Shown: positions 1-64,000 of the stretch, in pieces | How the letters are laid out: the number at the start of each line of letters is the position of its first letter | Position numbering within the stretch: position 1 is the first letter of the stretch | Origin: Hymenolepis diminuta | Lineage: Eukaryota; Platyhelminthes; Cestoda; Cyclophyllidea; Hymenolepididae | Assembly: GCA_900708905.1 (NCBI GenBank) | Contig: CAADRB010000002.1 | Span: 5,629,952-5,693,951, forward strand | Direction: 5' to 3' | DNA length: 64,000 nt | Notes under the pieces: model-generated | What the model saw: the letters and a program-made list of their open reading frames with translations, nothing else | What the model was told of the DNA's origin: nothing | Databases searched by the model: none | Position numbers and translations under genes: made by a program

Positions 1-3000
1 GAGAATATTCCGTTAGAGACTTCGACCCATCCTCGTACTGAGCCGACTGAGTTCATGCAGCTGTAAAGGGCACTAAATTAGTTTTCCCATCTTACATTGA
101 GATTTTCTTAGTTATTGTCTCTTATACTTTACATCAATAAGAAGAGAATGAACCAAAGGCAAAATTATGGTATTTGAAAAGTATAATCAACTAAACTAAC
201 TTTTCCTGCTTCTAAGCTATTCGTAATTATTTTACTTTTTGATCAGCTTCAAATGCTATAGTCTGTAAGGGATAGATTAGGAATGTACAAGTGTGAATTG
301 GGCTCCTGTGGGAAGCAGATAAAGGCTAAAATTCTTGTAATTTCCTTTCTCTGTTGGCATTTATTTTAAAAGCGCTTAATCCCCTCACATAGTGAATAAT
401 TGCGATTTTCGTTCGAATTTCAATTAAAATAAAAATTCTTTAGCATTATTTTTTTATTGAGCTCTTTAAATAAATGATCATGGAATATGTCCGAAACTCA
501 TTATTAAAAGGGAAATTTTCCCTTGATAACCTGAATATGCGGCGACTTTGCATCTTACTTCTCTGTTTTTATTATTGATTATTTACTCGCAATAAGTACA
601 TTGTCATAAATATGAAGTAGTGATTTTGTACTTGTTAGCTTGGCCAACTAGTAAAAATGAGAAAATATTGGCTAAATCTTTATAGATTATAACGGAAGAA
701 TTGAATGATTACAGTACTGATATTAATATCTCTTTACGAATACTGCAAATACTTTCTTTCTCACTAGCACAAACGCGGACATAATTCAACCTATGTAGAC
801 ACTGAAAGAATCAGTGTTCATAAGTCGTATATTAGTTTAATAGTGTTCCAAATTCTCCAATGAAATTAAAAATAATCGAAATAATACAAACGCATTTAGT
901 TAGTCTGTTAAAATGAAGAGACTCCAAGGGATTCAGTGCATTATACAAATAAAAGTGATATTTTAATTAAGTCATTAAAGAAACATACCTACATGTTTGC
1001 CAATTAGGATCTCACAGAATCGATGCATATCCAGTGGTGTGAATGACCAATTCTAGCCAAGAGGGATGGTAGAATGAGAGCCTCTCATCAGAGCAGCTCC
1101 AGGATACCTTCTCTCTACCAAAGTTTAGTGTTGATAACGTTTATTCCAATGAACTCGTGAAGTTTTCTTTTAGCGAAAAGTTATCATGATTGGTAGAAAT
1201 TTGTAAGTGTCCAGTAAAGTTTCCTTAAATTTTTTTGAATCCTTCGCCCCAGAAGCAATGTTTTAATAACCTGCTGTCGGCAGATCGGTCAAATAGTTTG
1301 TTTTTTCCTGAATTTTTTGAAATATATTTGATCCATATTTTAATCGGGAAATCACCGCTGGAGGCTGCTTTAGTATTTGGAAAGCCTAATAATGCCCTTT
1401 AGAGACACGGCCTTTGAGTGTGATTGACCTCCCTCTGTACTTAAATGTGCTTGTTTGTCTGTTTAATCAGTTGTAATTGAGGTATTAATAATAAAAATTA
1501 TATTCTAAATAACATAATATAATACGATGTGCTCCCACTGGGTCTTCTGGAGCTTTGTATGTAGTCCCCAACACGTTACAGCTACCAGTATAGCTTGTAA
1601 TTAATTATGGAACTTCGGTCATAATAAAGATAATTTAACACAGTTGCATAATTTAAAAACCATGTTGTGTTCAACAGTATTATTCTAAATGGATAACTTA
1701 TGTAACAGACTCACACCTGAAATCCACTCCTACAAATTCTGTAAATGCAGTTATTACTTAGACAGTTTACACTTGCTTTGGTAGTTGAAAAGTAACTAAA
1801 CTGAAAATTACATAATGGTAGCCTCATTCTAAAAATTAATTTTAAAAAAGGGCATTTTTTAAAATCTTGTCAAAGGATACCGTATAGGTAATCCAAATCG
1901 AGATTTAATATTATTTAATAAAGTGATAGATGAATGACAATAATGTACACATAACTACGAATTTTCAAAAGTTCGAATTGTCTTAATATGTTACTGTTAT
2001 GGTCTGCCTTTCTCTGTAGGATACTGCAATCAACTCTTAGATTCCTTAGGAAATTGCACTAATCACAAATACGGTAAGACAGCACCAAAATGCAAAACGA
2101 TACGAACCAACGTATATGAGAATTATTTTTGGGGAAAATATTATTTTCTTATACTTTTAAAGAGATCTCTATGATTAATGTACGCGATCACTATTAACCT
2201 TAGTAATGTGGATAACTCAAACAAATTTCAATCCTGGAATAGTATCTGAATTAAACAGTACGGGAATGAAAAATAGGATTATACGATAAGGTGCATATGT
2301 TAAAAATTTCAAGTTATTTAATTAAACTTAAAGTACCACTAATTATATTTGCGGTAATTTCTTGAACTGTTAGATTTTTGTAACCTGTCCCAAATTTAGA
2401 ATACAGAAGGCTCCTTTCTATGGGCTAACGGCTGAAATTGTGTGAAACAGTTCCTTTATCTATCAGTCCAGTAAGACCTATTACATTAATATCTGTTAGA
2501 GTAAATTGGGGCAAGCGATTTAGCGGCATTTGGTGGCTGAGTGTTTGGCCATTCCAGTCTTTACGACTGGTAAGTTAATAGCATGGGCATCCCATTTAGT
2601 GGCGACAAGCTGTCCACTTCCATTCATTTTGAAATTCTTAAGTGATTCAAAGCTTAGGCTTCATAATTTGATCACTGGATTTCTGGGTGCATTCATGTCC
2701 TCGATGCCCAATGCTTGTTGAACAGTTGATTTAATTAAATGTTTGTTCATGTCACATTGGTGTATTTGCATCTTCTTATATTAAAGTGCTTACAAATGGA
2801 ACCAGAGAAGATTTTTTCACAGTAAATAGCCTTTTAATTATACAATGAAATCAGTGACTATTTTAGCGTACCCTTTGCAAACTTTGTGATTATAAATAGT
2901 GAAGTCTGACTCTCTATACATTTCCAGAATTACTTTTAATTCGCATTTTCTATGAAAATACTTCGGTTTTTCGTACACGAAGCTGGAGTGATGTCCTTCA

Positions 3001-6000
3001 TGTTCCATGTGACGTATAATCCCCATTTGTCATGTCTAAACACGCCCATCGATTTCCCTCTTTTTATAACCGTCTTTTTTCGATTAAAAAGTACATCTTT
3101 ACCCATGTACATCCATCCTTACTCAAATGACTCATATGAAGCTATCCATGTTTTCACTCAAAAGGGAACGCGAGCATGTCAGTCACCGGCCCCTTCGCCT
3201 CCAGTTTATCTCCTCTCTTTCTCAGCATGCTCTCCTCCCTATCTCTCTCTCACTCACTTCAATCCTTGTTGTGGCTTCCCTGAATACATTTTGGTCTAAT
3301 CAACTCTTAGCGTTAGCTCTTACTTAAACAGCTACGAGTTGGTGACTGTTATTGCCGTTGTTATTTGCTAGCTGCAAACCGTTGGTTGTTATCTTAGTTC
3401 CAACAGTAGAATTTTAGTTTCTTTCGTTAGTAGTACACAAAATGCTTTTTCGGAAAAAATCAGCAATCTTGTAGCATTTGCACAAGATTACTTGAAATGA
3501 CGCCTGTCTTAATTAGAATGTTAAATATAGGCGGAAATTTGAATTATTATGTAACTTCGATTCCTTTGTTATATTTGAGTAATGAAAATATTTAAGATTC
3601 ATTATTTCAAAATAAAAATTTTTGCTTACTAAATATATAACAATTTGTTGAGATTTAACCATTCAACTTCTGATTTTCTGCTAACTGAATGAGTTTATGA
3701 ATTACTTCCAATCAAATTTATTTGAGGAAGAGGTTTTAAAATTTAAATCAAATGGAACATTTAAATCTAATTATCCAATCAATAAATTCGTTTGCCCTCA
3801 GTTGAACGCTAATTTAAAATTATGTTAGATTAAGATTATTTAAATTTGATGAAAGACTTTTGACTGATGTACAGACAATTCTAGTTTAAAAGACTGCAGC
3901 AGAAGGATAAATTGATACGATTTCACCCTTTTCGATAAACCAAAGTTCACTTACAATTATAAAAATAAGCAAGCCAATTCGAATATTTTTTTAAGTATTG
4001 GGAAGACTTAAACTTTCTCAGCAAAAAATATTTTTCGAACATTTAAAAGTTATTTAAAGACGGGCTTTACGATCCACGATATAATAAGGACATAATTTAA
4101 GGTCCCAATCAGAACAGCAATAAGCAATTTATGTCTGAAATAAAAATATCATTTTGGAAAAATGAGAAAAATTTTGGTGAGGTTTTTTTCTTACAATGTG
4201 CATTTTATTTCATATTTCTCAGTTCCTTATTAGATCATAATTTACTAATTGTATTGATTTTACGTAACTGAAGTGTGTTTGGTGAGTGATAAAGAAAATG
4301 TTTTTTTGGTGATAGTTGAATTTATGTGCATTAAGTTAAATAGTTAAATGTGAACATCGTGATTAATTTTTCTTTTAGAAGTTTATTTAAGGGGTATCGA
4401 AGATTCGTGATTCGAATTTGTGAAAAGTACTGTTCAACTGGTGAAATATTCACAATTGCCATTACATTTTAATCATTAAATGTTTGCATTTTATAGAAAA
4501 ACTGGACTAAATTGAGAATGTTATACGGAAAGATAAATAGGGACAGAAGGTTTTCCTTTCGCTATCTCTTCTCAGGTAAATTATACTGGCGATAACCTTA
4601 AAGAATTTAATAATTCTAGTGTCTCCTGAACATTAACTAGTGCCTGTATTATATCATACTTTACATGAATTTTTTCATAGAACTCATGTATCATACCATC
4701 ATCATATATTTACATAACACCTTCTTTCACTCAAATAAAGATATCTTGCGAGGGGCCGTTTAATAGCTGAAGCACCGGCAAATAGGCGCCTTCTTATCAA
4801 TCCTTCGAAATAAAATGGTATCCCAAAATTAACCAATGCTATTTCGATCACCATTATTCTCATTATACTTGAACAATGGGCACCATATTTGAATAGAGAT
4901 TGTTACAATTTTGGTTTTTAATTGATTCCTTCCTTAGGAATTTCACAATTTTGCTTGATTGGTTGATTGTTAATCAGGAGAGGCTGACTCACATATGTGC
5001 AATATACGCAACAAACGACAAATCGGAAAGCTATGTTCACTTTTACAAATCTTCGCACAACAGCACACCAGCTAGTTTGGAGATCTGGTCACGAAACCTA
5101 GGCAGATAAACGCAAACTAGTCAGAACATCTGTGAGTTTTAATCGTGTCTACTTTCTTCATTTTTCCTATTTAATAAATGGCACTATTACCTAAATATTT
5201 AATGAATTAAAATTGATTTATATGAAAGTATTCTAATCAGCAAAATTTTGTAGATAAAGAAAAGCAGTTTTCATATTTATTTGACGTTGGTTTCAATGCT
5301 CTTCTTTTCAAATTGATTTCCACATATTTTTGTCAGAAGCACTTGTTTTTGGAAATTCGGCAAGAAATCAAAACATTGTTCATTTGTATTAAAGTATTTT
5401 TTTTATTTGGTACTCATTAAAATCGACAAAAATAATAAAAATTCAAAACAAACGTACAAAATTTATTTTTCAGGTCAGCACAAACTTTTATACTAATCAT
5501 TGTTCATCTTTGTTTCAATTAGTGCAATCACAGAATATGTTTAATCATGTGTAGAATTTAAAATATGAAACATGCAGAAATTCGGTCATTTTGTTAAATT
5601 TTGCATTTTTAAGCAAATCGATTTTTGTTGAAAATACTCATACAATTTGAAAACACGAAATTCATTGTTTATGATTACTACGTGGATGACATTTATTTTA
5701 CAAGCATGATGTTTAATATTATTTTATCCTTTTATTTGTCGTAAAGTAATCACTTTCCATCATTTCTCTGTAGTGACACAATTTAATTAGATGCTTTTTA
5801 ACATTCAGGATCAACTATATCCAGGAGAAATCGTGTCAAGTGCTTTCGCGTTTTTAAAGTTAATATGTTGAACGATTGCTGAAAACAATCATTCTTTTCT
5901 AGATTAGTTTTTGTCTTCCGTGGAAGGTACTAAAAATGATTCACCTTAAATAAATAACAAACTGTATGACAGCATGCGATAACTTCAATCCTCATCTAGA

Positions 6001-7700
6001 TAGTTGTATGTACAAAAAATTCCCTCTACATTTAGTGGTTTATCGATTTTCGCTGTTATTTAAAAATATACTCCACCAAGTTAGTTTTCAACAAAAATTT
6101 CAAAAGAATGCTACGTCCTAGCACTTTTCACCATTAAAATTTCCTGTCACCGACACTATCCCACTTCGGTTTTGTGATATATGAGTTCATGTAGTTGAGA
6201 AGGGTGCCGGCTTAGTTATTTTTTCTCCATCTTCTAAGCCAGTGCTTTTTACATTATATATGAATATTAAGAATGATGCGTTACTAACCCCAAGGAAATA
6301 TAGTTAAAATATTTTGCTTTTCACCCATTAAGATTGCATGTGAAGTGTATCCATGACAGACATTTATTGTAAATGATGTGATGTAAAACAAACATGAAAA
6401 TTTTTATTATAATAAGTAAAAATATTGATGAGAATATTTCACCGTCTTTAATATTCATGGTTTCAAATAAATTAACATTAAATAAGTTGTTGGATTTTGC
6501 ACGGCAAAATTTTTGATAAATATTATAACTTTTAATCATGCAGTCAGGGAGAAGTATATCGCGAGTTTGTTGAGTATAAATGAGCAAATTAAAATGCTAA
6601 AGCTGTCGAAATTTTGCTTGATTATTCAAAAATGATGTTCTTAAATGCTTACATTATTATTAGGAATCTAGATTAATTCATTCGATCGGGCAAAGAATGA
6701 CATTGCACGAATTTACATATTACTTTCCGTCTCATTTTCGAACAAATGGGGAAAAATTGAGCATATTCAAGGTCAATTTTATTTACACTAATATTAATTG
6801 AGGTAAACATTACATTATTAATTATAAGTGAAGTTCAGTTTACTGATGAAGCACAAAAGTATTTTATAGTGGAAAGCGAAAAAATGACACAAATTCTATA
6901 AAAAAGATTACTAGTTGCGTCATTATATCTATAAATATTTTTCTATACTGTATTAGTCAGTAATTATTTTAGAGAGGAAAAAGGTTACGCATCTTTTAAT
7001 TCATTCAGATATATATTTTTATGAAATTTCAAGTTGTCTATTGTTGCATAGCATTTATTTACATCCTAACCCAAAAAATTGTCTTCGATGTTAGTTTTGT
7101 CCTTAATTTTAATAAAATGGCATAAAAGCAAAATTTTTAATTTACCACAGTGCTAAATTGAATTGATTGGAAAGAATAAAAGTGGGATATTTTATTTAAA
7201 TCGTTTGTTAACGATGTCTGAATGCCTGTTTTTACACTAAACTTTAAATACGAACGAACTGAAACAATTGTAAGCTGGCGAGCAGATCATTTGTTATCAA
7301 CATATCAGAGATATAATCTCAGCATAATGTTTGAGTTCTCAAATCTTTACTTATATATTATATCTATTCCATATTTATATAGTAAGAGCTTTTATTCCCC
7401 TAAATGTGGATTTTCTTTTTCGAAGGGCTAAAACGCCTATCGTCAGCAGTATGACAATTATCTAAAAATAAGAAAATCAGATATGAAAATTTTGTAAGTC
7501 ATGGCAGATAATACAACACATCGAGTGATTTCTGAGCAAGCTAGTGAATGAGTAATCCTAGATGAGCTTAATAAAATAGTTAATTGAGATTTGTCATCAT
7601 TTACTACTGAACGATTTTCAATAGTATTTTCTTGCATAGGCTGTTACTTCCTAATGGGGTGGGTTTTGGAGCTATATTACAAAGTACAATTAGGATTAAC
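1..7700. other. AT-rich non-coding stretch, no gene seen
   Basis: No exon, RNA gene or convincing coding relic was recognised. The open frames here are short, many lack an ATG, and none shows a domain. Two repeat fragments are visible. About 1060-1140 resembles 28555-28620 (shared core CAGGATACCTTC and flanking GGTAGAATG). About 2490-2745 has the 3' end of dispersed repeat R1. About 3150-3290 is a pyrimidine-rich patch. A distal regulatory role cannot be excluded. Confidence 0.6.
2490..2745 (+). repeat. Dispersed repeat R1, diverged copy
   Basis: Starts near GGGGCAAGCGATTTAGCGG and ends near GATGCCCAATGCTTGTTGAA. This resembles the end of the better R1 copies, where a similar string (CCAATGCCTGTTGAATGGTTG-like) is found. 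It is the weakest of the R1 assignments because the middle does not align well by eye. Confidence 0.4.
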
Positions 7701-7908
7701 TGATTTACGATCTACAAGCCGATATTCTAATCTGGAAGAATGAAAAAACAAGTTCTCGTTGTTATTAGCGAAAACTGATTCAAGTTCAATTTGAACTGCG
7801 TACAGTCTGCTTCTTTCTATAAATCATTCCATTGGAGATTCTTCATGAAGTTTTAATGAGCCGCCGTCCAGAGGTCATCGAGTATAATTTCCAACTTTCT
7901 TAGTATGA
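7701..7908 (-). repeat. LTR of decayed retrotransposon (3' LTR, minus orientation)
   Basis: Direct repeat of 9201-9414. Shared strings include AAGCCGATAT, AAAACAAGTTC-like, TTGTT and TTTGAACT. Read on the minus strand, both copies start with T-ATA-TA-like sequence and end at or next to CA. A purine tract (7909-7924, minus strand) lies immediately upstream, as expected for a 3' LTR. The copies are clearly diverged, so the insertion is old. No target-site duplication was found. Confidence 0.6.
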
Positions 7909-7924
7909 TTCCCTCCTCTTTTTC
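7909..7924 (-). other. Polypurine tract of the LTR element
   Basis: On the minus strand this is an uninterrupted run of A and G (GAAAAAGAGGAGGGAA) ending exactly where LTR similarity begins. Plus-strand priming in LTR retrotransposons uses such a tract. Purine-rich sequence continues on the gag side to about 7970. Confidence 0.5.
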
Positions 7925-8157
7925 ATGGGACCTGTCCTTTTCCTTCCTCTTTCTTCGGGACGTTTTCTTTCGATGTCTGAAATAGGACACTACATTCGCC
8001 CTTGGCTTCGAAGGAAGATCTCTATTCCCTGTTATCCGATAGTATTCACTTCTGACACCGATTTCGATTCAACGATTATCACAGGATGCTGCTTCCTATT
8101 CTCCCCTTCTTTCTGCTCCACTTTGTAACACGTTCGTGGGGATTCTTTTGAGGAGCT

Positions 8158-9045
8158 TCATTCCGCTTCATTCTGCTTCATATCCTTCTTCGACCTGGCT
8201 ATTGATTCTGTCACCGGACTGGCTGTCGCCTCAATCGTTTGAGTGACGTGTTTCATTCTGAATTTGGATTTCGTTCGGCATATCGTTTCCTTATGTCCTT
8301 GTTTGCTACACAAGTAGCAAGTATGGCGTTTGCACGAACAAGAGTGAACAGAATGCAGACCACTACAAGCCAGTATTCAGTTAGGGTTTTTCGAATAGAA
8401 AACATGTTCTGGGATACAGGTTCACCAGAAATTCCACCAACATAATCGTACTCACGAGGTTCCTTCTGACTCATGACACTGCTGCACTTGAAATCAAATT
8501 TTCTGCATTCATTAGGAAAATCCTCTGGTGTAATGTTATCACTTGCTTTGATCATTGTAAGGAATCGAAAACAGACATGGGTTGGACAAAGTTCTCGAAG
8601 ATCACTCAAAAAAGGCAAACATTTGAAATGATCCCTCGAAATAGCACGAAGATCAGGGAGACCGAAAGGTACCATTGAGACAGCTAGCGTAGATCATCCA
8701 GTTTTGGTCTTACTTTCAAGGGAAAGACAATTAAATTCACTAGAATTTCGACCCAATAATCGGGAGAGAATTAGTATACCTTCGTCAAAATTAAGATTCG
8801 AAATGATCCTGGCATGGATGAAATCTTTGAGCCTTTCATTTTCAGCCGTTACTAGCCTCTGTAATAGCAGTCTAACATTTACATCACCTAGGTTATCAGC
8901 AAGACAGTTTCGGAAAATGCCTTCACACTCATCAAATCAGTTAGCAAAAAATTTGATCTGCTTCTGGGGTCACAGAACACGTGGAACGGGAGAAACTGTG
9001 GATGGTTTGTGCAAGGAAATATGTAGTGTTTCACTTTCATGTTCG
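8158..9045 (-). pseudogene. Retrotransposon gag relic with zinc knuckle
   Basis: Decayed capsid/nucleocapsid gene of an LTR retrotransposon, probably Ty3/gypsy class and similar to gags common in flatworms and other invertebrates. Read on the minus strand, the capsid region begins near 9045. It continues through a segment with FDECEGIFRN and LLLQRLVTAENERL (about 8870-8930), then a different frame holding the FKCLPFLSDL and NECRKFDFK stretches (about 8490-8640). A third frame contains a perfect CX2CX4HX4C knuckle (CYLCSKQGHKETIC) at 8278-8319 and ends at a TGA at 8158-8160. At least two frame changes and several stops separate these parts, so no intact protein is encoded. No protease, reverse transcriptase or integrase follows before the LTR. 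The class assignment rests on recalled family patterns. The zinc knuckle and the flanking LTRs are read directly. Confidence 0.75.
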
Positions 9046-9185
9046 TAACTTTAGAAAACTATTCTTGCAACACAGTAGGATTTCTTTAGATTTCTTTCTT
9101 TTTCTTCGTTCTTCTCCAGGATGAGTTCAAATTTAACAATATTAGGCGTCCTTTTTTATAAATATCCAAATTTTGAGTTTCTTCT

Positions 9186-9200
9186 AACCTTTCGCCACCA
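9186..9200 (-). other. Putative primer-binding site
   Basis: Read on the minus strand, TGGTGGCGAA begins directly after the inner end of the LTR at 9201 and lies between LTR and gag, as a tRNA primer-binding site should. The matching tRNA was not identified. Confidence 0.4.
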
Positions 9201-9414
9201 ATTTTTGCAATCTTAAAGCCGATATCCCAGTCAGAGAAGAAAGAAAACACAAGTTCGCATTGTTCTCATTGTTCCAGTTCCTTTTGAACTATTTACAACG
9301 CAAACAGTTTTTAGGGTAGGTGTTAGATTCACTGGAAATGGGAAGAAAACGTGGAGCGAAATATTAGTTCTGTCGAGGGAGAGTACCGAATAATTAATCC
9401 TAATTATATTATCA
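9201..9414 (-). repeat. LTR of decayed retrotransposon (5' LTR, minus orientation)
   Basis: Partner of 7701-7908. On the minus strand it starts TGATAATATAATTAGG and runs about 210 bp to the primer-binding site. The similar length (208 and 214 bp) and the flanking PPT and PBS support LTR identity even though the copies are strongly diverged. Confidence 0.6.
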
Positions 9415-12400
9415 CCTCGACAAAATGCGATAAATCCAAGTCCGCTTTTTTAAACAAGAAAAAATCATAACCAAGTGCCTTTCATCTAAATTAAATTTTC
9501 ATAATATATTAAAATTTCGTAAATTTTATTAAGATGGATTCGTTTAGATCTTCATTTTCCTAATATATCAATAATTTCCCGTGATTTATCTTTTTCGAAC
9601 TTTCATAGGTTAGAAGGCAAATTATCCAAAAACCTAAATTCATCTTTTGCTTCTTAAATAATTAAATCTAACAAAAGATTCATAATGGGTGATAAATTAA
9701 TAAAAACCACTCAGTTATGAAGTTGAATTTAAAAAGATATATCCGTAACCTTTTACGTTTTCTTAATGTTTTAGATTTCCGTAAATACTCTAATAAAAAG
9801 ATGATTTATTTATCCCGGGCAAAGCAGAATTTACTAAGGAAAATAGAAATTTTTGACTAGAAAGGAAGTGAACCATACTACTACTATTGTATGAAGTATA
9901 TAAGAGGTAATTATATATTTACCATCACATAAGATACTTAATTGCATGCCTTAGCTCCTTTTCCCCTTCTATCTATCATATCGACATAATAACATTTAAA
10001 ATAATAACATTGGACTTTAAATCAAAAGGTCTTATTATCTCTAGTTTTCTTAACTAGTTTTGGTATTGTTTTCTCTTTAATCTTCTCATGGTTCGAGATA
10101 TACGGAATTTATCCCTGTCTGATAATACAATTGCAAAATCTTTTTTAAATCTCGCTCCCATACTCCTATATAAAAGAAATCAGTACTACTGTATGCGAGG
10201 TATAATGCTGTCAATGCCTGCCCTTCAATAAACGAGTTTCTGAGTTTTAGGTGCAAATCTTAGAGCTCGCTCAAGCTTGACAACTCATCGCGAGTGCTTT
10301 TCTCAATTTATTTTCTTCCCTTGCCCACCCTGGTAGCGAACTCAGACAAACACTGATTCACCAGTGCACGAACTTCAAAAATTTATAATTCATTTTTTGT
10401 GGCCAGTGTGGCTTTAAGAAGTAATTTTACTACTGAATGAATGAATTTGTACTCCAAATTAAATCAAATTTTGCTTTAAAGAATATTATTATTATTATCA
10501 AATAAAAATACAAAATAAATTTATTGAATTTTACACCATAATTCCTTAAAATTGTTATTTCATAATCGTATGATATATACACAGTAGAAAGTAAGCTAAT
10601 TTCATTTGTTCAAGATATTAAAACCTCAAGACGAATAAAAGACGGACTTCAAAATCAGGACCGTCGCTCCTTAATTCAAACCATCATATTCATGATTTGA
10701 ACCTAAAAATCAAACAGGGAAATAATTTTTTAAATTCATCACTTGTGTTTAATAGCTCACGCATGTTGTGAGACGTGGTTTCTCATATGAATTTCCTTTT
10801 ATTTTAAAGATAACTTTACAAAATCCAATAGCTTTCATCCCCAATGGGATGTATTTTACGATCACTTAAACAACAGAGAGCCGTCAGTGTTTTTATTGAC
10901 TGGGAACGACCAAAGCTCTCCTATTCCTATTATTGGTAGAGAGATCCAAGAAAGTGTGGTTAAAAATATCAGTTTTATTAATTTAGTTATTTATAAAGAC
11001 CAATTCATCTTTACATGATCAATTTAAAAGACAATCGTACGCCTCTTTTAAATATTTTGCCCATTTATAGTAAAAATTTTGCAATTTTTAATTGTGGTAA
11101 GCAACTGAAATTGGTTAAGAGGAAGCCCAATGGATGATAAAGGGGAGGGGGTCAAAAGAGGCTGAGAGAAATGTCAAGGTATCAATGAATCTTACCTCAT
11201 TAGCATTTTGGATTCAGGTTGTACAACATTTACTAAATGGGTACTTCCCACTCCAAAATTCAAATTTCATGATTCGTTCAATGAATTGCAGCAAATGTTT
11301 GTCTACAATGTTTTGTGCCTATTGACTGGTAATGTTTAATAAAAAAAAGGTCAATACTCCTGCACCCTTCCGTTCTTCCCTTGAATGAGTGAGAAGATAA
11401 AATTTTCTTACATGTGATTCCTCATCTTACAGTTTAAATAAACATCTTAATTATTTTTAAATTATATCAACACTTTCCGTTTATTTCAACTGTGCAAATA
11501 ATCGGTTAAGAGGTTTTATATAAAAATTCATTAAAGTAGATAATAAATGCATTTTAAATCCTTTCGACATAAACCTAGATGCTACAAATAACCAGTTATT
11601 TTTACCAAAATTTTCTAATTGGATATGTCCATGTAAAATGGCCACTTTAGAAAAAATAATAAATTCCCAGATAATAACGGTACAATTTCATGATGAATAA
11701 AAATAATATTTATCCGCACAATTTTAGGGGAAAATTAACTACTAGAGAAAAACTGCCTCGATTCTTTGCCTTCCTCTATTTACTTCGCCCCTCAAATAAT
11801 TTCTTATCCCACTGGAACTGAAACGAATATTAGAGTAAAGGCAGTCTTAAATTAAATAAAATACAGATTTAATTTCTTGTTTAGGTGACCTGTTTAATAT
11901 TAAAATACATGAGAATTGGTCTCCACTTATCGTCCTCAACCGTATTTTGCCTAAATGGCCAATTCTGATGTTATTTTGTAAATACGAAGTATAAGATCCG
12001 TAAATACGCTATAGACATGGTCTTGATGACTGAAGTTTTAGTATTTAGCATTTAATTTATACTTGTGAATATTTTTCTCTAAATCTCTTACACACACATC
12101 TACGAAATTGCATATTACTATCTGCATCCCAAAGCTTTCCCCTTAATCACATTTTAAAATTGCCAGTTTTATTTAAATATTTGACTGATTATCTCTCTTC
12201 AAATAGGGAATTTATCATAATCAAATAAATATGAGCTTAAATTGCGAATTGTGGTGCAGGACCGACCGAGTAAAGTATACTCAAGAACCTACGGAATGGA
12301 TTTTATTTTTGGAACAACAGAACATGAAATTATGTCTAGTTAGAAAATGTGTATAACCTGAATCCAGAAATCACAAGAAGGAACGCTTTTTTGAAAAATT

Positions 12401-13620
12401 AATTTTATTCTCAGTTTCTACCAAATACTCGTCCTTTCACTCTAAGTTAGTAACTCTAATACTTTTCAAACGTGTCTTCTATGATTATAAATGCAAAATT
12501 TGTTGTCATGTCATGGGTACTAATAATAATAATGAATAAGCAAGCTGTTACCTTCTATACAACTGAGTCAACGCAGATATTTTCGACAAGAATGTTCTAG
12601 AGTGAAATTATATCTGAATATAGAATATAATGACATTTTTATTTCTTTTATTAAATGTTTTGATGGAAAATTTTAAAAATTCTGATTTAAATTTGCTATG
12701 AATGTGGTTCCTTTTAAAGGCTACTTTAATATTAATAGTTAAAACTTGTGAGTACATCGTTTTATCATTTTTGTATTAAATATTTAACTTAGGTAATAAA
12801 AGATATCAATAATTAAATTTATATTACTATTGTTATATCCTATATCTTTTGTAAGAAAGAAAAACTGACGGGGAAAAATTTATGGTACAGATTTGTTATT
12901 TGACGGTTTACCGAGTTTCACCCAAACAACAACTTTTTCTGAGCTGGATTTAAAAATAACAACGATTCGAGATTTTTGTTTTATAATAAGGCACATAGAT
13001 TAACTAATAACCAACACTTGGACTTCAAGATCGAATAATTACCGCAACCGATCAATTAAAATGGCCCATTTTCTAACTCACCACAATTAATGCAGTTGCA
13101 GACATCATTTGGGTATGAAATGAACTAGTGAATTTTATGGTCTCTATTTCAGCATTATGAAAAAATTCTTATTTTGATTTTCTCTCAGAGGGCTAAATTG
13201 GGTTTTAATAAGGGCAGTATAGGATATCAGAGGTATTAAAACCAAATTTCGAGTTTACTTAGTAATTTCAAATAATAAAATGTCATGTTGCACAGTCTTT
13301 ATTAAAGAAAGACGCATTACCTTACCAAACACAAGATTAAAAAAGATACTACTTTGGATTTCTTATTGAAAAATGAATTAGTTCTTGATCACCAAAAGTT
13401 TGCAGAGTAAAACTTCCAAAACAGCAATCGACTTGAGTAACTTTTTCAACTTTGCCGCTTATTAACGATACATAGCATAAATAAGAATCGACAATAGAAC
13501 TAAATATTAAGAAGGTGATGCAGAATTAGCAATATATTTATTAACGTTTTTAGATTAAATTAACTTGCTTTCGGAGAGAGAAATTAACTTGCATCGCCAT
13601 GAAAATCAGGATAATCTGAA
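9415..13620. other. Non-coding interval upstream of RASSF
   Basis: AT-rich, with no gene recognised. It contains one good R1 repeat copy at about 11070-11340. The rest shows nothing beyond short A/T runs and small ATAAT repeats. Confidence 0.6.
11070..11340 (+). repeat. Dispersed repeat R1
   Basis: One of the two best preserved copies. It starts TTTTGCAATTTTTAATTGTG, continues AAGCAACTGAAATTGGTT, and shares with 37105-37400 blocks such as GGTATCAA, TGGATTC-GG-TGTACA, TTTCATGATT and GCAGCAAATG. Open frames inside it are incidental. Confidence 0.7.
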
Positions 13621-13700
13621 AGCTTCCCGGAAGATAAAAATTAGGGAATTGCCGTGTTACCTGATTGGCTCACGCTTGTCACTATCATTCTGATTCGACA
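13621..13700 (+). promoter_or_regulatory. Promoter-like sequence of the RASSF gene
   Basis: Lies about 160-240 bp before the proposed start codon. It contains an ETS-type core CCGGAAG near 13627 and CTGATTGGCT at 13661-13670, a perfect inverted NF-Y (CCAAT) box. ETS plus CCAAT without an obvious TATA is typical of housekeeping-type animal promoters. The transcription start was not located and a further 5' exon is possible. Confidence 0.35.
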
Positions 13701-13861
13701 GAAACTGCTAGCACTCTGTTGTACGCGTTGGATCAAGACAAGAGATAAAGCGTACGGCAATTACTTTTCTTTCTTGCCCACAATAGCACTACCCTTAATT
13801 CTACCCGCTCTGTTAAACCAAGAGACCCCAAGAGATGAAGTAAAGTGCAAAATGAAACCCC

Positions 13862-15227
13862 ATGATGCTTCTTACGCAACTCGAAACTCCTCGAAGCAAT
13901 CCACTACCCCCTTTGCCCAATCACTACTTACTTCCTCAGCCAAAGCAACCAGTAGCTCGAACGGAAGTCCGGATAACTCTAAGAGTTCGCTCGGAATCTC
14001 CCCCAGTGCGACGTGTGCAGCTAGATGAAAATGGTTCCCTAGTACGGTGTGATAGCAATAATGCGACAACCACTATAACGCTACGTAGGCATTCGGTCGC
14101 TACAGTCGCAAGTCTATACGCGCCAATCAGCTCTGACCAATTGGAAGAGGCGCGGCACGCTATTGGTAGACCGCCTAGTGACTCAGTCCCACACACTACG
14201 TGCGCACGCGACCTTGAAACAGCGTCTACAAAACAGTTGCCTCCATTGCATCCACGCTCGGTCCTACCTCGCGCAGTTGCTGTGAGAATAAATCAAAATC
14301 AGACTAGCCCAAATAAGCCCGCTTCAGGAAATTTTACTTCCACTTTCCTTATTAACACCCCCGGTCATAGCTGCGTGACACGATCAAGGAGTTTCAAGAC
14401 TCTTAGACGCTGTGAATCCACTGAATCGAACCATTCATCTTCTAAGCCTCGTCCTCTTACAAGACACTCGAGTTTTGAAACAGCTTTACGTAATTACTCA
14501 AACAACAGTGATAATTTATCCCACATTCCTTCGAATAGAAGCTCAGAGGAACCATCACCTCGATCCCGAAGTTTTGTTTCCATAGAGAGCTTCGTCGTTG
14601 TAAATCCAAACGCCAAATTACCGCCAGCTCATCCTTCTACAGCTGCAATTCAGCGGAATGGTGTTGGTATTGGCATGTTAGCTAGTAATAAACGACCTAA
14701 TTCACCAACCAAACCACCACCATCACGACCGCCACACGATCTTAATCCCTCTCCATTTTTGGAACGTTCTGCTGTGAATATCGTAATGACAGGGGGTGGA
14801 CCAGAATCGACCTCGTCACCGAATCAGGGATCCCACTTTCTACCAAAAGAAGCTGCACCCGCAGCTAGGAGGCCTGTATCTAGGCCGATACGCAACTACG
14901 CTCGTATCCAGTTGCCATGCACGAAGGCTAGTTCAAGGAATAACAACCACGTTATGACGGATAGTTTGAAGCTCTATGAGGAGCAAATCTTCTCGCATCA
15001 GATATCTAGTGGTCAGAGACCGTTTTCTTGGTGCATTGATGTGGGAAGTTTGGATAAAAGCATGGGTAGAACACCTGATGATAATAACTCCTCTGGATCT
15101 CCATCTGCAACTAATTCGTCTTCAACGATGTCGTCCGCTTGTTCATCTTCATCCTCTTCAAATGCCTCGCATGCTGTTGGACCACCCAAAATTGGACATT
15201 TTAACCATCTAGCGTGTCTTCGACCTG
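13862..15227 (+). CDS. RASSF: RASSF exon 1 (N-terminal, Ser/Pro-rich)
   Basis: Codes residues 1-455 plus one base of codon 456. It opens with ATGATG after an in-frame TGA and ends CGACCTG before the donor GTAGGT. It is low in predicted structure and rich in Ser, Pro, Asn and Arg, with repeated Arg-X-X-Ser sites that could be kinase or 14-3-3 targets (inference). It is the most CpG-rich part of the gene. Confidence 0.85.
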
Positions 15228-18200
15228 GTAGGTTTTCTCTTAATGGGTTTTATCTATTGATCGACTTAGGTTTTCTTTGGCAGTCGTCATGGCACACATA
15301 TTGTCTAGCTTTTTCTTGACAGGTGTATGCAAAATGTTCATACATCATTTACGTTTACATAAAGGTGTTAAGGAGAAAACAGTCGTGGGCTAAAGCATTA
15401 GAAATGTATATCATCATCAACCACTTGCCGGCGTACCGGTTTTTTCAAGTTTATTTAATACATTGATAAACGGTTTTATTCATCGTTATCTGCGTAGTAA
15501 AGTCCTCACTCTATACGCTTAGAAATTTGCAAATTTTAAAATACAAATAAAGTTTAAACCACCGGACTTTACATAAGCTGATGTTTGACTGGTAGGTTCC
15601 ATGAGAATTACTCTTATGTTATATCTGATTTCTGCTAACAATTTTTTCGTTGAGTCAAGGTTTTGTTCCGGTTTTGATAATTTTAAGAATCCCTAGTCCC
15701 TGTTTTTTTATCGTTCAGTTGCTCCTTTATAAGGTTACAACTATTCTGACCCCTTGAATAAGGGAGAAGTTTTGCAGCTCAAATGACATTTTTGTAAAGA
15801 AAATAAGTTCACTTTGTCGGATAAAATTAATAATTTTATCTAAGAAAAATTTAATGAACAATTTGTTGTTAATTATTTGTGAAGTTTGCATATTTGTTAC
15901 AAATGTACTACATTATTTCGTCGTTGCTTGACAGAATTTTGAGTAAATTGCAGAAGTTTGCTTAAATCTGTGTTATTATTTATCTCGGGGGAATTGTGGC
16001 TATTTTGGAAGCTAGTTAGGTTACAATATACTTAAATAGAATAGGATATGCGGTAAACGATTGACTGTCTGGTGGTTGGCTTATATATCCAGGGGCGGTC
16101 GTGGAAACCGAATGATTTATAATTCCATTGCACGAGGAATGAAGCTTATGGGTTGGGCTTTCTGACAGATTCACCTTTGCAGTTATATAAGTTTAATAGA
16201 CATAGCAAATAGTATATCCCATTATTTGCTTTATTGATCTCTCACTTAAATCTCGATTGGTTTATAAAATCCAAATTTTTCAATGGCAGATTAAATGAAG
16301 TACATTGTTAACTCATTTGAAATTACATCACAGAGCACTGCAGTTAGGTGGTTGGTAAGAAGGACTATGTTAGCTTAAATTAGCTTACAGTCTATCGAAG
16401 AGATGGGTGGGCAGGATTGGTAGAAATCCCATATTCTGATTTTTGGTCAGCATGGCCAAATGTGCAGATGATATGGCAGTTAGTCATTTCCTGTAACGTG
16501 ATTCATTCACTCCGTGTCCTGTTGGTCAGGCTGTCCACAAGGTAGGCTTGTTTGACCGACAGCTCTCCACTTGTGTTTCTATCGAAATCAGGATTCATCC
16601 TCTAATTACACAATATTCAAGGAATTACGTTAGCCTATATCGCTAACTTAAGGTATTCTTCGAAAGTCAAAGAAAAATACATTTTCAGATATAATAATTA
16701 ATGAGACGATAGATCAATTACATGATTTTCCTTGTCAACTTCTCACTATCAAGATGCTGGAATAGTGCTGAAATATTAAGCTGGAAATGTGAATATTTTC
16801 ATTTCTTGTCCATCAATCTAGGGACGCCATAAGATTTTATAGGAATGTGTTGGCAAACATGACTCAGCGACACAAAATACGTTGCTATATGCATTCCTCA
16901 GGCTGTCCACATTCTATTAAATCCAGATAATAAGCCATCATAGATTCAGCAGTGAATCGAACTTTATCCGTTAATCGTCTTCAAGTGCTTTCATTAAGGT
17001 TAAAAACAAATCCTTGTTGTAGGAGTATTATAATGAGCGCCTTGGTGAAAAACTGGAATTCTAACAGCCTCTTTGTTCGCTAGATTTAGCCAGTGTGGTT
17101 GGCTATTCCGCTCCCTCGGTGTGCACCAACGAGTATTGAACCCATGATCCTCTGACTTCCCACTCAAGCACATTAAGTTTATAGTCTTGAAGTTGTCAGA
17201 CTTCCATTTCTTTCATTCCTTTGAGTCTGAGCCAACCGCTGCTTTAGAATTGCTTAGTCGGATGTTAAATTCTATTTTTCTTTAACAGGTCAGCTGCTTC
17301 ATTGAACTTATTACCGTTAAAATGTCAGGACTTTGTCTGAAAGTTTTTTACTAAGATTTTTTATTTAGAAAGCCTCTTCAAACAGAACTTTCTTTATGAA
17401 GTCAAGTTATGTTCTTATCTTTTATTTATTTAAATTTCGAATCAAGGGTCCTTCAAGTTGCATAAATTCTTTTCCAATTTTCAATGCATAAACAACTGTC
17501 AAAGACGTGTGTAATTTTCATTTCTCCGATTTGTAATTGAGATTCATATTTCGTGGCCTAATTTTTTCATAAATTTACTTCCCGGCGAAGACCCTTTAAT
17601 AAGTAAAAGGCCGGAATAACAGTTAGTTCTGCGGAGATGTATAAAAGAACACTGTGCAAAGTTTTTTTCAAATGCTGAACAACAGTTTAAATGTGCTTTC
17701 ACCAATTTCCTTTTGATATTAAAAGTGGGGAAAATAGTGGAGCTGTACGATAATAGCTCCACTCCAATTAGGAGTCTTGACATACGTATAAGTATTGATA
17801 ATAGCTAAAAATACTTCTATGAGAATGATATTTGGTCCAAAAAAGATTGATGGGATTGTTAACTGAGTTTGAAACAATCTGGTTAGCTAGTCTAGTACGA
17901 TCATATCTTGTGAGAACTGGCCCTTATTCACTATTGTCGCTTTCCCCAGTAGTTGCCTTTGTTATAGCGAGATTATGAAGTGAACTGAATTGAAGAATCC
18001 GACCATGTCGGTCTCTATTTACAAAGAATAGAATTACAGAAAGGTACATTCGATGGTGATGAAAGCCAGTATCTGAGCTCTGTCTGTAACTGTTTTGCTC
18101 TCAAAAAATAAAATGAGTCAACTGTAGAGGAGGACTGCGTACGCACTTTGTTTTGCCCTAATGGTTAGATAATACGTAGATTATCATACAATGATTATTA

Positions 18201-21200
18201 AGAATGGCATTAGTTGACCGCTTTCTTCCTTGAATATCAGACATTTACATTTATTGATAATCAATAAAAAAACAGCATATTAATCTGACGACAGATTACG
18301 TCTGTGATTGGGAGATATTCTTTTCCCCAACGCCCTTTCTATCGGCATTTTTGTGAAGAAAATCTAGAAGCCTTTTTAGTTCAGAGGTGAATTTTTTGGT
18401 CTCGTGAAATCTAGCCAAAGCAATTGTTGTAATTTATCAACACCTGGTAAATTGATAACCCTTCCTTCTCATCTGAGACTAGTCACTGGGGTTTGTGGGA
18501 ATTCTCTCCCACTTCCATAATCTCCCCTTACTGACTGCCGATCAAAAGTGCGCAATGTCTAGATGGGTTGGAATATTATAATCACGTCGGCAATTGCTAT
18601 CGTGATTGCACTTTTTTACCCGTTTATAGGAGCTGCTCAAGACCAACCTGGAATTCCAATCAGTTCCAAGAGTCGTAATTTATCTGTAAGTTAAATTTGT
18701 CTCCCATTATCTAAAGGTGCTTTACTTAGTACTAAGCTGTATATCATCAAACGAGAGGCTTATTTCAAATAGTCGCAAGATTATTTGACAATTATTAAGC
18801 TGTCTAGAAATTTACAATAGGTATAGCTATTTTTCGTGTTTTTTTCTTATTTGATAGTTAATTTGAGATTAATATTGATAGATCTTAAATTTTACCTTAT
18901 TCTAGGAATGAATATTTGGTAAAGTTAAGTAAAACTAACAAGTCGTGTTGCAATTAAGTCATAGGTAGGTGGAGAATAATTAAACAATTATGCGTAAACG
19001 AAAGGATCATTATTTAATCGGACAATATAACTAGACCTCAAAGGAATCAACAGAATACCAGCGGATTTAACTGATATTGGAAATGGTCTGAGATTATAGA
19101 ACACGGCAATTCAGTGCATTTTTCCGATACTGGTTTTGTTTAACTCTGGAAGAGAAGGTGTGAACATGTTCAACTCAAGTTGTATTTACCCTCAAAAGCA
19201 TAGTGTGTTTAAAATGGTGATATAGGCGAACTCTGATTCCACAGAAGTTGATTGCAGTTTATCATAATCTTCCGTTTAAGATAGGTATACGTTCCTGAAA
19301 ATGTACTGAAGATGAAGACAATTTTATTCTTAATGGAAATAATATCTATGGGTTTTATTGTCTGATAAAATTAAGTGATATTTAACTAACATATCTATTA
19401 ATAGATAATAAAAGATGCATATATTATTTCGCAACACGATTTTAAAGAATTCTTCCAACGCTAAACGTTTTTTACTGTTTCTCTTTTTCACTCATTCACA
19501 GCCCATAATCCACGCGGTTCGTCCGGGTTCACCACAAGTTACTCCAATACATCTCCACAGTCCTCCAGTTCCTCCGGGAGCAGCCAATCGAGTCTCTTCT
19601 CGTCCACGCCCAGGAAGTATTCTTCCAGGTGGAAGTAACGCTGTCCTTCCACCTCCCCTCACTGAAAGTACCGCCACCACCTCAGAGGCTTCTACACCAA
19701 ACGCTGATGAGAACACCAAAAAGCTCCTCACTACTGCTACTACTTCCTCTTCAGGAACTGGAAAAATTAGTGGCGGCGCTTCTTCAGCATCTACCTCCAC
19801 TTCATTCGCATCATCTCTTGCAACTGTTCGACCAGTACGATCCGGCTCTCCACCTTCTCCACATCTTCCTCCTGCTCCTGTTCCCTTTGAGGAGTGTTCA
19901 ACCACCCTGGCGACGGTTAGACCTGATGACAGTTTCCCAACCCCTGGTCTCAGTCTTTTACCGCCTCCGCCTCCCTGGAATAATAACAATAATAGCAGTA
20001 TGGGCAGCAGTGTGAGCTCACCTAGAATCAGCGGAAGTAAAGGAAGTAGTGCAGTTCGACAACTCTTTGTCTGCCCTTACTGTCGTGCTTTGCCGACAAT
20101 GTGTCGATGCTCGGCCTCGTTGAATAGCGCTTCTGAGACTGAAGCAAGTACTAGTTTTGAAGATAGTGAGGATGAGAGTGAGAGTACGTATGCTTTCAGC
20201 ACTCTAGATTCGGATTTTATTGCTTGGATGAGGTTAAGTGTGAAAAATGTCTCGGCATCACATCCTTGCTATTCGTCCAGACAAGCTGAAGCTCTGGCTA
20301 CACTTACGAGGCAAGAAGTTGTCAACATTGTTAGTATCTTCAACACTAACCCACTTGGATTACGAATGAGTTTGGTGAGTTATGGGTTCCTAGCTTTAAA
20401 TTTTCCCATAATAACAGTAACTCTGGCTGATATTTTCGGATCGATTTACGGGATTACTGTCCCATAACGGAGTTTTGGGGCTTTTAAAGGAAACACTAAC
20501 ATTTTCCGGGGCTTATTCCTGCCTTAACACTTTGACTGCGACGTGCGCCATATATGGTACATGCGGTAAAAAATAAGCTTTTCTAAAAAAATCAAATATG
20601 ATGTAAACCACGGTCATCTTCTTATAACCGATTGATAGAATATAGTGTAAAAGGATTATAAAAGCATAAAATAAGGCTATAAAGTTTAATCAGAAGAACA
20701 TAATTTGCACAAAGCAAAGGATACAGGTTATACAGGTTTGAAAACGCCGCTCCACAGGCATACAGGCTATTTTGGGAGTCGCAGTCAAAGTGTTAAGCGT
20801 AAACTCATAGTCTCAATTTTGGNNNNNNNNNNNNNNNNNNNNNNNNNNNNNNNNNNNNNNNNNNNNNNNNNNNNNNNNAGGGGTACACCAATTATAGAGG
20901 AAATTTTTCCTTGAATATAAGCAAACCATATAACCATAAGTAACTAATATGATGATCTGCAACTGTATTGTGCAAATGCTGCTCTCTAAAACATTGGAGA
21001 AGGAATCTTTGTCTTTTTAGTACTTGCCTCTATGTTTATTCTCGCTTGACCCAGAACTCGATTTAATGGAAATCGAGTTAACTCGAATACAATCTTAGGA
21101 TTCCACAAAATTATAATGGACTGAAAAGAAAACCCTTTTCGATATTCCTTTTCCACGACGATTTTGAAGGGTCGAGTATACCTTGCTGTTTACTCACAGT

Positions 21201-24200
21201 TGATTCACTTGTCGATTTTTTGGACTATTCTTCCTCCTAAATATCCAACTTCACTCCCGTCTGTCTATAATAGCTAACTTGAAATTTTTGGCTAATTTAT
21301 CTATGACATGTTAAGACTATAAGCTGCTGATTATCGTGTAAGATCATTTTGCATTATTAGTCATTCGAAGAAAAATGAATCGAAGCGCAAGACTGAACAT
21401 CATGGTTAAACAACCAGTAAATAAACAGTGCACATTGCAAACAGGCATCTGCTGCAATCCAGGGACGAATCATAAAATTTGAATTTTGAAACGTGAAGTA
21501 CAGACTTAATAACTACTGTAAAATTCGAATTTAAAGAATTCTAGTGAAATATGACTCTTTGATACCCTCTCCTTTGCCATTTGTTGAACGTTCTTTTAAG
21601 TGATTTTTTATTGTTTGTATTTTGTATTTTTTGCATTAATGTTGTTAATAATGATAATAAACTACTTAGCCAAATATTCTGCTTAACAGCTTCGAGATTG
21701 AATCCTCTTATGTGTTCTCTTGTAGTACCAATACTCTTTCAGCATATCTGTCTCTTACTTACCTTGTGGCAGCGAAATTTATAGAACTTGTTAGAGCGTT
21801 AGCTTGTAACTTTTTTCTGCTTTATATAGGTACCTCCTAAACTTTACCCATCCCTCGACACATATTCAGTAACAACTATAATGTGTAGTTCTTTCCATTT
21901 TCGCTAGTCTTACCGTAGATTCATTTGTTTTAATAAATTTTTAATTAATACAAATAAAGCGTCAGTAGTAGCTATTTTGACGATATTATAAACGTGCAGG
22001 TAGGTTTATCGAAGATATTTTTAAAATCTGTCAATCGAGGGCCTATAACCTTTGTTTGCATGATTGTTTTAAGTTCTAGCTAATATTATGAGGAAAACAA
22101 TTTAATGTGTATAAAGACAATTAGGATTTTGAGAGACACTTTAGTCTTAAGACCTATTAGTAAAATGAGATAAACAATTTCTCATATGAACCGAAAAAAT
22201 TAGTTTAACAGGTTTAAGAATAATGTTTTATTTATTTATTTGTCAGTTGTCTGCCTAGCTGTTTTTATTATGGCGTTGCAGATGGGAATGCGTCGATTAT
22301 CTAAAACAAAGGAACCAGACCGTCATTGTTTCCCTTCTAACTTCTATAGATAGGTTTTCTAGAAGGAAAAAAGTTACAGTAGCCGCCCATTTTTTCAGTC
22401 TCATAGTAATAATCCCTTCGCTTAGGTCGTAAAAACAGCTGAGCATGGAGATGAACCCACGTCAGCAATCGCCTAAATGTCCACTAGGGATTTATGTTCT
22501 CCGAGGCAAGATTAGGAAAGACGCAAGACAGACTTGAGAGAAGATTGAAATCCTATTGGCTGATATCAAGCAGATTTGAGTAAAAATAGTCTAATTAGAG
22601 ATTCTGAATAAGTCAAGTATTATTGCCCAACACATTATCTGAAGGAACTATTTACCGAAATGGCAAAAACAATCGCTCATTCTCAGTCTACGTTTAAATT
22701 AGCTTTGAACGTTAAGCTCTAAATGGATGAAATTTACAATTTCGACTCAGACCCTTGTACTGGAATGGAACTCTTGGTCTTTATGCAACGAAATGTATTT
22801 TTAAAAAAGAGAGCAGATAATCCGCAGAATCGATAGTTAGTTAGTCAGTACTCTTTTACTATTCCATCTCTCACACTCCTTTCGGATCATTCAATTATTC
22901 CTCCCATCTAACAGCATTCCAAGGATTTAAAAAATAAATTTCTTGCTTTGTCATGCTTAAAAGTATCACATATTTAAAGTCGCTATAATCTACTAAATTT
23001 TTGATCGAACTATCTAGTGTTTCGATAAAATTTAAGGCTATAGCCGAAATATCCTCAAACAGTCTGAAGGAAAGCAAGTTATCCAGCTTTCATTGTCTTA
23101 TGTCTTCTAGCTTCATATATTCTCCTATTGACTTTTCAATTATTAACGTCTTTAATTTTGGACATAAGGATTTGTGTGGTGATTTCGCAGTGATAGCATA
23201 GACGTATGCAACATCAGATAACACCGCGTACGTTTACGTTTGAATCAAAGCACGTAATTCTCCACCGAAATATTGGTGTTTTTACTTTTACACTAATTTT
23301 TTTTACGGGACTCTTGTAATCGAAATCTTGTTATCGGTCGCTACATTCACTTTCTTTGTTTTCAGAACATAAATCCCGCTGTGTTTCGAGTTACTTTTTC
23401 TTAGATATGTGCAAGACCAGTTGTGAATTCAAAATTTTTGAATTGATTGTAGAAGATGCCTTGAAAACCATAATCAAGATTGGGTTTTTTTTAATTTTTT
23501 AGAAAACAGGTTATATTCCTCATATGCATGGAAGATTAGTAAAACTTCATGTTCTCCTCTTCAAAATGTCATTGTTTAAATTGGACATTTGATACGCGAA
23601 TACAGTGTCCGAATTGCATAAATGTAACAGCTGTTAGCGTATGGCTTTGTGATTCGAACCTTTTGGACAATAAAGTTATTAATCTTTTACAATTAATATC
23701 AATAAAGCTAGCTTCAGCTGATTTGACAAAGTCCCGTTTAATTAGATTAACAAATTGCGCATTTATAAGTTTCAGATCTCAGGTTGTAATTTTCATGAGG
23801 CATTAACGAAGTATGAAAGCATATAAAGAAATCAATTTCTCATTTTTGAAATATTTATCTAGTGAAAACATAAACACATTTCCAGCGTATTTTATTATCC
23901 ATTTAAGGTTGACTTTTCTGAGACGGGTGATTGGATGCTCTCTTAAATGAAAAATATGCTCAAAACGGGCAAAACGCGACTATTTTTATCTACAGTACAT
24001 TGATAGACTAATTATGATTCCTTTTAGTCTGAAGGAACGAGTAAATTGGTAGGGACAATTCGAGTGTATATAAATCTCATAAAACCAGTGAAGATGTCTC
24101 TTCGTCAGACAATGCGACATATGCCTCAACAGTCCACTGCTCCAGCTGCTGCCGCTGTTCCTGATCGTCTCATCTCATTCTTCCTTCCACGTGGAGGTTC

Positions 24201-27200
24201 CCGTCTTCTACAACTCTCTGGGTGAGTCAAATAATCGTTAATTTGCTTGGGATTTTGCATACCACCGACTCTTGATTTCGAATAATTTAATATTACTGAA
24301 TAGTTACAGCAATAAAAGAGTTCAGGAAATTCGCTTATGAGTCTTTCTCTTTAAATATCAGTAACAATTTCTATTAGCATCAAAGTATGGGTAACAGAAC
24401 ATTGTTTGTCAGCAATCACCATGCCTGTCTGTCAAATCATACTTTGTGAGATTGATACTCATCGACGCGCATCAAGTAAAGTGGATAGACAAACATACGG
24501 ATCACTTCTTGTCAAAAGATCCAAAAGATCTCAGAGGGAGCATGTCTTGACCAGATAATATCTTTTTATACTGTGTCAATTGCAAATGTTTAGATAAATA
24601 AGGTGAAGTCAATCATACTCGAGTCACCATGTCTCAGAGGGAGTTTATCATGTGGTTAGACGATAAGTACCTGGATATCACAATAGGATGTGAGTTTCTC
24701 CTAAGAAAAGCTTCGAAATACCTTTCCTCTACCCTAGTTGTGAAACCAATACTTTTCTTAACATCTTAAGGCAGATCTTTATTATTAGAAGAAATAGGAC
24801 CGAATTTTGGAACCATTGTGTTGTTTGTAATACAAATAGGTTCCTTTTGGTGTATTACTTAAATAATACCGATTCTCAGTCAGTTTTCGAATACATTAAT
24901 CATATTATCTAATACCTGTACATGGATAACGGAATTAAAGATTATAATTCAAAAAGACATCGAGGTATCTTCAGCAGTCCCTTGCTATATTTATTCCATG
25001 ACATTAGAGAAATACCATTTTTTATATCAAGACGATGCAAATAAGGTACGCAAATTAGCCTATTGCTGTATGATATCTACTCGTATTAGATGTGTCTTTC
25101 AAATACAAATCTGCGAACATATGCAGTTTGAAGATATTTTTAACTTTTAAACTAAGTATTAGTTTCTTTAAACGTTGATATTGAATTGTAATTGTGTTAG
25201 CATTCAAATAAATTTCTTGAAATTGTAACCTCGGCTATTTATGGCATATAAACTAACACGTATCAGTGGAGTGGAAAAAAATTGAATTTGTCTCCCAACT
25301 AGAAACAAGTATTAAATGGGAGGGTTGGGGGCAATACATTCTATTTCTAAAATAAAGTTATATAATCTTGCCGGGTTTTAAATCATGCTCTTATTCGGTG
25401 TTTGAACCGATTACACTCTTGATAAATAGAGGCTTAAAAGACCCTGTTATAAAAATAAAAATAGTCTTTTAATTAACTAAATTACTTACGACTTAGTTTG
25501 ACTGTCATATATGGTGTCAGAATTAACTCGTGATTGTATCTCTGGTATTTTTGTTCTAAGTACCAGTTTTTGTTAATGTTCGTGTTTGTTTTGGGCTAGA
25601 TTATGGACACCTAGCAAAGAGTGTTTAATTCTCTTCTAGATTCCCATGGCATGACAAATCAACAATTGCATTTGTTTATGAAAATGGCCGCATTTTCTGC
25701 ATGTCTTGTCATGTATCCTGTAAGTATGACTTGGTCATTATTGGCTAATATTGGTTCAATATCTCATTAACCTTCGAAAGAGAATCTTTATCCGTTGAAA
25801 ATTAGGCTTAAAATACCTGGAATCTTACTATCTCTTCACAAGTTAAAGTAAAAATCATCTCTTGGAAGTAAATAAAGCCAAGTTATTTCTGTCAATAGAC
25901 ATTCTTTCAATGTAATTGGGAGAAGGGGAAGACCTATAGAAGGTAGATGACAAGGTATCTGATTGCTGTTCTTCAAGCTATCCTCTTCCAGTTTCTACCA
26001 ATTACGGCAGAATAGAGGAAGATTAAATAAGCAGATTTATTTGTAGTAGATTTGGAAGAAAAACTAAAAGAGGTGGAGTTCTCTTTAAGCATTGATGTTT
26101 GCTATGGCAAAGTGGAGTTGCGTGTGGTGATGTCCAAGTTATATAAAATACAAGGGTTAACATAAACAGTTAGACAGATCTCACAATACCGAGAGATGAT
26201 AGAGTCCTGTAGGATACTGCGACAGTATAATACACTCATAGGTGACAACACTAGATATAAAAAATATATTACTACACATAGGGAAATTATATGCAGTTGC
26301 ATGACCTTGGGGTTATAGAAAATTGTCAAACCCTTTATGGGAATAAGCATCTTGATAACTTAAAAATCTCTTCCCTTGCAGTGTCTTCCGAAATAATTTT
26401 AACCTACACTTTTTGTCACAGCATATAATTTCGATCCCCAGCTATTCGGCTATTTAAATGCTTATCAAATCACTTTAACAATAAAAAAGTAATTCTGTTA
26501 TCCATGATGGAAGCTGACAACTTTTTATTATTGATCATAAGTGAAGTGTACACTTTCAGAAATAGTTTGGTTGAGTACGAATTTCAGGTATCGGTTATTA
26601 CTAATCGAATTGAATCGATTTGAAAGACTTTATTTGGATAGCATTTTTTCGGTTGATTGAAAATGTCTCCATCAAATTTCATTATTATCCAAGGAAGATT
26701 CGTTTCGGGACGAGATTAGTTTTTCTCAAGGGATGGAACACTGCGACTTTCAACTAATCTCAGATTCTCTGTTATGAGACTGTCAGCAGTTTTGGATTTG
26801 TCTACTATTTTTTTATTTAAGCTTATTGGGAGATTCTCTTCTATGATTATTCATTTAGCTCCCTCGGCATAGACGACTGCTCCCAAAGTACCTTCTATAA
26901 TTTCCTGACATTTTCATCTGACATTTGTTTTATCTCAGAACCTAGATACCATTTACAGCAGTTTGACCGCACAGATTTTTTCTCATGAATTAACCACTAT
27001 ACAACTTCTGCTCCATCTTTTATTAAAATCTCTCCCTTGTTTTACCGACCGTGAACCACATCCTTGTAAGCTTTTATCCAGAAGAAAAATAGTAAATAAT
27101 TTTCCGCAAAGTAGTATTTGTGTATACATTTTTGGAAAAGAGGGAATTGAGTGGTGAAAATTAGGCAGATTTTGCTCCTCTGAGAGCATTTGCGACTGAG

Positions 27201-30200
27201 CTTTAATGCCTTACTTTATTAGTTGAGTTTGTTTATCCCTCTCTCAAAACAGCAAATGAGATTAGCTTAGTCGATAGGGCTAACTGCATACGCACTTTTT
27301 CTGCCATTCATGTGAAATTATTTCCCTTTTATTCTGTAGTATTTTATGTTTTAAAATGTGATGTAATTTTGAGCTAAAGAGGTAATAATATTCACAAGCA
27401 TGCTGGAACCTAGAATAATCGAGCCTTGGATTATAATGTAGGTTGATGCAATGTGACCCTCGCGAGTTTTCGCATCTCCGTAAAAAACTCAGTTTATATG
27501 CTATAGTGTATTGAATTATTATTTATGCCCACGACAGAACAAAAAATGACAAATTTTAATTGTAGAAAGATATTTAAACACAAAAAGCACTAAAATAAGA
27601 CAATAGAGGTTTTATTTAAAATGTTTAGTGCCCTGCGTCGAGTCCTGATTTTCCAACGTTCGAATGGCAGGATCCCTTAGTCCCCTAGTGCTTGATTCCG
27701 AATTTATTGATAATTGACAAATTGAATTGTTGAAAATATCGTCTTTCCTAAAAGCCAAGAGCAGATAGCTGATACCAAGATATGTATAAAATACCAGTCA
27801 CTTGAGTCTAGTCAATTCAAGTACAGTTAATGTCATTATGTTTCAGTTTAAGTTAACTCTGGTGAGCAATACTAGGTTTAAAATACCTTTGCTACCAACT
27901 TATGTCTGTGGGAAGATAAAATTAATCAAATCGTTGTTAACAATCATCTATTTAAATCAAATGGTCATTGAATATGTCATTTATTTGATGTAAAATTTAG
28001 AATTTTTTTCCCGAATTTATAGTGGGAGGTTGTATTTTATCAGTCATGTGCAAGACGCAAATATCGTTATTCCTGGTCACGTATATTCTCGTACACCGTA
28101 GCGTACAGTGGTTTTAACATACGCTATAGGCACGCTGTGGCGCGCATTATTGGTCCCCTTTAGTGTATAGGTGAGTCATGTTTCGGGTGCATTTCGTCTT
28201 CCCTTCAAATACACGTATACACCAATAAGCTAACATTTACTGACTGTCAATAAAACATAGAGAATTCGTTCATATGTGAGTATGTAAAATAAGAGCACGC
28301 TTAACAAACCTTAGGCCCTAGGCCATTCTGTTTACTTTTAGAATCCTCTGTCACATGTGCTGTAAATTTGCTTCTGATTGTCTCTGCCATCTCTTCACAA
28401 GCACAGAATTTGTCGGTGTTGACATACTCTATTCAAATGTTAATAGCTTCTCGAGGCTGCACATCTATCAAATCAGAGGCCGCAAGATCTATACTCATCA
28501 GTACACACTCAATTATGTGGATAGCGAACCGAAGGGGTTAATTGTGGTCAACAAGACAGGTGGTAGAATGTGAATTTTTCATCAAAGCCACTTCAGGATA
28601 CCTTCCTTATAGTCATGTTACACGTTGTTAATGTTTCTCCAAATAGGCTAGGGACGTTTATAGAGCTGTTCTTATGCATATTTCTATGCGTAATTCCATT
28701 CACATTTGCTAGATTTAAAACTCCGCCACTCATTTCCCCTGTATTGTCAGGCAGTAATTGTTCCAGTTGTACTAATCATTCTGGATATGGGGATACTGCA
28801 AGAGAGGTCTCAGTTTAGAAATCACCAAAATAAAAAAACCTGCCAGACTATTATTCTTCACATTTTTATGATCTTCAGGGACAATAGTAGAGTATCTTTA
28901 TTAAAATATAACAGTAAATTAAAAACCAAATAAATATCAGAACAACTTAAGTAAAGTGAAAGGCGATTTGAAGGTCGCTGGATGTATTAAATGTATGTAG
29001 AAAACTGGGTTAAATAAATAAGTAACTATAGCTAGTATATAATGTAAATACAAGAATTAAGAAAAAAGGTAAATTTAGATGTGATAATGAATGTAGTGAT
29101 CGAATTTGCCACAATGATTTAGATCAATATGCTATGCATTATATCTAAAATAAATATTTTGAATCAATTATCATGTCTCTGGCTTGGTTAAGCAATGCTT
29201 TTTTATGATAGATCAGACAGCTATGGGAGATGTTAAGAAAAACCTATTTATTATTTCCCGTAATTATAAATATTAAGGTTTATAGAGCTTTATTCACGAA
29301 ATAAGTACTTTCATTGATGCAAATCCTAAAGGTTCTTCAAATTACACTTCATATGTAAATGGAGAAATATTTTTTATCACAACTTGTTTAACCATTTAAG
29401 CATTTGTTAAAGCGACATCGAGAGGCGATGACGGGCCGCTGCACATCTAACAAATGCGTCTACACTGATCTGCACGACTTTTTTAGTGATAGTCTAAATG
29501 TAACCACTACACCGCGCCAGACAATGATTAGACCATGGCCGCTCCGTCTGTTCCTGTTTGTAATTCAAATTGGCATTAGACTATTCGAGGATAAGCTGAC
29601 CACTTTGTCGGCTTTGTGAAACATTTAAAATGCTGTTCATTAGAGGATATTTTATGTGCATAGTATTTTCAATTTATGAGCAGTTATTGCATCACTTATT
29701 TTCCAGAAAGAGAAGCTACCGAATGAACTGTCTTCACCAAATCTGTCAAATATTCACTGAAGTTCATTTTTGATTCTCTTTGAACAAGGCGAAAGGACCA
29801 TTTTGGCAAGAAGTCTCTTAGGCGCTCTAGACCACATTCCGTAAGGATTGACCCTGAACAGAATTTGAAATTGAGTAACCTCCTCATCGTCTGTTTAATT
29901 GTCGTCTATACTACAATTGATCTTGTTTATTCGAGGACGTATTTTTATTTGATTTCAAAAGGTTTAACTGATTTTTTGTGCATCAAAGCAAGTCTAATAC
30001 ATTATATGGGAGGAAGGATTGCATCAAATTAATCCTATGTAATCAGCTAAATTGGTGTTAAGAATATATATGAGCGCCGAGATGACATGATGAATCTTCA
30101 GTTTTCATATATTGATTATTCAGCTCCGAAAACAAAAGATATGATTTATCACACAGGGAACCGGGGATAAGATCCTTGAGTGTGAAATTTGGAATGAAGT

Positions 30201-33200
30201 ATGCGTATTGAGGTAGAAGCAGATAAACAGCGAATGCGAAATTTAAATAGACTGTTTTCTTTCTGGGAATTTTATTTTACTTCTTTCCAATCACTTCACT
30301 CTAACATTGTTCATGTACAAAGTGTTCTCCAAGATTAGACATTTAAAACCATATTTGGTTTGCCATGCACAATAGCAGACTTGATTAATGCTTCACGATC
30401 TTCAAGTGTTCCTTGGATAATTCGCCTCGCTCTATCTAGTGTCTTATTTTCATTTTATCTGGATAACTTTACCTGCCGTCTCACCTTTAATCTTAGCTTT
30501 TAGGGACAAAAATACTCTGTTTTATTTCAACTGATTGTATTTACACTCTTTTCGAATATTGAAATTCGAACGAACGAATTGTTTTTACTACTTTATTTCA
30601 GTTCGACATCTGCTCAAGAAGTAATCCAATGTCTTCTCGATCGATTCCACATTCAAGAGTCTGCCAACAAGTTTGCTCTTTATGAGCATACCCTGGAAAC
30701 TCAGACGAGTAAGTCGACTCATTTTAGCCTCAATTTAATTGATAAATTCTATAATCTAATTCAATTTTATAGGAATTGGTGCACATACTGTTTTCAAATG
30801 TCAGGTGTTAATGTAGCCCTAAAAATTAACATTATTTAACGGCCTTCTAAACATCAATTTCAAACATGGTTGATGTTTAAGCAAAGTGGCAGAACGTGCA
30901 TACTCCTCTGAATTCACCCCTTCTACCATTCACCAATCAGCAAGCTCTGACGCATCAACCTTCACGTCACACCGCACTTTAGTCTTTCGTCATACACGTC
31001 GCTGCGCAGGCAAAAGCCGTTCAAGGTCGATCGATGAGTGCGCACGTACTACTACTGGCGCTTCGGCCACCACATTGGGGGTTTTTAATAGTGTGTTAGC
31101 ACCGCGTTGTTCACACGTGCTATGATGTTTTATTGTCGACTAGCCCTAGTGTAATCCATCCCTGTTTTGCAATCGTTACTCTCACCGGAGTTTATTGCAA
31201 CTCTCACGCCAAAAAGTTCTTTTCCACTTTCTGATGTAGAAGGAGAGAAAATGCCTAGCGAAGCAACGAATAAGAGTTTGTTTATCGAGCTTGTATATTA
31301 GAAGAGAAAAGAGACGTGCTTTTCCCTACCGTTTTCATAATGTATAAACAGTGTATGTACACACGAACCCCTGAGATTACCGTGTTTGAAGTACATTTAG
31401 TGATCTCCGTAGCTTGATTGATTGGTATGTTTCCATGCACAGACTAGTGAATGGAACAGTCACGTCTGGCCTGTCAGAGAATGTTTGGGTAAAAATCTTC
31501 CATTTTAGCTCTGTGCGATTCGGTAATTACCGTAGAGGGTGTGATTTTAGAGTAGTTTCTAACACCACTTCCCTTTCCTTACCTTGTTTGCTTCCAATTA
31601 AAGCATTTTATTGTCCCAAAGTGTTTGTACCTCCTGCAGGGTCCTATGCCCTTAGCCCGTTTATTCTTAAATCGGATGACTAATCGCCACGCCTGATTCT
31701 GTTTCGTTATAAAGCAGATAATTCTACCCTATTTGTCAGATCTATACTTAGAAGGAGAGTAACTCGAATGGTTATCTGCTAGATGTCTAGCTGGATAAAG
31801 TCGTATCCATAGCCAAGTGTTGGCCTTCTATTTTCTTGTCTCAGACTTATTGAGGATTATCATAATTGGAAGATTTAGCCGTCTCCCATGGCGCTCATTA
31901 AGAATGGTCTTTTAATTTCATATTGTATTTATTTCATTGGATCAATAGAGAGCGTTCATATGGAAATACGAGATGGATCAGGAAAATATACAGCTTTCAG
32001 GGGTGGGAAGAGGATAGGCAAACACTTAGCCTTGGAATGTATGCAGCCTCGAATGCTATTCATAGCTTCTTGTCCATAGGACGCTATGCTTTCTGATATT
32101 CGAGAGCCTAGTTTTGAAAGCGGCAGGTTGTCAATGACACTGAATGACGTTTTTTCTCATGAACGGGGAGTTGCAATGAAAGGTTTGTTCGGAAACAGAA
32201 CAAAGCATCCTACTTTACATACCTAAGGTTAAAAAGACCCGGCTGTGGGGCCACTCCCATCTCCATAGCTTCAGAGCTAAGATTTGGACCTGGTATTTTA
32301 TTTCATCTGATCGTCTGTAGTAATACTTTATTATTTATCTGTTTGCGCTTAGAAAATTCTCAGACCTTGAAACACTGCCAAAGTGAGCCGCGTCTGCCGC
32401 ATTCGCGTTTCGTCTGTCAAATTTGATAAGTGGGAAAGTCAGTTAGAACAATTGGAGTTCGCCCAATCACATTTCGTCTATCTTTCTTCTTGAAATAAAT
32501 TAACAACAGTTTAGACCTTAAAGCCTATTTAAAACAAATGGTATGTTCTAATAACCGAAAGTTTCTCCGTCATTCACACATTGCCATAATAGCTTTACTA
32601 TTCGTGTAATTATCGTCCAACGAAGTTCATAAAGAGAATATTGTAATGACTTGTTAAATTATTTGATTATCGAAGAAGACACATTTGAAATCCTCATACC
32701 GCAATGATTATCGACTTTTGTTAGTGTCCATGATAAGTGCCAAAATACATTTGGGAGTTATTCTATTTATCTTTGAAGAAATTCAAGTATCTGATCTAAA
32801 ATAATTTCACCGTTTGTTCAGTATTGTCACGGAAATTACCTCCATCTGAGCGCCCACTCTCGATGGTGATGCATTGGGTTCGATCGGCACAAGCAACAGG
32901 CGAAGAATTTGCTACTGCAATCCGTCGAAAGCGTATCGTTCTGCAGGAAAACGAAAACTGGGAAGTTAATGTAAGCTCTTGATGATTATTTTAAATATTT
33001 TTTTCTCAATCGTCTGATAAGTATCCTAGGCGTAGACAAAATCATAGTTTTTAAGCCATGTTTTCGACCTCACCTTGGCAAGTTTCAGCAAGAAACTAAG
33101 GCGCTTTTTATGCGGGGATACTTTAAAGTACTACCTCAAGTTGTTAACCCTAATTTTGGAGTCAATTCCCGTTTAAATATGTGTTGGGTTGAGTCTTAGT

Positions 33201-35660
33201 GATAATTGACAAAGTTATCAGCAAAAAAGGCGAGGGTGAAACAAACAGTCGAACTAAAGTTACCAAATACTTCAATTTAGGAGGGAAACAGGTCCATTCT
33301 TGATGGTAAATCATGCGTCATTCAGGATATGGAACGACGAATGAGTTTGAGTAGGTAAGTACGAGGCTTGTCCAATTTCCTCAAACGCCTGTAAAATGGA
33401 TTTTGTTCACTTTGGAGGGGAAAGGATTTAGTTATGTCGAAACGTACAGAAACGCCTCCTTAAACTATTCGCAAAACTTTCCAAGCATATTATGGAAAGG
33501 GTTAACAAAACTGAAATTGACTAGAGAGAAGGTACCTGGAATCACTCTTATTAGAAACTCGCATTTTATCGCTCCTCTAGTTCACGCGCAATAACTAGTA
33601 TGATTGGCCATCCACATCACCGAGTGTGCAATGATGAACATCGATCTCGTGACTTCGGACATGTAGACATGCACGTTAGTCAATGTGCTCCTTCCAATTT
33701 ATAATAATTTTTGGAATTATTGCTAATTAATTTGCAAGTTAACTTAGAAATCAAACAGGTTTTCTCACGGATTTCTTGACCTCTTCAAATGAACACTACA
33801 ATATTTAACCAAATTTCCATGTTCTCAAGAGTCCACCTCACTTTACGGAGAGGATAACTGGGTTAATTACCTACTAAAGGGCTGTATTCTCAGACGCCAT
33901 AAATTTCCAGACATTTGTTACGCTTTACTTACGTAGGAGACTATTGGAATGAAATGATTTATACTCTCCAACTCTGAAAATAAAAATAGATAAGCCATCT
34001 TTATGGTTGACCACTTTTGGTATTTGGGCACTAACATGAAGAAATGTAGAATCAGTATACTGCATTAAATTGCATAATTTGCATGTCCGTATTCTAGTAT
34101 ATGCTTTTTGACTACGTTTCGTTGTTTACGCTCCTCTGTTACATATATTTTGTGTTCATACATATTTTAACAGCTTTTCCTCCCGCATATATAAGGTGCG
34201 CTTCATTTATGACAATTCCCATCACATTCAGGACGGTATTGGCAAGTGGTTATATATTTTAAGACAGATAAAATACCTGCGAGTGTCGCAATAAAGTTAT
34301 GCGGGAGTCTGATAACTGGGGGAAATCGGTAATCAACTTAATGGAAGAAGGATGCGCCATTGATAGAACCGAGTGACACTCTGCGTGCGGTAGGTAGAAA
34401 TGATGGGGAAAATCGATGAATAACTTAATAAATCGATAGCACTGAGCAAGCCAGAAGGCATGAAGCAAAGCAAAAATCAAAACCAAGTCATATTTAACGA
34501 ACTTACCCTTCTAACGAGACTGGAGGGCTTTATGAGTTAGGAGCAGAAAAAGCTGGAAATTAGGTGGATGTAATAGCTGACAATTTAACTGGGTGCAACA
34601 TTAGAAACAAAATTAGAAGTGAGATTCAATAGTAGTCAAGCATTTATAGGACAAAAATGGTTTGAGCTCAGTCGACAGCGGAAAGTTAGAATAATTACAG
34701 AACCAATCTTATAGATGCGTCACCAGTCACGTCTGTAATTTGTGCATCCTAGCGTAGCATTGTCAAATCCATTAATGATGTCAGTGTACTGATATTCATG
34801 CTATGAGCTCTGATATGTTAAAATCATTTCAGCTCGTAGCATCCTGCTAATATGTTAATTACTGGAAATAAATGTTTGTAAAATGCAGATCTCAGCTTAT
34901 GTTAGCTTTTAACTCAATAGCTTTGAAGATGAGAGTGGATTTATGGAATACGGGATTATCAAATTACAAACGAAATTAGATCCTCTCAGATGAAATCGGA
35001 CATCTAGTCCATTTGCGCTACGTAGCTCATGAAGTTCAATTATGATCGAATAGAGCGCTCTCAAAGATATCTCAAGGTATGAAGGTTTTAACGTCAAAGA
35101 GATACCAATCTCGAGCAGAGCTATTTACAAATCTTTGGCTTCAGGGCTGAAATATCCGACTCTTACTTCACACCTCTCCCTATTGAGAGTCATGCTCTCT
35201 CTATCGAAATCGTATTGCAAAATGGACCAAACACAATTATAAATGATATGCAATCTGAACTGGAACTTTAACTGAGTCATGTACCTTGCATACATGTCAT
35301 TTTAAAAGTAAATATTTAATAATAGTATGTTTTTTGATAGTTTCGTGGATACCTAATTAGGTATTTAAATTTAATTCTCTTTTTCTACAGTGGTCAGACT
35401 TCACGCCGGCAGAGTTGATGAATTTCCTTCGAATATTAGAGAAGGAAGAAGCCGAATATCGAAATGCAATCTACTACCAGTATGGTCTGGTTCGTCAACA
35501 GATAGAGCAACGCATGGCCCAATTAAGTGCTCAGGATCGACTGCTAGCTGCTCGCCATTCGGTTGCCACTTGCCCTCCTCCCGAACAACTGATCTGTCCT
35601 CCGTCAACCAGCGTCGCCAATGCTTCCAACAATATGCAAATGCATCACGCCAGTCTCTGA
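13862..35660 (+). CDS. RASSF: RASSF-family protein (RA and SARAH domains), whole gene, 7 exons
   Basis: Ras-association domain family scaffold. Relatives bind Ras-like GTPases through the RA domain and MST/Hippo kinases through the SARAH helix. Exons are 13862-15227, 18630-18685, 19502-20374, 24028-24221, 30602-30708, 32822-32970 and 35391-35660. Every junction is GT-AG and in phase (1,0,0,2,1,0), giving 1004 residues. Residues 1-765 are Ser/Pro/Asn-rich, with basophilic sites RRHS (75-78), RSRSF (174-178 and again 234-238) and RHSSF (201-205), and a cysteine cluster C665, C668, C675, C677. The RA domain runs about 776-905 (IRVYINLIKPV, DRLISFFLPRGG, EVIQCLLDRFHI, NKFALYEH, LPPSERPL, IVLQENENWEV). 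SARAH is about 918-960 (FTPAELMNFLRILEKEEAEY onward). The C-terminal arrangement matches RASSF1/3/5, but no C1 domain is present. The protein is much longer than human RASSF1 or RASSF5. A TGA at 13853-13855 is in frame just upstream, which supports ATG 13862 (or 13865), though a 5' exon spliced into this region cannot be ruled out. Confidence 0.92.
15228..18629 (+). other. RASSF intron 1
   Basis: 3402 bp, donor GTAGGT, acceptor TTTATAG. It carries a minus-strand SINE-like fragment at about 17085-17180. Nothing else was recognised. Confidence 0.7.
17085..17180 (-). repeat. tRNA-related SINE-like fragment
   Basis: Read on the minus strand it contains GGATCATGGGTTCAATACTC, which resembles a tRNA T-arm/B box, preceded by GTGCTTGAGTGGGAAGTCAG. 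Similar minus-strand sequence recurs near 33610-33700 and 51215-51315. It does not fold as a full tRNA by eye. Confidence 0.4.
18630..18685 (+). CDS. RASSF: RASSF exon 2 (56 bp)
   Basis: Flanked by acceptor TTTATAG and donor GTAAGT. Its 56 bases take the reading frame from phase 1 to phase 0, exactly what is needed to join exon 1 to exon 3, whose direct joining would break the frame. It encodes residues 456 (completed) to 474, reading AAQDQPGIPISSKSRNLS. It is too short to be found by open-frame length. Confidence 0.8.
19502..20374 (+). CDS. RASSF: RASSF exon 3 (cysteine cluster, acidic stretch)
   Basis: 873 bp, phase 0 at both ends, residues 475-765. It follows the acceptor TTCACAG and ends at AGTTTG before GTGAGT. 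It starts Pro/Ser/Thr-rich. Near its end it has FVCPYC...CRC (C665, C668, C675, C677), then an acidic Ser/Glu stretch and a conserved-looking block from STLDSDFIAWMRLSV to FNTNPLGLRMSL. The four cysteines could bind zinc but do not match the C1 pattern (50-odd residues with two His) of RASSF1A/5. Confidence 0.85.
20524..20796. mobile_element. TTAA-target MITE (piggyBac-like)
   Basis: The 265-bp interior (20528-20792) is bounded by perfect 15-bp terminal inverted repeats, CACTTTGACTGCGAC at 20528-20542 and its exact complement at 20778-20792. A TTAA tetranucleotide sits directly outside each end (20524-20527 and 20793-20796). TTAA duplication with short inverted repeats of this type is the mark of piggyBac-superfamily insertions. 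No transposase is encoded, so it would be non-autonomous. It lies inside RASSF intron 3. Confidence 0.8.
20823..20878. other. Assembly gap (56 N)
   Basis: Run of N bases only 26 bp beyond the right TTAA of the MITE. A repeat-induced assembly break is likely. Confidence 0.99.
22441..22500 (-). repeat. Possible short tRNA-like repeat
   Basis: The minus strand contains GTGGGTTCATCTCC, which resembles a T-arm. There is too little context to define a unit, so this is a weak call. Confidence 0.2.
24028..24221 (+). CDS. RASSF: RASSF exon 4 (start of RA domain)
   Basis: 194 bp, entering in phase 0 and leaving in phase 2, residues 766-829 plus two bases. It encodes GTIRVYINLIKPVKM and DRLISFFLPRGGSRLLQLSG, the first strands of the RA ubiquitin-like fold as in RASSF1/5. 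Between them is an Ala/Pro/Met-rich linker. Acceptor CCTTTTAG, donor GTGAGT. Confidence 0.9.
24222..30601 (+). other. RASSF intron 4 (largest)
   Basis: 6380 bp. It contains a cryptic exon candidate at 25640-25719 and a repeat fragment at about 28555-28620 (similar to 1060-1140). A GC-richer patch at about 29400-29900 looks partly coding-like on the minus strand but was not identified. The RA domain reads continuously across this intron without extra exons. Confidence 0.65.
25640..25719 (+). other. Cryptic/alternative exon candidate in intron 4
   Basis: 80 bp between acceptor CTCTTCTAG and perfect donor GTAAGT. Entering from exon 4 in phase 2 the segment is fully open, but because 80 is not a multiple of three it shifts exon 5 into a stop a few codons on (RHLLKK then stop). 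It may be chance. Confidence 0.25.
30602..30708 (+). CDS. RASSF: RASSF exon 5 (RA domain centre)
   Basis: 107 bp, acceptor TTATTTCAG, donor GTAAGT, phase 2 to phase 1, codons 830-866. It encodes STSAQEVIQCLLDRFHIQES and ANKFALYEHTLETQT, the helix and strand that follow the first two strands in RA domains. The split codon GG/T gives Gly. Confidence 0.9.
30709..32821 (+). other. RASSF intron 5
   Basis: 2113 bp. It contains a CpG-rich, CCAAT-bearing patch at 30880-31130. The rest is non-coding as far as can be seen. Confidence 0.65.
30880..31130 (+). promoter_or_regulatory. CpG-rich patch with CCAAT box in intron 5
   Basis: About 20 CpG dinucleotides in 250 bp, in sharp contrast with the AT-rich surroundings. 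It has CACCAATCAG at 30931-30940 and CRE/E-box-like pieces (TGACGCATCA, CACGTCA, GCACGT). It could be an internal promoter driving a short transcript that begins in exon 6 (in-frame ATG codons in MVMHW), or it could be a GC-richer repeat. No transcript evidence is available. Confidence 0.3.
32822..32970 (+). CDS. RASSF: RASSF exon 6 (end of RA domain)
   Basis: 149 bp, phase 1 to phase 0, residues 866 (completed) to 915. It encodes LSRKLPPSERPLSMVMHWVR and IVLQENENWEVN, corresponding to the DDEQPLRL and SFVLKEN-GEVNW parts of human RASSF1 (recalled). Acceptor TTTGTTCAG, donor GTAAGC. Confidence 0.9.
33281..33354 (+). other. Cryptic/poison exon candidate in intron 6
   Basis: 74 bp between CTTCAATTTAG and the ideal donor AG/GTAAGT. 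In the incoming frame it reads EGNRSILDGKSCVIQDMERR and MSLS without a stop. It leaves in phase 2, so exon 7 would then terminate after about ten codons (SGQTSRRQS, stop), removing SARAH. The conserved protein does not need it, since exon 6 joins exon 7 directly as in other RASSF proteins. Confidence 0.3.
33610..33700 (-). repeat. tRNA-related SINE-like fragment
   Basis: Similar to 17085-17180 in order of short blocks (CGAG/GTGTGCA, GATC-CGTGACTTC, GCAC-TTAG). Strongly diverged. Confidence 0.35.
35391..35660 (+). CDS. RASSF: RASSF exon 7 (SARAH domain, stop)
   Basis: Starts after TTTTCTACAG in phase 0 with TGG and ends with TGA. It encodes residues 916-1004. WSDFTPAELMNFLRILEKEE and the following heptad-like stretch to about residue 960 are the SARAH helix that dimerises with MST kinases. 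The last 44 residues are a Pro/Ser/Ala/Met tail. Confidence 0.93.
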   Translation, partial: WSDFTPAELMNFLRILEKEEAEYRNAIYYQYGLVRQQIEQRMAQLSAQDRLLAARHSVATCPPPEQLICPPSTSVANASNNMQMHHASL

Positions 35661-36074
35661 GGTACCTTTGAATCGGCTCAATTTGTGTTTGTCTGTACAT
35701 AGCCATCTTCACTGCTCTCTTTGGCTTCTTTGATTCTCCTCCCTTCTTGTGCATTCTTGAAGCTCGACCGATTATTGCGCCTGTCATTCTATTCCACTTC
35801 TCTCTCTCTCTCATTATGCCAAACAACGATCACTCGTTACATCTTTCCCTCCCTTCCTCCCCTCCTCTTCCCCGAGTACTCAAATTTATAGGGAGGATTA
35901 AAAACTGAAATTTCACGCGTTACCTTATATAAGTAGATGGTAGATGGATATTAGTAGGCAAAAGGGAATCAACCTCATTGCCTTTTAGGGATAGAACTTT
36001 CGGCAACCACGTAAATGTTGGAGGAAAACAAGTGTTTCGCTTTTGACTGTGGTGACTCATCATTTGTGTATACG

Positions 36075-36080
36075 AATAAA
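36075..36080 (+). terminator. Poly(A) signal of RASSF
   Basis: First AATAAA after the RASSF stop codon, 415 bp downstream. The UTR before it carries a CT microsatellite near 35796-35815. Confidence 0.45.
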
Positions 36081-37100
36081 CAGGGCACTCATTATAAAAT
36101 AAATTGGCATGATTTAATCCAATGAAATCATTGGATCATGCTGTCGTTAGAATGATAGTATCCGGATTATTTTAAATGAAAGCGTTTTTCACTGATTAAT
36201 GGTCTTGGGACTCGTGAATTTGAATAGAAAATTGTATCACAGATACAAATCGGACAAAGAGTTATATAGTTCTTGATTTTATTTTCACTGTAGTGCAGAG
36301 AAAACCTAATTTATGGGATTTCAGTGTTGAAATCAACCAGTTATTTATACCCTGAGTTGTTATTGGCGTCTCTGTCCATTTCAATGCAAATCTATCGGTT
36401 TGAAAAGGCGAATAAGCACAATTTGCACTCGAATGAAGGTTTGTGACAATCCAAAAGGTCTTGATTCCACACCTCATTAATCAGTTCGAAATCTTCTGAG
36501 TGCAGTAGGGAGAGTGTAATCTAATCGATCAACATTATAGGATGAGGTGGTTGCGTTGCTCCTATCATCAGACTGACAGCTGTAAGACATTCAAAGTGGT
36601 AATTTTAATCCTTTGCGCCGCAATTTTACATGCCACGCTTTATTTTGTGATATAGTTTAGAACTTGCCTCTTTAAAGGCACGGATGATTGACCTTCTTGT
36701 ATTACGAAGAGTAGAACAGTATTCGATTGAGTTGTATTCGCTTATACTTACTAGCAAAGTGAACTAATGCCATCTTGACCTAACGACTTAGTACTGATGG
36801 GAAAGCAGGAGACGAGTTTGAACGGGTATGGTTTTGAAAGGAATCTGTCGCGAATTCATTCAATTTCGCCTAAGTTCGTAAGAAATTGAAGGCCATAAAA
36901 TATTAAAATTAATTGTTAGCGATTTTGGGCAACTTGTTGATATTTGTTTTCTGTCACAATCAGCAAAGATGAAATACTGTAGCGAAAGTTGTCGTTTTTC
37001 TGCACTCTTTGTTCGTCGATGAGTCATCGTTGTGGTTAAGAGCTTTTACGACGAGAGCAATCTCGTTTTGCAAAGTGCCATGGATCAAATATGTGAGTTA
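36081..37100. other. Intergenic, nothing recognised
   Basis: No gene, RNA or clear repeat seen between the RASSF 3' end and the R1 copy. Confidence 0.5.
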
Positions 37101-37104
37101 TTAT

Positions 37105-37400
37105 TAGTGCAGTACGAAAAGTTCGCAATTTTTAATTTAATTATGGAAAGCAACTGAAAGCGGTTGGCAGAAAGTCGAACAAATGATAGAGAGGAGGGTA
37201 TCAAAAGGATGGTGAGAGCAACGTTAAGGTATCAAAGAGTCTTACTCAAATTGATATTTGGATTCGGGCTGTACATATTTACGACCCGAATAGGTATCTC
37301 ACGTTCCAAAATCCGAATTTCATGATTTGTCTCCTGAATAGCAGCAAATGCCTATCTACGATGTTTAGTACTTGTTGACCGATTTTTAATCAAGAAAGGC
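37105..37400 (+). repeat. Dispersed repeat R1
   Basis: Good copy: TTCGCAATTTTTAATTTAAT, then GGAAAGCAACTGAAAGCGGT, and TTTCATGATTTGTCTCCTGA near the end. It aligns over its full length with 11070-11340. Confidence 0.7.
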
Positions 37401-38204
37401 TGGTCCCACCCGCTTCATTTCGATTTTTGTCCAGTGGTTGAGAGGGCAAAATGGTCTTAGAGGGTATTTGGCAGCAGACATTCTTAGTATAGCAGCGATG
37501 AGATAGCTGAGGTCTATTTTAAACTGCTCTTTTAAACTGATAAATAATTTTCAACAAAGTTTTTCTACCCAGAACAATTTTTATTTGTGCAAACTACCTT
37601 ATTTATCTGTGAACATGCTTTTGTTGCTTCGGTAAACGGTAGCAATACATAACATCTGACATTTGTCGTTTGTAATAACCAAGCACTTTGGAGACACTGG
37701 GTTTGTCCCAACATTGTTTCAAAATTGACGTTGACTAACGACGATGCCTATCATTTCAAGTCGGTAAAAAAGTTTTGGAATGAAGGAAAGTTACGGATTC
37801 CTAACTCTGATAACTTTAATTTAATTCGATTGATCAGTGAATGTCCTGTGGAGTGGAATACTAATTTTCAAGTTAGAGGATTTGTAGTGTTACTCCACGC
37901 TTTATATAGATCCTACATTAGTAATACAATTCCAGTTAGCAATCCTAAAATATCCACAAAAAGATAGTAGAGAGGAAAAGCGGGGGCAAATTTAAAGATA
38001 TTAGAACTTTACTTGACGATATCCAATTGCCTCGGAAAAATCGTGCAATACACAAGGTTATTCATCAGTTTTGATAAACGATATTATAATTAAGCGTTAG
38101 TTCAACATAAAAGGGAAGAAAACGCAAAATAAAATGCTAATATCATCAAGGGAATATGTATAATAATTAGCATATCTTCATTCTCTCCCCGACGCCACCC
38201 CTAT

Positions 38205-38929
38205 TTAAGTTCTTCCCCCTCGTATGACCTCTGGTTCGAACTCATCTGAAGTCTTCTGGGCTTTCGACGAGTCCTTTTGAGCAGTCCATCTATTTCTCTG
38301 GAGTTCTTTCTCGGGCCTTATCCGATTTACTTGCTGAAACATTGAAAGTGTGCAGCGGGGGGTAAAGTGGGGTTGATGCTGGCGCTGATTTTTTCCCGCG
38401 GTACGTGGCCTCAACTGGGTTCTGTGCCTGATCCAAATAGCATCTTTTACCTGGGTTTCATAGGTAGCATTTTACAGTCGACCGACCACAATTCTAGCCG
38501 ATCAAAAGCGACCTATTCGGAAATCGCAAGCGAACGCGAGATCATCGACATGGAATACACATTTCCTATTACTTTTCGCTAATTTGTTTGTCTTTTTCAT
38601 CGGTATCACAGCCTGGTTGTTGGATCTAAACGTTCTTCCCATTAGAATTTCTGCAGGCGATTACCACCCAGCATTGAATGAGGAGTCATCCTGTAGATTA
38701 GAAAGAACTTCCGACTATCTTCTTCCTCCGCTCCCTTCTCCTGTGCTTTCAGCAGGCCCTTTCTGAACGTATCGACAAATCGTCCTACCTGTGCGCTTGA
38801 TTACGGGTGATATGGTGATATGAATCACGATGCACTTCATCAACGGTGTTTTAAAACGTCAAATTTGAATCAACCTTCAGCGTAATTTCAGAACAAAAAA
38901 GAAACTGAGTTGGCAACTTTGCCTAGTAT
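38205..38929 (-). pseudogene. Retrotransposon Pol relic: integrase C-terminal half
   Basis: Minus-strand remnant of a Ty3/gypsy-type polyprotein. In order it shows a TQF-like strand, then SPYHP followed by AQVGRFVDTFRKGLLKAQEK and FFLIYRMTPHSMLGG. After a frame change it reads SPAEILMGRTFRSN, FHVDDLAFACDFRIGRF and IRHRTQLRPR. These match, from known integrases, the end of the catalytic core (the YHP-xxxGQxER and YRxTPHS regions) and the C-terminal domain. Several stops and at least one frameshift make it non-functional. Its upstream side is cut off exactly where the 516-bp repeat begins (38930). No LTR was identified on the downstream side. Confidence 0.75.
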
Positions 38930-39445
38930 TGTTATAACGTAAAAAACTGGAGGTCTCGATAGTAATCTCACAGAACAAACCAATCTCGAAAACTCAGTAA
39001 TATGGCAACTTAACACAGAGGCCAATAACCCAAAGCAGAACACGAGGCACCTTATGGCCAACACGCGTGTACTAACGGAAGTAAACTCAAACGGTATGAC
39101 CTTAAACAAGTAGGCATAATTGCAAAGTGTCTTCCATCAGTAGGGGAATAAAGAAGGAAAGTACAGTTTCACTTATAGAAGAAATAGTGGAATCGGAGAA
39201 AATAATAATTATTTCTTCTAGCAAGTACATTATTAGTAATATTACCAATATATTGTCAGGAGGTGGAATAGATTACTTTCAGTTCACTGGAACGAAATTC
39301 GCCGATTCATTCCATCACGCACTACATTATTGGTTATTGGTTATGAAATCTCGTCACCGCCGCAACAACTTTGTGGCTTATCAGGCAGCCAGTTCAAATC
39401 TTTATGAGGACATGTCTTCTCTCGAATTAGACACCGTCGCATAAT
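38930..39445 (+). mobile_element. 516-bp element, copy 1 (inverse of 49644-50159)
   Basis: By eye it is identical, apart from one C/T difference near 38939, to the reverse complement of 49644-50159, with no indel. It begins TGTTATAACG and ends GTCGCATAAT. A similar but diverged tail of about 35 bp continues past 39445. It contains a 105-codon open frame (39127-39444) that starts at GTG, so a protein is doubtful. Different surroundings at the two sites argue for a recently mobile sequence, perhaps a solo LTR or other non-autonomous element. No target duplication was found. Confidence 0.7.
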
Positions 39446-40480
39446 AACCCTTTTTCATCCTAATTACGTCAACTTCATTGAAGAATTTTCACACATCGGA
39501 ATACGAGGACTGCAAACATTTCCATACTCAGACACATATTGTGGGCCTTTATTTTATTTTCTGTCATTTTTTATTAAAAAATTCCTCTTACGACCACCAA
39601 GCTACGTCAATTTCTTATTCTTTTGATGCTCTTATTACCTCTAAATGCATTCACTTACAAGTTAAGCGTAAACTTGACTAAATTGTGGAACGCCTGCGAT
39701 TTCAGTTAAAGCACAATTAAAAATAAATTCAATCACCATTATTGAGAAAGTGGGAAGAAGACAAGTTTAAATGCTCAATCATGCGTCTTACTCGAACTGT
39801 ACGGTTTTCTTCGTGGTATATGAAGAGGTCTATTTTTACCAATTTCTAAGTTGCACTCAGGATAAAACCTGTTAAAGTGGAAAATGGAGATCACACGCTA
39901 AACATTGTGACATACCTCTTTGATTACGAGTGTGTGACCATTTTGGAGAGGGAAGAGTGTGGTGTATTGGTGTATGTTCCAGTCAATCTACACCAGCCGG
40001 ACTTGTTACAGAGGTGCTTTTGGACGAATCGGACCGACCAGAAGGTATCAGTCATTAATAAAGATTAAATACAGTTTTCCTAAGCTTTAAATTATGGTAG
40101 ATTAATTGTTTATACTATAAGTTGTTGGGCGTACAAACATCAAGCTCATTATTCGTATAATATAAGGTCGGTCAGCAAAATCAACCACGGTCCGAGTTTC
40201 GGAATATTGATAACATATCCAGGAAGTATCAGTGAATTCATTTTCTCCAAATGTTTAGAGGATGCTGATATAGATCAAGGTACAGACAGTTAGTGTTCAC
40301 ATTAAGGTGACGTGCAAAGAGGGAATCAGTAGAGAGGAGAAGTTTCCTACAAATTATTGGCGAAAACTCATTTGGTTATTAACTTTTAATTCTAAGTCTG
40401 AGCTTGGCTGATTAGTTAACCTAGACAAAAACCACTATCCTATTATTTTATCATGATCCATAGCACTGCATAAAATTTTA
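39446..40480. other. Intergenic, nothing recognised
   Basis: Open frames at 39478-39681 and 39877-40068 were inspected. Neither shows a domain, and the second starts at GTG. Confidence 0.5.
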
Positions 40481-40870
40481 CAAGGTTTCATTGTGAGGAA
40501 GCAACAACAATCGGATAAGTGGAATCCAATGAGATAAAGGGAGAGGATTGAAAAGAAACCATCGATATACTTCATTCGACTTTCGGATAGGGGTTATAGA
40601 ATATTCACCGATTTGACAATCCTTTGGTTTGGCTTCGAAATTTAAATTTCAAAAGTCGTCCCCTGAATTACTGACCGAGTTCTCATCCACAATCTCCAGT
40701 GCCTGTTGAATGGTTGTTCAATTATGATGGTCGATTTTGCCACTTCCATTCATTTCTTCTTACGAAGACAGAGAGTGCATTCCGACCTTGCATGATCTTA
40801 AGCTCTTCACATGACCTTAACAGAGCGGAGATCGCAGAGCAGTGTTCAGTCAAGGCGAACATCTAACAAC
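40480..40870 (+). repeat. Dispersed repeat R1, longer copy
   Basis: Shares with 44155-44560 both the R1 body and a further segment (ATGATCTTAA, CTTCA-AT-TTAACA-AGC, TCA-TCA-GGCGAAC). The full R1 unit is therefore longer than 400 bp. Confidence 0.55.
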
Positions 40871-41749
40871 TCCCATTATTCCATAAACCTTTTACTATCT
40901 TACTTCGAAAAGCATTGAATTCCATATCTATAAAGAAGAAATATGCTTACAAGTGACCATCGATATCAAAAAATGAGCGATAAGATTAGAGAAAAACACA
41001 CTATCTTGGATGCAGAAATTGCTAAAACTCTCATCTACAAACTACCAATTAGTGTACAAACTTAAAATGCGCACTAAAAGAGTTTTCAAAATTCTCCCAA
41101 TTTTCGAATACTTTTGTAATATCTTGTAAAAAGAGGATGAAATAAGAAATCGATTGACGGGCGTAAGCAAATTGATTCGCTATAATTAGTAAGCAGAATT
41201 GAATTTCCTGGAATTGGGAAAATAAAGAGTTTAATATAGAGCTGATTTAGTTGAGATGAGTCGCGTTTAGTTAATTTGCACTAGCATACAATTAACAGCT
41301 AACAGGCACGTAACTCAGAAGTGGGAGAGACACTGTTATCTATTTCTAAGAATTGCCAATCCTAATTCCCTCTTCTGATAGTAAATTTGAGTATATTTAG
41401 AGTATAATTTGGATGTTACTAAAGTTCTATTGACATCCTTAAGTAGCGAAATACTTAGTCCAGTTCTACTTAATGCTCAAGTACTTTTGACTTAGCCACC
41501 AATGGCTAACGTACGTGTAAGAAGATGAAAGCGATTAAGAGTTTCGTTTGAAAACTAATAGAAAATGATTGATCTGCAAAAGTAAACAAAAGTCGCAAAT
41601 ATGTGACTGCTGTGAGGTAAGTAGAGTAGAGTAGAGGAGACGGCGTGCTCACCAACAAAGTTGCACAGATCCCGAGTAAAACCGCATTGGGAGCCAGAAC
41701 AAATTGGGGCCAGAAATCCCATTAAAAACTATTGATCTCCCTAAAGCCA

Positions 41750-42040
41750 ACAGGATACACTAGCCTTTTCCTGGTGAGAAGACTGAGAGTGAAGTAGGGT
41801 CACGTGTATACCGGACAGCCGACAAGAACGAGATGGAAATGGGAGGAAGGAGTAGGAAGATGAAATGGGAGGAAGAGGAGTATGCCAGTACTAAGCGAGG
41901 ACAATCCGGATTGTGAGGAACAGACAAAATGGTGTACAATAAGGCGGTTAACAGCTTTCACATTCTTTACCCATTCACGAGTAGCTGACAATTAGGGCAG
42001 ACGTATGAATCTGTAGGTGCACAATACACACGCACACAGG
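41750..42040 (+). repeat. Dispersed repeat R2
   Basis: Aligns with 58335-58635: GAG-AGT-C-C-GTACT-AGCGAG, CGGATTGTGA-GAACAGAC-like, GACAATTAGG and TCTGTAGGTGC, followed by a CA-rich and GA-rich microsatellite tail. No coding sequence was recognised. Confidence 0.55.
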
Positions 42041-42694
42041 GAGAGAGAGAGGTCGAGTCGACCTATGAAGAATTAATTAAATAAATGTGGAAATGGAAAA
42101 TCATAATGAAACTATAAATGGTGCATGACTGAAGTGCTATAAAAATGATAAAATCCCAGAGAAAAATGAACCTATTTCCGAAAATTGATGCGCGTATATG
42201 ACTATTCTTGCTGAAATGCTGACAACATTGCAAAGTTAGCGATACTACAAATGCTACTGTTAAAAGTCTTATATTTGTATCGTTCTAGGTAGAATAGGGG
42301 GCCATTCATGTCACTTCGTTTCACTTTGGAATTTAACCCCAGGATAATAATGCCTTCAAGTATTTGACGCAAAACTAGAACAATTAATCGGCACGAACAC
42401 AGCATTTAGTATAGGAAAGTGTAATTTAACTACACTATTTAAATGCCCTACTTTGCCACTTTGATTATGCTTGCGAAAAACGTCCTTTATTTTGAAGCTA
42501 TAATGCACTTTCTTGCTGAATTCTTGTTCTTATTTCAAGAAAATAGGTCCTTAGTCTTTATTAGTGGCAAACACTGACCTAAATTTATGTTAAAGATAGT
42601 CAGACAAGAAGTGACATAACTTTGTGGTCGTCATGTAGGGATAGGATAAGGGATTTAAGAAACTAGGTCATTGGGACTCAGAATTTTTGCTATA

Positions 42695-43264
42695 TTACTT
42701 CTCAGTTCGGATGACGAAAATATGCACCAGCATTTTTACTGTTTCATCGGAATACTCGTTAAACTTATCCATTCCCAACTGTGAAAACATTATTTTCAGT
42801 CCGGCTGTGTTTCAACCTTCAACACCAATGATATGTAGACGATTTGTAGCTACACAGAGTCTTCGTTGAGCTAATAAAGTGTCTTGGAGTAACTGCACCT
42901 CTGTCTTATCTCTCTCCACGGATCTGAGTGAATTGTAATCTAGCAAAATCCGGTGGCGCATAGATAATTGCGACCAAATCTAGACTTACTAGGCCTTCAA
43001 CATTGAAGGATGCATCGCCTCAAAGGTCCCTCGAAGATAGACTAGCACTGCTTTTCATATCAGGATTTGACGACTCACGTCTTTCGTAATTCTTAACGCA
43101 TCCGGAGAGGAAGTTTTCCAAAGTCGTTGTAGAATAGTAATTACTTCGCTGCGCAAAAGTGCTTGCCTCTTTTTGCCATTATTTGCAGTAAATTGAGAAA
43201 CTTATTTCTCACTGCTCTAGCACTATTTTCCAATGTACATGAGATATCAAGAATGGTAACCGCA
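42695..43264 (-). pseudogene. Unidentified decayed coding region
   Basis: Read on the minus strand it gives long protein-like segments. They are AVTILDISCTLENSARAVRN (near 43264), then after one frameshift ALLRSEVITILQRLWKTSSP, VLVYLRGTFEAMHPSMLKA, RHRILLDYNSLRSVERDK, TEVQLLQDTLLAQRRLCVAT and NTAGLKIMFSQLGMDKFNEY, with a final TAA at 42695-42697. The long frame is broken by five stop codons, yet its amino-acid composition is protein-like throughout and it has no introns. A retrocopied host gene or an unrecognised transposon gene would both fit. I cannot name the parent. Confidence 0.4.
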
Positions 43265-44154
43265 TACTTGTTATTATTTATTAGGGACTTTAGTTACCCA
43301 GCGCATATTTTAATGCAATTGTGATTGCTTTGTCTCCGTCGATGGGGCTAAACAGTGGTTAGGCAAGAAAGAAGGCAAAATTTGGTTGAGGAATCCCGCA
43401 AAGGATTCACTTCCTTGCATTATTAAACATCAACCAGAACTGATGTACGTGTGCAAAGGAAGTTATACGTGCGGACCTTCGGTGTTATTGGTACTTTGTG
43501 CAGAGTGAAAATGTAATGAGAAGGTACTGTTCGATCGATCACCACTATGCCAAAGATAATTTACGAATAGGGAGACTTCATTGTGCCTTATGAAGGTGCC
43601 TTATGAATAATGTGAACAAAGGACGGTTGCGAAATCACATTAAATTTTTCCACCCAGATTTCCAAGTTAAAAGATGACAAAAAGAAGGAACGAGTCTAAT
43701 TGAGTTTCAAACTGATAAAAGTTTTTGACCTGATGATGCTGGAGCTAAGATGGAGTAGGCCTCTCTTGATTTCCTGACCCTCGCTCCTACTGCCCAGCTA
43801 CTTCGTCTAAAAAATTGGATATTTTCCCCTTTAAGGCAAAATTACTACCTCTATGGAAAGATCTGACTTCCTCCACCTGCGTGTTGGGATGCCTTGCCAT
43901 GATTAAAGGTTGTTGCTTATCAACCTAGCCCAGTTTTACAAATCCTTAACTCCGTTACAAGTAGGACTTATCTCCCAGTTTTATTTTAAGCTACTTACCA
44001 ATTTTCCCTCGTTAGCTACATGGTGCTTATTGAATCCCATTCAGTTTCTTAATTGTATATTCAGTTCTCTATTTACAAACAAGATGCTGTTTTCCTGTTC
44101 TTTCTCAACATCGTATTACAATCCTTAGCAAGGCGGAAGTATTTTTGTTTTCTT

Positions 44155-44560
44155 ATTATTTTGGAAAAGCAAACGATATCGGTTAATCGTTAGCTCAATA
44201 AATGATAAAGGAGAAAATTTCGAAGAAATATTGGGAGAAAAGTCAAAGTACCGGGCATTACCTCACTTGTTTTTGGGATCAGATTATATTCTTAATGGAT
44301 ATTCCATATTCCAAAATGCAAGTATTGTGATTCGCCACCTGGATTACGATATCCAGTTCTCATCGATCAATCATTTAATTATGTTGGTTGGCCTTGGCAT
44401 TTCAAATCACTTTTCCCCCCAAGCGTCGAGAAAGCAGTATGATCTTAAATGATAATGAGCCGCCTTCATAATCTTAACATAGCAGATCTGTGAAAGTTTA
44501 AATTTTTAACTTAACAGAACTCAACAAGTCGTATTCACTCAGGGCGAACGATTTGATTTG
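44155..44560 (+). repeat. Dispersed repeat R1, longer copy
   Basis: Contains GCAAACGATATCGGTTAATC, CCATATTCCAAAATGCAAG and a GATATCCAGTTCTCATCGAT stretch that parallels GATATCCAATACTTTTTGAG in the 50165-50335 copy. Confidence 0.55.
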
Positions 44561-44720
44561 TGTATGTAAATATGAATATTCTCCCAACGTCTGCCTACTT
44601 GCCTTGCATCAATGAATCTCGCAAGAAGAGAGTGGGAGAAACTTTCTTATCTTCTTGGCTTGTTTGTTTCGAAGTTTTCCTTGTCCTACATTAGTACCTG
44701 CTAGGCTGTAGCCTCCTCCA

Positions 44721-44751
44721 ATATTCTGATTAATTCTTAATATCAGAATAT
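44721..44751. repeat. Short inverted repeat (hairpin)
   Basis: ATATTCTGAT and its exact complement ATCAGAATAT are separated by 11 bp, about 380 bp upstream of the 45132 gene. Function unknown. Confidence 0.4.
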
Positions 44752-45015
44752 GTTCGACTACTTTAACTTAAACTATTACCAAATAGCAATGAAATTAAAT
44801 GCCGTTATGGATCGAAAAGTAATGGTTCTAATGAAAATTGACTCTTTATCTTCTTACTTGTGCACGATGATTTCTTGCTATTAAAATTAAATTAACAGCA
44901 GCAATGCCTGGTACCACGACGATCATAAATTAATCATTAGAGTATAATTTTATTGAAAAGTAATCACAAAATTTTGCTTGGATTTTTAATATTTCGAAAT
45001 TTTAAATTTCAGTTT

Positions 45016-45025
45016 TGCATATTTA
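45016..45025 (+). promoter_or_regulatory. TATA-like element TGCATATTTA upstream of the 45132 gene
   Basis: This 10-mer is repeated exactly at 54901-54910 upstream of the paralogue. Here it lies 107 bp before the ATG, and further similar pieces follow it in both (AAATT-ATTTG, CATTTGAG-like, TTGCAATT close to the ATG). Probably a duplicated core promoter (inference). Confidence 0.4.
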
Positions 45026-45131
45026 ATGCTTAATCTAAATTGGATTTGCAGTCACCTTTAAACTTTTAAGGCATCTGAAGGACATTTGAGTAGATTAGCT
45101 CATTTGAATTTTGTTTCAATTGCAAGTTGAA

Positions 45132-48100
45132 ATGGAGCAGCGAAAATCCTATTCACACCCATCCAAAGAAGTTGAAGTAACTGCGGATCCAAATACGAAT
45201 ACTTCTCCAAATGCAGCAAGTTTTGATCGATTAATTAGCAAATCAATTCTGCAAGGACTCAGTCATCTTCCAAAACTTCCAGGGGACGTCAAAGAAGTTA
45301 ATGTGGATAACTTCATCTCTTTTACACCCAATATTAATGTGTCCGTGCCGCAGAAACCCCATGATTCAAACTATTCTCTCCTTAGGGCAAAAGAAGGCTC
45401 TCCTAGACATGGGCATGGAGTCTTATTGGGTGCATTGATGAGATCAATAAAGTCACTTAGAAATGAAATTGTAAACAATTCCCCGCCTTTGCCTCCCAAT
45501 CAGGGTACATTGAAGGGTCTTTTAATGAGAAATTTGTGTTTTACTGACATGCTTCTGGCAGATCAACGACGCTTAGTCAAGAGGTACTATCATCTTTGCA
45601 ATGCCACCGAAGAATATGCACCTACGACGTCTCCACCTGGAAAAGCTAGAACTGATGAGGTTCGACAGTGTGCAAAAGGAAGGAACAACACCTTAGGATC
45701 ATCAAAAAATAATGGAGTTGTGCCTAATTTAATGGGAAGGGATGGTCCGGAGACGGAAGATCCTAATGAAATTGTCCCCAAATTCAAATGTGGAGAAGAC
45801 GTGGAAATTACTCCAGCTACAAGCCCTCAGGTATCCCCTAACAAACTAAGTGCCAACCCAAGTGAATTACTTGACATCAAACTTTCCTGGTTCGCTCAAC
45901 AAAATAGGACTAAATCTGCAAACAACTCACGAATTCCTGGTGCCGATAGAATCTCTGAAGAGGCTGAAAGGGGATACGATTCTTCCTCTACCACTGACCT
46001 GGAGGTGGAGGAGGATGATAGTACTACCGGTTTATCTTCTGAACCCTCGGATATTTATTTATCAGGAGAAAGTAACACTAGCCCCGTTGATATAAACCTA
46101 CAAATGGATGGCTTGGAAATAGACCATCCCGCCTCCCCTCAACAAAATGCTCCAGTGGCGAAAAGCAATACCGCCTTAAATCATGATAGAAGCCAGCAAA
46201 AGCCATACAGCGGATCGTTTAACCCTACGGATCTTCTCAGCGAACTCAGAAGTAGATTATCTGCTGCACGAAATGCAAATAATTCTGCCAGTGACTCGTA
46301 TGTTTCGGAAATCAAGAAAATCTTGTATGCTTTAAAAAGGAATCACGCTAGGGAAGACAGCAGTGCTTCAATTTCTCCACCAAATAGAATCAAATCTTCC
46401 GATGTTTTGGAAATTGCGAGAATTTTTGCTCTTTTGTTGAAGTTTTATGGTTTAACCCCGGAGACGAAGGATATGAATGATGTTGCTAGAGAAATCAGCA
46501 GGATTTTATTATCTGAAAAATGTGAGAGCAACAGCATGCCCCCGAAACCTGCTAAAGGAATAGCTAATATTGCTATTCATGTCGAAGATCTTCGAAATCT
46601 AGTGCTCTCACCGGGAAATGGGTCAAATTCCGCAAACATACCAAACGCCAAAAGTGGAAGCAGTGAAATGAATTCTGTCGTTGTCGACCTCCATAACCGG
46701 GCTAGTCAATTCGGGAGTACCCTACCTGCTTGGTCAGGTGGAATTAATTTTGCTGGAAACAACGAGAAAACTACTGCAACCCTGAATCATCAGGAATCTG
46801 ATATGAAGTGTGTTGAACTTGCAAATCATGTTAATGACGCTAGATTTTCCCAATCAAAAGAGATTAGTCCTGCCAGCGCCACTCCGAGAATAGATGGAAA
46901 GCTTGTCGATCAATCAAAGCCACAGGCTTCCGAGAAGGCAAATTTAAATAAGGGAAATGTCATTTCTGCTACTTCTGAACTCCTCGACAGAAATTTTTCA
47001 TCTGAACCGGGCAGGAATAGCCCAAACACTAATCCAAACACTCAGAAATCTGATGTTGAAATAGGTAATAATGCATATTCAATTAACGATCTTTACGAAT
47101 TGTTCCATTTTCTAGGTAATGAAACGGATTTAGGTAGATCCTCACATGCCTCACCTATCAATAGAGACTCCACTAAAAATGCGGAATTGCATGATGATTC
47201 TGCTTCTGAATCCAATTCCAGAGGACGCGAGAAGAAAGCTGACGCCACGAGGTCTCAAGAACCTGAGGTCGCAAGTCATGGTAGTGAACACAGAGTTACT
47301 CAAGGAGGTGTACCGAATCTCACTGTTGTCTTAGATGATTCCTCTTCTATAAATTCGGACCCGGAGTCAATGTCCTCTTTCTCCACGGATACGTTTGACT
47401 TTGCTGAGGTCAGTAGCAGTGGTGATGATAGGCTGAGTCCTGCCTCTGTATCAGGTGTTCCTGACATCGATGGTAACCTGAATTCTTCAGTGAAAACGTT
47501 CTGTGCCAACGTTGTAAATTTGGAGGAGAATGGTTCTGCTAACTTCACCCCCAAATGCAATTCTGTACAAATCGAGAATAACGCTGGGAGCCTTCAGGAA
47601 CAGGAGACAATTAGCACTTGCAATCAAGGGCATGAAGCAGATGCCGCCGGCGCTTTAGTAAACGAGGACGTCTTTCCTTGTAGGATACCTGAGCTTGAAT
47701 GTTTTGCTGCAACTTCGAAGGTAAACTGTTTTAGAGACTTCGTTTCTCCTCTCAACTGTGGAGGGTCCGAAGATTTCGTCCTCACTTCAAATTGTCGGGA
47801 ACCTGTTACAAGGGGAGTTGACCCTGCCCATGTCTCTCTCGCTCCGGAAGATGATAAATGTTTGCTTTTTGAAGGACCCATGCACAAAGGTGTCCCAGTG
47901 ACTTCAGATTTGAACGGGTTTACAGATTATGTGTCTCCAGTTGGCAATGGAAAACCTGAATATTACACCACAACCACAAACAAACAGGAACCTGCTACAG
48001 TAGGGACAGTCAATATGGTTCATTTCAACGGATATCCGTGGATGAACAATTTGACAAACTTTGGCAAAGCTCCTTTAGCCGCCTATAGTCCACATGAAAT

Positions 48101-48881
48101 TGAGTTAGGAGCGGCCAATGCTATTTATCCAGGCCCTTTTCATTTACCGGTGAATTGGATAGCTCCAGCCTATGCTCCATTTGCTTCTGAGTACAACCGA
48201 TGCTTTTCTTATGGAGCACCTTGGCAAGAGTACCATAGAGGATATTGGGATGCAAACAATTACGCCATCAATACAATTTATCAGAAACCTGAAGTGAAGG
48301 CAGGTGTTGCCGCGAATTACAAAACTTCAATGGTTTCACCCACTGCAATACGTCGAAAATACGCCTCATGTGACTCAGGAAACGACAGGCACTTGTCTTT
48401 TGAGGTACATAACCATGATTGTTCCCGTGCAAATTCGGAACCAAACCATTTTAGTGGTATTGACGTTCTAAGGAATGATAGAAGAAGCGAGTGTTTCACA
48501 GCCACTACGAGTCATCAGGAACATATTCCAGCACATATTAACGTAGGAGATAGCAGTGGTGTTTCCCAATCTCAAACTTATGGGACTAATTCCACGCTTA
48601 ACAGCATTTCAACCCAGCAATATAGAAATGAGGTGACTCGTGCAAATCGTGCAAGTGGATTCAACAGTACTTCTTTTTCTCCAATCAATGCAAGCTCCAA
48701 GAGGCAACATGCTTTGGGTGAAGTGAACTTTGCAAATCTTACCAATGTACTCGGCCGAGTTTCCCAGAGTTCTACCGAACCTCCAAAGGCGAGCAAGTCT
48801 TCCCGAGCAGCTACGTCTCTCTCCTCCTCGCTGTATTGTGAAAATTATCCCTCGGATCCTTCACAAATGGAAACTGTCTAG
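45132..48881 (+). CDS. Uncharacterised 1249-residue Ser/Asn-rich protein, member of tandem pair (large)
   Basis: Intronless frame of 1250 codons with no recognised domain. I start it at ATG 45132 (MEQRKSYSHPSKE) because upstream in-frame codons lack ATG and because the shared motif then sits at residue 56, against 57 in the paralogue at 55033. The motif (residues 56-73) is VNVDNFISFTPNINVSVP. A second block, V451-S468 (VAREISRILLSEKCESNS), resembles M393-S410 of the paralogue. Short helical stretches occur near 130-160 (LKGLLMRNLCFTDMLLADQR) and 400-470; the rest is low complexity and acidic/Ser/Asn-rich. Residues about 844-1145 contain three degenerate copies of a unit of about 60 residues. 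No signal peptide or membrane segment was seen. It is probably nuclear or cytoplasmic, but the function is unknown. A poly(A)-like signal follows 50 bp after the stop. Confidence 0.85.
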   Translation: MEQRKSYSHPSKEVEVTADPNTNTSPNAASFDRLISKSILQGLSHLPKLPGDVKEVNVDNFISFTPNINVSVPQKPHDSNYSLLRAKEGSPRHGHGVLLGALMRSIKSLRNEIVNNSPPLPPNQGTLKGLLMRNLCFTDMLLADQRRLVKRYYHLCNATEEYAPTTSPPGKARTDEVRQCAKGRNNTLGSSKNNGVVPNLMGRDGPETEDPNEIVPKFKCGEDVEITPATSPQVSPNKLSANPSELLDIKLSWFAQQNRTKSANNSRIPGADRISEEAERGYDSSSTTDLEVEEDDSTTGLSSEPSDIYLSGESNTSPVDINLQMDGLEIDHPASPQQNAPVAKSNTALNHDRSQQKPYSGSFNPTDLLSELRSRLSAARNANNSASDSYVSEIKKILYALKRNHAREDSSASISPPNRIKSSDVLEIARIFALLLKFYGLTPETKDMNDVAREISRILLSEKCESNSMPPKPAKGIANIAIHVEDLRNLVLSPGNGSNSANIPNAKSGSSEMNSVVVDLHNRASQFGSTLPAWSGGINFAGNNEKTTATLNHQESDMKCVELANHVNDARFSQSKEISPASATPRIDGKLVDQSKPQASEKANLNKGNVISATSELLDRNFSSEPGRNSPNTNPNTQKSDVEIGNNAYSINDLYELFHFLGNETDLGRSSHASPINRDSTKNAELHDDSASESNSRGREKKADATRSQEPEVASHGSEHRVTQGGVPNLTVVLDDSSSINSDPESMSSFSTDTFDFAEVSSSGDDRLSPASVSGVPDIDGNLNSSVKTFCANVVNLEENGSANFTPKCNSVQIENNAGSLQEQETISTCNQGHEADAAGALVNEDVFPCRIPELECFAATSKVNCFRDFVSPLNCGGSEDFVLTSNCREPVTRGVDPAHVSLAPEDDKCLLFEGPMHKGVPVTSDLNGFTDYVSPVGNGKPEYYTTTTNKQEPATVGTVNMVHFNGYPWMNNLTNFGKAPLAAYSPHEIELGAANAIYPGPFHLPVNWIAPAYAPFASEYNRCFSYGAPWQEYHRGYWDANNYAINTIYQKPEVKAGVAANYKTSMVSPTAIRRKYASCDSGNDRHLSFEVHNHDCSRANSEPNHFSGIDVLRNDRRSECFTATTSHQEHIPAHINVGDSSGVSQSQTYGTNSTLNSISTQQYRNEVTRANRASGFNSTSFSPINASSKRQHALGEVNFANLTNVLGRVSQSSTEPPKASKSSRAATSLSSSLYCENYPSDPSQMETV

Positions 48882-48930
48882 ACAGTGAAGAAATGGTGTG
48901 AAGTCTGTAATGGTAGTATTAGCAGTAAGA

Positions 48931-48936
48931 ATTAAA
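48931..48936 (+). terminator. Poly(A)-like signal ATTAAA
   Basis: First ATTAAA after the stop at 48881, followed by T- and GT-rich sequence. Confidence 0.4.
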
Positions 48937-49490
48937 AGTTTTAATTGTGTTATTGATTTTGTGTTTTGATTTGAGTTATTTACTAGAGGCTAGATAATAA
49001 TAAGGGTTCATTAAGTTTGACGTAACTTTGTGTATTTTGGATGATGCTATTTCTCTGATTCAACTTTTAGTATTGTAGGAAATTTGCGTAAGGTTATATA
49101 GTCTTGATCAGTGTTTACTAAATTTTTACCGGAAAAAATGCGGTGATTGCAAATCTATTGAAGTTTAAGAAGTAGTTAGTTTTGAAGGCAAAATAATTTA
49201 GTGTTTCTAACGTATATTTGAGTAGTGGAAGACAGTAGGCTTGTTGATGGGAGTTTGGCAAATGAGGTGAGGATATATTTTTTGTGTCAAGACGGACTTA
49301 GGACACGCCCGCTCCTTGTAGGGGGTCGGAACAACGGAGAGTAAGATGAAGGAGGAGAATTGAGTAAGGGCAGTGCTTTAACATGAAGTAGGAGCTTGAG
49401 AGAAAGGGTCGGAGATATATTGAATAAATGGGTGCTAGAGATAACCTTGCTCAGTGGTCGGTATCGATTCCAGAAGTTCCTCTGGATTAT
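48937..49490. other. Intergenic, nothing recognised
   Basis: 49270-49480 is GC-richer and purine-rich on the + strand but shows no coding pattern. It leads into an R1 copy. Confidence 0.5.
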
Positions 49491-49643
49491 TATAAAATTA
49501 AAATAACTCGGAGCAGAGCAAAATATGCGCAATATTTCAATGTGGGCAAGCAACTGAAGTCGGTTAGCAGTAGGACTTATAAAGGATAAGGAGGAAGGGG
49601 GTTGGAAAAGGTAAGTTGGATGTAATTCGTATGAAAATGGGTA
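49490..49643 (+). repeat. Dispersed repeat R1, left part (interrupted copy)
   Basis: GCGCAATATTTCAATGTGGG, then GCAAGCAACTGAAGTCGGTT, continuing to GGGGGTTGGAAAAGG, after which R1 similarity stops. It resumes at about 50165 beyond the 516-bp element. Confidence 0.65.
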
Positions 49644-50159
49644 ATTATGCGACGGTGTCTAATTCGAGAGAAGACATGTCCTCATAAAGATTTGAACTGG
49701 CTGCCTGATAAGCCACAAAGTTGTTGCGGCGGTGACGAGATTTCATAACCAATAACCAATAATGTAGTGCGTGATGGAATGAATCGGCGAATTTCGTTCC
49801 AGTGAACTGAAAGTAATCTATTCCACCTCCTGACAATATATTGGTAATATTACTAATAATGTACTTGCTAGAAGAAATAATTATTATTTTCTCCGATTCC
49901 ACTATTTCTTCTATAAGTGAAACTGTACTTTCCTTCTTTATTCCCCTACTGATGGAAGACACTTTGCAATTATGCCTACTTGTTTAAGGTCATACCGTTT
50001 GAGTTTACTTCCGTTAGTACACGCGTGTTGGCCATAAGGTGCCTCGTGTTCTGCTTTGGGTTATTGGCCTCTGTGTTAAGTTGCCATATTACTGAGTTTT
50101 CGAGATTGGTTTGTTCTGTGAGATTACTATCGAGACCTCCAGTTTTTTATGTTATAACA
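49644..50159 (-). mobile_element. 516-bp element, copy 2 (inverse of 38930-39445)
   Basis: Reverse-complement twin of copy 1 with one base difference. It interrupts an R1 repeat: R1 sequence stops before it and resumes after it (TAACCTCAATTGGTGTTTGG at about 50166). This insertion is therefore younger than that R1 copy. About 25 bp of R1 consensus seem missing at the junction. Confidence 0.7.
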
Positions 50160-50164
50160 GAATC

Positions 50165-50335
50165 TAACCTCAATTGGTGTTTGGACTCGGGTTATGCGCT
50201 CTTTATTTAACGGGTAGTTTGCCATTTCACGTTCCGAAATCCAAATAGCATGATTCATTACATGAATTGCTGAAAATATTCTTGTCCGCGATATCCAATA
50301 CTTTTTGAGTGATCGTTTAATTGCGATGGTTGGTC
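50165..50335 (+). repeat. Dispersed repeat R1, right part (interrupted copy)
   Basis: CTCAATTGGTGTTTGGACTC, TTCCGAAATCC, CATGATTCATTACATGAATT and TGTCCGCGATATCCAATACT follow the R1 order seen at 11200-11340 and 37250-37400. Confidence 0.65.
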
Positions 50336-51214
50336 TACCGATTCTATTTATAAATACATAGGTGTGAAGTTCTCCCAATCCGAAATCCAATGTCACCTTG
50401 TTTCTACCACTCGCTCCTCTCCAACTTCTGCCGGTCAACTCTTCAAATCAGGTTCCCCAGCCACCTCCTTCCCCTCTCTCCCCCATTCTCTCTTTGATAA
50501 CTATCATTAAAATATTATCATTAATAAATCCTTTGCTTTTTCTCCTTATGCTGTAAATCTTTATATTTGGTGATCTACTAACAGAATTTTCCAAAACTGA
50601 ATTACCTAGATTTTTCAAGCCTTGAAAGACTTATACAATCACAGATTAAATATAGCACACTTTCGAATGTATTTTAATATAACAATAATTACTTACGTTT
50701 TGTGCCGATGGATTTAGGAAATACAGCAGAACAAACACTGTTACGCTAGGATACATATGCACGTGCGTGCACTATCTTCTTAACAGTTAGTTTTAAAAAT
50801 AAAAACATGGTGAAATAAACTAGAAAAAAAAACACATTTAACCTTGGAAACTTACTCCCCAATTTTCTCGATCTCTGGAATAAAAGTGGTTGATGTGGCA
50901 CTACCAACCGTCCCATTTAATGAACTGGTCAATCAGCACCGGACATCGTGGACATGTCTCCACCTAGTAATCTATGTGAGAAATCATAAAATCTGAGCTT
51001 TGGATCCTAAGCTATTCAGTAAGTCAATGGAGCACAACCCAAACCTGAAAATCAACTGAAGTAAAACCATTCTGATATTTTAACTTCAATTCCAAAAATA
51101 TTCTTAAACCCATCAGGAGAAGTGTTCATAACACTTGACTTGAGTAGAGGGAAGGGATCCTGGAGCCGCTACCACTTCTCTTCTTGAAAAGAATTAAAGA
51201 GAGCTGTTGATCAC

Positions 51215-51315
51215 TCATACTGCTGAGTGAGCACCAATTGGCATTGGTCTCGTGACCTCTGACTTTGGCAGACGAGCATTTTGACCACAGCACCACCGAT
51301 GCACTTAATTCCCAA
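51215..51315 (-). repeat. tRNA-related SINE-like fragment
   Basis: The minus strand contains GTCAGAGGTCACGAGACCAA, comparable with GTCAGAGGATCATGGGTTCA at 17085-17180. A related flank extends to about 51130. Confidence 0.4.
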
Positions 51316-51359
51316 AGCATTTTCAATTACCTCCTAACTACATCTTTGTGGTTGATTTA

Positions 51360-51445
51360 CTCACAACCGATTTCATTTGCTTTCCCACAATGAAAAATGG
51401 CATTTGTTTTGTCGTGTCGTTGGTTATAATGATATATTAGTCCGG
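51360..51445 (-). repeat. R1 5' end fragment, minus strand
   Basis: Reverse complement reads CATTGTGGGAAAGCAAATGA followed by AATCGGTTGTGAG, matching the R1 start (CAATGTGGGCAAGCAACTGA, then CGGTT). Confidence 0.5.
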
Positions 51446-52414
51446 AGCAATATGAAAGGATAGGTATTCCTAATTCATGGCCACTGAAAGCCACTTTAAC
51501 CGGAAAAATTCCCGCCTCTATCAACATTATCTGAATTGTAATCTAGGAAATTTGTGCTCGAGAAATGAACTCCTTCAAGCTCCAGTTTATATTTATATAT
51601 GCGTTTATTTATTATCCTTACTTAAGAGTATTACTAGGATATTAAGAGAAATAGGCAGATTTTCAACCAGTTTTGTTCTTGATTACTGCACTTGAGTTGA
51701 TGAAACTTTTAACCTACTTTGCTGCTATTGCGTCCTTTGACTTAGTAGTTTTTAAGTTCTTTAGGTACCGTAGTGACTATAGTAGATAAGTCGCAGCAAG
51801 CACTAATTTAAGGATCAAATAATACAATAATAATACGATAATACAAAACCACAGAAATAAGTAATAAACATTTAGGATTGATGGCACAGCAATGGCAAAG
51901 GTAAACACACCTAAAGCAGTGAATAGTAAGAAGTGGGGTCATATTATAGCCGTGGGAGTTTCAACTGGGTAAACGTGCAGTTCGCAGGGCATGAAAGTGG
52001 TCATTGGAACAACTTAAACATGCAGACGACGTATGCTCTATCATTTCATCGTGAATACGAACCAAATAGCTTTTTAAAGGCTTGAAATAATTGATGACAA
52101 ATACACCTCGGAAATGGCATGTCGGTAGAATAGTTTGCATGTACACCGGTGGAGATTTGGATCAATAATCTCCTGGAATGGATGATCATGTGATTAATTG
52201 AGGGACTCCATTACCTACATCGAATCTTTAGAGAATAATAAAGGTCTAGCCCACGATTTTTAGACTAGAATATCTGAAATTCAAAAAGAGAGTTAGCAAA
52301 ATTCGGCCGCTTTCTGCGATCTGCTAATTTTGCCTCTGGTTATGTTAATAGTAAAAATCGAACCAATACTTTGATTGACTATTACCCATCATGTGGTGTA
52401 CGATGACAGGTTAA

Positions 52415-53010
52415 AGACTTTTTCGTGGATGACGTTAACTTCATACATTTGAAGAGAAAGTTTCTTGGAAGATCTTTGCTTTTCAATTAAAAATTTAAAA
52501 CTAAGTTATCGGAGAAGTCTTTCCATGGGAGATTAGTTACTGTAAATAATGCTATGGAAATTCCAGTTGTAAATAGTGTATTTCTAAGTTTGCACATGAT
52601 GATTTGGTCGAGGGAATTTTGGTGAAAACTGCACAAATATTCGGCTTGAAGGAAAGTGAATGTAAAATAGTGAATCCTACGCCGAAATCGCTTCCTCTCA
52701 CTATCGATTATCAGCCTTAACGGAAAGGTGCAGCCAAAAGAAAAAGCGCCAATGTATGTACTCTGTGTCATCGAATCTTCGCAGACAAGAGGAAGACGAG
52801 AAGGTACTTGTGGATGGAATATCAGAAACACAAATATACTCTATCAGCAAGAATTATATGCAAAATTGGCTGCAAGAAATGACATGAAATTTCGTCTCCT
52901 TAATTTCTATACAAGGGCGAAGATGGTGGAAAGAAGGAACAGGTCTGACGGAACTTCGAATAGAAAATCGGTAAATCCGGAAGCTAGGGTTCTTCTGATT
53001 ACGCAGCTCT
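52415..53010 (+). pseudogene. Zinc-finger-like protein pseudogene
   Basis: Protein-like frame with a stop and a frameshift. Segments are FVDDVNFIHLKRKFLGRSLL, KTKLSEKSFHGRLVTVNNAM, then (shifted) KFAHDDLVEGILVKTAQIFG, SECKIVNPTPKSLPLTIDYQ and, after one stop, CTLCHRIFADKRKTRRYLWMEY. The last has the spacing of a C2H2 finger, CX2CX12(H)X4(H), but Tyr replaces both histidines. The codons are TAC and TAT, each one C-to-T change from a His codon. ICKIGCKK and a run with five or more stops follow. It looks like an old retrocopy of a zinc-finger gene. The parent is unknown. Confidence 0.45.
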
Positions 53011-53358
53011 AATTTCTAGTGCTCTCGTTCTCTTTTAAAACTCAGATATCTCTTCTCCATGCGTTCTTAGATATTTCATCATTACCATAAGTAACAAATT
53101 ATTTCTGCTCTGCCATAGAAAAAAAAGTAAATCGCAGGTTGCATAAAGGTTTATATTGAATGTCTATCGGCGTGAGCTCATAATTCTACTCCTAATAGCT
53201 TATAATTGAGAAAATATCTATAAGTGCAAGTCATCGTTTATAAGTACAAAAACAAACCAAAATACTAATAAAATATCTTCAAAATTCAGCTCAAACCGAT
53301 CAAACACTCTTGAATATTTCATTAGGTGTTGTTTGTGAGAACAATAACGAAGATATAT

Positions 53359-53399
53359 ACTAGAGTTGACATTAGAATTTACTTTGCGTCAACTCTAGT
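53359..53399. repeat. Perfect 12-bp inverted repeat
   Basis: ACTAGAGTTGAC at 53359-53370 and its exact complement at 53388-53399, with a 17-base loop. It could be an RNA hairpin or a relic of transposon ends. No flanking duplication was seen. Confidence 0.6.
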
Positions 53400-53694
53400 G
53401 AGGTCTGTTGTATTTATAAGTTATGTAACATCTTATCATCTGCGTTTGGAAAATAACATTGTTTAAACGGTATGAACGACCGTCCTCATTAGTATTTCAG
53501 CCAATAAGCTCTAGATATTGTGGAAAATATCTCCGGGGCAGGTAATAAAATTAGGATTTTTGACTTTTAAGCAGCGAACTATTAATTGAATAAATAATGT
53601 ACAATATGAATTCAAAAATAAAATGAAATATTCTGCATTCATATCCGATGTCTTTTCGCTCCCCTTTCCTTTAACACCCTCTGGAGTTATTCAT

Positions 53695-53790
53695 TAGTAT
53701 TCGATTTCCCACATTGAAAAATTGTGCTATTTCCTTGATGTAGACCTTGTGATAATCCAGAGCAATACATAATCTTATAAACCCCATCTT
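53695..53790 (-). repeat. R1 5' end fragment, minus strand
   Basis: Parallel to 51360-51445: TTTCCCACATTGAAAAATTG, then later TGATAATCCAGAGCAATACA against TGATATATTAGTCCGGAGCA. Confidence 0.4.
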
Positions 53791-54900
53791 CTTAGCTACT
53801 GAGATTTCAAATTAAATCCATAATACTCATATCAACATAAACGAAATTAGAACATTTAAAATAATAAAATGATTAGTTTAGATGAACATCTTTTACCTAT
53901 TAGCACAACATAATAATATAAAGAAACAAATAAATTTTGCACCTTGGTATAATTGTCTGTACTTAAAGTAATGAAACTTCAGAAATTGTCTTTCTCGTTT
54001 ATTGCATTCTTTGTCGATCTAAATTTCATTTGACATATGAAATCATTAAACATAAATAGGAACTGGTATTTATAAAAAAATTATCTTCAGTATCACTTTT
54101 CGTCACTACATTTCACGATATATCTTAATCTTAATCAGAAACGAAAATTATCTGTTATTTCCGATCAAAGGACAACATTAATTAAATAGGTTTTGCTTAA
54201 GCTATTTACCAAAATGCTCAAACATTTGAGCAGCCGAAGCGAATATTTGGGGTGTACCTGAATAGATTTCACCCACTCCGGCTTTCGCGTGCTAGTTTAT
54301 TGATTATTAATTTACCATGGCCTTGGGCAGAAATAGAATTACGCCTTGACTGAAATAATGTCTAACCGCGCAGTGATCAAACCTCCTTGTATACCAACCT
54401 GCATGTTTACATGCAATTTCTTTATAAGGAAAATTGATATGCAGGTTTAGGTCTTCAGTCCTCTTCCTATTGGATCTGAGCAAGTTTGCATTATAACAGT
54501 AGCTGCAAACTATTTTATTAACTGTAGTGTCCATTACAAATATAATATCTCCACGTAGAATTGCAAAATACCATTGGAGAATGTTTTTTGCTTAACCTAA
54601 GATAATTCTTCTCACAAGATTAAAGATTACTAGACTACAATGACCTTTCCCAAATTAGAAGTATAAAATTCGAGCAAACTCGCGGGCATAATGATAAAAC
54701 GAGGAAATGAGAGAGTATAAGAAACAAAGAGAAATTTAGAATAGGAAATTACCACTTGAATGAGCAGGAAAAATAAGCATTATTTTATCTGTATATTTTT
54801 AATTATATTAATAAATAGGATCTACGCGTACTGCTCTTCTTTTAATTTCACATTTTTAAATTGTGCTAGATAGTGAAAATTAAAAGGTTAATTTATAACA

Positions 54901-54910
54901 TGCATATTTA
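54901..54910 (+). promoter_or_regulatory. TATA-like element TGCATATTTA upstream of the 55033 gene
   Basis: Exact copy of the 10-mer at 45016-45025, here 123 bp before the ATG. Supports duplication of promoter together with gene. Confidence 0.4.
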
Positions 54911-55032
54911 GCATTCGCAATTTTTTGTTTTATCAGTTTAATTAAATTAGATTTGTGCTCAAAGCTAATCGTTCAAAGTGTTCTACTGTTATTTGAGAGC
55001 TTTTACGCGTTCAAAATTGCTTGCAATTAAAA

Positions 55033-56394
55033 ATGGGAAGGCAAACATTTCATTTATCCAGTTCATCTAATTCATCCAGTTCCACTGTCGTTGGTAATAT
55101 GCATAGAAATCAACTCTGTGCTAACACCAGTATGTCAGATATTGAGACTATTCCGGAAGAATTTGAGGAGACACCAAACGTGCCCGCAAACATCAACAGG
55201 ATCAACGTGAAAAATTTTGTTTCCTTTACACCTAATATTAATTTGTCTCTGCCAGAATGCCAATTTACAAACAGTGAGGGTACTGGAGTCATTAAGGCGC
55301 AAGAAATCCTATCGGCTGCGATGCCAGCAATGATGGAATCCATTGAACAATGCCTGCAACTTGCATCCAGATATTTAAAACCCTCTGAGTCTTCACATTT
55401 TTCCCAGGATTTATCGAGAAGCCACCAAAATGGAAAGGTTTTGGAGCCTGATAGATCGTCCAATATACAAGTAAGTTTAAGTAATGGCAATTGTAATGGT
55501 GCTGAAAAACGTCACTCTACTAAACAAATCCTTAAAAACGTTTCTGCGGGGCAGATCGGAGTTGAACCCATACAGATGAACGGCACTCATATTTTAAAAA
55601 CGGAAGATTCTTTGACGCACATGCAAAAGGTGTATGATTCTTCTGCTTTCGCCGATCAAATGAGTAAGGAAAAAAGACTACCTTCTTCTAACTGTGACAT
55701 CTCTGATAAAAAGACTGCTGATGAGGCCTGCCATGTTAACGGATGCAAAAAAATACCACCTTCTGAACTAAGTGAGAGTGAATTCCCCACTTCAATTTCT
55801 CATATTTCTATCAAGGACACAGAGAATGGTGCTAGTGAATTTAATAGAGTGAAGTGTGAGGAGGATTCAGCAACTGTAAGTCTACATGCTGCAAATATCA
55901 ACAAATATTTGACTTTTCTGCAAGAAAAATATAACACTCGCATTACTCCTCCAAATGTCAGTAGTGAAGAGACTCCTCTTAATGCGGTGACAATTAACTC
56001 ACTTGGTCAGCCATTTAACCAGTCTATAAATGAATACAAAGAAAATTCCGCTTCTCTGCCGAAAGTTTCTCTACCATTCCCCAAGGATGGTTGTCCAACA
56101 CCTCCAAAACTGACTACTAATGATTTTAAAACTTGTAGGGAAGAAAGTAAGAATTCCAATTCTCAAAAAGAGGAAATTGATGGTGCGAGGTCAATTATTT
56201 GGACAACCATGGCACAAGAACTCTGGAAAATTTTGTTTTCTGAATTATACAAATCAAATTCTGAAGAAATAGTTAAGAATTTGACAAACCAATGCAACAC
56301 AGCAAGTTGTTCTCGAGTTGTGACGCCCCCTCAAAAACCATCGCATGATGCAAATGGTTTGTTTCCTGTAAATTGTGATAAATGTGGATCTTAG
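55033..56394 (+). CDS. Uncharacterised 453-residue protein, member of tandem pair (small)
   Basis: Intronless gene in the same orientation as the 45132 gene, 6.1 kb downstream of its stop. The start at ATG 55033 (MGRQTFHLSSSSN) is chosen because upstream in-frame codons are not ATG and the motif INVKNFVSFTPNINLSLP then falls at residues 57-74, one position from its place in the paralogue. M393-S410 (MAQELWKILFSELYKSNS) matches the second shared block with about 9 of 18 identical residues. The N-terminus is a Ser run and the middle is Ser/Glu/Asn-rich without a domain. The C-terminus is cysteine-bearing (CNTASC near 420, CDKC at the end), perhaps metal-binding. No signal peptide or membrane helix was seen. 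Function unknown. The poly(A) signal is only 10 bp past the stop. Confidence 0.85.
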   Translation: MGRQTFHLSSSSNSSSSTVVGNMHRNQLCANTSMSDIETIPEEFEETPNVPANINRINVKNFVSFTPNINLSLPECQFTNSEGTGVIKAQEILSAAMPAMMESIEQCLQLASRYLKPSESSHFSQDLSRSHQNGKVLEPDRSSNIQVSLSNGNCNGAEKRHSTKQILKNVSAGQIGVEPIQMNGTHILKTEDSLTHMQKVYDSSAFADQMSKEKRLPSSNCDISDKKTADEACHVNGCKKIPPSELSESEFPTSISHISIKDTENGASEFNRVKCEEDSATVSLHAANINKYLTFLQEKYNTRITPPNVSSEETPLNAVTINSLGQPFNQSINEYKENSASLPKVSLPFPKDGCPTPPKLTTNDFKTCREESKNSNSQKEEIDGARSIIWTTMAQELWKILFSELYKSNSEEIVKNLTNQCNTASCSRVVTPPQKPSHDANGLFPVNCDKCGS

Positions 56395-56404
56395 AACTTG
56401 AATC

Positions 56405-56410
56405 AATAAA
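56405..56410 (+). terminator. Poly(A) signal AATAAA
   Basis: AATAAA begins 11 bases after the stop codon, implying a very short 3' UTR for the 55033 gene. Confidence 0.55.
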
Positions 56411-58334
56411 ACACATTATATTTTAAGGGTATATGTTTGCCCTTCTGGTTCACATAATTTGAGTTAGTCGGCAAAAGTTAAAACCATGTAGTCAAATTTT
56501 ATTCTCCTGGATAGCAGTTTTTTTCACATTGCTTATTGGATCGGATAAGTGGAGTAATATTGCATGATACTAAGTGGTGTTCGGTGATAACATGTCTATC
56601 CGGTGTGTCGACAAAATTTGGCGGTGAAAGTATTTTGCTGAGAGTAATTTCGGGTGACCGCTTTATTAATCGGCTCAGCTGAAGGTCCCGGAATTAACAA
56701 ACAAATAGTGAATAAACTGTCAATTCTGGCCTATATATGGTAATGTCTCGAATTTTATCAAGCGAAAAATGTAAGTATTTTGGTATAAATGAACAGTATA
56801 CCGAATCTATTGGCATGATTTGTTTTATAAACATATAATTTGAGGAGATATGGAAATGTGAGAGGCGATGCAGGTGTATGTCATAGTGGTCAACGTGCAT
56901 ATGTCACACCAGCGGTAAATATATATTCCTTGTTGGAAAGGGGCGAATGGGCCTCCTTATCTCTCTGAGGAACTCTTTCATAGCTATCTTTATATTTTTT
57001 GCACTATAACCTGTGAGAAGCTAAACAAGATATCATTTATTGAGGATCAGTGGTAAACAAATGCAATTGGTGATGCAAAAAATATGCCGGAAAACCGCTA
57101 ATTACGAGGTCTTGATATCAAACCTATAATTGAATATCAGTGTAATTTGTAACCTACTTAAATTTGAAATAGATAAATATAGTCAAAGTTATTTTATCAA
57201 ACTTGGTTCATGAGCAGATTCAAAACGGATTTTTAATTTTATTTTATAAGATGGATTTCTGATTAGTTTGCCGACTGAGTTTATCTCAGTTGCACCAAAC
57301 TTGCCCCAAAATAATAACACGTGGTTATTAGTATGAATGTACCAGATTTTTGTTTTCTACATGGACATAAGTTTTTTAATGCTGAAAATTTAAGACGACA
57401 AGGATTTTTTAAATTGGTTTGGATTTTATTACTGAATAACTTAATAAAAATAAGACTCCAGAAACGTGTTCATAAAAAGGTTTCAATAATGAGCAACATT
57501 AAAGAGATACAAATGGATCAGCATTTAATGAGATCGTTGAGATAGATTGGCAGACATGACTTTTTAGCCTTAATTAAAAGATTGTCTTATTAAAGTGCGG
57601 GGACTTAAAATTCATTATTTCTAAATTTACTGAAATGTTGTATGCAATAACTATTCTAACGATATTTACTCCTAATATTGACTACCGTTTCATTGCGCAA
57701 ATATTAGCTTTTATTAAATCAAACTTTATTATTAGTTAACTATTCCCTATATCCCTAAAATAACAAGTTTAAATTTTGTCACATTCGTTAAATTGATGTA
57801 TTTGCATTTACCTTCGCTGCGGCTTTTAAGTTTAAACACGACAATCATAAAATTGTTCTCTGCTCCCTATTTGCCTCTATCAAAGTAATATGAGCAAGTT
57901 AGCCAAAATTCCATTCAAAAATACTTGAAAATGTGTAATATAAATTTTACAAATATGGAGCAAAACAAATAAATAAACTTTCAAATTAATTCATATTATC
58001 GTATGTACCTTTTAAATAAAGTCATTTTAAATGGAAAAAGCATTCTAATAATTATCTATACGCTTCATAAAGTCGAAAATGTTATCGATCGCATTTATTT
58101 GCACTCGAATTTAAATGATCCTCAAATGGAGGAGTGTTTATTTTTATCCTTAGAAAATTTATGGTAATTGTTTATAAAAGAAATTGAAAAATATAACTGT
58201 ATGGTATAAATTACCGAGCAACTTGTCAAAAGAAGCTCCTATCCCGATAGTAAAGCTGCCTTAGGAGATAGGTCAAATTTTATTAGATATATTTTCATAA
58301 ATATAATGACATTTCTAAGGTTGGCAGATAAAAA
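56411..58334. other. Intergenic, nothing recognised
   Basis: AT-rich. Short open frames only, without domains. Confidence 0.55.
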
Positions 58335-58635
58335 TTACCTTTCCTTAGTAAGAAGATCGAATGCCAAGCCAAATCTGGTGTGTATTAGATAACAGAATGA
58401 ATGAGAAGGGAAAAGTGGATTGGGATACGGTAAGGCATTATTAAGGGAGAGGGAGTCCTCGGTACTGAGCGAGAGCAACTTCGGTTGTGATAAAGGGCGA
58501 AACGAAAGCACGATAAAGTGGTCAACAGAAACTGTGTCTTTTGTTTTTAGATGAGTGACTTACAATTAGGCATGCAATACATAGTAAGGCTGAGCAGGCA
58601 TATGAGTTAGTGTGTAGGTGCTACACGCTCTATTC
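58335..58635 (+). repeat. Dispersed repeat R2
   Basis: GGTACTGAGCGAGAGCAACT, GTGGTCAACAGAAAC, GACTTACAATTAGGCATG and GTGTAGGTGCTACAC correspond in order to the 41750-42040 copy. Confidence 0.55.
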
Positions 58636-61600
58636 AATATTAGATTCCATGCGAATAAAAATTTGAAGGGGGTGAAAGGCTAATTAAAAGAACGTATTAC
58701 TATGGCAATATCCTCAATGCAATAGTTAACGACTGGGCATTAACTTTATTTGACAGATTCCGAAACTTTTACTTAAGTTAGTTACAGATAAGTGCAAATT
58801 TACTTCTTATAAAATAATCGCCTGATTAATGTCTTCGCGTTAAGTGCATATAAATGCGATGCCAGTTTTCAATAAATATATCATATCTAAATAATAAAAA
58901 AATTCTGAAAAGACATTAATTATGACCTTAAATAACATGACGCATTTTTATTACCATATAAGCATACCATATAAGTAATCATGTCAGATCTAAATATTAT
59001 TAGTTCCATACATGATGAACTTGCTCAACATAAGTGAAACACTTATTTTTTGAGGTTTATTTGTAAATGACACCTTTAAAAGGAAAGCATAATTTAAACA
59101 TACCGTAAAGCTTTTAGTACATACATTTTTCACTGATTTTATCAGATGAATTTTGAATACCACTGCCAAGTTGTCATAAATGGTCAATAACTAAATAATT
59201 TAATTTGCGTGATAAGCGTCATTTGGCTATGGAACCCTTGGTGGATGCTATTTAAGGATCTTGAAAAGGATCATTTTCCTAAACCTGAATACAAAGCGAT
59301 CATATTAGTTCCGAAAAGTGCTAATATATTCAGATATAGATAAAATTATAATCTCAGTGCTTCATGAAGTTATTATTTTAAAATAAATAGGTCACTTTCT
59401 ACATGATAGACATAATTAAAATTGAGAAAATTTCCACCAAAATGACATATTTAAATGCAAAATAATTTATATTTACCGTGGTCATTGCCACATTAGAAAT
59501 CTTTATCTTCTAGATTTTGCTTACATAAAATGGTTTCGAGAACAATTTTGTCCTTAAATATGTCATTCATCAAAGGCACGGAATCCAGTGAATGCTTCGT
59601 TTGTTGTTAATTTTAGCGTTTCTGCTTACCGAAATACGGTCAACAATTCTGATTATCTACCCTACAAATATAGGCAAAACATGAGGGATAGTAAATAAAA
59701 CACGCTGACGCTAATACAACACAACTTTCTACCATAATTCCTGAAAAAAGGATTTTCTATCCATCATTGAGTTTTGAAAACGATCACCGAACTAGCGCAT
59801 TGCCAAAATCAACGAGTGGCAGCAATTCTCTCTCAGGCTAACCATAAGTAACTTTATTCATGCAAATAATATAATTCTTGACGAGTTTGCAGTGCATTAA
59901 AATATACGTGTATAAACTAATAGAAACCTGACAATTTAAAATTTGATCTATTAAATGCAGGGTTGTATTCATAATATAAATGTAATTAATTGATATTGCT
60001 TGATTTAGGTATTATAATTTTGTAATATTTGCCTACAATTGACGAGGTTTCGTCAGAAAATATCGGTTTCATTAGCGATTGTTTTATTATATCCTGCATA
60101 AATAATTCGGTATTTTGCATTTAATAAACTTAATTATATATCATTAAACTTCGATTAGTATTATTCTTAAAACTCACAAGTGTTCTTTGAATAATAGATC
60201 AAAGTCGAATTGAGAATGTTCGCTTGGTCAAATTCTTTGATACGATGTGCGGGTTAAATTTTGAGGTGAAATTCCGCTTAACTGACAAATTGTTCACTAA
60301 GATGACAATAACTGTAAAAAAATTATGATTATCAATAAATGAAATTAATTTTTGGAAGCAAACTTTATTATCGATTTGCTCTTGGCCGTAATAGGATACA
60401 AATAAATATAGTGACATGACCAACTACGGAAATAAACCATTCAATGAGATCTGAATAAAGTGGGTATAATTTCACATATAAATCTTTGAGTTAGATAATT
60501 AAGATTTAAACTAAATACGGCACAAAGTGAATTATTCACTTCTTGGAAATAGGAGAAATTCAAAGCTCCTGGTTTCAAGAAAATTTAGACTTAAAATGCC
60601 GGTTGCTGCTTATTTCTCCCCCCCCCCTTCATACCTTATTCGACTTGTTTGCTATTTCAGGAAAGAACATATTCTTAAAAATTAAAATTTTTTTCTTAAA
60701 GATATCAAATTTTATTTTATATGGCCACAATATAAGCTTCATATTTAATAAAATTATGATTTCTTCAGTAATTAATTGGCAAAGGTGTAATTTTTAACTC
60801 GGAAAAAGTATATAAGATATTTTTAAGAAAGTGATTTGATTCAGACTATCAAGTTTAATTTTTATTTTTGCAGCTCATAATTTTTGAGTAGTTGAGAAAA
60901 TTTGCAGTTTAAAATTGTAACTACTAAGTATTTTGCTTCTTCCATTTCGGAATTGGAAGTTGGATATGCAGCTAACCTTACTCGCCTGCTCGAAAGCACA
61001 TGCAAGCACGCAGAACACCAGAGTAGACCACAAATTTGGAGTTAGGCTAAGCTCAATGATACATATATGATGCTTCGGATGGAGGTGAAAACTGTGGCAT
61101 GATTTTCATTTCCTCAAACCTTTGTACTTTTTCATTCTTTTTAGTCCACTCCTTATATCTTTCGCGCTCCTATAGAACTCTATACCTTTTCATTCCAAAA
61201 GTCGAATTTAAAAGATATTCAATAATAAATTCATATGTAGAACAAGCTGCCTGCACAGACAAGAAATTCTTCCGTAGACAAACCAAATAAGATGGTTAAT
61301 TCTGTTGAGAAATTAAACCTGTCCATAAAATCAAGCAGAATATGTGTATTCTTAATATTACTTAATTTGACCGAAATTAGCATTAAGTAAAAAATTCCGT
61401 TGAAGCATATGTATTGTTAAACTTCCCAATATTTTAAACTTCTTTCATTTAAAATTTGAATATATAGTTCTTTTATTTTATGGAAATACAAAATGGGGAG
61501 TAAATCCTGGCTTAGTAATCATTTATTAAATGAAATTACTATTCGATGTGAATTTCACATCTTATGATTTTTGATCATTTAAATATGAGAAAGCTTTGTT

Positions 61601-62030
61601 AGAACCAAATAGGTCAAACCCTCTTGCATTTGACTTTGTAGGATGTAGGGGAAAAGAAGCTCATATGAGAGCCACAGTAAATCATTAAATGAACGCGCAA
61701 TTTGTCAAATAAATAAGCTTAATCTTATTATATTTCCTAAGAGTTCAAATCATAACTCCAAATCATAGATCGGTTTGGAAATTTGTGTGAAGATATCGTC
61801 TGGGCGTATAATCTTCGCCCAAGCCAAAAGAGAAAGAATGCTTAATTTTACACCAAATAATAACAACTCATTCTCCACAGTCCAAATTCTCGATCAATCA
61901 CGCACCTCAGAATAAACTCTTTTGGAAACTATTTTACTCTAATCTTGCAACCAAATAACCGCTTATTACGAAAATAAACCCCGACAAGATATATTGACAG
62001 TGTAAGGACATGTTGAGTGGTTGAGTAATT
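58636..62030. other. Intergenic, nothing recognised
   Basis: Very AT-rich. A run of ten C at about 60620 stands out. No gene or repeat family recognised. Confidence 0.55.
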
Positions 62031-62039
62031 TTTATTTTA

Positions 62040-62375
62040 ACGACATCTATTTCATATGAACTCCGTCCCATTTTGGATGATGTCAACCAGAAGAGGTCTC
62101 TTTTAGATCAAGACAACCTCTCTCAATTTTTAAAGAATCAGCACAACAGATTTTGTCTAATACAATTGGCTTATTCAAGAGTTGCAAATTTAACCAATTT
62201 AACCAGTCAAGAAAATACTGAATCAGATTTTAGTGAAAATAGACACTTACAAATTCAATGCTTTTGTTTTAATGGCCTTGAAAAGTACCAAATGACAGCT
62301 GTTCAACAAAGGTAGATTCTAATGAACCAGGAAGCACAGAGGAGCAAGTAGAAGAGAATGCCGAACAAAAATGAT
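62040..62375 (+). pseudogene. Possible decayed coding region
   Basis: An open frame without ATG reads YELRPILDDVNQKRSLLDQD and continues NLSQFLKNQHNRFCLIQL to CFCFNGLEK. A one-base frame change then leads into DSCSTKVDSNEPGSTEEQVE and a TGA near 62373. A further coding-looking piece at 62603-62722 (SSNLETVASPCKLAEVTVKQ, ending PPPETK and TAA) follows an AG acceptor-like site, but the phases do not join. Weak evidence; no family recognised. Confidence 0.25.
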
Positions 62376-62729
62376 TATTTTAACCAACTTTACCAAATTT
62401 ATCAACTAATCAGAAGCCTGATTGTGATTTAAATAATATTGGCTGATATTGCAAATAATGAATTTACATTAATGATTACCTAAATAAAATTGCAATTTTT
62501 GACAGTTTAACGGAGATGTATCACTTGGATTTATAATACACGGTATATCACTTTAATGATGCGTCCCTTGCTACGGAATTCAAAAGCGTAATTTGCACAG
62601 GCACGCTCTAGCAATTTAGAAACAGTAGCTAGTCCCTGTAAATTAGCTGAAGTGACAGTGAAACAGGAAAACGAAGTAGGTTATCCATCACAAATAATCG
62701 CACCTCCACCAGAAACAAAATAATTATTT

Positions 62730-63360
62730 TTTCTTAATGCTAAACATAAGTTCACTTTAATCTATGTACCAACTTTAAATAACCTGATGTATATGACGTG
62801 AAAACTAAAAGTGTGTATTGTAACGCCAAAGGTCCACGACAAAGATACCACTAAACATGTTTCTTATTTGAAGCGCTTTATTGGGGTGAATTAAAAAAAA
62901 AGATGAAAAATTAATGAAAAATTGGGGATAAATTAAGAGGGGGTAATTTGGTGTATACATTTAATGAGAAATTGGAAACGCCAAGGAAATATTAGAAGAG
63001 ACCTTAGAACAAGACCACCAAAAATGTGACATGCTAGCATGTGCATTTGTAAATGAAATTTCAACACAAAAAAGGATTATTTTTGATACCTTTTATCATC
63101 ATTGAAAATTACAAAATTTTTCAGTCATTTCGCGGAACCATTTGATTTCTAATGATCTTACTTGGGTCAGGGAAAACATTTCGTTGTTTACATTTTAATC
63201 TGCTTAGGAAAACGTCATTTCGGTAGTATTATTTTGAAAATTTGGAAATTTCTTGCTTAATAAGATGCCGAATATTTGTGGAGTAAAGAATAAGATTCTA
63301 TCAAGCACGTTTTTTTTAAAAAACTCAGAGCCTGAAATCTGAAAATACGACAGTAATAAC
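62730..63360. other. Intergenic, nothing recognised
   Basis: AT-rich spacer before the mariner end. Confidence 0.5.
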
Positions 63361-64000
63361 ACATGGGCTGAAAAGTCCCGAGACAAACACGGATGGTGCT
63401 AGTTTTATTGCAGTCACCGTTCTTTCAGTTAATACTAACCTTCAAAAGACAGCTGTTAAAATTTCATGATATTCTACTCATTAGTTTGTGAGTTATTGTG
63501 CTAAGAGTGACGCTACTTTTGTTGTTTTCAAAACAATGCATCGAAAACAATCTCCTGTTTTAATTTCACACTGCTTCTTGATGGGAAAAATACCGTTCAA
63601 GAGAAGCAATGGCTTGAAAAGTGTTATGGGGACTCCGCTCCATCAGAAACAACAATAAAACGTTGGTTTGCTGACTTCAAACGTGATCTTAGAGACACCG
63701 ATGATGCAGAACGCAGTGGACGTCCAAACGAGGTAGTGACACCAGAAAACATTTAAAAAATCCACAAAATCGTTTTGAATGATGGAAAAGTGAAGTTACG
63801 TGAGTTAGCTGACATCGTAAAGATATGAAAAGAGCGTGTTGGCTTCATATTGCATGAGCATTTGAATATGAGAAAGTTCCGTTCAAAGTGGGCGCCGCGT
63901 TTGCTCACTGTTGATCAAAAACGAGAACGTGTTGATGATTCTGAGTAGTGTTTGGCCATGTTTAAAGGTAACAAACAAACGGGAATTTTTGCGTCGATAT
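63361..64000 (+). mobile_element. mariner transposon, 5' part (cut by window end)
   Basis: The likely terminal inverted repeat is at the start (ACATGGGCTGAAAAGTCCCG, 63361-63380), followed by untranslated sequence and the transposase frame from about 63538. The 3' end lies outside the window, so the inverted repeat pair and TA duplication cannot be tested. Confidence 0.8.
63538..64000 (+). pseudogene. mariner transposase, broken, partial
   Basis: DDE/D transposase of the mariner family, N-terminal part. Recognisable segments are TIKRWFADFKRDLRDTDDAE, RSGRPNEVVTPENI, KLRELADIVKI, ERVGFILHEHLNMRKFRSKW and APRLLTVDQKRERVDDSE, the paired helix-turn-helix and linker typical of mariner. In-frame stops are TAA 63754-63756, TGA 63826-63828 and TAG 63946-63948, and a frameshift lies near 63975, so it cannot make transposase. 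The catalytic aspartates lie beyond the window. Confidence 0.92.

What the first reader, a model, noticed from the sequence alone, without database searches (positions are those of the whole stretch)
45132..56394. Tandem intronless gene pair sharing an NF[IV]SFTPNIN motif: candidate undescribed family
Two single-exon genes in the same orientation (1249 and 453 residues) have almost no overall similarity. Even so, they share [VI]NV[DK]NF[IV]SFTPNIN[VL]S[VL]P at residue 56 and 57 and a second block (V451-S468 against M393-S410, about 9/18 identical). An 18-residue block kept this well inside fast-diverging low-complexity protein suggests a binding motif under selection. I recognise no known family for it.
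Basis: partly seen in the sequence, partly recalled or inferred. Interest (0 to 1): 0.75.

Follow-up and report, generated by a model that had tools for sequence, protein, structure and literature searches.

The report
Tapeworm-only pair of diverged tandem genes
Two neighbouring genes of the rat tapeworm Hymenolepis diminuta look like very old duplicates whose probably unstructured proteins have drifted apart everywhere except one 18-residue stretch, perhaps a shared docking site, and the relatives we found are in close tapeworm cousins.

Summary
The two open frames are real: 45132-48881 (1249 aa) and 55033-56394 (453 aa), same strand. The window is Hymenolepis diminuta: public H. diminuta models match letter for letter apart from one short in-frame gap each. 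The shared block VNVDNFISFTPNINVSVP / INVKNFVSFTPNINLSLP is 13/18 identical, far beyond shuffles, and lies in the only stretch a profile comparison lists. The second block is 9/18 identical as stated, but 11% of shuffled pairs do as well, so it is not established. All named relatives found are hymenolepidids; no Pfam match reached its cut-off and no PDB match had E below 0.3. Both genes occur in Rodentolepis nana, so the duplication predates that split. Best reading: an ancient tandem duplication of a lineage-restricted, probably disordered adaptor that kept one docking-like motif. The partner is unknown; a relaxed calcineurin-type PxIxIT match is no better than chance. Orphan genes are common in this lineage (6455 of 12,371 H. 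microstoma models), so this is a real but modest finding.

The parts
45132..48881 (+). gene 1, 1249 aa, one open frame, Ser/Asn-rich
   Evidence: orthologues P0006, P0007, P0008
55033..56394 (+). gene 2, 453 aa, one open frame, Ser/Asn-rich
   Evidence: orthologues P0001-P0005
45297..45350 (+). shared block A in gene 1, residues 56-73 VNVDNFISFTPNINVSVP
55201..55254 (+). shared block A in gene 2, residues 57-74 INVKNFVSFTPNINLSLP
55294..55389 (+). gene 2 block B, residues 88-119, conserved among orthologues; predicted helix (very low confidence), amphipathic over 88-114
55885..55941 (+). gene 2 block C, residues 285-303 HAANINKYLTFLQEKYNTR, conserved among orthologues
55471..55554 (+). 84-nt in-frame GT..AG stretch absent from the public H. 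diminuta model of gene 2
47065..47115 (+). 51-nt in-frame GT..AG stretch absent from the public H. diminuta model of gene 1
56405..56410 (+). AATAAA just after the stop of gene 2, possible poly(A) signal
   Evidence: read in the sequence

Best explanation
An ancient tandem duplication, older than the split of H. diminuta from Rodentolepis nana, gave two genes for largely disordered, probably intracellular adaptor proteins. Both copies kept one extended linear docking motif near the N-terminus (V-x-N-F-[IV]-x-F-x-P-N-I-x-[LV]-x-[LVM]-P), followed by a helix-prone segment. The rest diverged into separate copy-specific conserved blocks. Most likely both bind the same globular partner through block A and bring different cargo to it. 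Shown: homology of block A, protein-level constraint on it, orthologues with gene-specific blocks. Inferred: that the whole genes (not only the block) are duplicates, disorder, intracellular place (no signal-peptide test was made), docking, shared partner.
For: Block A homology. Block found at only two loci in the own genome. Separate orthologues of both genes in H. weldensis and R. nana, and the copy-specific residue (K in gene 2, D in gene 1, in VxNF) in all sequences aligned. Different codons in 7 of 13 shared residues of the block. Best conserved window of gene 2 in two of the three comparisons of distant orthologues. Ser 12.7 and 13.7%, Asn 9.1% in both. AlphaFold models with no residue at pLDDT 50 or more, block A in coil, and a helix starting 11 residues (gene 2) or 17 residues (R. 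nana gene 1) after it.
Against: No partner identified. In gene 1 block A is not unusually conserved between orthologues, nor in gene 2 between H. microstoma and R. nana. AlphaFold had only 6 and 4 sequences, so low confidence may reflect the thin alignment and not disorder. No transcript data were seen for H. diminuta. Block A itself has neither helical nor strand periodicity, and of the other seven segments tested only gene 2 88-114 is clearly amphipathic (13 of 4000 shuffles). Nothing outside block A is alignable between the two genes.
Confidence: 0.55

Rival explanations
1. Block A is the last recognisable remnant of a shared ancestor and has a structural role inside each protein (for example packing on the following helix); it is not a docking site for another protein.
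For: A helix is predicted after block A in both genes, at very low confidence; four of the eight invariant positions are hydrophobic (V59, F62, F65, I69 in gene 2).
Against: Invariant N61, P67, N68 and P74 are unusual for simple core packing (inference); the following segment itself is not aligned between the genes.
Confidence: 0.25
2. Block A is a calcineurin docking motif of the PxIxIT class, with an overlapping LxVP-like tail (PNINLSLP), so the two proteins would be calcineurin scaffolds or substrates.
For: Relaxed PxIxIT pattern in 7 of 8 block sequences (8 of 8 if Cys is allowed last), LxVP-like in 6 of 8 (patterns recalled from memory). [quoted passage not shown]
Against: 13.9% of shuffled gene 1 blocks also match the relaxed pattern; the strict pattern is met by 2 of 8 only. 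The shuffle control for LxVP says nothing, because the gene 1 block holds no Leu. The reading does not explain the strictly kept NF..F before the proline.
Confidence: 0.07
3. Block A is a nuclear export signal (spacing F-x2-F-x3-I-x-[LV]).
For: 8 of 8 blocks fit the spacing (pattern recalled).
Against: 11.9% of shuffled gene 1 blocks fit too; an export signal would not need the invariant N, P and N residues (inference).
Confidence: 0.06
4. The two genes are unrelated and the block arose by convergence or was copied in by local recombination.
For: No alignable similarity outside the 38 or so residues around block A; upstream regions share only short chance-level matches.
Against: Adjacent, same strand, block at the same distance from the start (56 and 57), similarity longer (38 aligned residues) than the motif itself, different codons in 7 of 13 shared residues against recent copying.
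Confidence: 0.07

Closest known systems
Orphan ('novel') gene models of hymenolepidid tapeworms
   Same: No domain and no named relatives outside the lineage in the searches made; the H. microstoma orthologue of gene 2 is itself labelled 'expressed protein', one of the labels listed for novel models (PMC6225667, passage).
   Different: Here two adjacent orphans are recognisable as paralogues by one shared 18-residue block.
Calcineurin PxIxIT / LxVP docking motifs
   Same: PNINLS and LSLP fit relaxed patterns (patterns recalled).
   Different: PxIxIT fit not above chance; strict pattern met by 2 of 8 only; the conserved NF..F part is no part of the motif as recalled.
PAM2 (PABP-binding) motif
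   Same: FxPN with upstream Asn, as recalled.
   Different: 0 of 8 blocks match the pattern (pattern recalled).
Cytospin-A and bromodomain proteins (names attached to the R. nana proteins)
   Same: Name only.
   Different: No calponin-homology or bromodomain match in Pfam for P0005 and P0008 up to E 1. P0005 has one sub-threshold match to the BET region of bromodomain proteins (E 0.12, 12.9 bits against a cut-off of 24.5), taken as chance.

Membership tests
Tandem paralogue pair | significant sequence similarity between the neighbours | tested here: met
   38 residues, E 3e-8, profile E 4.2e-7; no other stretch above chance
Tandem paralogue pair | each copy has its own orthologues in a relative | tested here: met
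   R. nana P0005 and P0008, H. weldensis P0003 and P0007; whether they are neighbours there could not be seen
Lineage-restricted (orphan) family | no relatives outside the lineage | tested here: inconclusive
   All named hits are hymenolepidids (P0002 is unnamed); the search needs shared exact 5-residue words and similar length, one search scored a capped list, and no other tapeworm genome could be searched in six frames
Calcineurin PxIxIT proteins | P-x-I-x-[IV]-T/S core, more than chance | tested here: not met
   strict 2 of 8; relaxed 7 of 8, but 13.9% of shuffled gene 1 blocks fit (patterns recalled)
Calcineurin PxIxIT proteins | binding to calcineurin | not testable with these tools
   needs a binding assay
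PAM2 proteins | L-N-x-x-A-x-x-F-x-P pattern | tested here: not met
   0 of 8 blocks (pattern recalled)
Cytospin-A | calponin-homology domain (recalled) | tested here: not met
   no such Pfam match in P0005 up to E 1 or in gene 2 up to E 10
Cytospin-A | coiled coil (recalled) | not tested
   no coiled-coil prediction was run
Bromodomain proteins | bromodomain | tested here: not met
   no such Pfam match in P0008 up to E 1 or in gene 1 up to E 10

The most novel reading that the evidence does not exclude
Block A is a previously unnamed docking motif for a conserved tapeworm hub protein. The two fast-evolving scaffolds compete for it, and the surviving 18 residues mark a lineage-specific signalling or RNA-granule branch of hymenolepidids.
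Probability: 0.2. Interest if true: 0.5.

Novelty: new member of a known kind. Interest (0 to 1): 0.3.

Why it matters
Just over half of the H. microstoma gene models lack significant similarity in nr or a recognisable domain (6455 of 12,371; PMC6225667, passage). A pair in which two such orphans can be shown to be related by a single surviving block shows one way such genes can arise, by duplication and extreme divergence, and gives an 18-residue bait for finding their partner. RNAi and in situ hybridisation have been reported in H. diminuta (PMC6821492, passages), so it is testable.

Tried and rejected
Rejected: named domain families (Pfam up to E 10 for four ORFs of the window, and up to E 1 for five relatives: only matches below the curated cut-offs; P0001, P0002 and P0006 were not scanned); PDB sequence profiles (one hit, MIB1, E 0.32; none); the names Cytospin-A and bromodomain given to R. 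nana proteins; PAM2, RVxF, FxFP, SxIP, LxxIxE, eIF4E, LxxLL, PxDLS, EH1, FFAT and NPF patterns (0 of 8 blocks each, recalled; for several of these the shuffle control is empty because the gene 1 block lacks a needed letter; a plain [ST]P site is in 7 of 8 blocks but in 37.9% of shuffles; one further entry of that script was mistyped and is disregarded). No Rfam family at gathering score and no tRNA in the window. A fold search was not run because the models have no confident residue. Upstream regions of the two genes (1500 nt each) gave only short chance-level matches. No H. microstoma orthologue of gene 1 was found (capped list); whether it is absent or of another length is open. The source names no species for P0002. 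Rows dropped before counting: P0001 and P0006 (the H. diminuta models themselves) in the invariance counts, the motif counts and the alignment. Literature searches were seen as listings; of four papers I saw passages.

Full report
What is there. The window holds two long open frames on the + strand, 45132-48881 (1249 aa) and 55033-56394 (453 aa). The genome is 170.6 Mb in 203 contigs. A protein search with gene 2 returned 5 proteins with E <= 1 among 3235 candidates, and gene 1 returned 3 among the 7989 candidates sharing most words, a capped list. The H. diminuta entries P0001 and P0006 equal the window's proteins with 28 and 17 residues cut out. The window is therefore taken as H. diminuta.

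The shared block. Residues 56-73 of gene 1 and 57-74 of gene 2 are 13/18 identical. The ungapped score is 78, against a best of 48 in 300 shuffled pairs. BLASTP extends it to 38 residues at E 3e-8 (gene 1 37-74, gene 2 38-75). A profile comparison of the orthologue alignments gives 38 columns (gene 1 39-76, gene 2 40-77) at E 4.2e-7, probability 93%, and lists no other region. Eight positions of the block are invariant in all 8 sequences aligned (V59, N61, F62, F65, P67, N68, I69, P74 in gene 2). Of the 13 shared residues 7 use different codons, which points to selection on protein and not to recent DNA copying. Whole-protein and 94-residue searches of the own genome found the block in these two loci only.

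The second block. It lies in a region conserved among orthologues in gene 2 (386-413) and less so in gene 1, so it may be real homology, but the data do not show it.

Conservation among orthologues. In gene 2, block A is 17/18 identical with H. microstoma (whole protein 51%; 75 of 5000 column shuffles have a window as good) and 15/18 with R. nana (41%; 187 of 5000). Between H. microstoma and R. nana it is not exceptional (16/18; 2363 of 5000). In gene 1 it is 12/18 with R. nana (whole 40%; 60 of 1232 windows as good; 4986 of 5000 shuffles) and 17/18 with H. weldensis (whole 83%; 204 of 1232 windows; 5000 of 5000). Other conserved stretches exist: gene 2 at 88-119, 285-303 and 386-413; gene 1 at about 131-150, 421-440, 471-490, 1071-1105 and 1141-1160; none of those tested singly is beyond column shuffles (839 to 4180 of 5000). 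So the picture of one motif in a sea of drift is right between the two paralogues, and only partly right between species.

Structure. AlphaFold on gene 2 (6 sequences) gave mean pLDDT 29.4 with helices at 85-114, 280-301, 375-406 and 410-418, and on R. nana gene 1 (4 sequences) 25.8 with a helix before block A (19-28), several after it (75-100, 106-122, 127-143, 153-170 and shorter ones) and others between 377 and 467. No residue reaches pLDDT 50 in either. In both, block A is coil and a helix starts 11 or 17 residues after it. Thin alignments may cause the low confidence. Of nine segments tested, only gene 2 88-114 has a clearly helical hydrophobic moment (13 of 4000 shuffles); gene 1 389-405 and 447-464 are suggestive (189 and 246 of 4000); block A has neither helical nor strand periodicity in either gene.

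Motif identity. With patterns recalled from memory, block A fits the relaxed calcineurin PxIxIT pattern in 7 of 8 sequences, the strict one in 2 of 8, the LxVP-like pattern in 6 of 8 and an export-signal spacing in 8 of 8. Shuffled gene 1 blocks fit relaxed PxIxIT and the export spacing in 13.9% and 11.9% of cases, and cannot fit LxVP because they hold no Leu, so these are leads only. PAM2, RVxF and FxFP fit in 0 of 8. No paper in the library holds the strings SFTPNIN, FTPNINL or FTPNINV in its text.

Gene models. The public H. diminuta models remove 84 nt from gene 2 and 51 nt from gene 1, both in frame and both GT..AG. The frames stay open there, and relatives' proteins keep the corresponding residues (P0005 with a 4-residue gap), so these are prediction artefacts, true short introns or alternatively spliced coding stretches. 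The published H. diminuta annotation used RNA-seq (PMC6890685, passages), which speaks against simple artefacts if P0001 and P0006 come from it; I did not check that. It gives a mean of 4.4 introns per mRNA, so a single exon of this length is less usual, which does not bear on function.

Reading. An ancient tandem duplication gave two fast-evolving, probably disordered proteins that share one docking-like motif. Both copies exist in H. diminuta, H. weldensis and R. nana, so the duplication is older than these species; whether they are neighbours in the other two was not seen. Orphan genes are ordinary in this lineage: 6455 of 12,371 H. microstoma models are putatively novel (PMC6225667, passage). 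The gene 2 orthologue there is named 'expressed protein', one of the labels that paper lists; whether its RNA-seq threshold applies to that label or only to 'expressed conserved protein' is not clear from the passage. The find is real, and I met no description of it, but it is of moderate interest.

Noticed in passing
window 38930-39470 and 49619-50159: A 541-nt inverted repeat, 99% alike, brackets gene 1 with 10,148 nt between the arms. About the first 295 nt belong to a dispersed repeat (40 places scored of 939 candidates, mostly 78-82% identical); the last 245 nt were found only in the two arms, so a repeat copy with its unique flank was probably duplicated in inverted orientation.
   Followed up: partly
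L013 6535-6930 (own genome, contig C184): A truncated, decayed copy of the 3' end of gene 1 and the 50 nt after its stop, 88% identical over 410 aligned positions, with a stop in gene 1's frame and a gap; no poly(A) tail seen. dN 0.09, dS 0.13 over 87 of 88 codons, the one with the stop skipped. Over 91 residues it resembles H. weldensis gene 1 (84%) slightly more than H. diminuta gene 1 (79%).
   Followed up: partly
window 35361-35657: An exon-like frame with a SARAH domain (Nore1-SARAH, E 3.4e-9): probably the C-terminal end of a RASSF-type gene upstream of the pair, a landmark for synteny.
   Followed up: partly
window 63511-63753: A Mos1-type transposase HTH fragment (HTH_48, E 4.2e-4, 20.8 bits, below Pfam's cut-off of 24.1), a possible mariner remnant.
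   Followed up: no
window 55471-55554 and 47065-47115: In-frame GT..AG stretches cut out in the public gene models of both genes; exitron-like candidates.
   Followed up: partly
P0005 and P0008: R. nana orthologues carry database names (Cytospin-A; Bromo domain-containing protein) that no Pfam match supports; probable misnaming.
   Followed up: partly
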